This document shows, one piece after another, positions 1-64,000 of a stretch of 64,000 bases of DNA. Made by a program: the position numbers and the translations under genes. The notes under the pieces were generated by a model that saw only the letters and a program-made list of their open reading frames with translations, was not told the origin of the DNA and did no database searches. The stretch covers positions 275,196 through 339,195 of the forward strand of contig JACKKX010000005.1 in NCBI GenBank assembly GCA_024236215.1, in the 5' to 3' direction. Positions within the stretch are counted from its first letter, which is position 1. Every line of letters starts with the position of its first letter. Origin of the DNA: Novosphingobium sp. (GTDB lineage: Bacteria > Pseudomonadota > Alphaproteobacteria > Sphingomonadales > Sphingomonadaceae).

Positions 1-1
1 G

Positions 2-289
2 CGCCCTGCCCCCCGGCTCCACCCGATGGTGGACGTGCGCGCGGGCGGCCAGTTGCTGCAACGCGCCGGGTGGGCCGATCCGGTGGTAGACAGCCGCAGC
101 CTCACCGTCCGCTTTTCCAGCCTTGCCAGCCTCACCGCCGATCTGCGCGCCCAGGGCCTCTCAAACTGCCTGGTCCGCTCCGGCCCGCCGCTGACCGGCG
201 CCGCCCGCGCCCGTGCCGAGGCCGCGTTCCCCCCCGGCACGATCGAGCGGTTCGAGATCCTGACCCTGACCGGCCGCCGCGGTAATTAG
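2..289 (+). CDS. C-terminal part of a SAM-dependent methyltransferase (partial)
   Basis: The reading frame is open from base 2, so the true start lies left of the window and only about 95 C-terminal residues are seen. The segment HPMVDVRAGGQLLQRAGW, then the stretch around RSLTVRFSSLASL and DLRAQGLSNCL, resembles the C-terminal region of BioC/NDUFAF5-like class I methyltransferases. The SAM-binding motifs are outside the window, so the substrate cannot be judged. The gene ends in TAG at 287-289, converging on ppdK with nine bases between the two stop codons. Confidence 0.6.
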   Translation, partial: RPAPRLHPMVDVRAGGQLLQRAGWADPVVDSRSLTVRFSSLASLTADLRAQGLSNCLVRSGPPLTGAARARAEAAFPPGTIERFEILTLTGRRGN

Positions 290-301
290 GGACTGTCCCT
301 A
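287..301. repeat. 15-bp palindrome holding both convergent stop codons
   Basis: TAGGGACTGTCCCTA is a perfect inverted repeat around one central base. The left TAG is the stop of the methyltransferase gene and the right arm read on the minus strand is the TAG stop of ppdK. It could be a small bidirectional transcription-end hairpin or a copy of a dispersed palindrome. Confidence 0.6.
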
Positions 302-2968
302 TTTGCCCGCCAGCGCCGCCTGGGCCGCCGCCAGCCGTGCGATCGGCACCCGGAAGGGCGAGGCGCTGACATAGTCCAGGGCGACCTTCTCGCAGAACGC
401 GATGCTGGCCGGATCGCCGCCGTGTTCGCCGCAGATCCCCAGCTTGATCCCGGGGCGCGCCTTGCGCCCGCGCTCCGCCGCCAGCTCGACCAGCTGCCCC
501 ACGCCCTCGATATCGAGGCTGACGAAGGGGTCGCGCGGGAAGATGCCCTTTTCGACGTAGACGCCCAGGAACTTGGCCGAATCGTCGCGGCTGAGGCCCA
601 GCGTGGTCTGGGTCAGATCATTGGTGCCGAAGGAGAAGAACTCACCCACCTCGGCAATCTTGTCCGCCATCAGCGCGGCGCGCGGCAGCTCGATCATGGT
701 GCCGACCTGATAGTGCAGCGTGCGGCCCTTTTCGGCGAAAACCTCGCCCGCGGCCTTGTCAACCACGGCCTTGAGCAGTTCCAGCTCCTTGCGGGTGGCG
801 ACCAGCGGGATCATCACTTCGGGAACCGGCGCTTCCCCGCCCTGTGCGGCGACATCGCAGGCGGCTTCGAACAGCGCGCGGGCCTGCATCTCGTAGATTT
901 CGGGGAACGTGATCCCCAAGCGGCAGCCGCGATGGCCCAGCATCGGGTTGAACTCATAGAGCTCGCCCGCGCGGCGCTTCAGCGTATCGACCCCGATCCC
1001 GATCGCCTCTGACAGCTCTTCGAACTCGGCATCGGCGTGGGGCAGGAATTCATGCAGCGGCGGATCGAGCAGACGGATCGTCACCGGCAGCCCCGCCATC
1101 ACATCGAAGATCGCATGGAAATCGGCGCGCTGTTCGGGCAGCAACTTGGCCAAGGCTGCGCGGCGGCCCTTCTCGTCCTCGGCCAGGATCATCTGCCGAA
1201 CGGCGGCGATGCGCTTGTCATCGAAGAACATGTGCTCGGTGCGGCACAGCCCGATCCCCTCGGCGCCGAACTGGCGCGCCACGCGGCAATCGGCCGGGGT
1301 TTCGGCATTGGTGCGCACCTTCATCCGGCGGTGACGGTCGGCCCATTCCATCAGCGTGCCGAAATCGCCGACAAGCTCGGGCTCGATCGTGCGGACTTCG
1401 CCCGCCATGACATCGCCGGTGCTGCCATCGAGGGTGATGACATCGCCTTCCCTGAAATCGCGCGCGCCGATCCTCAGGCTGCGCGAGGCTATGTCGATCG
1501 AGATCCCCGCCGCGCCCGAAACGCAGGGGCGGCCCATGCCGCGCGCCACCACCGCGGCGTGGCTGGTCATGCCGCCGCGCGCGGTCAGGATGCCCTTGGC
1601 GGCGTGCATGCCGTGGATGTCTTCGGGGCTGGTCTCGACCCGCACCAGGATCACTGCCTCACCCATCGCCGCGCGCTTTTCGGCGGTATCGGCATCGAGC
1701 ACCACCGCGCCCGAAGCCGCGCCGGGCGAAGCCGGCAGCCCCTTGACCAGCAGATCGCGCGGGGCCTCGGGATCGAGCGTGGGGTGGAGCAGCTGATCGA
1801 GCGCCATCGGATCGACCCGGAGGATCGCTGTGCGTTCGTCGATCAGCCCTTCGCCCACCATGTCGACCGCCATCTTGAGCGCGGCCTTGGCGGTGCGCTT
1901 GCCGGTTCGGGTCTGGAGCATCCACAGCTTGCCGCGCTCAACGGTAAACTCGATGTCCTGCATCTCGCGGTAGTGCTTCTCCAGCAGGTCGAACACCGCC
2001 GCCAGCTCGGCAAAGGCCTCGGGCATGGCCTCTTCCATCGAAAGCGGCTTGGCCCCGGCGCGCTCGCGCGACTGGCGGGTGAGGTATTGCGGGGTGCGGA
2101 TCCCCGCGACCACGTCCTCGCCCTGGGCGTTGATCAGCCACTCGCCGTAATAGGCGCGCTCGCCGGTCGCCGGATCGCGGGTAAAGGCCACCCCGGTGGC
2201 GCTGGTATCGCCCATGTTGCCGAACACCATCGCCTGGACGTTGACTGCGGTGCCCCAATCGCCGGGAATGTCGTTGAGCCGTCGATAGACCTTGGCCCGG
2301 TCCGAATCCCACGAATCGAACACCGCGCGGATCGCGCCCCACAGCTGTTCGTGCGGGTCCTGCGGGAAGGCCTGGCCCAGCTCCTGCTCGACCAGCGCCT
2401 TGTATTCGCTTACCAGCGCCTGCCAGTCCTCGGCCTGCATTTCGACATCGGCGTAATAGCCGGCATCTTCCTTGGCGATTTCCAGCGCGTCCTCGAACAG
2501 GTGATGATCGAGCCCCAGCACCACGTCGGAATACATATGGATGAAGCGGCGATAGCTGTCCCAGGCGAAGCGCGCATCGCCCGCGCTTTGCGCCAGCCCC
2601 TCAACCGTCCGGTCGTTGAGGCCCAGGTTGAGCACCGTATCCATCATTCCCGGCATCGAAACCCGCGCACCCGAGCGCACCGATACCAGCAGCGGATTGG
2701 CGTGATCGCCGAATGCCTTGCCCACGGCGCTTTCGATATGGGCCAGGGCGGCGGCGACTTCGGCGCGCAGGCTGTCGGAAAAGTCCGACCCCTCGGCCAG
2801 ATAGCGCACGCATTCCTCGGTGGTGATGGTAAAGCCGGGAGGAACCGGAAGGCCGATCCCGGCCATTTCGGCGAGGTTTGCGCCCTTGCCGCCGACAACC
2901 GTCTTGTCGCGGCTGCGGGGATCATCGCTCTGCGCCGAACCACCAAAAGTGAATACGTATGAAGTCAC
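299..2968 (-). CDS. ppdK: pyruvate, phosphate dikinase
   Basis: The enzyme interconverts pyruvate + ATP + Pi and phosphoenolpyruvate + AMP + PPi in the cytoplasm and links glycolysis and gluconeogenesis. The product is about 889 residues, the family's usual size. The N-terminal ATP-grasp region contains VGGKGANLAEM. The swivelling phosphohistidine domain has GGMTSHAAVVARG with the catalytic His near residue 470. The C-terminal PEP/pyruvate domain ends with LGICGEHGGDP, its active-site Cys near residue 846. I chose the GTG start at 2968 because the family begins with YVFTFGG; an in-frame ATG at 3004 would add 12 residues with no family match. It converges on the methyltransferase gene and lies upstream of no obvious partner. 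Confidence 0.95.
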   Translation of the reverse strand: MTSYVFTFGGSAQSDDPRSRDKTVVGGKGANLAEMAGIGLPVPPGFTITTEECVRYLAEGSDFSDSLRAEVAAALAHIESAVGKAFGDHANPLLVSVRSGARVSMPGMMDTVLNLGLNDRTVEGLAQSAGDARFAWDSYRRFIHMYSDVVLGLDHHLFEDALEIAKEDAGYYADVEMQAEDWQALVSEYKALVEQELGQAFPQDPHEQLWGAIRAVFDSWDSDRAKVYRRLNDIPGDWGTAVNVQAMVFGNMGDTSATGVAFTRDPATGERAYYGEWLINAQGEDVVAGIRTPQYLTRQSRERAGAKPLSMEEAMPEAFAELAAVFDLLEKHYREMQDIEFTVERGKLWMLQTRTGKRTAKAALKMAVDMVGEGLIDERTAILRVDPMALDQLLHPTLDPEAPRDLLVKGLPASPGAASGAVVLDADTAEKRAAMGEAVILVRVETSPEDIHGMHAAKGILTARGGMTSHAAVVARGMGRPCVSGAAGISIDIASRSLRIGARDFREGDVITLDGSTGDVMAGEVRTIEPELVGDFGTLMEWADRHRRMKVRTNAETPADCRVARQFGAEGIGLCRTEHMFFDDKRIAAVRQMILAEDEKGRRAALAKLLPEQRADFHAIFDVMAGLPVTIRLLDPPLHEFLPHADAEFEELSEAIGIGVDTLKRRAGELYEFNPMLGHRGCRLGITFPEIYEMQARALFEAACDVAAQGGEAPVPEVMIPLVATRKELELLKAVVDKAAGEVFAEKGRTLHYQVGTMIELPRAALMADKIAEVGEFFSFGTNDLTQTTLGLSRDDSAKFLGVYVEKGIFPRDPFVSLDIEGVGQLVELAAERGRKARPGIKLGICGEHGGDPASIAFCEKVALDYVSASPFRVPIARLAAAQAALAGK

Positions 2969-3117
2969 GGGAAACCGCCATTTCCAGGAACCGGCGATTC
3001 GCATGCCGGTGTGCCCTTGCCCCTAACCGTCGAAGGGACCGGAGTCAGCCCTTTTGTGCGCTGCAACAGGAATGGTGCACAGTTTGAAGCCGGAAACAGG
3101 CGGCGGACACGGGGTGG

Positions 3118-3216
3118 GCAAAAGGTGACACCCCTGTCCGGGTGCTTTGCCGTTACCTTACAGATGCTTGCCGCGAAAAAGGTGACAGATGGGCGATTTT
3201 GGGTGTCACCTTTTGC
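3118..3216. repeat. 16-bp perfect inverted repeat with a third, internal copy of its core
   Basis: GCAAAAGGTGACACCC (3118-3133) is exactly inverted at 3201-3216. A third copy of the core, AAAAAGGTGACA, sits at 3176-3187 in the left-hand orientation. The block fills the gap between ppdK and glyS and ends five bases before the glyS stop codon. It may be a transcript-end structure or a remnant of a small repeated element. Confidence 0.7.
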
Positions 3217-3220
3217 AGTT

Positions 3221-5269
3221 TCAGCCTTCGATCCGCGAGAAATCCGCCACGCCATGCACCGCATCGCGGAAGCGCGCAAGCAGCGAGAGGCGGTAAAGGC
3301 GCTTGGCGGGATCGGCATCGTTGACGGTCACCTGGTCGAAGAAGGCATCGATCGGCGCGCGCAGCGAGGCCAGGGCGGCCATGGCCTTGGCGAAGTCTTC
3401 GGCCTGAACGGCCTCGGCAGCCAGCGGCCCGGCAGCGTCCAGCGCATCGATCAGCGCCTTTTCGGCAGGTTCGGGGGTGTAGGAAAGCGAATTCGCTTCC
3501 GCCGCCTCGACACCCTCCTTCTTGAGGATATTCGCGGCGCGCTTGTAGCCGGCCAGCAGGTTTGCGCCGTCCTCGGTGCCGATGAAGGATTGGAGCGCGT
3601 GGACGCAGCGCACCATACGGTAGTTATCGCCACCCGTTTCGACTGCGACGACAGCATCAATCATATCGTGCCTGATGCCGGCCTCGCGCTGCTGAACCTT
3701 AAGCCGTTCAATCAGGAACGATGCAATTTCGCGTCCCGCCTCTTGTGAGCCCCCAGGGTGGGCGGCAGCGGTAATGAGATCGCGCATCGAAACTCGGATC
3801 GAGTTGTCAAGGATGGTTCGCAAGATGCCCAAAGCGGCACGACGAAGGGCAAACGGATCCTTCGATCCGGTCGGTTTCTCGTCAATCTGGAAGAACCCGA
3901 CGAGCGTATCCAGCTTGTCCGCCAAACTAACAGCCACCGTCACCGGCGCCGTCGGCACCTCATCACCCTGCCCCACCGGCTTGTAATGATCGCGGATCGC
4001 ATCGGCCACGGCGTCGGGCAGACCCTCTGCGCGGGCGTAGTATCCGCCCATCAGGCCTTGCAGCTCGGGAAATTCGCCCACCATTTCGGTGACAAGATCG
4101 GCCTTGCACAGTTTGGCTGCCTGACGTGCCAGCGCCGGGTCGCAACCGGGCACAATGCCTTCGCTCGCCAGCCATTCAGTCAAATTGGCCACCCGTGCCA
4201 CCTTGTCGGCGACGGTGCCCAGCTTTTCGTGGAAGGTGATCCGCTCCAGCTTCTTGGCCTGATCCTCAAGGCGGACCTTGCGGTCCTGTTCCCAGAAGAA
4301 GCGCGCATCGCTGAGCCGCGCGGCGAGCACCTTGCGGTTGCCCGCCACAATCGCTGCGCCGCCATCGGCGGCCACGATGTTGGCGGTGCAGACGAAAGCG
4401 TTGGCGAGCTTGCCCGCCGCATCCTCACAGACGAAATATTTCTGGTTGGTGCGGGCGGTTAGCTGGATAACCTCGGGCGGAACATCAAGATAGGCCTCGT
4501 CGAACCGGCCCAGCAAGGGCACCGGCCATTCGGTCAACCCGGCGTTTTCCACCACCAGCCCTTCGTCCTCGACCAGCACCAGCCCATGGGCCGCTGCGGC
4601 GGCGCGGGCCTTTTCGCGGATCAGGTCCTGCCGCTCGGCATGGTTGACGATGACGTGGGCGGCGAACAGCTTGGCGACATAGTCCTCGGCCCCGTCGAGC
4701 GAAATCTCGCCTTCGGAATGAAAGCGATGGCCGCGCGTCAGGCGCCCGGCGGCGATCCCGCCCACCTCGCAATCGATTACCGCGCCATCCAGCAGCGCCA
4801 CGATCCCCGAAAGCGGGCGTACCCAGCGCAGACTTTCCGTGCTGAGCGATGCGGCGCCCCAGCGCTGGCTCTTGGGCCAGGGAAAGGCGCGGACGATCGC
4901 GGGCACTGCCTCGGCCAGCACTTCGGCGGTGGCGCGGCCGGGCTTTTGATGAATCGCGAACAGCACCCCGTCACGCTCGATCAGGTCGCTTTCGGCAAGG
5001 CCGGTCTTGCGCAGGAAGCCTTCGAGCGCCTGTGGCGGCGCGCCGACGCGCGGCCCCTTCACTTCCTCGCTCACCGCGGCGGTGGCGGAGGGCAGATCGC
5101 GCGCGATCAGCGTCAGGCGGCGCGGGGTGGACCAGACGGTAACCTGGCCCAGGACAACGCCCGCCGCGTCCATCTCCTTGCGGAACAGCTTTTCGAGGGT
5201 CTCGCGCGCCCCAGCCTGCATCCGGGCCGGGATTTCCTCGCTGCGCAGTTCGAGAAGGAACGTGCTCAT
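3221..5269 (-). CDS. glyS: glycine--tRNA ligase beta subunit
   Basis: This is the beta subunit of the bacterial alpha2beta2 glycyl-tRNA synthetase, which binds tRNA and works with GlyQ to charge tRNA-Gly. The product is about 682 residues, normal for the family. The start [18 protein letters not shown] matches the conserved GlyS N terminus, so I place it at ATG 5269 rather than at the longer reading frame beginning at 5299. The C-terminal anticodon-binding-like region ends with [13 protein letters not shown]. The ATG overlaps the glyQ stop codon in an ATGA arrangement, indicating translational coupling in a two-gene operon. Confidence 0.96.
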
Positions 5270-6165
5270 GCCGACCACCCCGGGAAGCGCTGCTCCCAAT
5301 CGGCCTTGTTCTTTTCAATCCAGGCCTGGCATGAACCCTTGGCCAGCTCGCGCACCCGGCCGATGTAGCTGGCGCGTTCCTGCACCGAGATCACCCCGCG
5401 TGCCTGGAGCAGGTTGAACAGGTGGCTGGCCTCGATCGCCTGATCGTAGGCGGCCAGCGGCACGTCGGCCTCGATGCAGCGGCGGCACTCCGCCTCGGCG
5501 GCCTGAAAGCCACGGAACAGCGAATCCGTATCAGCCACCTCGAAGTTGTATTTCGAGAATTCCTGCTCGTTCTTGAGGAACACCTGCCCGTAGCTGACCC
5601 CGGCGCTATTGAAGGCCAGGTCATAGACGTTGTCGACCCCCTGGATGTACATCGCCAGGCGCTCCAGCCCATAGGTCAGCTCGCCCGCCACCGGGCGGCA
5701 ATCGAACCCGCCCATCTGCTGGAAATAGGTGAACTGGGTTACTTCCATCCCGTCGCACCACACTTCCCAGCCCAGCCCCCAGGCGCCGAGCGTGGGGCTT
5801 TCCCAGTCATCCTCGACAAAGCGGATGTCATGCGCCAGCGGATCGACCCCGATCTCTACCAGCGATTGCAGGTAGAGCTCCTGCAGGTTTTCCGGGTTGG
5901 GCTTGAGGATCACCTGGTACTGGTAATAGTGCTGAAGGCGGTTGGGGTTTTCGCCATAGCGCCCGTCTGTGGGGCGGCGGCTGGGCTGGACATAGGCCGC
6001 GTTCCACGGCTCCGGCCCCAGGCTGCGCAGCGTTGTGGCGGGGTGAAAGGTGCCCGCGCCCACGCGCATGTCATAGGGTTGCAGGATCAGGCAGCCCTGC
6101 GCGCTCCAGAACGCGTGGAGGCGCAGGATCATGTCCTGAAAGCTGAGGGGCGCGGTTTCGCTCAT
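5266..6165 (-). CDS. glyQ: glycine--tRNA ligase alpha subunit
   Basis: This is the catalytic alpha subunit of glycyl-tRNA synthetase, class II, forming glycyl-adenylate. The product is about 299 residues. The typical features are [19 protein letters not shown] at the N terminus, then [20 protein letters not shown] and [21 protein letters not shown] chose ATG 6165 because it gives the conserved [13 protein letters not shown] start; the frame continues upstream to 6237 but those codons overlap operator-like sequence belonging to the divergent regulator. It is the first gene of the glyQ-glyS operon. Confidence 0.96.
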
Positions 6166-6215
6166 TGGCGGGCCTTTGGCCGATTGCCCGCGGCAAATCA
6201 ACCATGCTCGAGCCT

Positions 6216-6287
6216 CGATGTCAGGTTTTCTTGACATCGCTGGCGAATCGCTGCATCTAGTAAGGTATACCTGACAAACAGACAGGT
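6216..6287. promoter_or_regulatory. operator-like palindromes in the glyQ / XRE divergent promoter region
   Basis: Two inverted repeats lie just in front of the XRE regulator gene. At 6216-6239 the arms CGATGTCA and TGACATCG are a perfect inverted pair around eight bases, and the right arm contains TTGACA, a good -35 box (6231-6236). At 6269-6287 ACCTG and CAGGT form a second pair close to the start codon. Both could bind the XRE protein for autoregulation; that is inference. Confidence 0.5.
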
Positions 6288-6296
6288 CATGCTGAC

Positions 6297-6494
6297 ATGA
6301 ACAATCGCCTCAAAGTACTGCGAGCCGAACGCAACTGGAGCCAGGCAGAGCTTGCCATGCGGCTCGACGTTTCGCGCCAGGCGGTCAACGCGATCGAGAC
6401 CGGAAAGCACGACCCGTCCCTTCCCCTGGCATTCCGGATCGCGCGGCTGTTCGCGCTTTCCATCGAGGAGATTTTCGATGACAGCGCAAACTGA
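6297..6494 (+). CDS. small XRE-family transcriptional regulator
   Basis: This 65-residue protein is almost entirely one helix-turn-helix domain: [38 protein letters not shown]. Its C-terminal LALSIEEIF-type ending is like YozG and similar one-domain regulators. Its stop overlaps the next gene by 17 bases; that gene encodes a membrane protein, a common pairing in which the membrane partner may modulate the regulator. The operator-like palindromes directly upstream suggest autoregulation. The physiological targets are unknown. Confidence 0.85.
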
Positions 6495-7149
6495 TGATGG
6501 AATCGAGCACACCCCGGCCCGCAGCCGCCTGGCTTCGGTGTTCGGCCTTGTGGGATCAAGCCTTGGCGCGATCTTCCTTGCCGGAGCGAGTGTGGGGTTC
6601 TTTTCGGCGCATGATCCCTCGCGGCCGTTAAGCACTGTCGGATTGCTGGTCGGCGCGGGCCTGGTCGGGGGAACTGTGCTTTGCCTGTGGCTAGCCGCGC
6701 GAACAGTCCTTGGACTCTCGCGCAGCGCGCGCAGCGAGATTGTCGCACCCTCGGTCCGCAAGGGCAGGACTTTGACGGTCCTTTCCGGGCTTCTCGGGGC
6801 TGCAATCGCTGTCATCATGCTGATCGGACAGCCCCAGGGGTTCGGGGCGCCGGCATTTTCGATTTTCTCCGATGCACCCATGCAGGGTTGGGCTGCGATT
6901 GCGCTGATCGCCCTGACCTGCACAGCCTTGCCATGGATCACCTGGGCCTGGCATCGTGCAATCGACGAGCACGAATTCGATGCCTATCGCGAAGGTGCGC
7001 TTTACGGTCTTTATGCCTACTCGCTGATCAGCTTCTGCTGGTGGCTGGGCGCGCGTGCGGCGTTGCTTCCATCGGTCGACGGCGTGGCCGTATTCTTTGC
7101 CACCTACACCGTGTGGGGCGCGGTGTGGCTGTGGAAGCGCTATCGTTAG
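6478..7149 (+). CDS. polytopic membrane protein paired with the XRE regulator
   Basis: A protein of about 223 residues with four to five hydrophobic helices: roughly residues 18-40, 52-76, 96-118, 128-152 and 178-215. I see no enzymatic motif. ATG 6478 follows a GAGGAG ribosome site that lies inside the regulator gene, and the two frames overlap by 17 bases, so the pair is translationally coupled. Such regulator/membrane pairs are frequent in sphingomonads, but their role is not established. A sensor or modulator of the XRE protein is a guess. Confidence 0.7.
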   Translation: MTAQTDDGIEHTPARSRLASVFGLVGSSLGAIFLAGASVGFFSAHDPSRPLSTVGLLVGAGLVGGTVLCLWLAARTVLGLSRSARSEIVAPSVRKGRTLTVLSGLLGAAIAVIMLIGQPQGFGAPAFSIFSDAPMQGWAAIALIALTCTALPWITWAWHRAIDEHEFDAYREGALYGLYAYSLISFCWWLGARAALLPSVDGVAVFFATYTVWGAVWLWKRYR

Positions 7150-7200
7150 TCGCCCTCGGTTCATTGCTCGATCACATTTCCTGACGCAGAAAGGCCAGCG

Positions 7201-8124
7201 ATGACCACCGTTGCAACGAAGCTCATGTCCGCCCTTGCCCTCGTCAGCGCCCTTCTGGGCGCTCCGGTGGCAGCCCAGCAGCAGCCCGCATCGCAACCAG
7301 AACTCGCCGAATCAGCCCGGCAAGAGGCCAATCCCGCGCTGTGGAAGGTTTCGGACGCGGATACCACGATCTACCTGTTCGGCACGATCCACCTGCTGCC
7401 CAAGGGGATCGACTGGTATCACGGCAAGGTAGAAAGCGCCTTCGAGCAGGCCGACGAGCTGGTGACCGAGATCCCCGAGGGCGCCGAGGCAGAGGCGCCC
7501 GCGCTGGTGGTCCGCCTGGGCATGCTCCCCTCGGGCGAAAGCCTGCGCACCCAGATGGATGCCGACGAACGCACCAAGTACGAGGCCGCGCTTGCCGGAC
7601 AGGGTCTGCCCGCAGAGGCGTTCGACCGTTATCAGCCCTGGTTCGCCGCGGTGACCCTGGCGACGATCCCGCTGATGCGCGAAGGCTTCGATCCCTCGCG
7701 CGGGGTCGAGGCCGAACTGGCCGAGCGCAACCGCAAGCTGGCGCGCCCCCGCGTCGGACTGGAGACGCTCGATTTCCAGCTCGGGCTGTTCGCCGGTTTT
7801 TCGCACACGGTGCAGAAGCAATACTTGTTCGAGGTGATTGACTCGCTCCCCCAGCTCAAGGGCGAGATCGACAAGATGGTCGACGCCTGGGCCAGCGGCA
7901 ATGCGATCGCGCTTGCCGAACTGATGAACGCCGACGAATCCAGCCCCGAGCTGATCGAGGCCCTGATCGTCAACCGCAACAAGACCTGGTCGGCCTGGAT
8001 CCGCCAGCGGCTCGACCGGCCCGGCACGGTATTCCTGGCGGTCGGCGCGGGGCATCTGGGCGGTGCGGGGTCGGTGCAGGACCAGCTTGAGAAGGCCGGG
8101 CTCAAGGTTGAGCGTGTTCAATAG
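7201..8124 (+). CDS. TraB/GumN family protein, exported
   Basis: A 307-residue protein with a signal peptide (residues 1-25, ending APVAAQ). The TraB/GumN fold is shown by the N-terminal LFGTIHLLPKG (around residue 59) and the C-terminal VGAGHLGG motif; the conserved GxxH pairs are thought to form a metal-dependent site related to Tiki/EreA-type hydrolases. The exact activity in bacteria is unknown. It is followed, with a slight overlap, by a paralogue (8114-8977), so the two are co-transcribed and may have arisen by duplication. Confidence 0.85.
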   Translation: MTTVATKLMSALALVSALLGAPVAAQQQPASQPELAESARQEANPALWKVSDADTTIYLFGTIHLLPKGIDWYHGKVESAFEQADELVTEIPEGAEAEAPALVVRLGMLPSGESLRTQMDADERTKYEAALAGQGLPAEAFDRYQPWFAAVTLATIPLMREGFDPSRGVEAELAERNRKLARPRVGLETLDFQLGLFAGFSHTVQKQYLFEVIDSLPQLKGEIDKMVDAWASGNAIALAELMNADESSPELIEALIVNRNKTWSAWIRQRLDRPGTVFLAVGAGHLGGAGSVQDQLEKAGLKVERVQ

Positions 8125-8977
8125 CGCGCTGCGCGCCTCGATCCTGGCCGCGCTGGCCGCGCTGGCGCTGGGGGCCTGCCGCGCGGCGCCCCCGGCCCAT
8201 CCCGCGCTGTGGCAGATCGAGGGGCCGCACGGCGAAAAAGCCTGGCTGTTCGGTACGGTCCACGCCCTGCCCGAGCGGCTCGACTGGCGCCAGGGCAAGG
8301 TAGCCGAGGCGCTTGCCGCCTCGGACCTGCTGGTCCTCGAGGTCGCGCATATCGAAGAGGCGCCCCGGGCCTTCGCCGCGCTTTCGCAAAGCCCCGGCCT
8401 TCAGCCGCTGCGCGAAAGGATCAGCCCCGCACTGCGTCCCGCGCTCGATAGGGTGCTGCATGAGACCGGGCTCGATCCCGCCGCCCTCGATGGCCTAGAA
8501 ACATGGGCCGCAGCGCTGACCATCGAACAGGCGCTGGCGAGCAAGGCCGGGATCGAAAGCAGCAACGGGATAGAGCGCGAGCTGGTCGCGACCTATCGCC
8601 GCCCGGTCGATCAGCTGGAGGGGGCATCGGCGCAGCTCTCGATCTTTGACCACCTGGCCGAAGAAGATCAGCGCGTTCTGCTCGAAAGCGTTGTGCGCGA
8701 AGGTCTCCGCCCGGACGATCCCGACGTGGTCCGGGCCTGGGCGCGGGGCGACATGGCCCCGATCGAGGCCGAGACCGCCCGCGGTTTCCTGACCGATCCC
8801 GAGCTGCGCGAGGCCTTGCTCACCGGTCGCAACCGGGCCTGGGCGGACCGGATCGGTTCCCTGTTGCACCAGGGCAAGCATCCTTTCGTTGCCGTCGGCG
8901 CCGGGCATATGGCCGGGCCGCAGGGTCTGCCCGCACTGATGGCGACGCAAGGCTGGCACGTCACTCGCCTCCAGTAG
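8114..8977 (+). CDS. TraB/GumN family lipoprotein, paralogue of the preceding gene
   Basis: A product of about 287 residues with a lipobox-like ending of the signal peptide (LAALALGAC), so it is probably anchored in the outer or inner membrane. WLFGTVHALPERLDW and the C-terminal VAVGAGHMAG repeat the family's two histidine motifs seen in its neighbour. No ATG gives a sensible signal peptide; GTG 8114 (or TTG 8108) inside the end of the previous gene is the likely start, giving an overlap of 11 bases. Confidence 0.8.
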   Translation: MFNSALRASILAALAALALGACRAAPPAHPALWQIEGPHGEKAWLFGTVHALPERLDWRQGKVAEALAASDLLVLEVAHIEEAPRAFAALSQSPGLQPLRERISPALRPALDRVLHETGLDPAALDGLETWAAALTIEQALASKAGIESSNGIERELVATYRRPVDQLEGASAQLSIFDHLAEEDQRVLLESVVREGLRPDDPDVVRAWARGDMAPIEAETARGFLTDPELREALLTGRNRAWADRIGSLLHQGKHPFVAVGAGHMAGPQGLPALMATQGWHVTRLQ

Positions 8978-8979
8978 CC

Positions 8980-9008
8980 TTGCATTCGGCGCGTATTGCC
9001 GCTAGGGG
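8980..9008 (+). promoter_or_regulatory. candidate promoter of rplY
   Basis: TTGCAT at 8980-8985 and TAGGGG at 9003-9008 are 17 bases apart, 82 bases before the rplY start. The -10 is poor by E. coli standards but resembles the GCTA-GGGG boxes that also precede mreB and tRNA-Lys in this window. Confidence 0.4.
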
Positions 9009-9089
9009 CGCGCGCTTCCGCGTCATGGTCATCCCTGGAGGCGTGGCGGAGGAAACTGGAACAACACTCGTTTTTCGAAAGGCAATGCA

Positions 9090-9707
9090 ATGAGCGATAC
9101 GCTGCACCTGCCGGCCGAGGCGCGCAACCGGGCTGGCAAGGGAGCCTCCCGTGCACTGCGCCGCGAAGGCCGCGTCCCCGCCGTCGTCTATGGTGGCAAT
9201 GAAGAGCCCCTCGCCATCCATGTCGAGGAAAAGCTGCTGGTCAAGCAGCTTGGCACCGGCCACTTCTTCAACTCGATCGTCGAGGTCGAGGTTGGCGGCA
9301 AGACGCTGCGCACGCTCCCCAAGGACGTCGCCTTCCACCCGGTCAGCGACCGTCCGCTCCATGCTGACTTCCTGCGCCTGTCCAAGGACGCGACTGTCCA
9401 CGTCAACGTGCCGGTGGTGTTCGCCAACGAAGCGGCCTCGCCGGGCCTCAAGCGCGGCGGCGTGCTCAACATCGTCCGTCACGAGCTGGAACTGGTCTGC
9501 GAAGCCGACAAGATCCCCGATGACATCGCGATCGACGTGACTGGCTTCGATGTGGGCGATTCGATCCACATCAGCCACGTTTCGCTGCCCGCCGGATCGA
9601 AGAGCGCGATCACCGATCGTGACTTCACCATCGCCACCATCGTTGCCCCTTCGGGCCTGCGCAGCGAAGAAGGCGATAACAGCAAGACCGAAGCCGCGAG
9701 CGAATAA
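9090..9707 (+). CDS. rplY: 50S ribosomal protein L25/general stress protein Ctc
   Basis: The 205-residue protein is the long (Ctc-type) form of L25, which binds 5S rRNA. The N-terminal L25 domain runs to about residue 90 ([19 protein letters not shown], then VPAVVYGG), followed by the C-terminal TL5/Ctc beta domain and a short acidic tail. A strong hairpin terminator follows, yet pth starts straight after it; the rplY-pth order is common in alphaproteobacteria. Confidence 0.95.
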
Positions 9708-9750
9708 GCCGCACTCGGTTGACCGGGGTGGCCCTGCTGCCCCATCAAAG

Positions 9751-9779
9751 GCCGGGCCGCAGCGATGCGGCCCGGCTTT
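9751..9779 (+). terminator. intrinsic terminator after rplY
   Basis: GCCGGGCCGCA at 9751-9761 pairs perfectly with TGCGGCCCGGC at 9766-9776 around a GCGA loop, followed by a TTTC run. It lies between rplY and pth and ends about 15 bases before the pth start, so it may attenuate rather than fully block pth transcription. Confidence 0.85.
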
Positions 9780-9794
9780 CGCTTGGAGGAACAC

Positions 9795-10364
9795 GTGCAG
9801 CTCTGGGTCGGCCTCGGCAATCCCGGTCCGCAATATGCCATGCACCGCCACAATGTGGGGTTCATGGCGCTCGACACCATTGCCGAGGTGCACGGCTTTG
9901 GCCCCGAGCAGAAGAAGTTCCAGGGCTGGCTGCGCGAAGGGCGGATCGGCGGGCACAAGGTGCTGCTGCTCAAACCCGCCACCTTCATGAACGAAAGCGG
10001 GCGTTCGGTGGGCGAGGCGCTGCGCTTCTACAAACTCGGCCCCGATGCCCTGACCGTGTTCCACGACGAGCTCGATCTCGCCCCCTTCAAGGTCAAGGTC
10101 CGCACCGGCGGGGGCCTGGCGGGCCACAACGGTCTGCGCTCGATCGACCAGCACCTCGGCCCCGATTTCCGCCGGGTCCGCCTCGGCATCGGCCACCCCG
10201 GCCACAAGGACCGCGTAACCGGCCATGTCCTGGGCAACTATGCCAAGGCGGAAATGGACGATCTGGCCGAGATGCTGGGCGCCGTGGCCGCCGAGGCCGA
10301 GTGGCTGGCGAAGGGCGATGACGCGCGGTTTATGAGTGATGTGGCGCTGCGGATCAGGGATTGA
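9795..10364 (+). CDS. pth: peptidyl-tRNA hydrolase
   Basis: Releases tRNA from peptidyl-tRNA that has dropped off ribosomes. The product is about 189 residues. Diagnostic segments are WVGLGNPGPQYAMHRHNVGF with the catalytic His, KPATFMNESG, FHDELDL, and GGGLAGHNGLRSI. The start is GTG 9795, preceded by GGAGGA with good spacing; the frame further upstream overlaps the terminator hairpin. It follows rplY. Confidence 0.95.
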   Translation: MQLWVGLGNPGPQYAMHRHNVGFMALDTIAEVHGFGPEQKKFQGWLREGRIGGHKVLLLKPATFMNESGRSVGEALRFYKLGPDALTVFHDELDLAPFKVKVRTGGGLAGHNGLRSIDQHLGPDFRRVRLGIGHPGHKDRVTGHVLGNYAKAEMDDLAEMLGAVAAEAEWLAKGDDARFMSDVALRIRD

Positions 10365-10367
10365 AGC

Positions 10368-10805
10368 ATGGCCGATCAACGAAACTTTCTCGATGTATCC
10401 CCGCGCCAGGGTGCTCTTTTTTTCGGAGCAGCGGAAGACGGTCAGGTCGTCATGCTCAATCTGCTCCGCTTTCGGAAACAAGCAGACTATTCGCACGCGC
10501 CGCAGCTCGAACCAGACGGCGGTATTACCGGCCGCGAAGCCTATGATCGCTACATGCACGAGATGGAACCATTGCTTCTGGCCAGCGGCGGCGAAGTGCT
10601 GTTTTCCGGGTCGGCAGCGGGATTTCTGATCGGTCCCGAGGACGAATACTGGGATCATGTGCTGCTGGTGCGCCAAGCCAGCAAGGCTGCCTTCCTGGCT
10701 TTCGCCAGTGATCCGCAGGCCGTCATGGTTACAGCACATCGCACAGCAGCGGTGGCGGATTCACGGCTACTGCCCTGTCGGCCGGAGCGAACGGCTGGCA
10801 ATTGA
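10368..10805 (+). CDS. DUF1330-like protein
   Basis: A 145-residue protein with the pattern of the dimeric alpha-beta barrel DUF1330 family: VVMLNLLRFR, then YDRYMHEMEPLL, GGEVLFSG, and a DHVLLVRQASKAAFLAF region. No catalytic residue can be named. It begins four bases after pth. The codon use is somewhat less GC-rich than that of its neighbours, especially near the start. Confidence 0.65.
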   Translation: MADQRNFLDVSPRQGALFFGAAEDGQVVMLNLLRFRKQADYSHAPQLEPDGGITGREAYDRYMHEMEPLLLASGGEVLFSGSAAGFLIGPEDEYWDHVLLVRQASKAAFLAFASDPQAVMVTAHRTAAVADSRLLPCRPERTAGN

Positions 10806-10853
10806 ACAAGTCGGGCGCTAAGGCGCGCCGCGCGTGAGCTATCGGAGGAAGAA

Positions 10854-11954
10854 ATGGGTTTCCGCTGCGGTATCGTCGGGCTGCCGAATGTCGGCAAGTC
10901 CACCCTCTTCAATGCGCTGACCGAGACGCAAGCGGCGCAGGCGGCGAACTATCCGTTCTGCACGATCGAACCCAATGTCGGTCAGGTGGGCGTGCCCGAT
11001 CCCCGGCTTGACAAGCTGGCCGCAATCGCCGGCAGCCAGAAGATCATTCCCACCCAGCTTGGCTTCGTCGATATCGCGGGGCTGGTGCGCGGCGCCTCCA
11101 AGGGTGAAGGCCTGGGCAACCAGTTCCTGGGCAATATCCGCGAGGTCGATGCCATCGTCCACGTGCTGCGCTGCTTCGAGAACGACGATATCCAGCATGT
11201 AGACAACCGGGTCGATCCGGTCTCGGATGCGGAAACGGTTGAGACCGAGCTGATGCTGGCGGACCTCGAAAGCCTGGAGAAGCGCGTGCCCGCCGCGCAG
11301 AAAAAGGCCACCGGCGGCGACAAGGAAGCAAAGCTGATGGCCTCGGTGCTGGGCCAGGCACTTGAGCTGCTGCGCGAGGGCAAGCCCGCGCGGCTGACCC
11401 AGCCCAAGGATGACGAGGAGCTGCGCATCTTCCGCCAGGCCCAGCTGCTCACCGCCAAGCCGGTGCTCTACGTCTGCAACGTCGAGGAAGAGAGCGCCGC
11501 CGAGGGCAACGCCTTTTCCGCGCGGGTGATCGAAAAGGCCCGGGCCGAGGGCGCCGAGGCGGTGATCGTTTCGGCCGCGATCGAAAGCGAACTGGTTGGC
11601 ATGGAGATGGACGAGCGGCTGGCCTATCTCGAGGAAATGGGGCTGCACGAAACCGGCCTCAACCGCGTGATCCGCGCGGGATACGAGTTGCTCCACCTCA
11701 TCACCTTCTTCACCGTAGGCCCCAAGGAGGCCCGCGCCTGGACCGTGCACAAGGGCGCCAAGGCCCCCGAGGCGGCGGGCGAGATTCATTCCGATATGCA
11801 ACGTGGCTTCATCCGCGCCGAAACCATCGCCTTTGACGATTACATCGCGCTGGGCGGCGAAGGCGGGGCCAAGGACGCCGGCAAGCTGCGGCAGGAAGGC
11901 AAGGAATATGTCGTGCAGGACGGCGATGTGCTGCACTTCAAGTTCAACGTCTGA
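10854..11954 (+). CDS. ychF: redox-regulated ATPase/GTPase YchF (Obg family)
   Basis: The 366-residue protein is a P-loop NTPase of the OLA1/YchF family, binding ribosomes and preferring ATP. The G1 motif GIVGLPNVGKSTLFNAL lies at residues 5-21, FVDIAGLVRGAS is the G3 region, and the C-terminal TGS domain ends with the typical GKEYVVQDGDVLHFKFNV. Length and both ends fit the family, and a GGAGGAAG ribosome site precedes ATG 10854. Confidence 0.97.
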   Translation: MGFRCGIVGLPNVGKSTLFNALTETQAAQAANYPFCTIEPNVGQVGVPDPRLDKLAAIAGSQKIIPTQLGFVDIAGLVRGASKGEGLGNQFLGNIREVDAIVHVLRCFENDDIQHVDNRVDPVSDAETVETELMLADLESLEKRVPAAQKKATGGDKEAKLMASVLGQALELLREGKPARLTQPKDDEELRIFRQAQLLTAKPVLYVCNVEEESAAEGNAFSARVIEKARAEGAEAVIVSAAIESELVGMEMDERLAYLEEMGLHETGLNRVIRAGYELLHLITFFTVGPKEARAWTVHKGAKAPEAAGEIHSDMQRGFIRAETIAFDDYIALGGEGGAKDAGKLRQEGKEYVVQDGDVLHFKFNV

Positions 11955-11965
11955 GGCACCGGCCT

Positions 11966-12886
11966 TCAGCCCTCGAGCGGATCCTTGTTGCGGCCGAACA
12001 GGCCCATGATCCTGTTCTTGAGCACCGCGAACCCGGCAACCACGGCGATCAGCAGTGGCTTCAGGAACTTGAGCAGGATCGCGAAGATCCCCAGCTTTTT
12101 GGCCACTGCCACCCCGACTCCGGCGGCGACGAGCCCGCCGATGCCGTATTCGGCCTTCTTGTCGAGACTGGGATCGAAATCGGCATAACGCGCGCCGGGA
12201 TCGAAGCTGGCATGGCTGGCGAATTCGTGCGCGGCGGCCTTGACCTCGGCCAGGTGGTTCATCCCCGAGATGAGATTGAGGCTGAGCACCCCGCCCCGCC
12301 CCAGCGAGCGCACATCGTAATTGAGCGTGTGGACCGGGCTGCCCTCGAACTCGATCTCCTGTGCCCAGACAACCGAGTGATCGGCCTTGTCGTAGTTGGG
12401 CTGTTCGGCCCAGCCGGTCAGGTGCAGCGCGGGATAGCCCTCCCCCTTGCGCCGCTCGTTAACGGCGCTCTCGTCCGAGCGCATCTGCTCGAGCAGTTCG
12501 GCGTAATCGACCGAGGCGGCATCGTCGTCGGCGACATAGCCGCTGGGATCGTAGGTGATCACCGCGCCCCAGTTGTCCTCAAGCGGCGACTTGCCGGCCT
12601 GCATCACCATCCCCAGTACGCCCTCGGCCGAAGCCGGAGGATTGCCCCACAGATCCACCAGGATCGTGCGCGCGTCTTCGGGCGAATAGAAATCGTAGGC
12701 ATTGCCCAGATCGAGCGTGGCGCGTGCCTCCGGCAGAGGGATCCTGCCATGTTGAGGCTTGAGCGACTTCGCCGTCGCGGCAAGCTGTTGCTCGCTTGGC
12801 GGGGCGGCATTTTGCGCGGCGAGCGGAGCCGTCGCCACTGTCAGCGCCAGCGCCAGCGCGGTGGCGGCCCTCTTGTCTATTTTCAT
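11966..12886 (-). CDS. DUF2167 family membrane protein
   Basis: A product of about 306 residues with a signal peptide (ATAPLAAQNA) and a large extracytoplasmic domain with the DUF2167 pattern (HGRIPLPEARATLDLGNAYDFYSPEDAR, DNWGAVITYDPSGYV). The C-terminal half has two hydrophobic stretches (about 248-262 and 268-285) and a short basic tail. ATG 12886 is chosen because it leads directly into the signal peptide; the longer frame up to 13000 does not. The gene converges on ychF with 11 bases between them. Function unknown. Confidence 0.8.
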   Translation of the reverse strand: MKIDKRAATALALALTVATAPLAAQNAAPPSEQQLAATAKSLKPQHGRIPLPEARATLDLGNAYDFYSPEDARTILVDLWGNPPASAEGVLGMVMQAGKSPLEDNWGAVITYDPSGYVADDDAASVDYAELLEQMRSDESAVNERRKGEGYPALHLTGWAEQPNYDKADHSVVWAQEIEFEGSPVHTLNYDVRSLGRGGVLSLNLISGMNHLAEVKAAAHEFASHASFDPGARYADFDPSLDKKAEYGIGGLVAAGVGVAVAKKLGIFAILLKFLKPLLIAVVAGFAVLKNRIMGLFGRNKDPLEG

Positions 12887-13019
12887 GCCGTGAATCCCCC
12901 TTCGATACCGCGCGATTGGAGGTCCAAACCGCTGACGGGTCAAGCAAAAGATGCTTCGCTTCAGGGCTTTGCTTCGAGAGCCTTCTGTTGCCGCCCGCAC
13001 GGTGCTAACGCTGGCGCCG

Positions 13020-13337
13020 ATGCTGCGCCGCTTGTGCCTTGCCCTGTTGATCCTGTGCCTGAGCGTTCCGGCCGCGATGCCGACCGGAGCGATGGCGGTT
13101 GAGGCCCAGTCCGCGGCAATGGAGCATCACCGCCACCATCATCCGGCAGACAGTTCCCAGCACGATCACGGCGATCACGCCGCCAAGCACGAATGTATCG
13201 GCTGTGCCGCCCCGCTCGATCGCCAGCCCTACCTCATGGCCGCTCCCGCACCGCGCGGCCCGCTGACCCGCCCGGGTCTTGCCGCCATCCTGCCCGAAAC
13301 CCGCGCCGGACCGGAAGTTCCCCCGCCGCGCGGGTGA
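13020..13337 (+). CDS. small exported histidine-rich protein
   Basis: About 105 residues. A signal peptide (residues 1-29) is followed by a histidine-rich stretch, EHHRHHHPADSSQHDHGDHA, and a single CIGC motif, which suggests metal binding, perhaps copper. ATG 13020 is preferred because it starts the signal peptide; the frame is open from 12951. It lies 55 bases before an outer-membrane protein that also has a His/Met-rich N terminus, so the two probably form one operon. Annotation by composition only. Confidence 0.5.
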   Translation: MLRRLCLALLILCLSVPAAMPTGAMAVEAQSAAMEHHRHHHPADSSQHDHGDHAAKHECIGCAAPLDRQPYLMAAPAPRGPLTRPGLAAILPETRAGPEVPPPRG

Positions 13338-13392
13338 AATCCGCCGGGCGGCGATCCGTCGCCCCGATGCAGATTTCATACAGGACAAGACA

Positions 13393-14664
13393 ATGAAACA
13401 TTTGATTTTCCCGGCATTGCTGGGCGTGGCCGCCTTGGCCGCTCCGGCCCTGGCACAGGATCATTCTGGCCACGAGGGTCACGATATGGGCGGCATGAGC
13501 GGTATGTACATCGGTGAAATGGGGCCGAAGGATTCTGCTGGGCCATCGGGCCAAGGCTCCGGCACCTCCCGCCTTCCCGGCAACGAAGGCGCAATGCACG
13601 GCCTGCACATCATGGCGGGCGACTGGATGCTGATGGCCCACGGCTATGTCTCGGCGCAGTATACCGACCACAAGGGGCCGCGCGGCGACGACAAGGTCTA
13701 CGTCACTTCGATGGCGATGCTGACTGCCGGGCGCGATACCGTCTGGGGCAAGGTCCAGCTCAAATCGATGTTCAGCCTCGAGCCGCTGATGGACCCATCG
13801 GGCTATCCCAACCTGTTCGCCACCGGAGAAACCGCGCACGGCGCGCCGATCGTCGATCGCCAGCATCCGCATGACCTGTTCATGGAGCTGGCGGCGCGGA
13901 TCGATCTGGACGCCGGAAAGGGTTCGTTCATTCTCTATGGCGGCCCGGTGGGAGAGCCCGCGCTCGGCCCCTCGGCCTTCATGCACCGCGGCTCGGCGCG
14001 CAACAATCCCGAGCCGCCGATCACCCACCACTGGTTCGATTCGACCCACATCACCTATGGGGTGATCACGGTGGGCTATTCGGCCCCCAAGTGGCAGATC
14101 GAAACCAGCGCGTTTCGCGGCGCCGAGCCCGACGAGCGGCGCTGGAATATCGAAACGCCCAAGCTGGATAGCTGGTCTGTCCGCGCCACGCTGAACCCCT
14201 CGCCCGCCTGGTCGCTTCAGGCGAGCTATGGCGAGATCAAGCAGCCCGAAAGCACGCATCCCGGCGAGGACGAACACCGCTTCACCGCTTCGGCCCACTA
14301 CGCGCGTGGCGGGCTCAGTGCGATGGCGGCCTTTTCCGCCAAGAAGCGCGTTCCGGGCGAGACGCTGAGCGCCTGGCTGGGTGAGGTCAACTGGGACCTT
14401 GACCGGCATAACAGCCTGTTCGGGCGGATCGAAAACGTCGCCAACGACGAGCTGTTCCCCGACCATCACGATCCGCTGCACGACCTTCCCATTCGGGTGA
14501 CCAAGTTCCAGGCCGGCTATGCCCGCCATGTCCCGCTCGGCGCCTTCGATCTGGCGCTGGGCGGATCGCTGAGCGCCTTTGCCAAACCGGCGGCGCTTGA
14601 CGCGGCCTATGGCAGCAACCCATGGGGCTACACCGTGTTTGCAAAGCTAAGTCTGGGGAGCTGA
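13393..14664 (+). CDS. outer-membrane beta-barrel protein with His/Met-rich N terminus
   Basis: About 423 residues. After a signal peptide (residues 1-21) comes a His/Met-rich segment (HSGHEGHDMGGMSGM), then a barrel-like sequence of alternating aromatic strands ending in the aromatic-rich YGSNPWGYTVFAKLSLGS. Conserved-looking motifs are HPHDLFMELA and HHWFDSTHI. Similar proteins sit in copper-resistance neighbourhoods of sphingomonads, so a role in metal handling is plausible but inferred. ATG 13393 starts the signal peptide. The MaoC-like gene follows two bases later. Confidence 0.6.
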   Translation: MKHLIFPALLGVAALAAPALAQDHSGHEGHDMGGMSGMYIGEMGPKDSAGPSGQGSGTSRLPGNEGAMHGLHIMAGDWMLMAHGYVSAQYTDHKGPRGDDKVYVTSMAMLTAGRDTVWGKVQLKSMFSLEPLMDPSGYPNLFATGETAHGAPIVDRQHPHDLFMELAARIDLDAGKGSFILYGGPVGEPALGPSAFMHRGSARNNPEPPITHHWFDSTHITYGVITVGYSAPKWQIETSAFRGAEPDERRWNIETPKLDSWSVRATLNPSPAWSLQASYGEIKQPESTHPGEDEHRFTASAHYARGGLSAMAAFSAKKRVPGETLSAWLGEVNWDLDRHNSLFGRIENVANDELFPDHHDPLHDLPIRVTKFQAGYARHVPLGAFDLALGGSLSAFAKPAALDAAYGSNPWGYTVFAKLSLGS

Positions 14665-14666
14665 TC

Positions 14667-15128
14667 GTGGAGGAGGAAGGGCTGGTCTATTTCGAGGACC
14701 TCGAAGTTGGCGCAAAGGCCGCTTTCGGCATGTATGCGGTAACCCGCGAAGAGGTGATCGACTTCGCTTCGAAATACGATCCCCAGCCCTTCCACCTTTC
14801 CGACGAGGCCGCCGCGCAAACCCACTTCGGGCGGCTTTCCGCCAGCGGCTGGCACACCTGCGCGATGGTCATGCGGATGCTGGTGGACAACATTACCGAG
14901 CGCAAACAGGCGGGCCTTGGCTCGCCGGGCCTCGATGAGCTGCGCTGGCTGCGTCCGGTCTATCCCGGCGACGTGCTGCGCGTGGAAACCGAGATCGTGG
15001 GCAAGCGTAAGAGCCAGTCGCGCCCAGAGATGGGCTCGTTCCAGTCACTGGTGACGGTGTTCAATCAGGATGACGTGGCGGTCTGCACGATGAAGTCGAT
15101 CGGCCTGATCCGGGTGCGGGGAATTTGA
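14667..15128 (+). CDS. MaoC-like dehydratase
   Basis: The product of about 153 residues has the hot-dog fold of the MaoC/(R)-specific enoyl-CoA hydratase family: VTREEVIDFASKYDPQPFHLSDEAA carries the hydratase Asp and His, and SGWHTCAMVMRML and LRWLRPVYPGDVLRVE follow. The likely reaction is hydration of an enoyl-CoA, but the substrate is unknown. GTG 14667 has GGGAG upstream and no other start gives a better fit. It runs towards mutL, which ends six bases further on. Confidence 0.85.
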   Translation: MEEEGLVYFEDLEVGAKAAFGMYAVTREEVIDFASKYDPQPFHLSDEAAAQTHFGRLSASGWHTCAMVMRMLVDNITERKQAGLGSPGLDELRWLRPVYPGDVLRVETEIVGKRKSQSRPEMGSFQSLVTVFNQDDVAVCTMKSIGLIRVRGI

Positions 15129-15134
15129 AGTAGC

Positions 15135-16922
15135 CTACTTTCGACCGAACAGCTTCTCGACATCGCCCATCGACAACTTTACCCAGGTCGGGCGGCCGTG
15201 GTTGCACTGGCCGGAGCGCGGGGTGGCTTCCATTTCGCGCAGCAGAGCGTTCATTTCCGTCACCGAAAGGCTGCGCCCGGCGCGCACCGAGCCATGGCAG
15301 GCCATGGTTGCCAGCACATGGTCGATCCGTTCGCCCAGCACCAGCGCGGCGCCGTTCTGGGCCAGATCGTCGGCAATGTCGCGGATCAGCGCCTGGACAT
15401 CGCCCTTGCCCAGAACCGAGGGCACCGCGCGGACAAGCAGGGCGGTGGGGCCAAAGCGCTCGATCGCCAGGCCATAGCCGGCCAGCACTGGCGCGGCGCC
15501 TTCCACCCGGTCGGCATCGGGCTCGTCGAGCTCCACCACTTCGGGGATCAGCAGCGCCTGGCTGACGGAAACCGCCCCCTGCGCGCCCGCCGCCTTGAGC
15601 CGTTCAAGCACCAGGCGCTCGTGCGCGGCGTGCTGATCGACGATCACCAGTCCGTCTTCTGCCTCGGCGACGATGTAGGTCTGGGCTACCTGCCCGCGCG
15701 CGACCCCCAGCGGATGCTCCGCAGCCGGCGCCTGCTCGGCCGCTTCGGCGCGGGCGGCGGGCGGGGCCAGCACTTCGGCTTCGTATCCGCGCCAAACCCG
15801 CGAAGCCTCGCGCAGCGCGGGCGCGGCGTGCTCCCGCGCGAACAGCGAGGCCAGCGCCGGGGCCGGTTCACGCGCGATCGGCTCGCTCTGCCAACTGGCC
15901 ATCGCGCTTGCGGCGGGGGCCTGGGCGCTGCGCTGCCCGGCGCTGTCAAGCGCGTGGCGCAGCCCCGAAACGATGAACCCGCGCACGAAGGCCGGATCGC
16001 GAAAGCGCACCTCGGTCTTGGCCGGATGGACGTTCACGTCCACCTCCTCGGGCGGAATGTCGAGGAACAGCGCCAGCACGGCGTGGCGATCGCGCGCCAG
16101 CATATCGGCATAGGCTCCGCGCACCGCCCCGGCGAGCAGCCGGTCCTTCACCGGGCGGCCATTGACGAACAGATACTGGTGATCGGCCACCCCGCGGTTG
16201 TAGGTTGGCAGCCCCGCCACTCCCGTGAGCCGCGCCGGGCCGCGCTCGAGCGCGATCGCCACCCCGTCCTCGGCCAGTTCGCGCGCGACGATTTGCGCCA
16301 CCCGCGCGGCCAGGCTGTCACCCCCCTGCACCGCCAGCACCCGGCGCCCGTCATGCTCCAGCGTGAAGCCGATTTCGGGCCGGGCCATCGCCAGGCGGCG
16401 CACCACATCGAGGCAGGCAGCGTATTCACTGCGCGCCGAGCGCAGGAACTTGCGCCGCGCGGGAACCTTGCCGAACAGATCCTCGACCCGGATCCGCGTT
16501 CCAGGGGGAAGCGCAGCCGGCCCCTCGCCCGCCGGCACTCCGTGGTCGACCACCCGCCGCCAGCCCTCTCCCTGCCCGCGAACCCGGCTTTCCAGCGTCA
16601 GCCGCGCGACCGAGGCGATCGAAGGCAGCGCCTCGCCGCGAAAGCCCATCGTCGCGACCAGCTCGATATGTTCGTCGGGCAGTTTGGAGGTGGCGTGGCG
16701 TTCGAGCGCGAGGGCTATTTCATCCGCGGTCATCCCGCAGCCGTCGTCGCTCACCTCGATCCCGCCCAGCCCGCCTTCGCTCAGCCGCACCGCGATGCTG
16801 CGCGATCCGGCGTCGATGGCGTTTTCGACCAGCTCCTTGAGCGCCGATGCCGGGCGCTCGACCACCTCGCCCGCGGCGATGCGGTTGACCAGTTCCTCGG
16901 GCAGGCGGCGGATTGTGGGCAT
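15135..16922 (-). CDS. mutL: DNA mismatch repair protein MutL
   Basis: About 595 residues, coupling mismatch recognition by MutS to strand removal. The N-terminal GHKL ATPase domain shows LPEELVNRIAAGEVVERPAS and ELVENAIDAGS. The C-terminal domain contains DQHAAHERLVLE beginning near residue 429, which is the DQHA(X)2E(X)4E metal site of nicking MutL proteins, so this MutL should be an endonuclease, as expected where MutH is absent. A CNHGRPTW segment near the end matches the second metal-site motif. The start is ATG 16922; the frame extends to 16994 without family match. Confidence 0.96.
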   Translation of the reverse strand: MPTIRRLPEELVNRIAAGEVVERPASALKELVENAIDAGSRSIAVRLSEGGLGGIEVSDDGCGMTADEIALALERHATSKLPDEHIELVATMGFRGEALPSIASVARLTLESRVRGQGEGWRRVVDHGVPAGEGPAALPPGTRIRVEDLFGKVPARRKFLRSARSEYAACLDVVRRLAMARPEIGFTLEHDGRRVLAVQGGDSLAARVAQIVARELAEDGVAIALERGPARLTGVAGLPTYNRGVADHQYLFVNGRPVKDRLLAGAVRGAYADMLARDRHAVLALFLDIPPEEVDVNVHPAKTEVRFRDPAFVRGFIVSGLRHALDSAGQRSAQAPAASAMASWQSEPIAREPAPALASLFAREHAAPALREASRVWRGYEAEVLAPPAARAEAAEQAPAAEHPLGVARGQVAQTYIVAEAEDGLVIVDQHAAHERLVLERLKAAGAQGAVSVSQALLIPEVVELDEPDADRVEGAAPVLAGYGLAIERFGPTALLVRAVPSVLGKGDVQALIRDIADDLAQNGAALVLGERIDHVLATMACHGSVRAGRSLSVTEMNALLREMEATPRSGQCNHGRPTWVKLSMGDVEKLFGRK

Positions 16923-16936
16923 GGACCGGACGCTAG

Positions 16937-18157
<1,221 letters not shown>

Positions 18158-18210
18158 GGCAACCCTGGGCCGGGTGATGCAACCCGCTGCCCGCAAGGAG
18201 TAGGCCAGGC

Positions 18211-19110
18211 ATGGCGTCGCCGAGCAATCGCCGCCCGGGCTATTCGCGCAAGGCCCAGTTCGGCACCTTTTTCGGCTATCTGGCTGCTGCCGTCGGCGTG
18301 CTCGCCGGGGGCGGGCTGCTGATCGCTTCGGCGAGCAATTCCGAATCCTTTTCCTCGCTGCGCGGCGCTGCAGGCGATGCTGCCGCGCCGGCCGGCGAAG
18401 TATCGGCCAAGGTGCGCAGCACGGGCGATGGCTTCGCCGCGACGCTGGCCGGCTATTTCACCCGCGGCAGCCGCGTATCACGGCTTGAGCGCGAGGTTGC
18501 CGAGGCGCGCGTCCGCGATGCCGAAGCCAGGGCGCTCAAGGATGAGAATGTGCGGCTCAAGGCCCTGATCGGGCTTGCGGCGACCGAGCCAAAGCCGGTG
18601 GCAGTCACCCGCCTGATCGGGTCGACCAGCTCCAGCACGCGCCGCTTCGCGCTGCTCGGCGCCGGTTCGGCCCAGGGCGTTGCGGTCGGCATGCCGGTCC
18701 GCTCGCCGCTGGGGCTGGTTGGCCGTGTGCTCGAGGTGGGCCGCAATTCGGCGCGGGTCCTGCTCATTACCGACAGCGAATCGATGGTCCCCGTGCGCCG
18801 CGCCAGCGACGGGATCGAGGCTTTTGCCACTGGCCAGAGCAATGGCACCCTGCAGCTTCGGCTGATCAATTCGGGGGTCAATCCGCTGCGCAAGGGGGAT
18901 GCCTTCGTGACCTCGGGCCAGGGCGGGCTGTTCCGTCCGGGGACCGCTGTGGCAGTGGTCGAGAACCTGACCCGCGACGGCGCGGTTGCCCGCCCGCTCA
19001 GCGATCCGGGCGCAACCGATTTCGTGGCGGTCTATCCGCTGTGGGACGAAGCGCTGAAGGGCGCCGAGCTCAAGCCTGAGCCGGGCGCCAGACCGGCGGG
19101 AGCACGCTGA
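18211..19110 (+). CDS. mreC: rod shape-determining protein MreC
   Basis: The 299-residue bitopic protein has one membrane helix at about residues 20-42, a coiled-coil stretch (LEREVAEARVRDAEARALKDEN) and the periplasmic beta domains with GVAVGMPVRSPLGLVGRV and VTSGQGGLFRPG. It scaffolds PBP2 and the other elongasome proteins. It starts 53 bases after mreB and its stop overlaps the mreD start by one base. Confidence 0.93.
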   Translation: MASPSNRRPGYSRKAQFGTFFGYLAAAVGVLAGGGLLIASASNSESFSSLRGAAGDAAAPAGEVSAKVRSTGDGFAATLAGYFTRGSRVSRLEREVAEARVRDAEARALKDENVRLKALIGLAATEPKPVAVTRLIGSTSSSTRRFALLGAGSAQGVAVGMPVRSPLGLVGRVLEVGRNSARVLLITDSESMVPVRRASDGIEAFATGQSNGTLQLRLINSGVNPLRKGDAFVTSGQGGLFRPGTAVAVVENLTRDGAVARPLSDPGATDFVAVYPLWDEALKGAELKPEPGARPAGAR

Positions 19111-19661
19111 TGGCGCAAACGCTCGGCGATGCGCTGACCGATCTTTCGCGGCCCCGTATCAACCGCTCGCCCTCGCCGCTGCTCGCGCTCGCCATGCCCT
19201 GGCTGGTGATCGCGCTGGGCAGCCTCAGCCCCTATTGGCCGCTGGTGGCATCGGCTCCGGTGGTTCCTCCGCTCGGTTTCATGGCACTGATCGCCTGGCA
19301 GCAGGCCCGGCCCGGCCTGCTCCCCGTCTGGGCCGGGCTGCCACTTGGCCTGTTCGACGATCTGTTCAGCGGCCAACCCATGGGATCGGCCCTGCTGCTG
19401 TGGTCGCTGGCGATGATCGCGCTCGATACGATCGAGCTGCGCACCCCGTGGCGCAATTTCCTCAGCACCTGGGCTGTGGCGGTGGCGATGATTGCCGCCT
19501 ACCTGGTGCTGACCTTGCTGATCGCCACCCACGGAGCCGGGCGGACCTTGCCGACGGTCCTGATCCCGCAACTGGTACTCTCGCTTCTGCTCTACCCGCT
19601 CGTCGCGCGCCTGGTCGCTGCGGCCGATCGGCTGCGGCTCGTCCAGCTGAGGCAAATCTAG
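19110..19661 (+). CDS. mreD: rod shape-determining protein MreD
   Basis: A 183-residue integral membrane protein with about five hydrophobic helices and the family pattern WAGLPLGLFDDLFSGQPMGSA. It partners MreC in the elongasome. Its ATG shares one base with the mreC stop, and mrdA follows with no gap, so all are translated together. Divergent in sequence, as MreD usually is, but the context is decisive. Confidence 0.85.
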   Translation: MAQTLGDALTDLSRPRINRSPSPLLALAMPWLVIALGSLSPYWPLVASAPVVPPLGFMALIAWQQARPGLLPVWAGLPLGLFDDLFSGQPMGSALLLWSLAMIALDTIELRTPWRNFLSTWAVAVAMIAAYLVLTLLIATHGAGRTLPTVLIPQLVLSLLLYPLVARLVAAADRLRLVQLRQI

Positions 19662-21743
19662 ATGTTCGGCGAAAGCCAGCACGTCAGCTCGGGGACGCTC
19701 AAAAACAGCTTCGAGCGGCGCAGCATCCTGATCGGCGGGTTGCAGATCGGGATCGGCACGCTCCTGGCCGCGCGGATGGGCTGGATCGGGCTGGTCCAGA
19801 ACGCCAAATACCAGATGGCCTCGGAGAGCAACCGGGTCAATCTCACCCTCATTCCGCCCCGGCGCGGATGGATCCTCGATCGCAAGGGCGAGCCGCTTGC
19901 CGCCAACCGCGCCGATTTCCGGGTCGACCTGATCCCGGCGCGGCTCGACGACCGCAATCATACCCTCAAGGAACTGGCGCGGTTGCTGTCGCTGGGCGAA
20001 GACAAGATCGCCGACATTTCCGACAAGCTTGAAAAGTCGTCCGGTTTCCGGCCGATCGAAGTCGCCGCCGGGCTCGACTGGGACCGCTTCGCAGCGATCA
20101 GTGTGCGTCTGCCCGATCTGCCCGGGGTCATCGCCCAGCGCGGCTATTCGCGCTGGTACCCCAACGGCCCATCGGTTGCCCACCTGATCGGCTATGTCGG
20201 CCCGGCATCGGCAGAGGACTATGAGAAGTCCAACAAGAACCCCCTGCTGGTCACCCCCGGGTTCAAAGTCGGCAAGGATGGGCTGGAAAAGAGCTTCGAG
20301 ATGTCTCTGCGCGGTGTGCCGGGTGCGCGCCGCACCGAGGTGACTGCCAGCGGCAAGGTGGTGCGCGATCTTGATACCCGCGAGGACATTCCCGGCAAAC
20401 CGCTCAAGCTGACGATCGACGCTGCCTTGCAGGACTATGCCTCGCGCCGGATCGGCCTCGAATCCGCGTCGGTAGTGGTGATCGACTGCATCACCGGCGG
20501 CATCCTCGCGCTCTGCTCGATGCCGGCCTTCGATCCCAATGCCTTCGCCGGCGGGATCGGGCGCCTGCAGTGGAAGATGCTCAATCAGGACGATCACATC
20601 CCGCTGCTCAACAAGGCACTGCGGGGACTCTACCCGCCGGGATCGACCATGAAGCCGATGGCGACGCTGGCACTTCAGCAGCACGGCGTTTCCCCGGACG
20701 AACGGGTCAGCTGCCCCGGCGGCTACCGGCTGGGCAACCGCTACTTCCGCTGCGACGCGGTCCATGGCTCGGTCGACATGGCCACCGCGATCGAGCGAAG
20801 CTGCAACACCTATTTCTGGAGCATGGCCCACCGGGTCGGTTACGATACCATCGCGCCGGTTGCGCGTCTGCTTGGGCTGGGGCAGGAATTCGATCTCCCG
20901 CTTACCTCGCAGCGTTACGGAACGATCCCCGATGCCGCATGGAAAATGCGCCGCTACAAGCAGGAATGGACCGCTGCGGATTCGCTCAATGCCTCGATCG
21001 GGCAAGGCTATGTGCTGGTCTCGCCGTTGCAGCTGGCGGTGATGACATCGCGCATCGCCAGCGGTCGCAATCTGGTTCCCTCGGTGATGTTCGGTCAGCC
21101 CAAACCGGTTGGCCCCGATCTGCCCTTCACGCCTGAACAGCTCGCCGTGGCCCATCAGGGAATGTTCCGCGTGGTCAACGGTTCAGGAACGGCGACGGCG
21201 AGCCGCCTCAACCTCGGCGATATCCAGATGGCAGGCAAGACCGGCACAGCACAGGTTCGCGCGCTGGTCAGCCGGGGCAGCCAGGGGGCCTGGAAATCGC
21301 GCGATCACTCGCTGTTCATCTGCTATGCCCCCACCGATGCGCCGCGCTATGCCATGTCGGTCGTGGTCGAACACGGCACCTTCGGCGCCCGCGCCGCCGC
21401 GCCGATCGCGCGTGATGTGATGACCTTCCTGTTCGACCCGGCCAAGGCCTGGGACACGCTGCTGGCGATGGAAAAGAGCTGGGGCGGGACGGCCGCCGAA
21501 CGCATGGATGCGAAGTATCGCACCTTTGTCGCCAATAATGGTTTGGTCGCGCCAAAGGTTGGTGACGACAAGGCGGTGGAAGCTGCGATCGATCGTGTCG
21601 GCACGCCCGAAAACGCCGTGGTCAATGCGGGCGAGAACGGCGATCTGCGCGAGGAGCCGGAAAGCGCCGCGCCGCAGGCGGCACCCAGCGCGCAGCCATC
21701 GCCTCCCCCTGCAGCCGCACTGCAAGCAGGTAGCCCGCAATGA
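19662..21743 (+). CDS. mrdA: penicillin-binding protein 2
   Basis: The peptidoglycan transpeptidase of the elongasome. The 693-residue product has an N-terminal membrane anchor (about 27-45), the PBP dimer domain, and a transpeptidase domain with the three motifs: YPPGSTMKPM with nucleophile Ser328, SCN at 380-382 and KTGTAQ at 526-531. The last 70 or so residues are a low-complexity, Ala/Pro-rich tail. Its stop overlaps the rodA start in ATGA. Confidence 0.96.
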   Translation: MFGESQHVSSGTLKNSFERRSILIGGLQIGIGTLLAARMGWIGLVQNAKYQMASESNRVNLTLIPPRRGWILDRKGEPLAANRADFRVDLIPARLDDRNHTLKELARLLSLGEDKIADISDKLEKSSGFRPIEVAAGLDWDRFAAISVRLPDLPGVIAQRGYSRWYPNGPSVAHLIGYVGPASAEDYEKSNKNPLLVTPGFKVGKDGLEKSFEMSLRGVPGARRTEVTASGKVVRDLDTREDIPGKPLKLTIDAALQDYASRRIGLESASVVVIDCITGGILALCSMPAFDPNAFAGGIGRLQWKMLNQDDHIPLLNKALRGLYPPGSTMKPMATLALQQHGVSPDERVSCPGGYRLGNRYFRCDAVHGSVDMATAIERSCNTYFWSMAHRVGYDTIAPVARLLGLGQEFDLPLTSQRYGTIPDAAWKMRRYKQEWTAADSLNASIGQGYVLVSPLQLAVMTSRIASGRNLVPSVMFGQPKPVGPDLPFTPEQLAVAHQGMFRVVNGSGTATASRLNLGDIQMAGKTGTAQVRALVSRGSQGAWKSRDHSLFICYAPTDAPRYAMSVVVEHGTFGARAAAPIARDVMTFLFDPAKAWDTLLAMEKSWGGTAAERMDAKYRTFVANNGLVAPKVGDDKAVEAAIDRVGTPENAVVNAGENGDLREEPESAAPQAAPSAQPSPPPAAALQAGSPQ

Positions 21744-22858
21744 CCCTGCGCAGCCGCATCCCCGAAGCGATCGCGCGCGAGCCCTGGCATGTGATCGTGC
21801 CGTTGTTCGCGCTTAACACTTTCGGTTCGGCAGTGCTCTATTCGGCGGCCGGCGGGAAACTTTCACCCTGGGCGCTGCTGCATGAAATCCACTTTGCGGT
21901 ATTCCTGGTCATGGCGCTGGTGATCTCGCGGCTGCCGCGCGAGTTGTTCCAGCTGCTCGCCTATCCGGGCTATGGACTGCTGATCGTGATGCTGGTGCTG
22001 GTCGAGCTGATCGGCGGGATTGGCGGTGGCAGCCAGCGCTGGCTTGACCTTGGCTTCATGACGCTCCAGCCTTCGGAGCTGATGAAGCCGGGGATCGTGC
22101 TGGTCCTCGCGCGGTTTTTTGAAACACTCCCCCCCAGCATGACCCGCAGCTGGCGTACCTTGCTGCCACTGGGCGGCCTGGTGGCTGTTCCCGCCGGGCT
22201 GGTCATGCTCCAGCCGGATCTCGGCACCGGCCTTGCCATCTGCGCCGGGGCGGCGGTGGTCATCTTCCTTGCCGGATTGCCGACATCGTGGTTCGTCGGC
22301 GCGGGCGCGGCCGGCGCGGCGATTGCCCCGGTCGCCTTCTTCACCCTGCTCCACGATTACCAACGCAAACGCGTGCTGACTTTCCTCGATCCGGAAAGCG
22401 ACCCGCTCGGCACCGGCTATCACATCACCCAGTCGAAGATCGCGATCGGTTCGGGCGGGTTCTTCGGCAAGGGTTTCGGCAACGGCAGCCAGAGCCACCT
22501 CGAATACCTGCCCGAGGCCCATACCGACTTCGCTTTCGCCACCATGGCCGAGGAATGGGGCATGCTGGGCGGGCTGTTCGTGATCGCGATCTTCATGTGG
22601 GTGCTGCGCTGGGGCCTGCAGGTCGCCCGCAATGCCCCCGATCGCTTCTCGATGCTGCTCGCCGCGGGGATGACCTTTACGATCTTTTTCTACATGGCGA
22701 TCAACATGATGATGGTGATGGGCCTGGCCCCGGTGGTGGGCATCCCCCTGCCCTGGATCAGCCACGGCGGCTCATCGATGATGACCAACATGATCTGCGT
22801 CGGCACGATCATGGCAGTCGAGCGCTGGAGCCGTCGCGGTGGATCGCTGGCCGGGTGA
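21740..22858 (+). CDS. rodA: rod shape-determining protein RodA (SEDS glycosyltransferase)
   Basis: The peptidoglycan glycosyltransferase that works with PBP2. The 372-residue polytopic protein has about ten hydrophobic helices and the SEDS signature segments: LQPDLGTGLAI, HTDFAFATMAEEWG and GIPLPWISHGGSSMM. It is the last gene of the operon, overlapping mrdA by four bases. Confidence 0.96.
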   Translation: MTLRSRIPEAIAREPWHVIVPLFALNTFGSAVLYSAAGGKLSPWALLHEIHFAVFLVMALVISRLPRELFQLLAYPGYGLLIVMLVLVELIGGIGGGSQRWLDLGFMTLQPSELMKPGIVLVLARFFETLPPSMTRSWRTLLPLGGLVAVPAGLVMLQPDLGTGLAICAGAAVVIFLAGLPTSWFVGAGAAGAAIAPVAFFTLLHDYQRKRVLTFLDPESDPLGTGYHITQSKIAIGSGGFFGKGFGNGSQSHLEYLPEAHTDFAFATMAEEWGMLGGLFVIAIFMWVLRWGLQVARNAPDRFSMLLAAGMTFTIFFYMAINMMMVMGLAPVVGIPLPWISHGGSSMMTNMICVGTIMAVERWSRRGGSLAG

Positions 22859-22877
22859 GACCCGGTCAACTTTTCCC

Positions 22878-22905
22878 TTCCCTCGGCCAGAAGTGACGCT
22901 ATAGG
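22878..22905 (+). promoter_or_regulatory. candidate promoter of tRNA-Lys
   Basis: TTCCCT at 22878-22883 and TATAGG at 22900-22905 have a 16-base spacer and end 43 bases before the mature tRNA start. The box GCTATAGGGGGCGC continues into a GC-rich discriminator, as in stable-RNA promoters. Confidence 0.5.
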
Positions 22906-22948
22906 GGGCGCTCCCGACGAATCGGGAGCCTTCCGCAAGCCGGAAAGT

Positions 22949-23024
<76 letters not shown>

Positions 23025-23413
23025 TTTTTTCACAATATATCAAGTGTTTAAGTCACTTCTCAGATGTGGCTTTTGGTCGGCTTCCCGCGCTAGGTAGCTT
23101 TCTAGGTAGCAGGCAAAATTTTCGCACGTCCTAATGCGGCGCGCGCTTCGCCGTCGCCTATCGAACGCGATGGTATGTGGATTTCTGTGGAAGCGTGCGG
23201 ATGGTAGTCAAGGAGGGATCCACCAACCTCGCTTAAGCAGCTGTTAAAATGTCATTTCTCAATCCGCATCGCCAAAAATACCCCCTGCAATACCCCCATC
23301 TTGGCACCTTTGCGATGAGCGGAAATTTGATCGCGGCAAACCGTTCGACTTACCCCGAGCAGTGGACATTCACTGCGCAACTTGGCGTATGTTGCAGGCA
23401 GCATAGCTCCCAC
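23025..23413. other. gene-free left junction of the island, with paired 9-bp direct repeats
   Basis: I see no convincing coding region here. Two pairs of direct repeats share one geometry, nine bases repeated after a three-base gap: CTAGGTAGC at 23090-23098 and 23102-23110, and AATACCCCC at 23277-23285 and 23289-23297. Such tandem short repeats next to a tRNA end resemble arm-type binding sites of tyrosine integrases. No integrase gene is present nearby, so it would have to be at the other end of the element or lost. Confidence 0.45.
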
Positions 23414-24028
23414 TCACGACACCCGAGAACCAATCCAGATCACTTTGCCGACGACATTGATCGCCTTTCGCTGAACACCGTTCCAGCTTGGATAAGCGGG
23501 ATGGTCGGTGAGGACAGAAATGCGATTTTTGGTCGGGTCCAGAGCGATCCGCCTGACGAACGTCTCTGACGATCCACGGACAGCGTAGAGCCCGTCGTGA
23601 AGGGCATCGTGAGAGCGCAACCTTTGGATAATGACTTCGTCGCCGCTCTGCAGGGTCGGCTGCATAGCCTCACCAGCAATGGGTAAGATCGCCAAACCTG
23701 GAGGCCTATTGCATAGGCGTCTTAGCCAAGCTTCATCGACGATGCGAGATCGTTCCTGTGGGATTTCCAGGCCCTTGGCCTCGATTACCGGCACAGTGAT
23801 GACCGAACGTCGCGGAGTTGAAGAACTCTCTTTTCCGCCGAGCAGTTTGCCAGAAACATCGAAATGCAAAGCCAGCTGAGCGATGTCGCTTTGATCGAGA
23901 CGCGCGGGCGTGCCGCGCTTGATGTATTGCTGGATATAGGCGGAGTTTCGGCCAAGCAGACGCGAAACCGCGGCGTAGGTCTCTTCCCGCTCGCGGATCA
24001 AATCATCAAGCGCTTGCCTTGGGGTCAT
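23414..24028 (-). CDS. LexA/S24-like repressor with replaced catalytic residues
   Basis: About 204 residues: an N-terminal DNA-binding region (1-60) and a C-terminal S24 peptidase-like fold. In active S24 proteins the nucleophile sits in GDSM and the general base is the Lys of a VKR motif; here the matching positions read GEAM (Ala121) and VRR (Arg159). The fold is otherwise well kept (QPTLQSGDEVII, DGLYAVR, VGKVIW), so the protein is probably a repressor that cannot cleave itself and would not respond to RecA in the classical way. I chose ATG 24028, which gives MTPRQALDDL. It is the first gene after the tRNA junction. Confidence 0.75.
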   Translation of the reverse strand: MTPRQALDDLIREREETYAAVSRLLGRNSAYIQQYIKRGTPARLDQSDIAQLALHFDVSGKLLGGKESSSTPRRSVITVPVIEAKGLEIPQERSRIVDEAWLRRLCNRPPGLAILPIAGEAMQPTLQSGDEVIIQRLRSHDALHDGLYAVRGSSETFVRRIALDPTKNRISVLTDHPAYPSWNGVQRKAINVVGKVIWIGSRVS

Positions 24029-24148
24029 CCTATCCACTCCTAGCATATCCTATTTCACTATCACGCCAGAGCGGACAATTCCTACTCGGCGAGTTGCGCG
24101 GGCCAACCTAGGTTGGGCTTTTTGGACAGGTTTCGAAGGAGGCGCTGG

Positions 24149-25270
24149 TTGGCTTATCAGCACTACTGGGTGGGGCTCGATGCGGGGCATCTCGAAACAG
24201 CCGTTTGCCTCATCGACGCAGAGGGCGGGATCCTCTTCGAAGCGATATGCGAAACGACATCTGGACCCATCAGAGATATTCTGCGGAGGTTTGGCGTTGA
24301 GGCAGCGCAGTGCCTCACGATCGAGGCCGGCAATGGCACCCAGATGGTTCGAGAACTGCGTTCATACGGATTTCCTGTTCAGGTGGTCGATGTACGCAAA
24401 TCGAGCAAATTCCTGGCGATCAGGCGGCAGAAAACAGATGTCCACGATGCTCGAGGGCTCGCTGAGCTCGGGCGGCTTGGTCGATCGATAGGGTCGCCAG
24501 TCTTTGTGAAGCCAATGGAGCATCAGAATATCCGAACCCTGATCAATGTTCGAAGAACAATGCTGAAAAACCGCGCCAGGACAGATGCGCTCATCCAATC
24601 GATTTTCAGGTTACACGGCGGGAACGTGAAACTCCTGAACGGAAGGGGTGCGCTGGCCGCTGAGGTGAACGACCAGGTGCGGAAAATGCGACAGCACGGG
24701 CTTGAAATCGGGGTCAATCTGCAACCGCTCGTCGACATTTCCGAGGCTCTGAGAGAGCAAATCTCCGCTCTTGACCGGCAGATGCGCGACATCGCATCGA
24801 ACAATCTTACGTGCCGCAATTTCCAGACGATCCCCGGCGTCGGAGCTGTGATCGCGCTGTCGTTCTACAGTGCCATCGGCGATCCACATCGATTTGAGCG
24901 GAGCCGTGACGTTGGAGCATACTTGGGTCTGACCCCGACCCTATATCAGTCAGGCGCCACTTCACGCCGGGGGCGTATCAGTCGGCACGGGAATAAGCTC
25001 ACACGGATGCACCTGATTACCGCAGCCACCGTGCTACTTTGCAGGATTGAGATCGAAAGCCGTCTTCGCACCTGGGGTCTCGAGCTGGCCCAGCGGGTTG
25101 GGTTCCTGAAGGCGCGCGTTGCCGTAGCAAGGAAGCTTGCGGTGATCATGCTCGGAATGTGGAAAACAGGTTCGCCGTTTCGCCCAGACGGCGCACCTTC
25201 GCTGTTCCTCCAGCAGGAGGAGGCAGGCTTGGACCCCGTTCTGATTTCTGGGACGCAGATCTCGTTGTAG
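24149..25270 (+). CDS. IS110-family transposase
   Basis: About 373 residues. The N-terminal RuvC-like DEDD domain shows GLDAG (Asp11), TIEAG (Glu59) and KTDVHDARGLAEL (Asp97, Asp100). The C-terminal Transposase_20 region has TIPGVGAVIA and SGATSRRGRISRHGNK with the conserved serine area. The start is TTG 24149: a full AAGGAGG lies six bases before it and no ATG is available near the N terminus. IS110 elements usually lack terminal inverted repeats and encode a bridge RNA in a non-coding end; the roughly 120 bases before the gene or the 185 bases after it could hold one. I could not define the element ends. Confidence 0.85.
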   Translation: MAYQHYWVGLDAGHLETAVCLIDAEGGILFEAICETTSGPIRDILRRFGVEAAQCLTIEAGNGTQMVRELRSYGFPVQVVDVRKSSKFLAIRRQKTDVHDARGLAELGRLGRSIGSPVFVKPMEHQNIRTLINVRRTMLKNRARTDALIQSIFRLHGGNVKLLNGRGALAAEVNDQVRKMRQHGLEIGVNLQPLVDISEALREQISALDRQMRDIASNNLTCRNFQTIPGVGAVIALSFYSAIGDPHRFERSRDVGAYLGLTPTLYQSGATSRRGRISRHGNKLTRMHLITAATVLLCRIEIESRLRTWGLELAQRVGFLKARVAVARKLAVIMLGMWKTGSPFRPDGAPSLFLQQEEAGLDPVLISGTQISL

Positions 25271-25455
25271 GTAATTGGGCCAAGCCTGCCGTCAATTGCG
25301 GCGGTCGTTTCAGCCAGCGGCTCGTAATGTCGCAAACTTGCATCATTATCCCCTGAAACAGCGTTACGGTGTCAAAATTGACGCATCACGATCCTATCTC
25401 GACCATGATAAAACCGGTGGGCTTTTGAGCCGCGCCGCAAAGCGATTGCCGGACG
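25271..25455. other. intergenic gap after the IS110 transposase, with a degenerate operator-like site
   Basis: No gene is visible. GTGTCAAAATTGACGCAT at 25369-25386 resembles the island operator seen before other genes, but its second arm is shifted by one base and it does not sit in front of a start codon. It may be a decayed promoter cut off by the insertion sequence, or part of the IS end. Confidence 0.3.
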
Positions 25456-26919
25456 TTAGCGTGAGACCGGAATTAAGGGGAAAGCCAACTTTCGGGCGAG
25501 CGCCTCAATTTCGTCGCGCCAAGCTAACTTCTCCTGCCATGACTGACGAATAGTCGAGGCTCCGTAGATGGCACCAGCCAACTGGCCAGTGATTGCCGCA
25601 GTGGTGTCTGCATCGTCACCAAGGTTGGCTGCCAGCAACACCGCATCATCGAAGTTATCGGTATTCGCCACACACCAGATTGCCGCTTCGAGGCTGTGAG
25701 CCACGAAGCCGCTGCTCGAAATTTGATCTCGCGTCTTCTCGCGCCAACTGCCAGCGACAATGGGCCCGATTACGGGGCCGTATGATCCGCGAGCATTTTC
25801 CAGTGCACTATCGAAATCTGCGCCGAGAATCGCCGCTCGCAGCATGATCGCATAAACTTCGCACGCTTCAAGACATGCATCGGCCGCGTGGGTAGTCATA
25901 CTCTGCCGACGCGCCACTCGTGTCATCACCGCAGGATCAGCCCCGATGCCCCAGACCGCGACCGGCGCCAGCCTCATCAGAGATCCATTTCCTGCTGAAT
26001 GGGGATCGTCCGAACCGGAAATCGGATCCCCGCTCTGTTCAAAACGCGAGAGTGCTTGGCGGGTGGTAATCCCGATATCGAAGCAGTTGCCCGTGGGGCT
26101 GTAGGCCCCGTTCTTCCACCATTCGACAAATCGACGTTGTGCTTCTTGCGGCTCAAAGATTGAGTCCTTGGCCGCACTAGCCAGAAGAGCGTCCCCGAGA
26201 GCAAGAGCCATCGAGGTATCATCAGTCCAAGTGCCCGCGTCCAGACCGAACGGCCCTCCCCCGACCATATCGGTGATGTGGTCATAGCTATCGCGAGGCT
26301 TGAACTCGAGCGTCGTCCCCAAGGCGTCTCCGACTGCCAAACCGATCAGACATCCACAGGCACGATCGTACACGCGCCAAAGCGCGTGCAAATGGTTCTC
26401 CTGCGTCCTGGTTTCGATGGCCCCAGGCCGAACCTCTCGTACTCGCGCAATCGCGCTAGCGGCGTCAGCTTCGCCTAGTTCGATAAGCAGCCTCGCTGCT
26501 ACCGTTCCCGCCCTGCCGAGACCGCCCCGGCAATGGATGAAAACGCTTCGCCCTTCTGCAAGAATACCCCTCACGCGAGGCCCAGCGGATCGCCATCGTT
26601 GCTCGAATTCATCACCGGGTGCGGCAACATCAACAATTGGCAGATGAAGCCACTCCATGCCGCGAGCGGTCACTTCCGCTTCCAACTTGGAAACGCCAAG
26701 GAATTCGATCTCATGATCCTCGATTAGAGAGATAACTGCGGCGGCTCCCCAGTCGCGCACCGCGTCCAAGTCAACAGTGAGATCGCGCATCCAATCGAAC
26801 CCGGCAAGCGCCGGCCCCCGCTTACCCGGACAGAACGATACTCCAATTCGCCCGGTCGCTACTGACAGCGTCGGGATCTGGATAGGGTCGGTTAAGCTGG
26901 TCCGAATGTTTCTACTCAT
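25456..26919 (-). CDS. fusion of dual-specificity phosphatase and ADP-ribosylglycohydrolase
   Basis: A 487-residue two-domain protein. Residues about 20-180 form a CDKN3/DUSP-like phosphatase with the P-loop HCRGGLGRAG (His129, Cys130, Arg136) and candidate general acids in VDVAAPGD. Residues about 188-480 form a DraG/ARH-type ADP-ribosylglycohydrolase: GCLIGLAVGDALG, the metal motif TWTDDTSMAL and the C-terminal NLGDDADTTAAITGQLAGA. The second domain should remove ADP-ribose from a protein or nucleic acid; the first may act on a phosphate left nearby or on NAD-derived compounds. An island operator copy lies 22 bp before ATG 26919. Likely role: reversal of an ADP-ribosylating toxin, or a stand-alone defence effector. 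The substrate is unknown. Confidence 0.85.
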   Translation of the reverse strand: MSRNIRTSLTDPIQIPTLSVATGRIGVSFCPGKRGPALAGFDWMRDLTVDLDAVRDWGAAAVISLIEDHEIEFLGVSKLEAEVTARGMEWLHLPIVDVAAPGDEFEQRWRSAGPRVRGILAEGRSVFIHCRGGLGRAGTVAARLLIELGEADAASAIARVREVRPGAIETRTQENHLHALWRVYDRACGCLIGLAVGDALGTTLEFKPRDSYDHITDMVGGGPFGLDAGTWTDDTSMALALGDALLASAAKDSIFEPQEAQRRFVEWWKNGAYSPTGNCFDIGITTRQALSRFEQSGDPISGSDDPHSAGNGSLMRLAPVAVWGIGADPAVMTRVARRQSMTTHAADACLEACEVYAIMLRAAILGADFDSALENARGSYGPVIGPIVAGSWREKTRDQISSSGFVAHSLEAAIWCVANTDNFDDAVLLAANLGDDADTTAAITGQLAGAIYGASTIRQSWQEKLAWRDEIEALARKLAFPLIPVSR

Positions 26920-26940
26920 CGTGCCTGACTAATTCCTACG

Positions 26941-26960
26941 TACGACAAAATTGGCCGCAT
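26941..26960 (-). promoter_or_regulatory. island operator copy 1
   Basis: TACGACAAAATTGGCCGCAT, an imperfect palindrome of the island motif, with its edge 22 bp from the start codon of the phosphatase/glycohydrolase gene (26919). Confidence 0.65.
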
Positions 26961-27048
26961 CTGAGCGTCTTGCGCATCAAGCAACACCCGGGAATGCGTA
27001 GGCCTCGAGCCAAACCCCAAACCAAGCCGGAATAATCTGTGCGTCCAC

Positions 27049-27789
27049 CTATGGCTCGAACTTCCTTCGCAATGCCTCCGCATGCGCAGCAACCGCAGGA
27101 GTTTTGGCAGGCGATGCGAACCGCATCAGCCATTCTGACCAGCTAGCCGCAGCAAATCGGACACGGGCGCCGCTTACCGCAACGGAGAAGGCTTCTATTT
27201 CCGCCCGGTGCTCCGAACGCGCGGAGGCTGACACCCGCGAAGGCTCGGCAAAAAGATAGAACAAGACCGGCGCGCGGCTGATCCGCCCGGCTTCAGTTAC
27301 CAGCCCGAATGCATGCTTCACGAGCTGGGCAGCATCGAGATAACGGAAATGTGACGGCTCCGATCTCAAGCGATCACGCATAGCGCACCACGGATCCATT
27401 GCTTCTCCCCACACATCGCGGTCGTACGCATTGGAGAGGACAACATGTTTCGTGTCGCGAAATGGTTCGAAACGCTTGGATTCTACGCCGATGAGGCAAC
27501 TCTCGGTGACAACAGCAGCATCAAGCCAGGGGTGACGACCGCCATTCCAGGGAAAGCGCATCTGTCGTTCAATCTCGACCGACATGGGCGACCATTCGAT
27601 ATCATCAAGGTTTGGAAAAGGTGGGAGTAAGGCTGGCCTTTCGATGAACCAGCCGAACCCATTAACGGCCAAAGCGGCGCTACTTTCAGGGCTTGCGAAT
27701 TTGCCCGAAGCCAGTTCGTTACCACCTGCCCTGTCTAACGCTTGGCGCACGAGGTTCTCAGGGACACCCGATAGGAATAATTCACTCAT
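27049..27789 (-). CDS. putative PD-(D/E)XK nuclease
   Basis: A 246-residue protein not matched to a named family with certainty. The segment HPWLDAAVVTESCLIGVESKRFEPF has the spacing of a PD-(D/E)XK core: Asp in LDAAV and ESK on the next strand. Flanking helices (KHVVLSNAYDRDVW; SHFRYLDAAQLVKHAFGL) are compatible with a restriction-like fold. An operator copy lies 22 bp before ATG 27789. A stand-alone nuclease of the defence island is the best guess; no methylase partner is seen. Confidence 0.55.
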   Translation of the reverse strand: MSELFLSGVPENLVRQALDRAGGNELASGKFASPESSAALAVNGFGWFIERPALLPPFPNLDDIEWSPMSVEIERQMRFPWNGGRHPWLDAAVVTESCLIGVESKRFEPFRDTKHVVLSNAYDRDVWGEAMDPWCAMRDRLRSEPSHFRYLDAAQLVKHAFGLVTEAGRISRAPVLFYLFAEPSRVSASARSEHRAEIEAFSVAVSGARVRFAAASWSEWLMRFASPAKTPAVAAHAEALRRKFEP

Positions 27790-27810
27790 GATCTCGTACT
27801 AGCCTGAAAA

Positions 27811-27830
27811 TGCGTCAAAATTGGTCGCAT
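27811..27830 (-). promoter_or_regulatory. island operator copy 2 (best match to consensus)
   Basis: TGCGTCAAAATTGGTCGCAT has arms TGCGTC and GTCGCA around seven bases. It is placed 22 bp upstream of ATG 27789, exactly as copy 1 is placed before its gene. Confidence 0.7.
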
Positions 27831-27922
27831 GATCAAAACCTGCAGCCAGCTGTAAGACTGAATTCGATCCAACTCTAACTATCCCCAGACAGAGCATTGA
27901 TGTATCGCAAGCTCACGATCAC

Positions 27923-28501
27923 TTACCGATACTCGATCAACTGCACTTCTCTGGCTGTGAGTTGCGACATCAAGGCGTCGATGCCTGCCGCCAGTTCACA
28001 GTCGAACATCTCCCTCGAAACGATGCCCGCTCCATTTCGTATCCAGGCCCTTTCAGCGCGAAAGTCGGCTAGCGATTGATGGACAGCTATCTCCTTCGCC
28101 CCGGCATGATCTGCCCAGACAGTCAGGCAAATCTGCCAGTCCCACGCTCCGCCGTATCCTTCGAGATTCGCGATGTAGATTCGATTATCCGGATCATCCC
28201 CAGAGAAGCCGACCTTGATCAGACCCAAATCCGCTGACTTAGCGAGATAGAGGTAGCCCGACATTTCGCTGCGACGAGCAAAGGCGATCGATGCCGGAAA
28301 ACATTCGATGCATGTCCCGTATCGATTGCGCAATGAATGCCCGTTGTGACATTTAGTCACACCGTAAGCCACGAACTTCCCCTCAGCCTTCATCCGAGGT
28401 CGATATTCAGCGCGCTTCAAACCCGAGGCATCAAAAGTTTCGTCGACGTCAATCCCGTGATGCTCGAGATAGCGCAGATGCGCTTTAGTCAGACGAGCCA
28501 A
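27923..28501 (-). CDS. GIY-YIG (T5orf172/MUG113-like) nuclease
   Basis: A 192-residue protein. Residues 51-67 (CHNGH then CIEC) look like a zinc-binding knuckle. The C-terminal half carries a GIY-YIG-like domain: GYLYL at 82-86, LIKVGFS at 94-100 and DPDNRI at 103-108 with the conserved Arg, then an REMF segment for the catalytic Glu. Such domains nick or cut DNA. The start is TTG 28501, with GGAG about eight bases upstream; the N-terminal segment HLRYLEHHGIDVDETFDASG looks like real protein, so I did not move to the internal ATG. Confidence 0.6.
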   Translation of the reverse strand: MARLTKAHLRYLEHHGIDVDETFDASGLKRAEYRPRMKAEGKFVAYGVTKCHNGHSLRNRYGTCIECFPASIAFARRSEMSGYLYLAKSADLGLIKVGFSGDDPDNRIYIANLEGYGGAWDWQICLTVWADHAGAKEIAVHQSLADFRAERAWIRNGAGIVSREMFDCELAAGIDALMSQLTAREVQLIEYR

Positions 28502-28573
28502 TAGTGATACTCCAGCTTCAAGGCGCAGCCCCGCAGGGCTAGGTCAAACAGGCGTAGAGCAGAGCCAAGGCTT

Positions 28574-29350
28574 TCATGCAGGCTTTGCCCTCTTGGATTT
28601 CGCTTTGCTTACCTGCCCAGAGGGACAGACACGAACTTGTAGATGGCCGGTTTCAGTTCTTCGCGATTCGAAGCCCCCTGCAGTTTCAACCAAGTCGCTC
28701 AACTTGCCCTGACCATATGTTCTGGGATCAAAGTCGGAGGCAAGCGCAGCAAGCCGCTGCCCAACCCGACCTAAAGGCACCCAACCGCCTTCATCATCCA
28801 ACTGCAAAATAGCGGTTCGGATCAAAGACATCGCAGCCGTCGGTGGCTTCTTAACGTTGGCTGGACGGGCATCCTGACGCTCTGGCTCATCTAACGCTGG
28901 CACCTCGGGCAGCAGATTTTCAGTGTAGATGAAGCGACGACATGCTTGTCGAAAGCTTTCTGGCGTTTTCTGCTCGCCAAACCCGTAGACATCGATGCCC
29001 TGTTCCCGGATGCGTGATGCCAAGCCCGTAAAGTCACTATCTGAAGATATGAGACAAAAGGCGTCAAACCGACCTGTGTGCAACAGGTCCATGGCGTCAA
29101 TGACCAAGGCGATATCCGAGGCATTCTTCCCGCTTGTGTATGCAAAGCTTTGGTGCGCCTTGATCGCATGAGTTGCGAGCACCTCTGCCCAGGATTTCAG
29201 TCTGGTTCCGGAGAAATCCCCGTATATGCGCCGAACGCTTGCTTCACCGATCTTCGCTATCTCCTCAAAGAGACGGGGTGCGATCCGCGAGGAAGCGTTA
29301 TCCGCATCAATCAATACGGCAAGTCTAGGGGTGCGCTGTTCAGTAGCCAT
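28574..29350 (-). CDS. NYN-domain RNase with C-terminal LOTUS/OST-HTH domain
   Basis: A 258-residue protein. The N-terminal NYN (PIN-like) nuclease domain has LIDADN with Asp15 and Asp17, SDIALVIDAMD (Asp79, Asp85) and SSDSDF (Asp104, Asp106), the acidic set expected for metal-dependent RNA cleavage. Residues about 172-245 form an OST-HTH/LOTUS domain (LIRTAILQLDDEGGWVPLGRVGQRL), which binds RNA. A lysine-rich tail follows. Proteins of this architecture are widespread; whether this one is housekeeping RNA decay or defence is open. Confidence 0.85.
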   Translation of the reverse strand: MATEQRTPRLAVLIDADNASSRIAPRLFEEIAKIGEASVRRIYGDFSGTRLKSWAEVLATHAIKAHQSFAYTSGKNASDIALVIDAMDLLHTGRFDAFCLISSDSDFTGLASRIREQGIDVYGFGEQKTPESFRQACRRFIYTENLLPEVPALDEPERQDARPANVKKPPTAAMSLIRTAILQLDDEGGWVPLGRVGQRLAALASDFDPRTYGQGKLSDLVETAGGFESRRTETGHLQVRVCPSGQVSKAKSKRAKPA

Positions 29351-29392
29351 TTTCAGACATTGCCCTAAATCAGCTTTATCAAAAGATAAAAT

Positions 29393-30058
29393 TCAACCCG
29401 ATGATGACTTTGTCTGGAATTCCTGCAAGCGCCTCCTGACGATGACCTTGTCGGACGAAATCCTAAGCAAGCGCTTGGCTCTATCGTGGGCAAATTCATC
29501 GACCCCAAGGACTATGAGTGTGATGCCGTTCAGCGGCAACAATTCGCGGCGGCGCGCGTCATAACGTCGGCGCTGCTCTCCGCGGGGAACTCCAGAGACA
29601 GTCGGCTTGTCATCGAAAAAGCCGACACGTTCTTTGTGCTGACGCTCGTGATATTCGACGACAAGCCTTAGTTCCGGATAAAAGCCATCGACCGGTAAAG
29701 GCCTTCGGTTCCCGCGCAGATCGGGATCTCCGGTAAGAAACGGAAAGCAATGCTGACGCACGGCCTTCATCCCGAGAAACTCATCGCAAAGGTCGAGAAC
29801 ATATTGCTCGTCGCGGACAGACACCCTTGGCTTCGCGTCAAAGGCCTTCTTGACCGACCGAAAGTTTGAAGGCTCTCCGCATAACCTCGCCATGACATTT
29901 TCCATGTCTGCGTGTTGACTGCTCCCGCGCATGACCTCCCAGCGGCCATTGTGCGAATGCCAACCGAGTCCCGCAGCTCGAAGGGCAGCGCGAAACCGCT
30001 TTGGATCTACACCGTTGGCATTCGCCATCTCGACGGCGGTAATCAGTTGATCTGACAT
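29393..30058 (-). CDS. putative VSR-like (PD-(D/E)XK) endonuclease
   Basis: A 221-residue protein I recognise only by pattern. LPVDGFYPELRLVVEYHERQH followed by RRRYDARRRELLPLNGITLIVL resembles the core of very-short-patch-repair-like nucleases: an Asp, a Glu on the next strand, a basic helix, and a hydrophobic strand. The N-terminal 50 residues (DPKRFRAALRAAGLGWHSHNGRWEV) look like a small DNA-binding module. It is on the same strand as, and 20 bases after, the M15-like gene, so the two are probably co-transcribed. Confidence 0.5.
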   Translation of the reverse strand: MSDQLITAVEMANANGVDPKRFRAALRAAGLGWHSHNGRWEVMRGSSQHADMENVMARLCGEPSNFRSVKKAFDAKPRVSVRDEQYVLDLCDEFLGMKAVRQHCFPFLTGDPDLRGNRRPLPVDGFYPELRLVVEYHERQHKERVGFFDDKPTVSGVPRGEQRRRYDARRRELLPLNGITLIVLGVDEFAHDRAKRLLRISSDKVIVRRRLQEFQTKSSSG

Positions 30059-30077
30059 TTTGCTGCCCAGTCATTCA

Positions 30078-30725
30078 TCACGCGAGCCCGCTGACCATTG
30101 CTGCTTCAATGCCAGCCCAGTCCTGCTCGTGCGATCCTGAATTATTCGGCATCCCAGCCTTGGTTAAACAGCCCTTGGGATTGGTGTAACTGTCGATCCG
30201 ACGTTCCGGCTCCTCCCGCCAAGCTATGTTCACCGCCCAAAACTTCGGAAAAAAATAGAGGCTTGAATAGGGCAAATGGTCGTGGATCCACCAGGCAAGC
30301 TTTCGCCAATCACCTTCATTCTGAAATGCATCCCAGAACGCCGGAACTACGACGCACGCCGTTGCCCCCATTCGCCCCGCCGAATCCCGACGATCCCAAA
30401 TGTGGCCAGCGAAATTGGCATCGTTCGAAGCGCAGTTATATCCGCCTTTTCCTGCTACTTGCATCTCATTGCCCAGCCCGTTGACTTCGCACGAGCGAAA
30501 AGCAGATCGGACAGCGATGCGGCCGAACCGATCCTGCAAGGGTTCAAGCAGTTCTTCACAGAGCCTGCTTCCTGCCGCGATAGCCAGGTCAGGATCATCA
30601 GGTACATTGTTTAGCCCGTGAACGGCTGCAATGTCGGAGAATAGGAAATCCCGCATGAAGAACGACTTCGACAGCCGAACGCGACCAAAGTCAGCGAGCT
30701 TAGATACAGAATCGGGCTTTCTCAT
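30078..30725 (-). CDS. peptidase M15-like protein with altered metal site
   Basis: A 215-residue protein. FFMRDFLFSDIAAVHGLNNVPDDPDL and LLEPLQDRFGRIAVRSAFRS match the N-terminal half of Peptidase_M15 proteins (DD-carboxypeptidase fold). The usual SxHxxGxAxD segment is replaced by GHIWDRRDSAGRMGATA, and the late histidine strand reads WAVNIAW, so at least one zinc ligand seems changed. It could be an inactive or re-purposed family member. An operator copy lies 22 bp before ATG 30725. Confidence 0.5.
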   Translation of the reverse strand: MRKPDSVSKLADFGRVRLSKSFFMRDFLFSDIAAVHGLNNVPDDPDLAIAAGSRLCEELLEPLQDRFGRIAVRSAFRSCEVNGLGNEMQVAGKGGYNCASNDANFAGHIWDRRDSAGRMGATACVVVPAFWDAFQNEGDWRKLAWWIHDHLPYSSLYFFPKFWAVNIAWREEPERRIDSYTNPKGCLTKAGMPNNSGSHEQDWAGIEAAMVSGLA

Positions 30726-30746
30726 AGGATCGGCCTATCGTCATTA

Positions 30747-30766
30747 TGCGTCAAAAGCGGTCGTAG
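30747..30766 (-). promoter_or_regulatory. island operator copy 3
   Basis: TGCGTCAAAAGCGGTCGTAG lies 22 bp before the M15-like gene (30725), the same distance as for copies 1 and 2. It is also 118 bp upstream of the divergent gene at 30884 and could serve both. Confidence 0.6.
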
Positions 30767-30883
30767 TAGACGGCCGCCGTTTGCCAAAGTGGTTGGGAGG
30801 CGCGCTAGACGCGTTCCATCCACTCTTGCAGTAGGTTATCAGGCTCTCGGCCAGCATTTGCCAACTGTTATAGTCAGGATGAG

Positions 30884-31516
30884 ATGTCACTAAGTCGTCT
30901 GCGCAATATCGTGCACCTCGCTGTGCCCACGCTTTTTCGCCAGATCAGTGGGGGACGAGTACGATGCGAAAGCGAGGCAACTCTTCAGCTACACCTCGGA
31001 CGCATAATTTCGTCGGCCGCCGATCTCGAGATTATCAGCGAGCGGGAGACATTTTCTGTCGAACTAGAAAAGCCGCTGCGGAGCAATGGCGGCAAGCGAG
31101 GGCGGATCGACGTTTGGTTTCGACTTACAGACGGTGATGGCCGCGAATGGCGTTGTGCAATCGAGCTCAAGTTTTTCAAACGGGAAAATCACCGCGAACC
31201 AAACAATCGCTACGACGTGTTCAAGGACATCGCCAGGCTAGAGCAGTGCGCAGATGTCGCGGATCTAGGGTTCATGTTGGTGGCGACCGATCATCGACAT
31301 TATGTCGACCAGACAAGCTACTCCAGCGACACGAGCGATTTCGATTTTCGCCATGGGCGAGAGTATGCAGGAGGAACCGCCCTTACCTACAAGACCGGCG
31401 CGTATGGGCCACCGATTACCCTCGCTGGGAATTATGCGTTTGGCTGGTCAGAGTGCAGCTCCGCGCTCCCGTACTTGCTAGTCGAGGTTCCCCCGATCCG
31501 GCTTGGCCCCGCCTGA
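30884..31516 (+). CDS. putative PD-(D/E)XK nuclease-like protein
   Basis: A 210-residue protein. GRIDVWFRLTDGDGREWRCAIELKFFKR has the Asp and ELK arrangement of the PD-(D/E)XK core, followed by a helix with DVFKDIARLE. The rest shows no other motif. It is transcribed divergently from the M15-like gene and converges on the large helicase gene, with 29 bases between their stops. AGGAT before ATG 30884 is the likely ribosome site. The function is inferred only from the core motif. Confidence 0.5.
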   Translation: MSLSRLRNIVHLAVPTLFRQISGGRVRCESEATLQLHLGRIISSAADLEIISERETFSVELEKPLRSNGGKRGRIDVWFRLTDGDGREWRCAIELKFFKRENHREPNNRYDVFKDIARLEQCADVADLGFMLVATDHRHYVDQTSYSSDTSDFDFRHGREYAGGTALTYKTGAYGPPITLAGNYAFGWSECSSALPYLLVEVPPIRLGPA

Positions 31517-31545
31517 GAAATTGACACTCTAACAAACCGAACCAA

Positions 31546-34500
31546 TCACGGTTCGAGCTTGATCTGCAATTCTTCGAGAGCAGCCACGTCGACGCCCTCG
31601 TCAACGAGACGGTCAAGATAGGCCAGCAGGTCGTCTTGCCGCGGCTGCCCAAATGCCAGCCGATAGAGTGTCAGGCTGCGTTTGAGCCAACGTAGCCGCG
31701 TGTTTTCTCGACTCATGGGTAGCATTGGTACGCGGCGCTCGACCTTTACCGGACCATCAAAAACCCAGTACGGAACAAGTTCGGATTTGCTCGTGGTAGC
31801 GCGTTTGGCCGCGTTGAACATCGCCTCCCATGGGTCTGCCGGTGGCTTTGTAGACGTGCGGATTGCATCGGCATGAGCTCTGGCAACATTATGCCGGACC
31901 GCATGTCCTTTGAACCGGTGAACACGCCCTTCCCTTTGCTCAAGATCGACCGGGTTCCCTGGGAGATTCCAATGATAGACTCGATAGCAATAGGGGTGAA
32001 AATCCAAGCCTTCCTGACCGATCGATGTCGTGGCCAGCACAAATGGTCTGAAAGGCGAATTGAACGCATCTCGCACGCTTCCGAGCCGCACGGTTCCGCC
32101 TTCCTCGTCCTTGTATTCAGCTAATCGCATAGCGAAGCGACCGCGCATCCTGATGGACGGATGAAAGACGACCTTGCCGTCCTCAACTCCCACATCATCG
32201 ACATCAATCTGGGAGGGGCGGACTGACAAGGCGTGGGTCATGGCCGCGGCCACGCCGGCGACACGTTCACGCTCGGAGCTCCCGGCCAAACCCTCGCCTT
32301 CGACAAGATAATGGGCGTACTCGTCGAGCACTGACTGGAGGTTGTGCTCGACACCATGCGTCAATGCGCTGCGCCAGTAATGGTCATCGCGCTCTTGCCG
32401 TAGGAGAGCAACGGCGTCGTGCTGATTGAAGAGCGCCCGAAAACCCCAAGCGATTGATGCCGCGGCGTCCATCAAATGCGGATCATCCCACGCCAGTCCT
32501 GGCGCAATGCGATGGAGCGCGCGCAATGCACAGACAGCCGGACTTCCCAAGGCTACATCGACCAGTAGATCCAGCGTGTCGTTGTCGAGCTCCCCGAGCG
32601 ATGCCTCGGTTGCAGTCCTCCGCAACTCGGCGATGTGCTCTCGAAAGCCTTCCTCCTGGATCGTCCATCTGTAACCGAGATACTGCAGCCACCCGGAAGA
32701 TTTGGTCTTCAACAATACGTCGATCGTTGCCGGTGTGGACCATTCTGCATCCCTGCCAGCTGCTTCTTCGCCATTTTCCTTGGCGAACAGGTGCCCCAGG
32801 GCAGTACGAATACGATCCGCAATCGCTGCGCGCATTTCTTCAACCGACAATTGTTCCGGAGCGCCAGAAAAGACGCTTAACGGATCACAGATTCTGGCCA
32901 GTGTTGGTGACGGATAGATCAGGTGCAGCGCGCGCATCGCAGCCGGGCGACCATCTACCAGCTTGAACTGAAGCGGACGGCGGCGCGTGGCTTCCGAGTA
33001 GGACCGAACCACCGACGCTGCCCCCATCCGCCGTTCGGCTTCGTAGGAAAGCAGTGCGGCAAGCGCATCGGGCACCATCTGCCATGCAGAAAAGACAAGC
33101 GCTTTCGTAGCCGGTGTGCCCTCAGATGCCGGGCCATAATATGTTACCGCCGGGGGAAGCCAGAGGTGCTGATGGAGCCCTGAATCAAACAAATCAGCCA
33201 TCAATGCTCGAAGGCGCCCATTAGCCGGATCAATCGGCTGATAAGCTTCGACCTGTTCGCGACTGATGCCCAGCGCCTGCGCATCGCTCAACGCTGATAT
33301 CAGGGCCGGGTTCGAATTTGCGGCTTTATCCTTCAGGCGATGCTTTAGCGTGTAATCACGCATAAAATTCAGGAGGTAAGGTGCGGACTTCCAATACTCG
33401 ATGATTTCGCGCGCATCGACGGCTCGCGCGACGCGGGCAAACGCTTCGGCCTGATGAAGATCGGCAGGTGCGAGCGGCACGTTGATCGATGGCTCAGCCA
33501 GCATCGAATCTCGTTCAGCAGTACTGCCAACGCGCTCGGTGCGCGCCATAACGCGCTTCAGTGTACGCTGAACCTTGTTGCGCGCGCGCTTGGCGTCGGT
33601 CGCGCTTGTCGGCAGTTGCTGGAGTAGCTTACGAAAGCGGCGCATTTCGCGGTCAAGTTCGACCTTGATGGTCGCCCCCTTATCGCGCCCGTAGAGGAAC
33701 TCGATTGTTTCAAGGAAGTCCTCGTAATGATCGCCGTCATCAGGCTCATCGCCCGAGAGCGTGAGCATCTTGTAGGGAGTTGCGGAGAGTAGAAGGGTGC
33801 GTGCGCTGGCTGTATCGTCAGAATAGTCAAACAGGGCCCTTGCGAGCTCGGCCGGCTCCCCCTCACCGCGCAGCAATTCCCGAAAACGTTGGAATTCGTC
33901 GAGGATGATAAGATCTGGCTTAAGCGCACTGACGCAAGCGTGCGATAGCTTGCTCCGTAGCGCCCCGATTACCTCGTTTCGTTTCCAACGCTTCTCGTCA
34001 GGGTATGTTGGCTGGCGGCGCGGGAACAGCGAGATCATTTCGTCGATTGCCGACAACAGCGATGCATCTTGACGGACTGCGTCGTGGAAGTTCGAAACTA
34101 TCGTCGGATCAATACCCTCAAGTGACATGCTACCGACGCACGCATCCCAGCGTCCATTCCCGGCGTCCACTTGCAGCGCGTTTCTGAGCGGCGTGAACGA
34201 AAAGCCCATGGCTTCAAGCAGGCGATGCAAGAGCGCCCGTTCTTCAACGACCCCGGTGGTAGATCGAAGATTGAACGTGGTTCCAGGCGTGAGGCTGATG
34301 AAATTGACCTTGTTCGCAGACAGATCTTGTTCGCCGCGAAGCTGCAATGGCACCAAGGTCATGCGAGTGGGCAAGGCCATCGCACGCTTTCCCAATACAT
34401 TGAGACGATTGAGATTTTGCGCGGCGATGGCCTGATTGGAGCAGATGTAAAGAATGTCGATCCGCTTTGATCGATTCCACAACGCTTCGATGGTCTTGGC

Positions 34501-34671
34501 GATCACCCCGCGGGCAACCATGGTTTTGCCCAGACCCACTTCGTCTGCGACCAGGAACTGACGCACGGGATCAGCGCCATGCAAACGGTCGAACACATAC
34601 TCTACCGTGCGACGCTGAAAGCGCTTGAGTTGAGCGAGTGCGGCGCCCGCGTCGAACGGCTCATTCTCCAT
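31546..34671 (-). CDS. SNF2-like superfamily 2 helicase/ATPase of the defence operon
   Basis: A 1041-residue protein. VADEVGLGKTMVA (Lys49) is the Walker A loop, LIILDEFQRF (Asp258-Gln261) the DEAH-box equivalent, and LLLSATPYKML motif III. The C-terminal RecA lobe has ATTSIGQEGLDFHPYC and LEQREGRVHRFKGH, matching motifs V and VI of SNF2-type helicases. It probably translocates on DNA for the operon's nucleases. ATG 34671 overlaps the end of the phospholipase-D-like gene by 11 bases. It is the last gene of the five-gene operon starting at 43577. No methylase or BREX/DISARM DUF1998 partner is seen. Confidence 0.85.
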   Translation of the reverse strand: MENEPFDAGAALAQLKRFQRRTVEYVFDRLHGADPVRQFLVADEVGLGKTMVARGVIAKTIEALWNRSKRIDILYICSNQAIAAQNLNRLNVLGKRAMALPTRMTLVPLQLRGEQDLSANKVNFISLTPGTTFNLRSTTGVVEERALLHRLLEAMGFSFTPLRNALQVDAGNGRWDACVGSMSLEGIDPTIVSNFHDAVRQDASLLSAIDEMISLFPRRQPTYPDEKRWKRNEVIGALRSKLSHACVSALKPDLIILDEFQRFRELLRGEGEPAELARALFDYSDDTASARTLLLSATPYKMLTLSGDEPDDGDHYEDFLETIEFLYGRDKGATIKVELDREMRRFRKLLQQLPTSATDAKRARNKVQRTLKRVMARTERVGSTAERDSMLAEPSINVPLAPADLHQAEAFARVARAVDAREIIEYWKSAPYLLNFMRDYTLKHRLKDKAANSNPALISALSDAQALGISREQVEAYQPIDPANGRLRALMADLFDSGLHQHLWLPPAVTYYGPASEGTPATKALVFSAWQMVPDALAALLSYEAERRMGAASVVRSYSEATRRRPLQFKLVDGRPAAMRALHLIYPSPTLARICDPLSVFSGAPEQLSVEEMRAAIADRIRTALGHLFAKENGEEAAGRDAEWSTPATIDVLLKTKSSGWLQYLGYRWTIQEEGFREHIAELRRTATEASLGELDNDTLDLLVDVALGSPAVCALRALHRIAPGLAWDDPHLMDAAASIAWGFRALFNQHDAVALLRQERDDHYWRSALTHGVEHNLQSVLDEYAHYLVEGEGLAGSSERERVAGVAAAMTHALSVRPSQIDVDDVGVEDGKVVFHPSIRMRGRFAMRLAEYKDEEGGTVRLGSVRDAFNSPFRPFVLATTSIGQEGLDFHPYCYRVYHWNLPGNPVDLEQREGRVHRFKGHAVRHNVARAHADAIRTSTKPPADPWEAMFNAAKRATTSKSELVPYWVFDGPVKVERRVPMLPMSRENTRLRWLKRSLTLYRLAFGQPRQDDLLAYLDRLVDEGVDVAALEELQIKLEP

Positions 34672-36508
34672 TGCCGGACTCCTCCAGTACGGCGCGGAAT
34701 GTCTGCCAGAGAACCCGAAACTCTTCGGGTATTGGGTCTGCGCCTTCCGTATTTGCCTCTGTTAGCCTGGTCATCAGACGATCGACCGCATCCAGGCGCC
34801 CATCCTTGGCGCAAAGGGCCCGGACGAGTTCCTCGAGTAACGGCTCATCGTCGGCCACGGCCATGGCCCACCCTGCCCCACTGCCGCTTCCATCGGCAGC
34901 TAATGCCGCCGCAAACGGATCACCGAGTGCGGTGAGCAAGAGCCTCAAATAGCGCAGGAATGTTTTGCGATCATTGATCACCGATCGCATAATCGCTGCG
35001 TCGCGCTCGGCCGGTAGGCCCTCAATCGGCAAGCCGGTGCTAAAAAGGACGCTTTGACCGGTTGCCCGTTCCTTCATTTCAATCGCCAGAAAACGTGTGA
35101 CATCGGCGAGCGCAACCACACCCAAGTCCAAAGCCTCACCGGCTTCCAGTGATGCCTGGGCATCCCTGGAGTGCCCTTCCCCTCGGGTTATCGGCCAAAC
35201 CCGCACTCGGTTGATGTTCGCAAGTGCAATGCCTCCAGCAGGCGGAATTAGCCACATGCGCCAATTGCCTGGGCCCTCGGTCACGTCTGCTTCACAACGG
35301 ATGCTGAGGCATCCGCGGGCAAGTGCCCGCCGGGCATCAAGGAGCACCCTTTCAGCAGCACGCTCGGAGGCGTCAGCAGCAGCCAATTCTCCTGGAACGT
35401 AAGCACGAGTGAGACGCCCGAACCCGTTCTCGCCGAGAATGGCCTCGATCGACCCCAGCTTTGACGTCTTACCCGTGAACGTGATGAAGAACTCGACATT
35501 TCGCCCTGAGATGAACGCGGGTTTAGTCGCATTGCCGGAGCCTAAGGTCAGACGGGTATCCCAGCTGTGCTCAGCGACAATTATCTTGGCGTGGAGCCCT
35601 TCCAAAGCTCCCGAAATAGCTTCCTCGCCATCTTCACGCTCGGCCATTTCATCCAGAACCGCGACATGTGCGAAATCGTCGAGTGTTTCGGCAGCTATGC
35701 AGGCAAGCTGATCGGGCCTGCTTATCAAGATTTCGGCGGAGCGGCGCGCCTTTCCAGCCAACATCGATAACGCGTCATCGTCGCAAAATGGCGAGACCAC
35801 ACCGATGCGCGTGCATTCCGGCGGCTGCCAAGGCCGTCCTCCCAGCCCGTTGACTGCGAACTCAAATTTTTCACAGGCATCGGGCAATGACCACTCGGCG
35901 TAGCGCATGTCTTCGGCGAGTTCCGAAGTGAGCGCCCGCTGCTCATCCGGGACCGGGCTGACCGCGAGATCTGGGAGCGCGGAGAGCAACGCGTACAACG
36001 GACGGTTCTGGGCCTTAGGCTGGCGAGTGCGGCGTCCGTCGAGACGCACGGCTATGTCCCATGACCTGTCGCGCGTAAGATTGCGTGACAATACGAGCAC
36101 CCTGAGAACATCATCGCCCTCTTCGTCCAATGGCTTGAACCGCAGCGCCCAGATTTTCGGATGGAAGCTACCCTCTCCTGGCGCTTGGACTTCGACGATA
36201 ACCTTCTCAAGCAACGAGCAAAGTCGAGATTGTTGGGCAAGCCCCGCATGGATTTGACCTGCCTCGGCGAAGACGGCCAAGCGCCCCGAAATCCGTTCTG
36301 CTCCCTCGAGCAGAGCAATAGGATGCTGCAGAATTTCCTCTCTATTGTCGGCGGCAAACAATGCCAGGCTGACCGGCACGGCTAGCGCCGTCTCAAAATC
36401 GAGTGAGAATGTCGTCGCCACGCCGGCATCGAAGCGATACCCGGGGGGAGCCTGAAGGCTATCGCCGTAGAGAAGCCGGTTTTCGGGATCGAGCGTCGCC
36501 CTGTTCAA
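34661..36508 (-). CDS. phospholipase-D-fold (HKD) nuclease-like protein of the defence operon
   Basis: About 615 residues with two HKD-like halves. The first has FHPKIW (His116, Lys118) followed by VLSRNLT and SWD; the second has LHAKII (His306, Lys308) followed by LTLGSGNATKPAF. Two such halves form one active site in PLD-family nucleases. The best start is TTG 36508, which overlaps the TGA stop of the DUF6361 gene and has AAGGA upstream; it gives the compact LDPENRLLYGDSL start. Helicase plus PLD-protein pairs occur in DISARM and Mokosh defence systems, but with other partners. Confidence 0.75.
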   Translation of the reverse strand: MNRATLDPENRLLYGDSLQAPPGYRFDAGVATTFSLDFETALAVPVSLALFAADNREEILQHPIALLEGAERISGRLAVFAEAGQIHAGLAQQSRLCSLLEKVIVEVQAPGEGSFHPKIWALRFKPLDEEGDDVLRVLVLSRNLTRDRSWDIAVRLDGRRTRQPKAQNRPLYALLSALPDLAVSPVPDEQRALTSELAEDMRYAEWSLPDACEKFEFAVNGLGGRPWQPPECTRIGVVSPFCDDDALSMLAGKARRSAEILISRPDQLACIAAETLDDFAHVAVLDEMAEREDGEEAISGALEGLHAKIIVAEHSWDTRLTLGSGNATKPAFISGRNVEFFITFTGKTSKLGSIEAILGENGFGRLTRAYVPGELAAADASERAAERVLLDARRALARGCLSIRCEADVTEGPGNWRMWLIPPAGGIALANINRVRVWPITRGEGHSRDAQASLEAGEALDLGVVALADVTRFLAIEMKERATGQSVLFSTGLPIEGLPAERDAAIMRSVINDRKTFLRYLRLLLTALGDPFAAALAADGSGSGAGWAMAVADDEPLLEELVRALCAKDGRLDAVDRLMTRLTEANTEGADPIPEEFRVLWQTFRAVLEESGNGE

Positions 36509-37683
36509 CGCTTGAGATCCTTCAGATGGCTCTGTGCGATTGACCAGCGAAACTGAAGCCTTCCAGTTCCGGATGCTCCTTGCCAACGGTCCCGCGCACT
36601 CTTGTTTGCAAACCGGGATTGCCCCTTCTTGAGCCTCCTCTCACGCGTCATGACGAGCGCGCTTGCTGCGTCACGATTGCGGCCTAATCCTCCCTCCTTC
36701 CGCACCAAGGCCACCCATTCGGTGACAAACCGCTTGGCCGGTTCGAGGACCGAATGTCCGGTATGACGTGTCTCGTGCCAGAAATCGTCCAGCGACCAGG
36801 ATGCCAATTCCTTGGTATCGAGTTCGTCGCTCCATTCGGTGAGTGCGGTCTGGTAGCGCTCGATCCAGTCCTCGTTTTCCCGCAGCTCACTCAACAGCAG
36901 ATTGTAGAGCAGCGCGGCGCCATGCATGACGCCCGAGAATATCCTGGCATGTTCAACCAGCACTCGTGCCGGGGCGGGAAAATCCGCCATATGCGGATGC
37001 AGCCATATTGCATCTGCCTGTGCCCGATCGCTCCGACTTGCCAAATAGGTCAAGAGGCTGTGGGGATGGCGATCGACAAGGCGATCGACAAGAAAACTCG
37101 CCTCGTCCGGTTCCAGATCGAAATCGACGGTGTCAGGCCATCCCTTCGGTGGCTGAGGCATGCGGTCGTGCCACAGATGTCGATGCCGCTGTGCCCCGCT
37201 CATGTCGTCTTCGACGTGATCCTTACCAGTATCCTTGGGCCAGTGCGGCAAGGCGGCAAAATAGGCATCAATCGAACCAGGAAATTGCCGGATGCCCCAG
37301 CTTTCCAGTCCCGACCAATAGATACTGCTCGGCAGGCGCTTGAGCTTCTCGCCAGCGTCCTTGCCAATGATGCCAACGGCGCCAGGCGCGCCAGACATCA
37401 GCGCCTGCCCAAGTTCGATTTCCTTCTGACGTGCTTTGGCTGCAATGTCTCGCGGACTGAGATGAGACGGCAGGGAGTCGAATATCCACGGAATGAACAG
37501 CATGTACCGCAGCCGCGTGTGAATGGTGCTCGTTCCTGGAAAAAGATGATCGGCTATGGAATCCCTGATCGCGCCAAGCCCAAGCTCGTCGCGGCTATCC
37601 TGCTCACGGAACAGGTCCATCAACCGCTGCGCACGATCGCGTTCTGTCTCGTCAAAATCGACCCAGCCAATTGCTGAACTCAT
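36505..37683 (-). CDS. DUF6361 family protein
   Basis: About 392 residues. The N terminus SSAIGWVDFDETERDRAQRLMDLF and the segment DELGLGAIRDSIADHLFPGTSTIHTRLRYMLFIPWIFD have the pattern I associate with DUF6361. There is no obvious catalytic motif; the C-terminal part is rich in Arg/Lys. ATG 37683 is chosen over an upstream TTG. It sits 25 bases after the AddA-like gene and overlaps the next gene by four bases, so it is an integral part of the operon. A substrate-recognition or adaptor role is a guess. Confidence 0.7.
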   Translation of the reverse strand: MSSAIGWVDFDETERDRAQRLMDLFREQDSRDELGLGAIRDSIADHLFPGTSTIHTRLRYMLFIPWIFDSLPSHLSPRDIAAKARQKEIELGQALMSGAPGAVGIIGKDAGEKLKRLPSSIYWSGLESWGIRQFPGSIDAYFAALPHWPKDTGKDHVEDDMSGAQRHRHLWHDRMPQPPKGWPDTVDFDLEPDEASFLVDRLVDRHPHSLLTYLASRSDRAQADAIWLHPHMADFPAPARVLVEHARIFSGVMHGAALLYNLLLSELRENEDWIERYQTALTEWSDELDTKELASWSLDDFWHETRHTGHSVLEPAKRFVTEWVALVRKEGGLGRNRDAASALVMTRERRLKKGQSRFANKSARDRWQGASGTGRLQFRWSIAQSHLKDLKR

Positions 37684-37708
37684 TCTTAGCGCCAAGTGCT
37701 AGTGCCCC

Positions 37709-40700
37709 TCAGATCCCTCTGCCCAGCGTCAGTTCGCCGGTCTCTGTCCAGAAAACGGCGACGCCATCAACGGACTTGCCACCCATTGCCCCAACTGCAT
37801 CAACATAGGCTGCCAGTTGCGGCCAGTAGCGTTCAAAGCGCAGCGCAGGATTTGAGACCGCCCCGCTCTTGTGATCCACGATCATGAAGCCGCTGGGACC
37901 TTCAGCGATGAGATCCAGGATGATGCTTTGGCTCCCACCATCTGAAAGAGGAATGTCGATCGGTTGCTCGACATGCAGTTGCGTATAGCCAAGGTCGGCG
38001 AGAGCCTGACGCAGAGCCTCTGCCTGCTGCACAAGAAATTCCACTTCGGCATCGAGAATGCGGCAATGCTCGTGAACCTTATGGGATAGATCAGGACGGC
38101 AGAGGAGAATGCGCAGCGCTTCGTGGATCGCCGTGCCCCTATCGGTCGCCTGCACGAGGTCGGGTCCGGCAAGCATGACACCTGGTGCGATCGCACGCGT
38201 CTCGATCTGAGAAGGAAGCGGCCGTGACGTTTCAGTTGCCTGCGAGGGGCTTACCACAGATGCCATGGCGTCGATCGGGCGCCGCTCCAGGGCAAATCGC
38301 AGCTCGCGGTCGGACGCGTCGAGATGAACCTTGTTCTCAGCCTCGAACGAAGCCGGCAACTCCTTGCTGCAGATCGTCATGCGCGCAGGAAATTCTTCGG
38401 CGCCGACGCTGATCTGGTTACCCTGAAATCTGATGCCGCAGGCGTCATTCAGAAGGCGGCGGGCAGTGATCGGCAGAGGCGGATCAACCTTCTCATCGTC
38501 CTGCGGCCATTCGATTATCAGGCGATCCCGCGCACGGGTCAGGGCCACGTAAAGCAACCGCCTCGCTGTTTCTTCGGACTCCGGATGGAGTTCATGAAGA
38601 AAGCGATCGGTCGCTTCAGGGGCGGCGAATTCCGGAGCATAGGCGAGCGTTGCTTCCTCGATCACATGATCGAGATCGTCGAACCCCGGAAACTTCGTGC
38701 TGAAGGTCCCGGCACGGGGGTCGAGCTTGTGGTCGAGCCCGCAGACAACGACGATTGGCCATTCACGTCCCTTGGATGCGTGCCAGGTGACGATCTCGAC
38801 GCCGTCGGCTTCACTGCCTGAAGGGTTAGGCCGCAGATCTTCGCCTTTGAGACCGACCTTGTTCTCAAGCCAGCCGAGAAAGACGTTAGCGCTCTGCCCA
38901 TAATAGCCGGACGCTTCGCGCATGTCGCGGTGAGCATCCATGAATGCTGCGGCTTCCGCTTCGAACCGGAGCAGGTCTGCTCTCATCTGGGCTGGGTCAT
39001 CGAGCCTGTCGCACCAGTCGCGAAGCCCCGCGACTTCGATGACTTGGTGAACCAGACGATCAACCGGTGTCGCAAGCGAGTCTGGCCAAAGTCTCTGCAG
39101 CGCAGTCAATTCAGGCGTGTCGATGCGGCCTTGCTCGGCAAGCGCCCTGATCGCGTCCGGAAGCGCTGTCGCCCCAGGACCAAGCGTCGCCGTACAAATC
39201 GCGGCATGGCTGTCCGCAGGATCGACGGCGAACCGCAGGGCAAAGCACGCGGCCTGGACGATCTTGCTCTGCCACCAGCCACCTTCAGCCACGCGAACCG
39301 GCAGGCCGAGGGACCGCAGTGCGCTGGCATAGCTCGCGCAATGGCTATGGGTGGGGCACAGGACCGCGATGTCTCTGGGCTCCAACGGCCGCAAAATCTT
39401 CGTATGCCTGTCGATGATAGTCACATGATCGTCGGACAGCAGGGAGAGAAGGCGATCCGCGACGAAATGCTGAGGCTTCCCGCCCGAGCGCGCGCCGCGC
39501 TTGTTAGCCAGTTCTATGATCTCAAGCGCGGTGTCATGTCCGGTGGGGTTCTGCGCGGTGAGCGAAGTGTAGTCATCGCCGAAAAGGCAGGGGCCGAGCG
39601 CGTTGACGAAATCCATGATCCGCGGATCGGAACGCCAGTTCCGGTTGAGCGGGCTGGTTTCAAATTGCTTCGTAAGCGCGACGGTCAGCCGTGGGTCCGC
39701 ACCTTGAAAGCCCATGATGGCCTGCTTGGTATCTCCGACGACGAGCGAGCGCTTCGCTTGCCGCGCCAGGGCCCACAGGAACGTGAACTGGATCGGGTTG
39801 GTGTCCTGGAACTCGTCGACAATGACGCAGTCTACCTCGTCCATGATCGCGGCAAGCACGCCGGGCTTGTCATCGAGGATCCGCGCGGCGTTGGTGACCA
39901 TGTCGCTGAAATCGATCACGCCGAGTTCCCGCTTGCGGGTCTCATAGTCGGTCATGGCCGATTGGGCGCCTTCCACGAGTGCGCGCGCATGAGAAACCGC
40001 ATCTTCGAGCGGACCCGGATGATAGACCAGTGTGTCGGCCGCCGCCATGACTGCGGCGGCCAGGTCATCGTAACCATCAGGCGTCGGACTACCGCGCTTG
40101 GACTGGCGGAGATCACGCAGCCGCTGCCAGAGCTTCCAGTCCTTCCCGCCGGTCGAGAGGAGTTGTTCGGCTTGCTTCAAGGCGCGGAAATTATCCCGAA
40201 ACGCCGTCTTGGCCGCGGCACTTCCAGCGTCGACCGCCAGCGATCGCGGAAAGGCGAGAAGCAGTGCGTCGACGGCCTTTTTCAAGCCTGCCGCCAAGGT
40301 CTCTGGCACCCCGACCGGTTGGCGATATCCTTGCCTGATCGAGGACTCGACGAATTCGGCCATCGCCGGGTCGCTTCCCCGCGACCCAAGCGTTCGCAGG
40401 AGTGCAATCACGCCGAGCAACGTCTTGCGGAAGCTGTCTTCCGCCGTGTCGTCCGAGGTGAAGCTACCCCGGTAGCCATAGGCCCCGAGGTTACGGGAAA
40501 GCTCGCTTAGCGCCTGGTTTTCCTCGATCGAACGGCGGATGAGCAGGTCCTGCTCGTCCTCGGCGATGAGACGTTGCTGCGGCGAAGAGCCTGCCGCAAA
40601 GGCATGTTCAATCAGCAGTCGGCGTCCAAGGCCATGGATCGTAGAAACATAGGCTCGTTCAACGGCCAAAGCCGCTTGCAGATTGCCGTCAGCAATCAGT

Positions 40701-40876
40701 GCTCCACGTATCCTTTGACGAAGTTCCCCAGCCGCGGCCTCCGTGAAAGTGACGGCCAGGATCCGCTCTGGCCGAACTTTGCCGTCGCGTACCCACTGAG
40801 TGAGGGTTTCCTGGATGTGATGGGTCTTGCCAGCCCCTGCACCGGCTGGAACGATCGAAAGCTCAGTCATCTTCAT
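37709..40876 (-). CDS. AddA-like UvrD-family helicase with C-terminal RecB-like nuclease
   Basis: About 1055 residues. Helicase motifs in order: VPAGAGAGKTHHI (Walker A), ILAVTFTEAAAGELRQR (Ia), IVDEFQDTNPIQ (II), GDTKQAIMGFQGAD (III), TWHASKGREWPIVVV (V) and YVALTRARDRL (VI). The C-terminal nuclease has GTAIHEALR, ILDLIA, IVDHKSG and YWPQLAAY, the intact H-D-DxK-Q set of RecB-type nucleases. It overlaps the upstream AddB-like gene by 14 bases. This is the AddA half of an AddAB-like DNA-end-processing pair, placed in a defence operon rather than being the housekeeping recombinase. Confidence 0.85.
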   Translation of the reverse strand: MKMTELSIVPAGAGAGKTHHIQETLTQWVRDGKVRPERILAVTFTEAAAGELRQRIRGALIADGNLQAALAVERAYVSTIHGLGRRLLIEHAFAAGSSPQQRLIAEDEQDLLIRRSIEENQALSELSRNLGAYGYRGSFTSDDTAEDSFRKTLLGVIALLRTLGSRGSDPAMAEFVESSIRQGYRQPVGVPETLAAGLKKAVDALLLAFPRSLAVDAGSAAAKTAFRDNFRALKQAEQLLSTGGKDWKLWQRLRDLRQSKRGSPTPDGYDDLAAAVMAAADTLVYHPGPLEDAVSHARALVEGAQSAMTDYETRKRELGVIDFSDMVTNAARILDDKPGVLAAIMDEVDCVIVDEFQDTNPIQFTFLWALARQAKRSLVVGDTKQAIMGFQGADPRLTVALTKQFETSPLNRNWRSDPRIMDFVNALGPCLFGDDYTSLTAQNPTGHDTALEIIELANKRGARSGGKPQHFVADRLLSLLSDDHVTIIDRHTKILRPLEPRDIAVLCPTHSHCASYASALRSLGLPVRVAEGGWWQSKIVQAACFALRFAVDPADSHAAICTATLGPGATALPDAIRALAEQGRIDTPELTALQRLWPDSLATPVDRLVHQVIEVAGLRDWCDRLDDPAQMRADLLRFEAEAAAFMDAHRDMREASGYYGQSANVFLGWLENKVGLKGEDLRPNPSGSEADGVEIVTWHASKGREWPIVVVCGLDHKLDPRAGTFSTKFPGFDDLDHVIEEATLAYAPEFAAPEATDRFLHELHPESEETARRLLYVALTRARDRLIIEWPQDDEKVDPPLPITARRLLNDACGIRFQGNQISVGAEEFPARMTICSKELPASFEAENKVHLDASDRELRFALERRPIDAMASVVSPSQATETSRPLPSQIETRAIAPGVMLAGPDLVQATDRGTAIHEALRILLCRPDLSHKVHEHCRILDAEVEFLVQQAEALRQALADLGYTQLHVEQPIDIPLSDGGSQSIILDLIAEGPSGFMIVDHKSGAVSNPALRFERYWPQLAAYVDAVGAMGGKSVDGVAVFWTETGELTLGRGI

Positions 40877-43577
40877 TGTCCGTAAGCGCCACCGAGGGGT
40901 TGATGTCATCGCGCATGAAAGCGGTGATCAACGGACTGTCTTCCAGCGCATAGGTGCCGAGCGCGGCGGAGCGCTGGAAGAACTTCTCGTCGGCTGTAGT
41001 GTTGGTATCGAGGCGGCCCGCCTTCAGAGCATCGAACCGCGCAGAAATGAGCGCCAGCGCATGCTCGGCAATATCGCCCGCAACAAGTTCGACCTCAGCG
41101 CTATCGAACTCATCGATCCCATTGAGCAGGACATTCCCGTCGTTGAGCGTGTGATAGGCGACTGCCGGGAGCTCCGACCACCCGCTCAATACCTCGGCAA
41201 TGCGAGCAACGCCGTCGTTGCTGCGCTCGTCGAACCTAACGCTCATGCGCCGGTAGAGATCGACCTGTAGATCCCATCCCTTCTGGAGGCGCTGGCGCCG
41301 AGTGCCGGAACTGCTCTTCTTGTAATCCACGACGATCGGCTGCCCATCGGGAAGCCGCAACAAGCAATCGGCCTTGCCGTGCACCGGATGACCGAACAGC
41401 TCTCCCGACAGCCAGAACTCATTGCCCACGATCTCGGCGTCCAGAGATTTGAGGACGAGCGACCAGTGCTTCGCGGACTTGGTGATTTCTGCCTCAAGCG
41501 TGTTGCGTTCAACCGCCCATGCCGATGTCTGGAGAAACGGCGCCAGTGCGCGAATGCGATCGAGCAGTAGGTCGGGGACCTTGGTTTCGATCTCCTCGTT
41601 GGACGGATGCGCCTTGCCCGGCACAAACAGGCGCTCGAAAACCTCGTGCGCCAGGGATCCGCGAAGCATGACGTCAAGCGCCTCGGGCTGCCAGGAAACA
41701 TGTTCGGCGCCCAGCTCAGCGAGGAGCCACGCTAAAGGGCTGACCAGCAGCTTTTCGAGCCGGCTCGGGCTCTGCGCTCGCGCACTGCCGTCTTCTTTCT
41801 GGCGCAGCCCCAGAAGATTGAAGTCGAACGCATAATGAGGCGGCACCTCCGGCATCAGCGCCGGTTCGATCACTGGTCTGGGCTTCCACGCGACCAGCCT
41901 GTCCCAGATCGTCCCTTCACTATGACTCAGTGGCACGATCAGATCCTCCGGATCCTTGATCCCTTCCACAAGCCGCGAGATCAGCGGCAGGCTCGACGAC
42001 ACCGAAAGCGAACTGCCGCTGCGATCACGCTCTGACAGGATGAGGATAATCTGCTCGCTCGCTGCACCGATCTGGCGGGTGAAGAGCTCCAGCGCGGCAG
42101 TGAGTTGCTGCGCCTGCGATGGCAGCTGGATGCCGCAATCTTCGGCAATCGATGCAACTTCGCTGTCGAGGAAAAACGGATTGCCCGCGGGCGGTGATGG
42201 ATAGGCGCCGTCATTGAAACCCAGGACGAGAAGCTTGCGAAACGACCGCTTGGGTGTTTCGTGAGCCATCATCACCGAGATGCCACCGAGGAAGTAAGCC
42301 CCTCTCGCGGGTGGCGCAGCCTGGTAGGCCGCTGCCATCTGGATAGATTTCTCCAGTTCCGCTTCTGCCGCGTCGTTGGCATTGCCAAGGGCTGCGATCA
42401 GACGCGATGCCTGTTGCTTCGTTTCAGCGACATCCTCAGCGAGTGCCTCGTTGTCGCTGAGCAGCCTCTGGAAAGATCGAATCTGTTCCTTGAGTTGCCC
42501 GTTGGTCGAAGGCGATGCCGAGCGGATCAGGGCGAAGAGAGATGCCTGCCTGCCTGCAAAGTCACGAGCCTCTCTTGGCTGAAAGTCGCCACCCATAACG
42601 GCTGCCGCCAAGGCCGTTCCTACTTCTTCGGGCCAGCACAAGACGGGTGAACAGTAAAGCGATGCGAGCGCCATGGCGGGAGCTGGTCGGCGTCGGCATT
42701 GAAGGAAATGCAGAAGAGCCTCGCCGCCAATATTCCTCCGCTCGCCTACGCCAGGAAGCGACGATGCAACCAGACCCGCATGCGCAAAGGCCTCTGCCAG
42801 ATAGTGACCATATTCGGCACCCTGCGGGACGACGATGCCGACGTCGCTGGCTGGGAGACTTGCATCATCAGCCAGCCATCGCTGCACGATGGCCGCCGCG
42901 GCTTCGCATTCGGTCAGAGAGTCCCGGACCGAAAGTATGGCCAGGCTGTCGTCGGGCGGCATGGCCGGGACATCGGGATCCAAAAGATGGCGTTGTACAT
43001 GGCCGGCCAGAGTTGGTGCGGGCGCGCGCGCCAGTTTCCGGTCGGAAATCAGACGCACAACATCATCATCGTCTTCGCTCAGCCTGCCATGGTGATTTTC
43101 GATGTGTTCGAGGACCGCACGCTCCAGCGGGGTCAGGTGACCACAGTCTCGATCCCAGACGACCTGGAACTGCTGAAGAGCGTCGCTTGCCTCACAAGCA
43201 AGGAACGCCTTGAGCGTCGCAAGATCGGACGGAACGAGGGCATCGCTTCCGATCCACAGATTGCGCAGGGCATCCAAATGAAGGCGCGCCCTGCCCTCGC
43301 CCGGTAGCGCTTCAATCATAACCGATGTCGGTTCGAGATCACGCGTTGCCATCATGATGTGGCGGAGCATCGCCCCCACGGCACCGGTCGTCTGCTCAGG
43401 TGCTACCGCGAAGCTTTCCGCCCAAGGGACGCTGTCACCCAAGGGATCAAGGGCCTCGCGCAACGGCTTCTCGGTGGACTGAGGCAAGGCATAGAGGCTC
43501 CCCAGAAGCTGCGCACTGAGGGGCATGCAGCTCGTAAAGGGCGCTTCGCCGATCCGAAGATGGCAGTTCTCAAACAT
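40863..43577 (-). CDS. AddB-like PD-(D/E)XK nuclease
   Basis: A 904-residue protein with AddB-like organisation. The C-terminal nuclease shows SPSRLEKLLVSPLAWLLAEL, GSLAHEVFERLF, GKADCLLRL, IVVDYKKS and LQVDLYRRM. The N terminus lacks a Walker A loop, and the cysteines that hold the iron-sulfur cluster in true AddB are not visible (the first is Ser in LVSPL). It is therefore a divergent partner for the AddA-like protein. It is the first gene of the operon; an operator copy lies 60 bp before ATG 43577, overlapping the end of the WYL regulator gene. Confidence 0.75.
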   Translation of the reverse strand: MFENCHLRIGEAPFTSCMPLSAQLLGSLYALPQSTEKPLREALDPLGDSVPWAESFAVAPEQTTGAVGAMLRHIMMATRDLEPTSVMIEALPGEGRARLHLDALRNLWIGSDALVPSDLATLKAFLACEASDALQQFQVVWDRDCGHLTPLERAVLEHIENHHGRLSEDDDDVVRLISDRKLARAPAPTLAGHVQRHLLDPDVPAMPPDDSLAILSVRDSLTECEAAAAIVQRWLADDASLPASDVGIVVPQGAEYGHYLAEAFAHAGLVASSLPGVGERRNIGGEALLHFLQCRRRPAPAMALASLYCSPVLCWPEEVGTALAAAVMGGDFQPREARDFAGRQASLFALIRSASPSTNGQLKEQIRSFQRLLSDNEALAEDVAETKQQASRLIAALGNANDAAEAELEKSIQMAAAYQAAPPARGAYFLGGISVMMAHETPKRSFRKLLVLGFNDGAYPSPPAGNPFFLDSEVASIAEDCGIQLPSQAQQLTAALELFTRQIGAASEQIILILSERDRSGSSLSVSSSLPLISRLVEGIKDPEDLIVPLSHSEGTIWDRLVAWKPRPVIEPALMPEVPPHYAFDFNLLGLRQKEDGSARAQSPSRLEKLLVSPLAWLLAELGAEHVSWQPEALDVMLRGSLAHEVFERLFVPGKAHPSNEEIETKVPDLLLDRIRALAPFLQTSAWAVERNTLEAEITKSAKHWSLVLKSLDAEIVGNEFWLSGELFGHPVHGKADCLLRLPDGQPIVVDYKKSSSGTRRQRLQKGWDLQVDLYRRMSVRFDERSNDGVARIAEVLSGWSELPAVAYHTLNDGNVLLNGIDEFDSAEVELVAGDIAEHALALISARFDALKAGRLDTNTTADEKFFQRSAALGTYALEDSPLITAFMRDDINPSVALTDNEDD

Positions 43578-43635
43578 TCAAAATTACCCCCTCAAAAGTC
43601 GCCCTACGCCGCCATTCCACACCCTTGCCAGTGAA

Positions 43636-44631
43636 TTACGACAAATCTGGTCGCAGCATTGTCTGCGCGTCAGCTAGGCGCTTTTCCATCATGTCCTTGA
43701 GTGCGTCAGGGCCTTCAATCACCAGTTCGCCGGCCCATCCAAACAAGTGATTGGCGAGCTCGAATAAGCCGCCTGATTGGAAACGAACAATTAGTTCGTC
43801 GCCAACTTCTTCAAACTGTTGATGTGGATGGAAGCGCCAAGCCCGCGCCCGATCGACCGCCGGGGCCAGCACTCTCAGAACGATCTCGTGACCTGCCTCG
43901 TGCCAGATGCCGAAGCTGCGGGCCATCCAGGCATCCAGATCCCAATCCTCGGGAGGGCAGCCGACAAGCCCGCTGTCCCGAACGTTGCTCATCCGGTCCA
44001 GACGGAAGGTGAAAGGCGGATCGTCCCGGTCAGGCATCTTGCCTACCAGGTAGGTGATCGGTCCATGGATCAGGCCATAGGGAACAACCCTGCGCCAAGA
44101 GGGCTCGTCCGCCCAGTCGGGTTGATAATCGAAGTCGACACAATGGGATGCGAGAATAGCGGACTGGATCGTGGTCAGGTCTTCGGGCGAGGCAATGACG
44201 GCAGGCCCCGCTGCGACACGCGAGCGTTGGAGGCGGGTGAGCAGGTCAAGATCATTGTCCAGCCGACGCCTCTCGGCGCTGTCAAAGGCAATCTTGATCT
44301 TGGAGAGCAATTTCTCGAGCGCTTCGGTGTTGGCGGTGCCTTCGCGGCGCCCCGCTTCCACCACAGACTGAAGCGCGGCAACCTCGGACGAACTCGGCCT
44401 CGCATAGGCTCGTCCCGGGCTGTCTTTTATCCGAAATCGCTTGATCCGACCATCAACCGTTTCTTCGAGGTCGAAATGAATCAGAATGACGTTGCGCATG
44501 CGTTCGACCGTTCGCCGGTTGACATCAAGCAAAGCCGCCATTTCGTCGAGAGTCAGACCTTCGATGCTCTGCGTGAGCGCGTGCACAAGCTTCAATGTGC
44601 GATCGAGATTACTGAGGCGCTTGGTCATCAT
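43636..44631 (-). CDS. WYL-domain transcriptional regulator
   Basis: A 331-residue protein. The N-terminal winged helix-turn-helix (about 1-75) has LTLDEMAALLDVNRRTVERMRNVI. The WYL domain follows at about 160-230, with VVPYGLIHGPITYLVG in place of the classic W-Y-L line, and a C-terminal WCX-like extension (HHxFEEVGDEL-type strand, FWELxxHLFGWAGELVI-type strand). WYL regulators such as BrxR and CapW repress defence operons and respond to nucleic-acid or nucleotide ligands. It lies upstream of and on the same strand as the five-gene operon and has an operator copy 61 bp before its own start, so autoregulation is likely. Confidence 0.85.
   Translation of the reverse strand: MMTKRLSNLDRTLKLVHALTQSIEGLTLDEMAALLDVNRRTVERMRNVILIHFDLEETVDGRIKRFRIKDSPGRAYARPSSSEVAALQSVVEAGRREGTANTEALEKLLSKIKIAFDSAERRRLDNDLDLLTRLQRSRVAAGPAVIASPEDLTTIQSAILASHCVDFDYQPDWADEPSWRRVVPYGLIHGPITYLVGKMPDRDDPPFTFRLDRMSNVRDSGLVGCPPEDWDLDAWMARSFGIWHEAGHEIVLRVLAPAVDRARAWRFHPHQQFEEVGDELIVRFQSGGLFELANHLFGWAGELVIEGPDALKDMMEKRLADAQTMLRPDLS
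43637..43656 (-). promoter_or_regulatory. island operator copy 4, before the five-gene operon
   Basis: TACGACAAATCTGGTCGCAG is 60 bp before ATG 43577. It overlaps the last codons of the WYL regulator gene (stop at 43636-43638), so the regulator's own 3' end carries part of its neighbour's control region. Confidence 0.65.
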
Positions 44632-44691
44632 GGACCATTGCTAACTGCCTGATCGGCAGGAGCAAGTCAGTTCGACATCAATCCACACATT

Positions 44692-44711
44692 ATATGACCA
44701 TTTCTGTCGCA
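44692..44711 (-). promoter_or_regulatory. island operator copy 5, before the WYL gene
   Basis: Read on the minus strand it is TGCGACAGAAATGGTCATAT. It lies 61 bp before ATG 44631, matching the 60-bp spacing of copy 4, but in the opposite orientation. Confidence 0.6.
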
Positions 44712-44748
44712 AATTCGGACAGCATGCCTCAGGGCAGGCTGACCTCAT

Positions 44749-45528
44749 TCAGCCTTCTGGCCGTAGTATGTCTTGTACGGGCCCCGTTACGACACCCATG
44801 CGCAACCTGCGCGCTGCAAGTTGATCCCGCAGTGGTTTAGCCAGCCGATCAAGTTGAAGGCGAGCGCCTTTACCAACGGCGACAAGATCGCCGATCAAAT
44901 TTGAAATCGCACGCTCGCGATCAGCTGGTTCCAAGACCGCGACCAATTCGACCGTTTCGCGCACCACCCCGGGAACCTGACGACGAATGAAGACGGTATA
45001 ATCGATTACCTCCACATCAAGCACTTTGACGCTCGCGCTGGCGGACATGAATTGAGCACAGGCCTCGCGCGCAGCGCCCAGTTGTGCGCATGGCGCGAGA
45101 CGCATCGCTTCATCCCACGCTTTGCTGAGCGCCTTGTCCGCAAAGGATGCTTTGGGTCGCTTGCGTGCCTTAAACGCCGAATCTCGATTGGCTACTGCCT
45201 GGAAATCTTTGCAACTTGATAAGTCATTCCCGGCTTGCCTTACCTTCCTTGCGGACTGCGCGGCGCGCCTCCAGCTAATTAAGTAGAAAGTCGGGATTAG
45301 AGCGAGCCCAAAGGCGACAGTGCCATTTCCAACACCGCTATCCATCTCGGATGAAGTTAACATTGCGATAGCGAGAGCGACGGCAAAAGCCACCCCAACC
45401 GTCAACACCGCCCTTACGATGAGCTCCAGCAATGCGGCCACGAGCCCAACAGTGAGCACTAGGAGCACAGCCAGAAAGCAAACACTCACGACATTTATCA
45501 TTGCACGGCATCCCTTCCGTGCTCCCAT
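44749..45528 (-). CDS. unknown membrane protein with cytoplasmic C-terminal domain
   Basis: About 259 residues, no family recognised. There are two or three hydrophobic segments in the first 90 residues (about 12-38, 40-60 and 72-86), then a soluble, charged C-terminal part (KARKRPKASFADKALSKAWDEA; VVRETVELVAVLEPADRERAISNLIGDLV). ATG 45528 has AGGAG with good spacing; 45501 is an alternative. An operator copy lies 11 bp upstream, close to the ribosome site, so binding should block transcription tightly. It is divergent from the two-gene unit starting at 45634. Confidence 0.55.
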   Translation of the reverse strand: MGARKGCRAMINVVSVCFLAVLLVLTVGLVAALLELIVRAVLTVGVAFAVALAIAMLTSSEMDSGVGNGTVAFGLALIPTFYLISWRRAAQSARKVRQAGNDLSSCKDFQAVANRDSAFKARKRPKASFADKALSKAWDEAMRLAPCAQLGAAREACAQFMSASASVKVLDVEVIDYTVFIRRQVPGVVRETVELVAVLEPADRERAISNLIGDLVAVGKGARLQLDRLAKPLRDQLAARRLRMGVVTGPVQDILRPEG

Positions 45529-45538
45529 CAATCGCTCC

Positions 45539-45558
45539 TACGTCAAAAATGGTCGCAC
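45539..45558. promoter_or_regulatory. island operator copy 6, in the divergent promoter
   Basis: TACGTCAAAAATGGTCGCAC lies 11 bp before the membrane protein gene (45528, minus) and 76 bp before the gene at 45634 (plus). Its place suggests joint control of both transcription units. Confidence 0.65.
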
Positions 45559-45633
45559 CGACAATCGTCCAGCGAAATTCGATTGGTCTTCAGCAAAGAT
45601 TTCCGCAATCTAGCACTTGAGAAGGGGAAATTG

Positions 45634-46311
45634 ATGGATCTCGATTTGCTGGAAAGACGCCAGGCTACCCTGTCGTGGCGCGACGACTTGATCATGGCAA
45701 TCTGGGACATCGTCAATCGTGCTGGAATGGAAGCCAAGCGCGGGGTGGAAGAGCGCCTTGCAGAAGCCGGTATTGTTGAGACGCTCTGGGATCCTGCCAG
45801 TTTTACTCGCGAAAGGGTCGACGTTGTAATGCGCGAGATGATCGTCAGCGAGCTTGAGAATCTGTTCGATGGCGCTGCGGAACAGTTACGTACGATCGCC
45901 CCCGGATACAACGCGCTCGCAGATGCGCTGCTGGAAAGCCTGAGCATGCTCCAAATGCCATCGCTGGAACCTGAGATCCAAGGTGAACCCAAAGTGGATG
46001 CACCTAAGGGATCCGCTACAACCTCCACGGGCAGACTAGCCACAATGATGGAGACCATCTCCAATCAAGATTTCGTGAAGAATGCGAAGGAATGGGGCAG
46101 CTGGGCGCTTTCAGTGGTCGGGGAGGCAAGTGAAGCCGCGAGTCAGAAATTGCAGAGCGGCGCGGGTCTCCATGATCGTCTCCGCCGTTCCGCACAGGCA
46201 CGGATCGAGACGGCGTGGATGGCTCCAGCAGGCGATCCCCCCCCACTGATGGGACAACTTATCGCAGTGGTGGAAAGCGTAGGCAACGAGGCGCGGAGCA
46301 TGGCCCTATGA
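45634..46311 (+). CDS. unknown protein, first gene of a two-gene unit
   Basis: About 225 residues, not recognised. Mostly helical and acidic, with Trp-rich segments (LSWRDDLIMAIWDIVNRAG; NAKEWGSWALSVVGEASEAASQKLQ). A weakly hydrophobic helix at about 150-165 might touch membranes, but there is no clear transmembrane span. ATG 45634 follows a GAAGGGGAAA ribosome site; the frame is open from TTG 45583. Its stop overlaps the next gene in ATGA, so the two products are probably made in fixed ratio. Under the island operator by position. Confidence 0.55.
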   Translation: MDLDLLERRQATLSWRDDLIMAIWDIVNRAGMEAKRGVEERLAEAGIVETLWDPASFTRERVDVVMREMIVSELENLFDGAAEQLRTIAPGYNALADALLESLSMLQMPSLEPEIQGEPKVDAPKGSATTSTGRLATMMETISNQDFVKNAKEWGSWALSVVGEASEAASQKLQSGAGLHDRLRRSAQARIETAWMAPAGDPPPLMGQLIAVVESVGNEARSMAL

Positions 46312-47420
46312 GCGATGTCGGAGGACTGTTCGTCGCATCACTCGATGCAGCAACGGGGATCAAGGCCGGGAAGCTCAGGATCGTAGGTTCCGTCGTCCGC
46401 CATGCTGCTGGCCCGCTCAAGGGCAAGATTCATTCATATCTTCAGGAAACCGGAGCCGCCGGAGCTTTGCTTGAGTCTGTGTCGGGAGCTGGCAGCACAT
46501 TCGCCAAAACGAGCAAGACGACAGGCAACCCGATCGCCGGAGCTGCGGTCGCTGGCACACAGTTGGCAAGCTCGCTCGGCGGGAATGTCCAGAATGAGAT
46601 TATTCGGCGCGGAGTTAATAGGGTCGAGAGTAAGGTCGATGCGCTGGCAAGTGGCATGCAGACGCTAAAAAATCTCGGCGTTGCCAATTTGGCGCTCAGC
46701 GCAACGGGAATAGGTGTGTCGCTGGTCGGGTTCGGGATCATGAATGCACGCCTATCGCGGGTCGAGCAAACTCTGGCTGCGCTTACAGAAAGTACAGACC
46801 GGATACTCGCTGCAGTGGAGCGCATTCGACAGGATCAGCTGGCCAGCGAATTCTCGGCATTGCGATCTCAGGTCAAGCTGTTTGAGGAAGCCTGGCTAAT
46901 GTCGAACCAGGAGCGCGCTACCCAGGTCTGGCTTGACGTCGCACAGGCGACGCGGCCACATCAGGATAGGTTTGAGGGGCGCGCGCGGGAATTGCTCTTC
47001 GCCATGCCGCCCGAATTTGATCTGGCGGATCCGATTATCGATGCACTCGCACTAGCTGGAGGCCTGCGGGTTGCCTGTCTCATGGCCTGCAACGAAAGCG
47101 AGGCAGCAAGCTCGGCGGCAAGTGAGAATGCTCGCCAGATCGAGGGATTGACCGGAACCGTAGGTAAAGTCGATCTGGTGATGGCACGAATTCCATCTTC
47201 CATCGACCGCGCTTCGCTGGAATGGGCGGGCGCCCTCGCCGCTGCTGTCGACGAGGCGGCACCTATCGCCCAGCGCTGGCGCCAGCGCGAAGCAATCGCC
47301 GCTACCCGCGCGGCGCCGCTTGCCCAACTTAAGCACGACGGCGTTACTCCGCGCGAGTGGTTGAAGGCTGCGCGAGAGGAGCAGAATGAGCCGATTCTAC
47401 TCCTGAAAGCTGCGGAGTGA
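46308..47420 (+). CDS. unknown protein with a membrane helix and coiled coil
   Basis: About 370 residues, not recognised. A Gly/Ala/Ser-rich N-terminal region (SVSGAGSTFAKTSKTTGN; GAAVAGTQLASSLGG) is followed by a hydrophobic segment at about 125-150 (LALSATGIGVSLVGFGIM), a coiled coil (RLSRVEQTLAALTESTDRILAAVERIRQ-type heptads), and a helical C-terminal domain. The layout resembles small pore-forming or membrane-effector proteins, but that is only by analogy. ATG 46308 overlaps the previous stop. Confidence 0.55.
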   Translation: MSDVGGLFVASLDAATGIKAGKLRIVGSVVRHAAGPLKGKIHSYLQETGAAGALLESVSGAGSTFAKTSKTTGNPIAGAAVAGTQLASSLGGNVQNEIIRRGVNRVESKVDALASGMQTLKNLGVANLALSATGIGVSLVGFGIMNARLSRVEQTLAALTESTDRILAAVERIRQDQLASEFSALRSQVKLFEEAWLMSNQERATQVWLDVAQATRPHQDRFEGRARELLFAMPPEFDLADPIIDALALAGGLRVACLMACNESEAASSAASENARQIEGLTGTVGKVDLVMARIPSSIDRASLEWAGALAAAVDEAAPIAQRWRQREAIAATRAAPLAQLKHDGVTPREWLKAAREEQNEPILLLKAAE

Positions 47421-47447
47421 ATTCGGCCGCAATTGCAGTGTGCAGGC

Positions 47448-48140
47448 TCAATCCACGACCGGATAGTTGGGCATCGGCCACTCATGCTGGGGATTGTCCA
47501 TCATCAGATCGACAAAGATCGGCAGGAGACAGCCAAGGAGCGACGCTCCGTCCCTCACCTGGTCGCGGTTTACATCGCTGTTCCAGGTCGCGCCGCCGTG
47601 CACCAGCTGGTTTCGCAAGACGTAGAGCCGATCGAACAGGATAGACAGGATCCGCACCGTGTCGTGCTCACGCAAGGCGTGATTGATGGCTATGCGACCG
47701 CGCTCGAGTTTGTGTTCCCAGTCCTCGTAGCCTGGCGCGCCGTTCTGATGCTGCCAGAACGGATGGTAGACATAGCGATTGTCCAGAAGGAGGCGGATTT
47801 CCTGACTGAACCGCTGCCAAACCGCGTCGTAGACACGGTGACGCCCATCGAACTTTACGAGCGTCGAGAAAAACGATTGGAAGAGCCCACGTTCACCTTC
47901 CGGCGCTGAGCTGCTGGCCGAGGCTTCTACGTCACCGGCGTAGGCAGCGTTGAACCCGATCCACAGTAGGATGAAGCGAACGTCCTGGTCATCTTGTTCT
48001 GCTTCGGCCCGTCGCAGCCACGATAGTGCACGATGAACTCGAAGGGTCAACGGCGTAGAAAAGCCGTCGCGAAGCGCACGCTGCTTCTCTTTCAGGGCTT
48101 CAGGATGAAGAGGATTGCCTGCCGGGTATCGATAAACCAT
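47448..48140 (-). CDS. HEPN-like protein
   Basis: A 230-residue helical protein. The C-terminal RLYVLRNQLVHGGATW contains RNQLVH, the R-(X)4-H motif of HEPN-family RNases, in the expected place at the end of a helix. HEPN proteins often act as toxins or defence effectors cutting RNA. No clear antitoxin (MNT-type nucleotidyltransferase) is next to it. The gene lies between the membrane module and the transfer-regulator genes, convergent with the former. Confidence 0.6.
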   Translation of the reverse strand: MVYRYPAGNPLHPEALKEKQRALRDGFSTPLTLRVHRALSWLRRAEAEQDDQDVRFILLWIGFNAAYAGDVEASASSSAPEGERGLFQSFFSTLVKFDGRHRVYDAVWQRFSQEIRLLLDNRYVYHPFWQHQNGAPGYEDWEHKLERGRIAINHALREHDTVRILSILFDRLYVLRNQLVHGGATWNSDVNRDQVRDGASLLGCLLPIFVDLMMDNPQHEWPMPNYPVVD

Positions 48141-48177
48141 GCGCGCAACTTAGCGCGGTGATTTCTTTGAGGATAGT

Positions 48178-48441
48178 TTACCGAGCATCTCGATGCGGCT
48201 TGTCCGCAATTGATCTGATCCACGCGTCGATTTCCTCCTCAACCCACACCGTGCATTTGGGGCCGAGCGAGCGGGATTTGGGAAAGCGCCCTTCGCTCAT
48301 CCGCTGATAGATAGCTGACCGACGCAGGCCGACACGGTCGATGACTTCGGGCAGCCGCAAGAGCCGGGGCGGCGGGGGGACTTGCGGAGATGCTTGATCT
48401 GCGCTCGCGCTGTCCTCGGAAAACTGGGGATGTGCATTCAT
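48178..48441 (-). CDS. AlpA-like DNA-binding protein
   Basis: About 87 residues. LLRLPEVIDRVGLRRSAIYQRMSEGRFPKSRSLG and the following VWVEEEIDAWIRSI are the usual AlpA/Phage_AlpA helix-turn-helix (MerR-like, excisionase-type). These proteins regulate or direct excision of integrated elements. ATG 48441 (MNAHPQ) gives the family-like size. It lies 49 bases after an XRE regulator on the same strand, with both pointing away from the transfer operon. Confidence 0.85.
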   Translation of the reverse strand: MNAHPQFSEDSASADQASPQVPPPPRLLRLPEVIDRVGLRRSAIYQRMSEGRFPKSRSLGPKCTVWVEEEIDAWIRSIADKPHRDAR

Positions 48442-48490
48442 GATCGCTCCTGTCGGGTCAATTTCTCGGTCCCCTCCGAGGTCAATTGGA

Positions 48491-48952
48491 TCAGCGCGGC
48501 AGCGCCATCGAAATGTCGCGATTGGCAAAATCGTCGATATGCTTGGCGAGCATGCGCGCGACGAGCTGCGAAGTGCCGTTCGCCCATCGGGGCCGCAAAT
48601 CTTCGACGCGTCGCCCAAGCGTTCGTTCCAGCTGGCCTGGCAAGGCCGTGAAGAAGTCCTCAAGGAACTCCCCCATTTCGCTGCGCATCCATTCGCAGGC
48701 GAGATCCTCCTGACCAGCCAAGGCGAGGATCATGCTGGCGCGGGGAAACGCTCCGCACACGTCCAATACCCGGGCGGCCTCATCAAGCCCGATCGGCCGA
48801 TTGCCGCGCATCACACGAAGAAGGGTCTCGCGGTGGATCCCGACTTCTCGAGCGATCTGGTGCTTGGGCTTGTCAGACGACTCGATTGCATGGGCGAGAA
48901 TGTGCGCGAGGCTGGCGTTGGCATCGCCTCGGAATGGCGCGGGCTGGTGCAT
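48491..48952 (-). CDS. XRE-like regulator of the transfer region
   Basis: About 153 residues. The helix-turn-helix is at about 20-55: KHQIAREVGIHRETLLRVMRGNRPIGLDEAARVLD. The rest is helical (EWMRSEMGEFLEDFFTALPGQLERTLG) and may mediate oligomerisation. ATG 48952 has GGAG ten bases upstream and is preferred to an upstream TTG at 48967. It is divergent from traA across a 348-base promoter region, so repression of the transfer operon and of itself is likely. Confidence 0.75.
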   Translation of the reverse strand: MHQPAPFRGDANASLAHILAHAIESSDKPKHQIAREVGIHRETLLRVMRGNRPIGLDEAARVLDVCGAFPRASMILALAGQEDLACEWMRSEMGEFLEDFFTALPGQLERTLGRRVEDLRPRWANGTSQLVARMLAKHIDDFANRDISMALPR

Positions 48953-49300
48953 CGACAAAAACTCCAACGATTAGGAACTGAGTCGTAGCCATATCGCGCG
49001 CCGTCCATGTAGGAAAATGAAAAGAACAGATATGGAACATCTCGTTTCTAGGCGAATCAATCCCTAGGCTCGAGTCGTCGACAATCGCCGCCACTCCTGT
49101 CGAGATTCGTCGACGCTGATAGCCAGATAAACCGCTGTTTCTGTGTATTATCGCCGACAGCAACCATTCGATGCGTCCGTATCCGTCCGCCGCATCATCT
49201 CGACAGGCGTTCCGACTTTCCTACATCGAATTCCTAGATGCATGTGGAACACACAGCGAACGAAAGAACGCTGGGTTCACCCCTCCAGATGGAGCTCCAT
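48953..49300. promoter_or_regulatory. divergent promoter region between the XRE regulator and traA
   Basis: No gene is convincing in this gap. It is AT-richer than the genes on either side and has several inverted motifs: TCGTCGAC at 49076-49083, and TCGAGATTCGTCGACGCTGA around 49100-49119. This is where the tra operon promoter and regulator sites should be; I cannot name exact boxes. Confidence 0.45.
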
Positions 49301-49645
49301 ATGCAGTCTTTCACCCTCTCCCGGCGCTCCGGCGCCATCGACCAGCGCCCCTCGAAGTTCGGGCGAGCCATGACCTTCGCGGTACCGCTTGCAGTCGCAA
49401 CCCTCGCCGCCAGCGCGGCCTACGCGGGCGCCGACACGACCTTCACCCCTGCCCTCACGAAGTTCACCGATTTCCTTGAAGGCTCGGGCGGCAAGATCAT
49501 CACCGTCCTCAGCCTCGCAGGCGGCCTCATCGGCCTTGCTTCGGGCCGGTTCTCGCTCGGACAGGTCGCTGTTCCGGTCGGTGTCGGCATCGGCGTCGGC
49601 ACGGGTGTTCCGATCGTCACCTCGGTCGTCACCGCGGTCATCTGA
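49301..49645 (+). CDS. traA: F-type conjugative pilin TraA
   Basis: About 114 residues with a long leader (cleavage near AAYAGA, residue 43) and a mature part of about 70 residues made of two hydrophobic helices: KIITVLSLAGGLIGLASG and the glycine/valine-rich VGVGIGVGTGVPIVTSVV. This is the pattern of F-type pilins. ATG 49301 follows GGAG by six bases. It is the first gene of the transfer operon. Confidence 0.8.
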   Translation: MQSFTLSRRSGAIDQRPSKFGRAMTFAVPLAVATLAASAAYAGADTTFTPALTKFTDFLEGSGGKIITVLSLAGGLIGLASGRFSLGQVAVPVGVGIGVGTGVPIVTSVVTAVI

Positions 49646-49671
49646 CGCATCGGACGGGAAGGCGCGTCGCC

Positions 49672-49959
49672 ATGACGGACCCATATATCATCCCGCGTCG
49701 GCTCGACGATCCGGAGCTCATCGGCTTCTGGACCATCGACGAGTTCGCCGGGATGCTTATCCCCTTCACCTGGGGGATCCTCAGCCAGCATATCTTCATC
49801 GGCATCATCGTTGCCTTCGGCGCCTGGTTCGCGCTGCGAAAGGCAAAAGCAGGACGCGCCAGCTCCTGGGTAGCCCATGCCGCCTATTGGTATCTGCCGG
49901 CCGGATTGCTGGGCCTGAAATCGACGCCGCCTTCCCACTGCCGCCTGCTTGCCGGTTGA
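49672..49959 (+). CDS. traL: type IV secretion protein TraL
   Basis: A 95-residue inner-membrane protein of the F-type pilus assembly system. IPRRLDDPELIGFWTIDEF is the typical N terminus; two hydrophobic helices follow, then HAAYWYLPAG. It corresponds to VirB3 of P-type systems. It lies 26 bases after traA and 12 before traE. Confidence 0.88.
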   Translation: MTDPYIIPRRLDDPELIGFWTIDEFAGMLIPFTWGILSQHIFIGIIVAFGAWFALRKAKAGRASSWVAHAAYWYLPAGLLGLKSTPPSHCRLLAG

Positions 49960-49971
49960 GGGGAGATATCC

Positions 49972-50544
49972 ATGTTTGCCGACATTTCACACGAGCGTCA
50001 GCAGTCGCTGCTGCGCCAGCGCAACCTCTTCGCGCTCATCAACGCCGGGCTTGGCATTGCGCTCGTCGTCGCCATCAGCCTTGCTGCCACCCGCGATCGC
50101 GAAGTCGTGCTCCTGCCGACGCTCCCCAAGCAGCTCACCGTCAGCAGCGCGGGGGTCGAGGCCGACTATCTCGAACTCGTGACCCGCGATGCCGCGCTCG
50201 TTCTCCTCAATCGCAGCCCCGAGGGCCTCGATTACTGGATGGACGAAATCCTGAAGCTTGCTGATCCGGCAAGCTACGGTCGCCTCAAGGCCGATCTCGT
50301 CCGGATCGTCGAGGAACAGCGTGGCTCGGACGTCACCCAAGCTTTCGTCATCCGGTCGATGACCGTCGACCCCAAGGGGCTGACCTCCGATGTGACCGGC
50401 ACGCTCAAGACTTTTGTCGGCGCCCAGGTCATCGCGAGCGACGAACGCCGTTTCCGCTTGAACTGGACCTACCGGGGCCTGCGTCTCGCGCTGTCAGGCT
50501 TCAGCCAGTTGCCACCCAAAGACCCAACGAAGGATGCCCAGTGA
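49972..50544 (+). CDS. traE: type IV secretion protein TraE
   Basis: A 190-residue VirB5/VirB8-like inner-membrane protein: SHERQQSLLRQRNLFALINAGLGIALVV gives the N-terminal anchor, and the periplasmic domain shows AGVEADYLELVTRDAALVLLN. It is part of the F-type assembly platform. Its stop overlaps the traK start. Confidence 0.9.
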   Translation: MFADISHERQQSLLRQRNLFALINAGLGIALVVAISLAATRDREVVLLPTLPKQLTVSSAGVEADYLELVTRDAALVLLNRSPEGLDYWMDEILKLADPASYGRLKADLVRIVEEQRGSDVTQAFVIRSMTVDPKGLTSDVTGTLKTFVGAQVIASDERRFRLNWTYRGLRLALSGFSQLPPKDPTKDAQ

Positions 50545-51299
50545 TGGCTTACCGACGCAAGACGCGCGCGAGGAGCCTGGCTCTTTGCGCCAGCACCATT
50601 CTCGCATTTTCAGGAAGCAGTGCCCAGGCCGCCGACCAGTTCAAACAGGCTGCAGATGGCGCCAGCATCGAATGCGCCGTGTCGGCCCGCGAACTGACGC
50701 GCTTTGCGCTCGTCGACGACCAGTTTGCCAGCGTTTCGAAGATCTCGACCGGAACGCCCTACAACGATTTTGCGGTCACCAACGAGCCGCTGCGCGGCGA
50801 CATCTATGTGTCGGTGCCCGAGACCTTTGCGGCCCGGTCGATCAGCTTCTTCGCCACGACCAAGAAGGGCTTCGTCTACAAGGTCTCCTGCCTGGTCGAG
50901 CCTGTTCCGGCAGTCCAGGTCTTCATCACCAACCCGGCGATCGCGACCAACAAGGCGGCAGGCTGGGAAAGCGAAACGCCGCAGGAGACGAGCGCAGTAC
51001 GCCTCATCCAGGCCATGGCCAATGACCGCACGGTCGAAGGTTTTGAAGTCCGGCAATCCTCGGCACTTCCGACACGGGTTGGCGATCTCGAGGTTCAGCT
51101 CATCGCCGATTACCGCGGCAGCGCGCTCGCCGGAAAGGTCATCCGCCTGGCGAACCGTGGCCGCAAACCGCTGACGCTTGCCGAAGCGGATCTCGCGTCG
51201 TCCGGGACCCTTGCCATCTCAATCGCCCAGCCAACTCTCCAATCGGGAGAGAGCACCGTCGCCTTCATCGTCGGCACGAACGGGGAGATCGGTCAATGA
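50544..51299 (+). CDS. traK: type IV secretion protein TraK
   Basis: About 251 residues with a signal peptide (ending SSAQAAD), a secretin-like periplasmic/outer-membrane component (VirB9-like) of the core complex with TraB and TraV. The segments IYVSVPETFAARSISFFATTKKGFVY and GKVIRLANRGRKPLTLAEAD fit TraK. ATG 50544 shares a base with the traE stop, and the end overlaps traB by four bases. Confidence 0.88.
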   Translation: MAYRRKTRARSLALCASTILAFSGSSAQAADQFKQAADGASIECAVSARELTRFALVDDQFASVSKISTGTPYNDFAVTNEPLRGDIYVSVPETFAARSISFFATTKKGFVYKVSCLVEPVPAVQVFITNPAIATNKAAGWESETPQETSAVRLIQAMANDRTVEGFEVRQSSALPTRVGDLEVQLIADYRGSALAGKVIRLANRGRKPLTLAEADLASSGTLAISIAQPTLQSGESTVAFIVGTNGEIGQ

Positions 51300-52630
51300 G
51301 CGACACAGCCGCCCCCTCTACTCCGGTTCAAGCCGATCCCGCATCGCCTTCGCCAGTCACCAGCCTAAACGCCAAGACCGCGCGGCGGCAGAAGCTCCTG
51401 CTTGGCTCCTTGGGCGCGCTCGCGCTTGTCGGCGGCAGCTGGTTCATCCTGGGAGGCGACGACGGCGCGAAGAGCGACGATCCTACCGCCGCCCAGACCA
51501 TCGACACGGCCGGGCTCATCAATCGTGACCTTTCGCAGCGCGAATTCGTCGCGACCTACGGCAATCGTCTCGATGCCGTGACCCGCGAGCAGAAGGCGAT
51601 GAAGGACGCGAGCCTCCCGCGTGAGGAAATCGAAGCCCAGCTCGCCGCCCTCAAGGCCGAGAACCAGGCCATGCGCGTTGATGGCCAGGCTGCGATTGAT
51701 GCGATCTCTGCCGAGAACGCGGATCTGAAGACGCGCCTTGCCAGCCAGAGCACCTCGGCTCCCCCGAGCGTGCCGCCGCCGGCCTATGGCCCGCAAGCTG
51801 GCGGCTATGACGCGCGCGGCCGGACGGCCCCGTCAACGCTCGGCGGTGCGCCGGCGGGGGCCGGTGAAGCTGCTATGCCCGGGCCAGGCGAAGTGAGGCT
51901 CATGAGCTTCACGTCGGACAAAGCCGGGGCAAACGGACCAAGGTTTGCGCGTCCCGAAACCCCGCCGGTCGTGATCGAGGATTCACCGGATTATCTGCCG
52001 CCCAATTCCTATGCCTCGGCGCGCGTCATCGTTGGCGTCGATGCATCGGCCGGTGTCGCGAGCCAGACCGATCCGCTTCCGGTTGTCCTGCGCATCACCG
52101 GCCCAGCGCGATCAGTCATGCAGAACGGCAAAGTTCTGACGACCCGCATCCAGGGCTGTATCGTCAATGGCGCGGCGCGCGGCGATCTCTCTTCGGAGAA
52201 AGTCTACGTGAAGTTGGCCCGGATGACCTGTGATCAGCCCGGCGGGCGCGTCGCGGTGAGCGAGGTCAAAGGCTTCATCAGCTTTGCCGGAAAATCGGGC
52301 GTGCGTGGCCGTGTCGTCAGCCGCGAGGGCAGCCTTGTCAGTCAGGCCCTGCTTGCCGGGATCGTGGGCGGTTTCGGGCGCGGGTTTTCGGCAAACGCCA
52401 ACAGCGTCTTTTCCGGTGTCACGACCAATGCCGACGGCACCCGCTCGAAGCTTTCGGCCGGCGACATTCTCGGTGGCGGGCTCGGCCAGGGCGCTGCGGA
52501 CGCGGCCGATACGGTCAGCAAATATCTGATCGAGCGCGCCGAACAATACCAACCCGTCGTCGAGATGCCGACCGGCATCGATGTCGAAATCGTCTTTCTC
52601 GACGGCGTCTATGTGAGGAACTCCCAATGA
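51296..52630 (+). CDS. traB: type IV secretion protein TraB
   Basis: A 444-residue VirB10-like channel protein spanning the envelope. It has one inner-membrane helix (about 34-52), a coiled coil (REEIEAQLAALKAENQAMR), a proline-rich linker (residues 155-200), and the C-terminal beta domain: YLPPNSYASARVIVGVDA and GCIVNGAARGDLSSEKVYVKL. It overlaps its neighbours by four bases on each side. Confidence 0.93.
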   Translation: MSDTAAPSTPVQADPASPSPVTSLNAKTARRQKLLLGSLGALALVGGSWFILGGDDGAKSDDPTAAQTIDTAGLINRDLSQREFVATYGNRLDAVTREQKAMKDASLPREEIEAQLAALKAENQAMRVDGQAAIDAISAENADLKTRLASQSTSAPPSVPPPAYGPQAGGYDARGRTAPSTLGGAPAGAGEAAMPGPGEVRLMSFTSDKAGANGPRFARPETPPVVIEDSPDYLPPNSYASARVIVGVDASAGVASQTDPLPVVLRITGPARSVMQNGKVLTTRIQGCIVNGAARGDLSSEKVYVKLARMTCDQPGGRVAVSEVKGFISFAGKSGVRGRVVSREGSLVSQALLAGIVGGFGRGFSANANSVFSGVTTNADGTRSKLSAGDILGGGLGQGAADAADTVSKYLIERAEQYQPVVEMPTGIDVEIVFLDGVYVRNSQ

Positions 52631-53517
52631 CCCCCGCCGCAAACAACCCAACCCCGAGCAAGCCGCGGCGCTGGCTGCGACCGGTGGCGACCGTTGCTGC
52701 CGTCATCGCCCTGTCCGCCGCGACGGGCTGGGGCGTGGCCAGCCTCGCTTCCCCGGCCCAGGCGCCCGATACGGCCAAGGTGCGCGCCGCGCTCAAGCTG
52801 CGCCTGCCGAAGACGCCGATCGATGCGATCACCTGCGTTGGCCTTGGCGGCCTGTGCGAAGTCGCCTCGAAATCGACACTGTTCTATGTTGATCGCGCGG
52901 CCAAATATCTGGTGATCGGGCGCATCTACGACATGGATGCGCGCCAGGACCTGACCGCCGCCCGTCTCCTTGCGCTCAATCCCGATCTGCTGGCTGCCGG
53001 TGCGGCGCGGCGGACCAACGCTGGCGAAGAAAGCCAGCCCAGCCCGCGCGCCACTCCGCAGAAGGTGTCGCTCGCCGGTCTGCCCGCAAACGGCGCGATC
53101 ACATGGGGTCCCGCAAATGGTCCCAAGGTGGTCGTCTTCTCCGACTTTCACTGCGGCTATTGCAAGAAGCTCGAAGCCGAACTGAAAGCGATCGGCGCGC
53201 GGGTCGAGGAGCGACCCATTTCGATCTTCGGGGCCGACAGCCGCCGTGATGCCGAACGGGTGCTGTGTTCGCCGCGCCCCGAGGTGTCGCTGCACATGGC
53301 CTATTCGGGTCTCGCCCTCGCCAATCCGAAGCCCTGCGACACGAGCGGGCTCGATGCCAACGAAGCTTTCGCCAAGGCCCATGGCTTCAACGGGACGCCG
53401 GTCATCGTACGCCCGTCCGACGGCGCGATCCTCGAAGGCTATCGCCCCGCTTCCGTGCTCCGCGAATTTCTCACGCCCGCCAAAGCGGCCGCGCCCGCTT
53501 CGGCCAAGAAAGGATAA
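52627..53517 (+). CDS. dsbC: DsbC-like thiol:disulfide isomerase
   Basis: A 296-residue periplasmic protein with an N-terminal membrane anchor/signal (about 20-42), a DsbC dimerisation-like domain (about 50-120), and a thioredoxin fold with FSDFHCGYCKKLEAEL, active-site Cys176 and Cys179. The cis-Pro loop is GTPVIV. It likely shuffles disulfides of the cysteine-rich TraU, TraN and TrbC products of the same operon. Confidence 0.9.
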   Translation: MTPAANNPTPSKPRRWLRPVATVAAVIALSAATGWGVASLASPAQAPDTAKVRAALKLRLPKTPIDAITCVGLGGLCEVASKSTLFYVDRAAKYLVIGRIYDMDARQDLTAARLLALNPDLLAAGAARRTNAGEESQPSPRATPQKVSLAGLPANGAITWGPANGPKVVVFSDFHCGYCKKLEAELKAIGARVEERPISIFGADSRRDAERVLCSPRPEVSLHMAYSGLALANPKPCDTSGLDANEAFAKAHGFNGTPVIVRPSDGAILEGYRPASVLREFLTPAKAAAPASAKKG

Positions 53518-53522
53518 TCGTC

Positions 53523-54278
53523 ATGCGATTTCCCCACCGTATTCTCGCCTCTGCCTGCCTTGCTCTGCTGACAAGCGCGTGCGCGACTTTCGGCACCAAC
53601 ATCGAAGGCGATTTCACCTGCCGTGCCCCCAAGGGCGACTGCGCGCCCAGCCATGTGATCGACGCCCGCGCAACCGGCGACATGACTGCAACTGGCTCGC
53701 TGGAGAACGACTATCGTGCGCCTGTCCCGGTTGCTGCCGGCGATCGGGCCCGGACGTCCGAGCGAACGCTCAGGATCGTGTTTCCGGCCCATGTCGATGA
53801 GACCGGGACGCTGCACGACGATGCGGTCGCTTGGGCAGTCGTCGAAAATCCGCGCTGGGCTGCAGAACTGCGCCGCAAGGTTGGCGAGGACACCGCCCCG
53901 CCGCTGATGCGCCAGCTGCGCCGCAAGCTCAAAGCCGTACAGGCGCAGATCGAGGAATCGAGCAAAACGCATGAAGGCACGGCCGCCGAGCAGCCTGCCG
54001 CACAGCCCGAAGCCGAGACGTTCGATCTCGGACAGCCCTTTCAACCTTCGTCCTCACTCGAGGACACCCCCTCTGCCTCGCCGCTGGTCCTCCCCTCCAC
54101 GGCGCGCGAGGCCGTTGCCGGAGCGAAAGCCCCGGCGGTCGAGGGGTTCGACATGGCGCAGCCCCCGCATGTTCGAGCCCCTCGGCCTTCTGCCGACAAG
54201 GCCCCGCTCATCTTCCCGACGATCGAGGCAATCGAGGCCGCGAAGAACGCCGCTCAGGCACAGAAGGAGCCCAAGTGA
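53523..54278 (+). CDS. traV: type IV secretion lipoprotein TraV
   Basis: About 251 residues. The signal peptide ends with LLTSAC, a lipobox; it is the outer-membrane lipoprotein (VirB7-like) of the core complex. FGTNIEGDFTCRAPKGDCAPS carries the conserved cysteine pair of TraV. The C-terminal half is low-complexity (Ala/Pro/Glu-rich). ATG 53523 sits within a longer open frame that is not coding upstream. The stop overlaps traC. Confidence 0.88.
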   Translation: MRFPHRILASACLALLTSACATFGTNIEGDFTCRAPKGDCAPSHVIDARATGDMTATGSLENDYRAPVPVAAGDRARTSERTLRIVFPAHVDETGTLHDDAVAWAVVENPRWAAELRRKVGEDTAPPLMRQLRRKLKAVQAQIEESSKTHEGTAAEQPAAQPEAETFDLGQPFQPSSSLEDTPSASPLVLPSTAREAVAGAKAPAVEGFDMAQPPHVRAPRPSADKAPLIFPTIEAIEAAKNAAQAQKEPK

Positions 54279-56824
54279 TGGCCGAGAAACTGAAGACGAT
54301 TGTCGACCGGCTCCTCACCGGACTTCTGGGCGATGCCGAACATGCCGAGCAGGGCCGCCCTGCCCTGATGCTCGATCTGCTATCGGACTGGCTCCCTTAC
54401 CGGGTCTATGACCCGGCGAGCCGGCTCTATTTCAACGCGCGATCAAAGGGCTTTGTCCTTGCTGTCACGCCGTTGATCGGTGCCGATGAGCGTACCGGCG
54501 AAATCCTTGGGTCGTTCTTCTCCGAGGGCCTGCCACCCGGTGCCTGCCTCCAGGTGCTGCATCTCGCGTCCCCGCGCATCAGCCGGATCGTCGCTCCCTG
54601 GTTCGCGCCGCGCTATGTCCAGGGCGGCGTCTACGAGGCGATTGCCCGCCACCGCGCGCGGCGGCTTTACGGCCTCGTCTGGGAATCGGGTTCGCAGGAC
54701 GCACCGTTCCATGCGCGGCATCATCAGGTGATCGTTTCGGTCGGCGTGCCCGCTGCCAAAGCGGTGAGCAACGAGGATCTCAAGCAGACGCGCGACGGGC
54801 TCATCGCAATGCTGAAGTCGCTCAATCTGGGCGTTGCCGAAGTCGAGCCGCAGCAGCTGATCGCAATCATCGACGACCTGACCTCGCCGACGACCGCGCC
54901 GCAGGACGACGCTGTGCCCTATAATCCCAATGACGCGATCGCGGCGCAGGCGATCCGCCACGATATCGAACTCGTCATCCTGGAAGACCGGATGCGGCTC
55001 GTCACCGAGCGGTTTCGGGCAACCGGCAAGGTCGAGGATGGGGTTCCCGAGATCGGCACGGTCTACCCCGACGCCTTCGATGTGCGGCATTTTTCCTCGC
55101 GCAATATGCCCCAGCGCTGGGCACCGTGGGAGTGCGCGCGGCTCATCGGCGACATGTTCACCGACAAGCTGCGCTTCCCCTGCCCGGCCGCGACGATGCT
55201 GTGCCTCGTCTATCCTGACCAGGAGGCCGCTTCGGCCAAGGCGGGCTTCAAGTTCATGCGTACCACCAGCCTTGCGGGTACGCGCAGCGCACGGTTCCTG
55301 CCGCGGATCGGCGAGCAGGCCGCCGAATGGCAGCACGTCCAGTCCGAGCTGCAGGAGGGTCGCCGCCTCGTGCGTGTCTTCTATGGCCTGACGACCTATT
55401 CGCCGCTCGGCCGCGGTGACCGGGACGAACGCGCGATCAAGTCGATCTATAAGGCGGCAGGCTGGGACCTTGCCGACGAGCGCTACCTGCAAATCCAGGG
55501 TCTGCTGGCAGCCATGCCGATGACGCTGGCCGACGGGCTTGGCGCCGACATGGAGCGTCTCAAGCGCTTCAAGACCGTGCTCTCGACCACCGCCGCCAAT
55601 ATCGCGCCGATGCAGGGCGAATATCTTGGCAGCGCCCATCCGCATCTCCTGTTCGTCGGCCGGCGCGGTCAGCCCTTCTTCTGGTCGCCGTTCGAGAACG
55701 AGGCCGGCAACCACAATGTTGCGATCTGCGGCAAGTCGGGCTCGGGCAAGTCGGTGTTGCTTCAGGAGATGTGCGCGGCGCTGCGCGGTGCGGGCGCGCA
55801 GGTCGTTGTCATCGACGACGGCCGCAGCTTCGAGCATTCGGTCAAGCTGCAGGGCGGCCGCTTTGTCGAGTTCACCATGAAGGCAGGCTTCTGCCTCAAC
55901 CCGTTCTCGATGATCGATGGCGAGCGGGCAGCCGAAGACGAGGATTACCGGCTCGACTGCTTCGGCATGGTCAAGGCCATTGTCGGCCAGATGGCGCGGC
56001 ACAGCGCGCAGCTCAACGATACCGAGCGCGGCCTGATCGACCGTGCGGTCAACATGGTCTGGAGCGACCAAGGCGTAGCAGCCTCGATCACTGGCGTCGG
56101 CGAAGCGCTGACCGGTCTTGGCAACGAGACAGCGAGCGATCTTGCGACCGCGCTCGCGCCCTACATGGCGGGCGGTACCTATGGTGCCTTCTTCGAAGGC
56201 CAGGCGAGCCTCGATCTCGATACCGACTTCACCGTCTTCGAAATGTCCGATCTCGCCACGCGCGAAGAACTGCGCGCGGTCGTGCTCTCGGCGATCATGT
56301 TCATGACCAGCCAGGCCATGACCCGCAGCCCGCGTTCGGTGAGGAAACTGCTCTTGATCGACGAGGCCTGGTCGATGCTCAAGGGCGGCTCGATGGGTGA
56401 GTTCGTCGAGACCTACGCCCGCACCTGCCGCAAATATGGCGGGGCGCTGGCGACCGCCACGCAGTCGCTCAACGACTATTACAAGTCGGACGGTGCGACC
56501 GCTGCGCTGGAAAACAGCGACTGGATGCTGATCCTTCAACAGAAGCCCGAGACGATCGCCGATTTCAAGGCGTCGAAGCGGCTCGACATGGACGATCGCA
56601 CCGAAACCCTGATCCGCAGCCTGAAGCGCTCGGGCAGCGACTATTCGGAAGTCTTCATCAAGGGCCCGGAGACCGAAGCCATCGGACGGCTCGTCCTCGA
56701 CGACTATTCAGCGACGCTGTTCTCGAGCTCGCCCCAGACCTTTGCCGCGATCGATGCCGAGATCGCGCGCGGCCATCAGCTTGCAGACGCGATCGAACGG
56801 ATCGCCTTTGCCAATCGAACCTGA
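54278..56824 (+). CDS. traC: type IV secretion ATPase TraC
   Basis: An 848-residue VirB4-family ATPase energising pilus assembly. The N-terminal TraC_F_IV domain is at about 20-260; the C-terminal ATPase has ICGKSGSGKSVLL with GKSGSGKS at 485-492 (Walker A), LLLIDEAWS with Asp695 and Glu696 (Walker B), and ATATQSLNDYY. The ATG shares one base with the traV stop. Confidence 0.95.
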   Translation: MAEKLKTIVDRLLTGLLGDAEHAEQGRPALMLDLLSDWLPYRVYDPASRLYFNARSKGFVLAVTPLIGADERTGEILGSFFSEGLPPGACLQVLHLASPRISRIVAPWFAPRYVQGGVYEAIARHRARRLYGLVWESGSQDAPFHARHHQVIVSVGVPAAKAVSNEDLKQTRDGLIAMLKSLNLGVAEVEPQQLIAIIDDLTSPTTAPQDDAVPYNPNDAIAAQAIRHDIELVILEDRMRLVTERFRATGKVEDGVPEIGTVYPDAFDVRHFSSRNMPQRWAPWECARLIGDMFTDKLRFPCPAATMLCLVYPDQEAASAKAGFKFMRTTSLAGTRSARFLPRIGEQAAEWQHVQSELQEGRRLVRVFYGLTTYSPLGRGDRDERAIKSIYKAAGWDLADERYLQIQGLLAAMPMTLADGLGADMERLKRFKTVLSTTAANIAPMQGEYLGSAHPHLLFVGRRGQPFFWSPFENEAGNHNVAICGKSGSGKSVLLQEMCAALRGAGAQVVVIDDGRSFEHSVKLQGGRFVEFTMKAGFCLNPFSMIDGERAAEDEDYRLDCFGMVKAIVGQMARHSAQLNDTERGLIDRAVNMVWSDQGVAASITGVGEALTGLGNETASDLATALAPYMAGGTYGAFFEGQASLDLDTDFTVFEMSDLATREELRAVVLSAIMFMTSQAMTRSPRSVRKLLLIDEAWSMLKGGSMGEFVETYARTCRKYGGALATATQSLNDYYKSDGATAALENSDWMLILQQKPETIADFKASKRLDMDDRTETLIRSLKRSGSDYSEVFIKGPETEAIGRLVLDDYSATLFSSSPQTFAAIDAEIARGHQLADAIERIAFANRT

Positions 56825-56856
56825 CTTCTCCCTCCATCCAAGGACACCAAGAACCG

Positions 56857-57252
56857 ATGCCACTCCATCTCGTCACGCCGATCGACCAGGCCGAGGACGC
56901 CCGTGCCGACAGCGACAGCCTCGACCTGCCCGCCAAGGGCTGGCGCTCGCATGCCGCCGACCTCTGCTACATCGTGCTTCGCGGCAGCACCTTCCTCGGC
57001 TCGAGCTACCTCATGGCGCTCGGGCTCCCGCTGCTCTTCTTCCTTCTGATCTCGGGCGGCGATGCCGGGGTTTTCTTTGCGCATCTCGCCAATATTTCGG
57101 ACCGTTTCCTCGGCGCCGAGCAAGGCCGCCAGATCGGCTTCCTCGACGAGTTCAAATTCGTCCTCATCGGTGTCGCGACGCTGGTCGTGGTCTGGCGCCT
57201 GCCGCGCTTCATCAACGATCTCGAACGCGAACTCTCGGGAGAAAAGCTGTGA
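56857..57252 (+). CDS. small membrane protein of unknown function in the tra operon
   Basis: A 131-residue protein with two hydrophobic helices (about 52-75 and 100-115) and charged ends. I do not recognise a family. It sits between traC and trbI, overlapping the latter by four bases, so it is made with the transfer machinery. It could be a lineage-specific accessory of this F-type system. Confidence 0.6.
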   Translation: MPLHLVTPIDQAEDARADSDSLDLPAKGWRSHAADLCYIVLRGSTFLGSSYLMALGLPLLFFLLISGGDAGVFFAHLANISDRFLGAEQGRQIGFLDEFKFVLIGVATLVVVWRLPRFINDLERELSGEKL

Positions 57253-57656
57253 AGAACATATTGGCAACACAGTCCCTGGGCAGCCGCATGGGCGGGGTAA
57301 ACTGGACCGCCGCTGTGCTCGGCTTGAGTATGATCGGTTCGGCACTCTGGGGCGTCTGGGCCACCGACAAGCTGCTCGCGCTCGATAAGCGCGAGGTGGT
57401 GACCGTCCAGCTGAGCCGCATCATGGGCGACTTCATCGAAGCCGAAGCGCGCGCCGGACGGCCACCTGAGGAAACGAAGATGCGCGTCCAGGCCTATCTG
57501 CAGGCGGTCGAAGCATCGGTCGAACATCTGGGCCGCGAGGGCCGCACGGTCCTTGTCGCCGAAGCGGTGGTCGCGGGCAGCACGCCCGATCTCACCGAAG
57601 CCGTGCGCGCGGATGTGGCGCGCCGCGTGGGAGCCATTCCCGATGCGCGCCGCTGA
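57249..57656 (+). CDS. trbI: type-F conjugation protein TrbI
   Basis: About 135 residues: one N-terminal membrane helix (LSMIGSALWGVWAT) followed by a periplasmic helical domain with VVTVQLSRIMGDFIEAEAR. Size, topology and place before traW fit F-type TrbI. The start is GTG 57249, overlapping the previous gene's TGA; the longer frame upstream is out of context. Confidence 0.7.
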   Translation: MKNILATQSLGSRMGGVNWTAAVLGLSMIGSALWGVWATDKLLALDKREVVTVQLSRIMGDFIEAEARAGRPPEETKMRVQAYLQAVEASVEHLGREGRTVLVAEAVVAGSTPDLTEAVRADVARRVGAIPDARR

Positions 57657-58167
57657 CCTTGTCCTCCGTTCGCCCACCGGGCGCCGGCTCACGCTGTGGG
57701 CGGGGCTCGGCGCGGCCGCGCTCGCGCTCACCTCGCTGGCCGCCTTTGCGAAGGATCACGCGCTGATGATCAACGCCAGCCCGAGCCTGCCCTATTGGGC
57801 GATCTGGCTGGATCGCGGCGCGCTGCCACAGCGCGGCGACATCATTCTGTTCGATCCTCCGTCCTCGCCGCTGCTCGAAAGGCATTTTGGCAAGGCGCCC
57901 AAGCCTTTCGGCAAGAAGGTGAGCGGCATGCCCGGCGATGTCGTGATCGAGAAGGATCGCAGCTTTTTTGTCAATGGCCGCAAGGTCGCAGTAGCCAAGC
58001 GGGCAAGCCGTTTCGGCGAGCCGCTGGCGCTCGGTCCGACAGGCGTGGTGCCTCAAGGCTGCTATTTCGCCACCACCGCGCACAAGGACGGTTTCGACAG
58101 CCGCTATGCGGCAATCGGGTGGATCTGCGCCAAGCGCATTCTCGGGGTCGGGAGGCCGATCCTGTGA
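57643..58167 (+). CDS. traF: conjugation signal peptidase TraF/TrhF (S26 family)
   Basis: About 174 residues, an S26 serine peptidase with one N-terminal membrane helix (about 15-36). INASPSLPYW carries the nucleophile Ser48, and KKVSGMPGDVV the general base Lys90. It corresponds to the RP4 TraF/TrhF type that processes or cyclises pilin. It overlaps trbI by 14 bases and traW by four. It is not the F-plasmid TraF (a thioredoxin-like protein), although the letter is the same. Confidence 0.85.
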   Translation: MRAADLVLRSPTGRRLTLWAGLGAAALALTSLAAFAKDHALMINASPSLPYWAIWLDRGALPQRGDIILFDPPSSPLLERHFGKAPKPFGKKVSGMPGDVVIEKDRSFFVNGRKVAVAKRASRFGEPLALGPTGVVPQGCYFATTAHKDGFDSRYAAIGWICAKRILGVGRPIL

Positions 58168-58808
58168 CACCGCTGCGCGCCGCCCCATTCCTCGTAGCCG
58201 GTCTTCTTTTGGCCGCGCCGGCAAGCGCCCGCGACTACGGCCAGCAAGGCACGGTCTGGTCCGTGATCGAGCCTGACCTGCTCGAGCAAATCCATGCGCG
58301 TCTCACCCACCTCGAGAAGACCGGCGAGACGGCCAAGCTCAATGAGGAACTGAAGCGGCGCACGATCGCGCGAGTCAACCGCCCTGAGCCCGTCGCGGGG
58401 ATCAACGCCGCAGCGGCAGCACGCAGCTGGCGTTTCGATCCGACGATCAGCGTCGAGCGTGACATTGCCGATGACAAGGGACGGGTGATCGTTGCGGCCG
58501 GGACCCGGGTCAATCCGCTCGACACCGTGCCGCTGCGGGTGCCGCTGGTCTTTCTCGATGGCGATGATCCCGAGCAGCTTGCCTGGGCGACCCGGCGCTA
58601 TGCCAGCACCAAAGCCAAGCTCATCCTCGTGCGCGGTGCACCGCTGGAACTCATGAAGGCCCGCCAGCGCCGCTTCTATTTCGACCAGGGCGGCAGCCTA
58701 GTGAAGCACTTCGGCATCCGCGCCGTGCCCGCCACGGTCGTGCAGCAGGGCCGCATCCTCATCATCACCGAGCAGCCTGTCCAGCCCAAGGAGCGCGCAC
58801 CGTCATGA
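58164..58808 (+). CDS. traW: type-F conjugation protein TraW
   Basis: About 214 residues with a signal peptide (ending APASA). The family pattern is YGQQGTVWSVIEPDLLEQIHARL and, near the end, LVKHFGIRAVPATVVQQG. It is a periplasmic pilus assembly protein that works with TraU and TrbC. The start is GTG 58164, overlapping the previous stop; its end overlaps traU. Confidence 0.92.
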   Translation: MTPLRAAPFLVAGLLLAAPASARDYGQQGTVWSVIEPDLLEQIHARLTHLEKTGETAKLNEELKRRTIARVNRPEPVAGINAAAAARSWRFDPTISVERDIADDKGRVIVAAGTRVNPLDTVPLRVPLVFLDGDDPEQLAWATRRYASTKAKLILVRGAPLELMKARQRRFYFDQGGSLVKHFGIRAVPATVVQQGRILIITEQPVQPKERAPS

Positions 58809-59830
58809 GAACAAAGTCTCCCTCATTTACATGGCTATGCAGTGCGATCCTCCTTCTCGGTCTCATGCTCGCTGCGGCGGCGCCCGCACAGGCATCGGCA
58901 GGACCGGGCCGGTGCACGGGCAAGTTCGTCAATCCGATCACCGACATCTGCTGGTCGTGCCTGTTTCCGATCTCGATCGGCGGCCTGAAGATCTGGCCCT
59001 CGAGTCGACCCGATACGAGCAACCCGGCACTTCCGGTTTGCCTCTGCGGATTGCGGCCGGGCATCGCCATGGGCTTCTGGGAGCCGGTGCGGCTTGCTGA
59101 CGTCAGCATGAAGCCCTGGTGCTTCGTCAATCTCGGTGGGATGAAGCTCGATCCGGGCTTCGACATTGGCTTCAAGTCGATGGCGGGACCTTCGGCCGTG
59201 GGCGGCGCGACGCAGTACAATTCGCAGTGGCATGTCCACTGGTATGCCTATCCGCTGATCTACTGGATGGAGATCGTTGCCGATTTCCTGTGCCTGGAAC
59301 AGGGCTCGGTCGACATCCTCTATATCACCGAGATCGATCCGCTCTGGCAGGACAGCGAGCTAACCGCGATCATCAATCCCGAAGCGGTGCTCTTCGCCAA
59401 TCCCTTGGCGCTTGCGGCCTGTGCGGCTGACTGCGTTGCTGCGACGGCCAAGCTCCCGACCGACGAACTCTTCTGGTGTGCCGGATGCCAGGGCAGCATG
59501 TATCCTTTGAATGGCAATGTCTCGGCGACGATCGGGCACGTCCAGGCATCGCGGCTCGCCCTCGCCCGCTTCTCCTATAAGCTCCACCGCGAACTCGTCG
59601 CCTGGGGCACGATGGGCAGCAAGGGGCTCTGCGGCAAGTATCTGATGCCGGTGATGAGGAAGCAGCAATACCGCTTCCAGGCCACCAATCCCAATCCGCA
59701 GACCAAGGGCCGCTACGCCTGCGCACCCATTGGCGCCTCCACCACCTTCATGTCGGCAGGCCAGGTCTATCCCGCCATCGGCGAGGACATGGGCTATCTG
59801 GTCTGGCGCAAACGGAACTGCTGCGCGTGA
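58805..59830 (+). CDS. traU: type-F conjugation protein TraU
   Basis: A 341-residue periplasmic protein with a signal peptide (ending PAQASA) and many cysteines, needed for DNA transfer and pilus assembly. The diagnostic N terminus is CTGKFVNPITDICWSCLFPISIGG, and VCLCGLRPG and WEPVRLADVSMKPWCF follow. The present stop codon lies in the first bases of a group II intron that splits traU from trbC; the original stop was probably TGA in an ATGA overlap with trbC. Confidence 0.95.
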   Translation: MRTKSPSFTWLCSAILLLGLMLAAAAPAQASAGPGRCTGKFVNPITDICWSCLFPISIGGLKIWPSSRPDTSNPALPVCLCGLRPGIAMGFWEPVRLADVSMKPWCFVNLGGMKLDPGFDIGFKSMAGPSAVGGATQYNSQWHVHWYAYPLIYWMEIVADFLCLEQGSVDILYITEIDPLWQDSELTAIINPEAVLFANPLALAACAADCVAATAKLPTDELFWCAGCQGSMYPLNGNVSATIGHVQASRLALARFSYKLHRELVAWGTMGSKGLCGKYLMPVMRKQQYRFQATNPNPQTKGRYACAPIGASTTFMSAGQVYPAIGEDMGYLVWRKRNCCA

Positions 59831-62054
59831 GCGCCGTGACGGCGCGGAAAGGAAATATGTATGTAGAACAACATCATAATCCTTTCGATCGTCTTGCTGA
59901 CGATTGACCGGTGGCTGCGATGCCACCCCACCCGATGGAAGGAATCGGGTCGGAAGGGGGTCTCCAAGGTTTGCCGCGTTCCGGCGGTCGGCCTCAGAGC
60001 AGGAGACCTGAAATGTACCGGATGCGGCCCGTCAGCCGCAGGTCGGGCTACCACAGGACCTAAGGTGAGATACAAGCGAATGACGTGTCTGAAGCCTCTT
60101 TATTTACAGTTGAACTCCCGATCACCTGACGGGGTGGGGAGATCGCGGTGTGAACCGGTTGGTTTGTTGTGCTGCCTACTGGTGAATGCTCGTCGAGCAT
60201 TCGTGTGCGGGTCGTCCTTTCTTGTCCGCACGCCCGAGCCGCAAGGGGTTAAGCGTTGCACCTACGGGTCCAAGGTTGATCGTCGGAACACGGGAACCAT
60301 CATCGTCCGCCTGCTTCGGAGCAGGCTATCCGCGGAGACCGGGGATGGGCGCTGGTGGGGCGGAGCCTGCGTAGTAGTCCGAGGGCGGGAAAGCCGTCCA
60401 CATGGCGAAGGCGGGCAGGAAGTCGGTGGGCTGTCATGACGGAGGAACTACCAGTGGACTCTGGTAATCAAGCCCCACAGGCTTGGCTCCTCGGCGTTCA
60501 AAGAAAGCTTTACCAGTGGAGTCGGGAAAACCCCGAAGAACCATACTACGACTTGTGGAATTGGGTGACCGATCCCCGCAACTTGTACATGGCCTGGAGG
60601 ACGATTGCCGGTAATCGCGGCAAGCGCACTCCGGGGATCGACGGGGCGACCGTAGAGAAAATTGCTGCCGGAGTTGGTGTCGACAGATTCCTTCATGAGC
60701 TCCGCGAGGAACTCCGGGCGGGCGAATATCGTCCGTCTCCTGCACGAAGGAAGTGGATTCCAAAGCCGGGCAAACCGGGGAAGTTCCGACCCCTCGGTAT
60801 CCCTACGGTCAAGGATCGCGTGGTGCAGTGCGCGGTCAAGCAAGTTCTGGAGCCGATCTTCGAGGCCCGGTTCTGGCCTGTCTCATACGGGTTCCGGCCC
60901 GGACGCGGCAGTCAGGCCTGTCTCGAACATATCCGTGTGACCATCCAGTCGCGGGGTAAGCCTGCGGCAGATGGCTACCGACACAATGCGCCGTACCAAT
61001 GGGTAATCGAAGGCGACATTGAGGCCTGCTTCGACAACATCGGACATCATCCCCTGATGGAACGCGTGCGCCACGGCGTCGCGGACCTCAAGGTGAACCG
61101 GTTAGTCGTGCAGTTCCTCAAGGCCGGGGTCTTGGAGCATGTCACGTACAGCCCCACCGACACCGGCACGCCTCAAGGTGGCGTGCTCTCACCGCTGCTG
61201 GCCAACATTGCGCTGAGCGTAATCGAGGAACGGTATCGGGATTGGGTACGCCGCCCCGAAAGCCCGGAGCTGAAATCCGATGGGATCAGGCTCGCGGCGA
61301 TCAAGCGCGACAAGGATCGAAAGGCCGGTCGAACGGTCTTCTACCCTGTCCGCTATGCCGATGACTTCCTGATCTTCGTGTCGGGGACCGAAGCTGACGC
61401 TCTTGCCGAAAAGCAGGCGCTGGCGACCTACCTGCACGAAACGATGGGTCTGACGCTATCGCCCGAAAAGACGCGCATCACTGCGCTGACTAAGGGTTGT
61501 CGGTTCTTGGGATGCCGTGTGCGGCTCAAGTGGGACAAGCGGTTCGGGCTTCATGCCCGGATCGAAATCCCGCGCGAGCCAATCAACGGCTTCCACATAC
61601 GGGTAAATCAACTGGCCCGGCGGCAGACGCTCCGGCGTTCGCTCACGGCCATGCTTCAGGAACTTAATCCATACCTCCGGGGGTGGTCCGCCTACTACCG
61701 CTACTGCGTGGGGGCCAAGCGCATCTTTGCCAGTCTCGACTGGCATGTGCGCCAACGTCTCTGGCTGTGGCTTCGGGCCAAGCACCAACGTGTTCCCGGG
61801 AGGAAAGTCGCATCGTGGCGTAGGCCGAGCACCGCCCATCCGGGCAACTCGGTCTGGGCCGAAGGCGGCACGGAGCAATTCTTGATGAGCTACGTGCCGG
61901 TTCGGAGGTTCGATCTCAAATGGATGAAGAAACCCGAGTTCGCCAAGGCTTCTGGAGAGCCGGATGCACAACGAAAGGTGCACGTCCGGTTCGGAGAGCA
62001 GGCGTGGGAAACTGGCGGTGGAGACACCCCACAGCGCCCACGTCTGACTCTACT
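59827..62054 (+). mobile_element. group II intron with reverse transcriptase, inserted at the traU/trbC junction
   Basis: The likely 5' end is GTGAG at 59827. About 600 bases of non-coding RNA follow, with intron-like segments: GGAACACGGGAACC at 60286, GTAGTAGTCCGAG at 60371 and GGGAAAGCC at 60388. The RT gene occupies most of domain IV, and a clear domain V (61957-61992) and domain VI come at the end. The 3' end is near 62053-62054. With the 3' boundary at 62054, splicing would restore TGC-GCA-TGA for traU with the trbC ATG overlapping, the ATGA pattern used elsewhere in this operon; a canonical AY end would place it at 62053. Boundaries are therefore good to a few bases only. Confidence 0.85.
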
Positions 62055-62058
62055 ATGA
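60436..62058 (+). CDS. ltrA: group II intron reverse transcriptase/maturase
   Basis: About 540 residues. The RT domain has WIPKPGKPGKFRPLGIPTVKDRVVQ, YGFRPGRGSQACLEH, GDIEACFDNI, GTPQGGVLSPLLANI and the catalytic RYADDFLIF. The maturase X domain and a GIIM-type segment (LRRSLTAMLQELNPYLRGWSAYYR) follow. No HNH endonuclease motif is seen, so it probably uses a replication-linked primer. The frame reads through domains V and VI and ends in TGA 62056-62058, in the 3' exon, overlapping the trbC ATG. The last 40 residues are therefore translated intron RNA. ATG 60436 is the likely start. Confidence 0.93.
   Translation: MTEELPVDSGNQAPQAWLLGVQRKLYQWSRENPEEPYYDLWNWVTDPRNLYMAWRTIAGNRGKRTPGIDGATVEKIAAGVGVDRFLHELREELRAGEYRPSPARRKWIPKPGKPGKFRPLGIPTVKDRVVQCAVKQVLEPIFEARFWPVSYGFRPGRGSQACLEHIRVTIQSRGKPAADGYRHNAPYQWVIEGDIEACFDNIGHHPLMERVRHGVADLKVNRLVVQFLKAGVLEHVTYSPTDTGTPQGGVLSPLLANIALSVIEERYRDWVRRPESPELKSDGIRLAAIKRDKDRKAGRTVFYPVRYADDFLIFVSGTEADALAEKQALATYLHETMGLTLSPEKTRITALTKGCRFLGCRVRLKWDKRFGLHARIEIPREPINGFHIRVNQLARRQTLRRSLTAMLQELNPYLRGWSAYYRYCVGAKRIFASLDWHVRQRLWLWLRAKHQRVPGRKVASWRRPSTAHPGNSVWAEGGTEQFLMSYVPVRRFDLKWMKKPEFAKASGEPDAQRKVHVRFGEQAWETGGGDTPQRPRLTLL
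61957..62050 (+). ncRNA. domains V and VI of the group II intron
   Basis: Domain V is 61957-61992: GAGCCGGA pairs with TCCGGTTC and TGCAC with GTGCA around the ACGAAAG internal part, as is typical. Domain VI follows as a 10-bp stem, CAGGCGTGGG with CCCACGTCTG, the second strand ending near 62046. Confidence 0.8.
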
Positions 62059-62819
62059 AAATGCTCCCTCATCTCTTTGTAATCGCGTCGATCACTGGCG
62101 CCGCCGCTATGGCGGGAGCCGCAGCGCAGACGAGCGAGCCGGAGCTCGATCTCGAAGCGATACGCGCCCGCGCCAAGGTCGAGGCCAGCGAAGCCGATGC
62201 GCTTGCCGCCAGTGCACGCGCGCGCGCCGAAGCGGTCCTTGGCCAAGCCAATGCCAGCGCCGCCGAAGCCCAGGCGCACGGCAAGCGCTACACCGAGCAG
62301 GCGGCAAGAACCGCGCGGCCAGAAAGTGAGGACGTGTTCGACTTCGACAAGATGGTGGCCGACGCGGGCACCATGGCCAGCGAGGGCTTGGGTGAAGCAC
62401 CCCGCTTCATCGCCTTCGCTTCGCTCTCGATGCCGCCGGCAGCCTTGCGCGCCATGGCGGACGACGTCGCCCGCGCAGGTGGTGTGGTCGTGCTTCGCGG
62501 GCTGCCAGGAGGCAGCGCCAAGACCCTTACGGCGGCGCTCGCGAATGTCGCAGCGGACGGCGGCAAGCTCGACGCGGTCGGCATCGATCCGCGCCTGTTC
62601 CGTGCTTTCGGGATCGAGGCGGTCCCCACCTATGTGGTGAGCAGCAGCGATTTCGACCTGTGCGATGGCTTCGATTGCCGGACGCAGGTTCCGCCTCACG
62701 ACCGGATGAGCGGCAATGTCAGTGTGTCCTATGCGCTTGAAACCTTCGCGCAGGGCGGCGGCCCCGGCGCGCTGCTCGCTTCCCAGCACCTTTCCCGCCT
62801 GCAGCGGAGCACACAATGA
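62055..62819 (+). CDS. trbC: type-F pilus assembly protein TrbC
   Basis: About 254 residues with a signal peptide (ending AGAAAQ), a helical Ala-rich segment (about 30-90), and the TrbC_Ftype domain with FIAFASLSMPPAALRAM and FGIEAVPTYVV. It is a periplasmic partner of TraW. ATG 62055 is directly at the intron's 3' edge; ATG 62061 is the alternative. Transcription from the tra promoter must cross the intron. The end overlaps traN in ATGA. Confidence 0.9.
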   Translation: MKMLPHLFVIASITGAAAMAGAAAQTSEPELDLEAIRARAKVEASEADALAASARARAEAVLGQANASAAEAQAHGKRYTEQAARTARPESEDVFDFDKMVADAGTMASEGLGEAPRFIAFASLSMPPAALRAMADDVARAGGVVVLRGLPGGSAKTLTAALANVAADGGKLDAVGIDPRLFRAFGIEAVPTYVVSSSDFDLCDGFDCRTQVPPHDRMSGNVSVSYALETFAQGGGPGALLASQHLSRLQRSTQ

Positions 62820-64000
62820 AGCGGCTTCTCCTCCCCCTTCTCTGCCTCGCCTGCGCGTCCCTGCCGGCCGGTGCTTTGGCCCAGACCACGACCGAGGCCG
62901 CCAAAGCCGACGGCAAGGCCTTCGGACGCGACAAGGCGGCCGACGCGCAAGGCGCGGCAACGACCGAACCGGACGCAAACCGGATACCCAATTTCGGGAG
63001 CGTGCCCAGCCAGTCGGGCTATTTCGACGATCCCGACCGGATGGCGCGGGAAGCGGCAAGCCAGGCCACCGCAAATACCGGATACCGGACCATGCGCGAT
63101 TCCATGGATCGCCGCGCCCGGTTCGCGCCTCAGGACCTCGATGCGGTCGTCGCGCGCAGCAATGTCATCAGCGATGATCCGCTCTCTTACACGAGCGGGA
63201 TGAGCGTCAGCGGCAGCCAGGGTCGCTGCGTCCCACTCCCTCCCGGAAGCGGCACGGCGGCGCGCTACATGGCGACCTGCAACGTTGGCTATACCGCTGC
63301 CCAGGAGACCAGAACCTGCCCTGTTACGCTGAATGCCAAGGTCGAGCAGCTGCAGGTCTATGGCTATTATTGCGTCGGCGGGAGCGGCTTCGATCCAGCA
63401 TCGATCTACAATTGCAATCGTTACCCGGCGCCCAAGTGCACGGTCACCCAGTCCTATCCGATCAATCTGTGCGACCCTTATCTTGGCATCTATTGGGGCT
63501 GCAATTCGGGCGACCTGCGCGTCGATCTCGTGAGCTGCACCGCGCCGGTCGATGGCGCGACGCCTTACAGCGTGACCGGCGAGAACGTCGTCACGACGAG
63601 CCGCGATGAAAGCCAATGCGCTGGCCTCGCCGCGGACAGTTCCTGCCAGCAGGACACCGAGACCTGCACCGACAGTGATCCGGTCACCCGGATCGTCGAT
63701 GGCATCGCGGTCACCCAGCCTTGCTGGGCGTGGGCCCGAAGCTACACCTGCGCGCAGTTTACCGAGGCGCAGGATTGCCAGACACTCGAGAACACCTCCG
63801 GCTGCTCGCTCGTGCGCGAGGACTGCCTGTCAGGCGAGCCCTGCCGGACCTGGGAGCGAGTCTATGATTGCCCGGTTCCTGACCAGCCCGCGAATACCAG
63901 CCAATTCATCTGCGATGGCGACGTCTATTGCATCGATGGCTCGTGCGAAACGATCGAGCGCGAAGCCAATGACGAGTTCAAGGATGCGGTCGTCGCCCTT
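62816..64000 (+). CDS. traN: type-F mating-pair stabilisation protein TraN (partial)
   Basis: The frame is open from ATG 62816 to the window end, so at least 395 residues are seen. It has a signal peptide (ending AGALAQ), a FGSVPSQSGYFDDPDRMAREA segment, and then a cysteine-rich domain (CVPLPPGSGTAARYMATCNVGY; CWAWARSYTCAQFTEAQDC; CDGDVYCIDGSC). This is the pattern of TraN, the outer-membrane protein that contacts the recipient. DsbC from the same operon probably helps fold it. traH, traG and others would be expected further right. Confidence 0.9.
   Translation, partial: MKRLLLPLLCLACASLPAGALAQTTTEAAKADGKAFGRDKAADAQGAATTEPDANRIPNFGSVPSQSGYFDDPDRMAREAASQATANTGYRTMRDSMDRRARFAPQDLDAVVARSNVISDDPLSYTSGMSVSGSQGRCVPLPPGSGTAARYMATCNVGYTAAQETRTCPVTLNAKVEQLQVYGYYCVGGSGFDPASIYNCNRYPAPKCTVTQSYPINLCDPYLGIYWGCNSGDLRVDLVSCTAPVDGATPYSVTGENVVTTSRDESQCAGLAADSSCQQDTETCTDSDPVTRIVDGIAVTQPCWAWARSYTCAQFTEAQDCQTLENTSGCSLVREDCLSGEPCRTWERVYDCPVPDQPANTSQFICDGDVYCIDGSCETIEREANDEFKDAVVAL

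Follow-up and report, generated by a model that had tools for sequence, protein, structure and literature searches.

Results

Gene organization of the locus

In the window, which is the whole 64,000-nucleotide stretch of Novosphingobium sp. DNA that we analysed, five tightly packed genes occupy the minus strand from 43577 down to 31546, with a gene for a WYL-domain protein 58 bases upstream. The features, in the direction of transcription, are:

43636..44631, minus strand: WYL-domain regulator (HTH, WYL and WCX), 331 aa
40863..43577, minus strand: AddB-like PD-(D/E)XK nuclease of family AddB1, 904 aa, with a PDDEXK_1 domain
37709..40909, minus strand: AddA-like UvrD-type helicase with a C-terminal PD-(D/E)XK nuclease, 1066 aa, with UvrD and PDDEXK_1 domains
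36505..37695, minus strand: ZacA, DUF6361 protein, 396 aa, matching DUF6361 and the ZacA model
34661..36586, minus strand: ZacB, PLD-type (HxK) nuclease, 641 aa, matching the ZacB model, with two HxK motifs
31546..34671, minus strand: ZacC, SF2 (SNF2/DrmD-like) helicase, 1041 aa, matching the ZacC model, with helicase motifs
31537..31556, minus strand: terminator-like hairpin at the ZacC stop, from a pattern scan only

If translation begins at the inner starts deduced from the open reading frames (40876, 37683 and 36508), the genes are spaced by -14, +25, -4 and -11 bases; if the longest frames are taken, the values are -47, +13, -82 and -11. Coordinates and inner starts agree with the single operon below a WYL gene described in an earlier, sequence-only reading of this DNA, and domains and conserved motifs bear out its count of two motors and three nuclease sites. 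Terminator-like matches are not commoner than in shuffled sequence (9 found versus a mean of 12.2), nor are promoter-like matches clearly so (5 found versus a mean of 3.3, s.d. 1.9).

The set recurs beyond this strain, as that reading required, and is more than a chance arrangement: four other records retain the block with 93-100% identity at the DNA level. The only DNA longer than 300 bases that a 21-kb Aurantiacibacter locus shares with the window is 31545-43591, the five genes, at 93% identity. All genes are under purifying selection, with dN/dS of 0.04-0.17 in 17 out of 17 gene comparisons. Exact words of 13-15 revealed no direct repeat of the tRNA-Lys end that could bound the island, and E. 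coli DNA gave no match.

The core is a catalogued system

Models in PADLOC-DB 2.0.0 match the DUF6361 protein as ZacA (1.5e-137, 391 of 396 model positions), the PLD protein as ZacB (6e-177, 582 of 586) and the helicase as ZacC (E=0, 1148 bits, 1012 of 1019). Because the third to fifth genes match these models near full length, the core of the operon is the catalogued ZacABC system. The three genes are adjacent on one strand in the order A-B-C, which recurs in annotated plasmid loci, including those of Cronobacter, Halomarina and Haliscomenobacter; unlike the PADLOC system, an AddAB-like pair and a WYL gene precede them here. The sequence-only reading had held that no described system contains this set. 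The five genes together were seen neither among the PADLOC matches listed nor in print among the literature matches listed, but three of the five are already catalogued, an outcome that the reading itself had in part named as refuting. ZacABC is little studied, as no paper on it appeared among the literature matches listed and no published mechanism was found.

ZacC carries the Pfam domains DEAD and Helicase_C. GLGKT, DEFQ, LSATP, GQEGLD and REGR are conserved in 30 out of 30 rows, as is K49, the lysine singled out earlier. Its PADLOC runners-up are PDC-M27C, DrmD, DpdE and BrxH, and its helicase core is related to DrmD/DpdE and more weakly to DrmA, as in DISARM and Dpd; the operon differs from these in that Pfam found no DUF1998 (DrmB) or methylase domain among the six proteins. 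DISARM was rejected on scores, with 1148 bits for the ZacC model against 41 for DrmD and 34 for DrmA, attributable to the shared helicase core, and 47 for the NCBIfam DrmD model, where 610 is needed.

ZacB has no Pfam match, and its identity as a PLD nuclease comes from two HxK motifs, H142/K144 and H332/K334, invariant in 15 out of 15 rows, together with PDB profile matches that are weak and all fall on the second motif: 7clg (0.003), titled a putative helicase, 2c1l (0.14), a restriction endonuclease, and 4rct (0.17), R.NgoVII. H142 and H332 are the residues previously numbered His116 and His306. We take 7clg to be SauUSI and 2c1l to be BfiI. SauUSI and NgoAVII combine a PLD nuclease with an ATPase, and the operon likewise has a PLD nuclease alongside an SF2 ATPase, but in separate genes and accompanied by the DUF6361 protein and the AddAB-like pair. 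SauUSI joins its nuclease to an ATPase that translocates, and it shreds DNA (PMC7913695).

This weak resemblance to SauUSI and BfiI, together with the fact that no methylase is a constant neighbour of ZacABC across the annotated loci that we read, might suggest that ZacABC performs modification-dependent (type IV-like) restriction of modified phage DNA. We regard this as rather unlikely, as no modified-base-reading domain was recognised and the Haliscomenobacter ZacABC is flanked by type I genes, for modification on one side and for restriction on the other, so that methylation could also protect self. The idea concerns the target of the system and is compatible with the explanation that we favour below.

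ZacA matches DUF6361 in Pfam (1.1e-77). Profile search found no PDB kin of this domain (best 0.1), and its structure model, built from 4 near-identical rows, has a pLDDT of 35, so any role given to it is a guess. Among nine stretches of viral contigs none was confirmed to contain DUF6361, and a phage search returned one record, covering 52% of the protein.

The AddAB-like pair

Each subunit of the pair has a nuclease site and one has a UvrD motor, as in AddAB. The AddB-like protein matches PDDEXK_1 (1.5e-12), its alignment profile matches the AddB chain 3u44_B (2.9e-4), and D737, D751 and K753 are invariant in 10 out of 10 rows. The AddA-like protein matches UvrD (3.2e-48), PDDEXK_1 (2.1e-5) and the AddA chain 3u44_A (1.3e-21), and in 14 out of 14 rows the Walker A lysine K28, DEFQDT and D1012-H-K1014 are invariant; both DxK sites proposed in the sequence-only reading are thus conserved. 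The pair nevertheless departs from AddAB and RecBCD. The AddB-like protein is shorter and scores far under its equivalog cut-off (13.1 versus 903.7), as does the AddA-like protein (162 bits versus 707.65; alpha model, 137 versus 860.75). AddB has iron-sulphur cysteines, but no cysteine is among the invariant or near-invariant columns of ten AddB-like rows.

The AddB-like protein matched no PADLOC family, and among the matches listed there is no PADLOC model specific to the pair. Those of the AddA-like protein (best 25 of 53 families) are led by the generic UvrD helicases GajB and RTasHel. Mokosh was rejected, no Mko model being among the PADLOC matches listed for the operon. Gabija was also rejected: the AddA-like protein resembles GajB as a UvrD-type helicase, but it has its own nuclease domain, and no GajA is among the PADLOC matches listed.

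Homology to a repair enzyme raises the question of whether the pair serves repair, or shields the host from ZacABC cuts, rather than attacking foreign DNA. We consider this improbable, as the same genome has a separate AddAB above family cut-offs (G000:C2:449925-456310), which rules out the pair as its only AddAB, as other defence systems also have pairs of this kind beside them, and as no pair accompanies half of the ZacA rows described below.

Occurrence across genomes

In one mostly alphaproteobacterial ZacA clade, 14 out of 18 loci have an AddAB-like pair upstream, encoded on the same strand. It is complete in 13 of these 14, the contig of the other (L056, counted as AddAB2) ending inside AddA; at L048 the pair is still upstream, with an 893-aa UvrD-like gene in between. 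Two families, AddAB1 and AddAB2, occupy this slot, and well-supported branches of the ZacA tree force at least two changes for AddAB1 and at least three for AddAB2. From this tree, the pair seems to have been swapped in beside ZacABC more than once.

Fifteen of the 30 tree rows lack a pair, and one further row has a third kind, downstream. Among the fifteen, the genomes of L057 (G728) and L059 (G724) carry AddB2 on another contig, broken in G728; at L067, IS21 lies beside a shortened ZacA; and L050, outside the 18-row clade, has, 75 bases upstream of ZacA, a helicase of another kind that contains an RNase_H_2 domain. The tree left out L002, which is identical to the window, L013 and L058, whose contigs measure 3.2 and 6.2 kb, L047 (ZacA not among the picked ORFs), L068 (broken ZacA), four weak ZacA hits with E from 1e-6 to 2e-4 (L060-L063), and short loci that were duplicates. 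At L047, an AddAB2 pair is found some kilobases from its ZacC (seen in L091).

It could be argued that ZacABC and the AddAB-like pair have no joint mechanism and are separate defence systems brought together by a common promoter and mobile island. In line with this, Cronobacter, Halomarina (an archaeon) and Haliscomenobacter (a Bacteroidota plasmid) have ZacABC with no pair nearby, N. humi and Agrobacterium have a pair and WYL gene with no ZacABC nearby, and AddAB2 is found beside BREX, SIR2-HerA and type II CBASS genes as well. The pair is optional for ZacABC and dispensable in general. Complete independence nonetheless appears doubtful to us, given that the pair keeps its place and strand in 14 of the 18 clade loci, that two families fill one slot, and that AddAB1 occurs next to a second PLD-helicase trio at 5 of its 10 plasmid loci. 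(Plasmid records were inspected for 12 of 45 with ZacA, 10 of 10 with AddB1 and 10 of 64 with AddB2.) The first gene of that trio (404 aa) is not recognisable as DUF6361 (hhalign probability 0.1). As a separate observation, annotation of the type II CBASS operon beside AddAB2 shows no usual effector.

The WYL regulator

The WYL protein matches WYL (2.1e-14) and WCX (1.1e-7) in Pfam, with weak HTH matches (0.003 and above); a homologue is present in L002, L003 and L004 and was not found in L005. BrxR-family WYL repressors accompany many defence systems (PMC9122601). The protein resembles them as an HTH-WYL-WCX protein beside defence genes, but differs in that no inverted-repeat operator was found upstream (0 pairs of at least 8 in 44600-44760 and 43560-43660).

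Discussion

On balance, sequence comparisons lead us to favour, with modest confidence, the view that this operon, carried on a mobile island and controlled by a WYL regulator, encodes a ZacABC defence system supplemented by an accessory AddAB-like pair, in which ZacABC would open and cut foreign DNA and the pair degrade it. ZacC, as an SF2 translocase, may move along foreign DNA, ZacB, as a PLD nuclease of the SauUSI kind, may cut it, and ZacA is likely a recognition or bridging subunit. The AddAB-like pair would then load on the DNA ends and degrade the molecule, making repair impossible; it might make defence stronger, or be of use when the host's own AddAB is blocked by phages. The WYL protein is probably a repressor that keeps the operon silent until the cell is infected or its DNA is damaged. 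The likely defence role put forward in the sequence-only reading gains support from these comparisons, and its mechanism, in which foreign DNA is opened and then degraded by the AddAB-like pair, is plausible. Still, half of the tree rows lack a pair and pairs occur without ZacABC, so that the modules may act separately.

We also tentatively entertain a wider idea, possible though short of probable, that AddAB-like pairs form a degradation module, both mobile and exchangeable, that is common to defence systems otherwise unrelated to one another: ZacABC, the PLD-helicase trio, BREX, SIR2-HerA and type II CBASS. Each system would sense DNA or make the first cut and the module would destroy the DNA, with ZacABC having acquired it on at least two occasions, each time from another family. 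If the pair is such a shared plug-in, annotation tools miss a component of many defence islands, and it may stand in when the host AddAB or RecBCD is inhibited by phages. The recurring partner also hints that ZacABC produces or uncovers DNA ends.

The two also tend to occur in the same genomes. Among 296 genomes of the order, with at most three candidates scored per genome, 12 have a strong ZacA match, and ZacA is present in 6 of the 10 that have an AddAB-like pair (hypergeometric p = 2e-7, post hoc, ignoring kinship, and counting both the window's genome and G178, which carries an identical island). In the class sample, ZacA is present in five out of seven AddB2 genomes, in three of these on another contig.

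Composition of the operon

The sequence-only reading proposed that five tightly packed genes under a WYL regulator form an undescribed defence system. The features concerned, from open reading frame calls, are:

43577 to 31546, minus strand: five-gene operon (AddB-like, AddA-like, ZacA, ZacB, ZacC)
43636-44631: WYL gene, 58 bases upstream of the five genes

The gene spacings of that reading are reproduced exactly when inner start codons are taken, and its catalytic motifs are intact and conserved in aligned relatives; the operon contains no methylase. In gene order, the Pfam domains are PDDEXK_1, UvrD with PDDEXK_1, DUF6361, no family, and DEAD with Helicase_C. The last three proteins are ZacA (1.5e-137), ZacB (6e-177) and ZacC (E = 0) in PADLOC-DB 2.0.0, so the operon's core is already catalogued as a system. 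The AddB-like protein matched none of the PADLOC models. Searches of open-licence PubMed Central for DUF6361 and the Zac names gave no paper on this system, and none of the 20 listed of 504 one-word matches concerned defence.

ZacB carries two HxK motifs, invariant in all 15 aligned proteins, and its profile weakly matches three nucleases in the PDB (0.003 to 0.17), namely 7clg, which we take to be SauUSI, 2c1l, presumably BfiI, and 4rct, always on the second HxK motif. After ZacC itself, the nearest PADLOC families to ZacC are the PDC-M27C, DrmD, DpdE and BrxH helicases. For ZacA, a PDB profile search found no relative of solved structure, and the sole predicted model obtained was worthless. 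Against 3u44, the AddA-like protein hits chain A (AddA) at 1.3e-21 and the AddB-like profile chain B (AddB) at 2.9e-4; both score far under the cut-offs for housekeeping AddA and AddB, and a housekeeping AddAB is present elsewhere in the same genome.

Linkage of the AddAB-like pair to ZacABC

Gene order around ZacA was compared in named plasmids and genomes. ZacABC is accompanied by AddAB1, the window's kind of pair, in the window, Croceicoccus, Sphingosinithalassobacter, Aurantiacibacter and a further genome of the class (L052), which bears out the expectation that the five genes co-occur beyond this strain. Nine loci, including Bradyrhizobium, Mesorhizobium, Rhizobium and Agrobacterium, have AddAB2, a different family in the same slot; in one of them (L048) an 893-aa UvrD-like gene separates the pair from ZacA, and in another (L056) the contig end falls within AddA. 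By hhalign, AddA1 is a clear relative of AddA2 (probability 100), and the relation of AddB1 to AddB2 is only partial (probability 90.5, 314 columns). No AddAB-like pair accompanies ZacABC in Cronobacter, the archaeon Halomarina, Bradyrhizobium elkanii, Haliscomenobacter or Phaeobacter. Downstream of ZacABC in Methylocystis there is a third kind of pair, which neither AddB model matches.

In a tree of 30 ZacA proteins, some of whose rows have long branches flagged by the tree's own checks, one clade, mostly Alphaproteobacteria, has the pair upstream in 14 of 18 rows and lacks it there in four; the models used found an upstream pair in none of the other 12 rows. AddAB1 requires two changes on this tree and AddAB2 four, of which two and three, respectively, are forced by starred branches.

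Among 296 genomes of the order, ZacA was found in 13 (12 strong), AddB1 in three and AddB2 in seven. ZacA was present in 3/3 AddB1 and 3/7 AddB2 genomes, together 6/10 (p = 2e-7, hypergeometric with kinship ignored, the count taking in the window's genome and one genome with an identical island). In the class sample, AddB2 was found in 7 of 308 genomes and ZacA in 8 of 385, and the 308 may not all be among the 385; five of the seven AddB2 genomes also have ZacA, three times on another contig.

Other neighbours of ZacABC were also seen. At locus L050 (9799-13188), a helicase of 1129 aa that carries an RNase_H_2 domain and matches MkoA at 2e-38 is found upstream of ZacA, 75 bases away; it is another helicase in the AddAB slot and probably a nuclease as well. 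In three AddAB2-ZacABC operons (L026, L065 and L066), an extra UvrD-helicase gene, then multiubiquitin, ThiF and DUF6527 genes, lie just upstream of AddB2, identified by annotation in two plasmids and by position in the third. In a Haliscomenobacter plasmid (L029, 7474-21098), ZacABC has type I modification/specificity genes on one side and the restriction gene on the other.

Proposed mechanism

The sequence analysis shows homology, motifs, linkage and selection. On the mechanism inferred from these, ZacC and ZacB would open foreign DNA and cut it, roughly in the way of SauUSI (PMC7913695), ZacA would recognise or bridge, and the AddAB-like pair would degrade DNA from its ends. The WYL protein would act as a repressor, with BrxR as precedent (PMC9122601). 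A survey of BREX-associated nucleases reports many auxiliary nucleases, and its main text contains none of the terms UvrD, AddB and RecB (PMC12839542). A preprint on YprA helicases describes PLD-bearing systems, with neither AddA nor words starting with DUF6 in its available portion (PMC12458937), and a review, in the passages concerned, brings in AddAB solely as a supplier of DNA fragments (PMC12948488). Nothing else apt stood among the matches listed in the literature searched; most subscription papers and preprints lie outside that scope, and a published description may exist.

Other partners of the pairs

All 10 AddB1 plasmid records were examined, with about 10 to 12 kb either side of the match, and none had ZacA within those flanks. 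Five had beside AddB1 a second trio (a ~404-aa protein, a PLD protein and an SF2 helicase); an insertion splits it in N. resinovorum, and in Paracoccus it is placed upstream. The other five lacked such a trio. The trio's PLD protein hits ZacB at 2.9e-8, and its helicase hits ZacC at 7.1e-15, less well than PDC-M27C, DrmD and BrxH. Its first protein was considered as a ZacA and rejected, as it is not recognisably one. In two of the 10 records the AddB1 locus directly follows BREX genes, and AddAB2 adjoins BREX at three loci (L084, L091 and L092).

Two further settings of AddAB2 were observed. At locus L090 (9233-18423) a SIR2-HerA pair comes next after AddAB2, with a sacsin-like protein and an SNF2-NOV helicase at the flanks. 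On a Desulfosarcina ovata plasmid (L087, 8513-18152), AddB2-AddA2 come directly after a gene set characteristic of type II CBASS (cyclase, E1-E2 and JAB), with no usual effector gene in the annotation.

Mobility and island surroundings

Over 24 kb, window 25419-49468 matches without mismatch a contig from a second genome in the genus, from near an IS110 transposase (24113-25270) on the left to the edge of apparent conjugation genes, judged by eye, on the right. About 15 kb is common with Croceicoccus in one piece (96.8%) and with Sphingosinithalassobacter in one piece plus further pieces (94.3%). The sole match above 300 bases at the Aurantiacibacter locus is window 31545-43591 (93%), which takes in the five genes and leaves out the WYL gene. 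The genes are under purifying selection, with dN/dS of 0.04-0.17 in all 17 gene comparisons.

The island also holds consecutive REase-ARP, T5orf172 and NYN-LOTUS domain genes (27049-29350), none of which matches PADLOC, and a phosphatase-ADP-ribosylglycohydrolase fusion (25456-26919, minus strand). In Leisingera and Fuscovulum, near full-length relatives of the fusion (33%) are placed between a WYL gene and AddB1:

L040 8162-9730: relative of the fusion
L071 7459-9021: relative of the fusion

On the plus strand, a 401-aa protein (46215-47420) matches PADLOC JukB at 1.2e-12, and the 242-aa ORF before it (45583-46311) has no match; the two are a possible JukAB-type defence pair.
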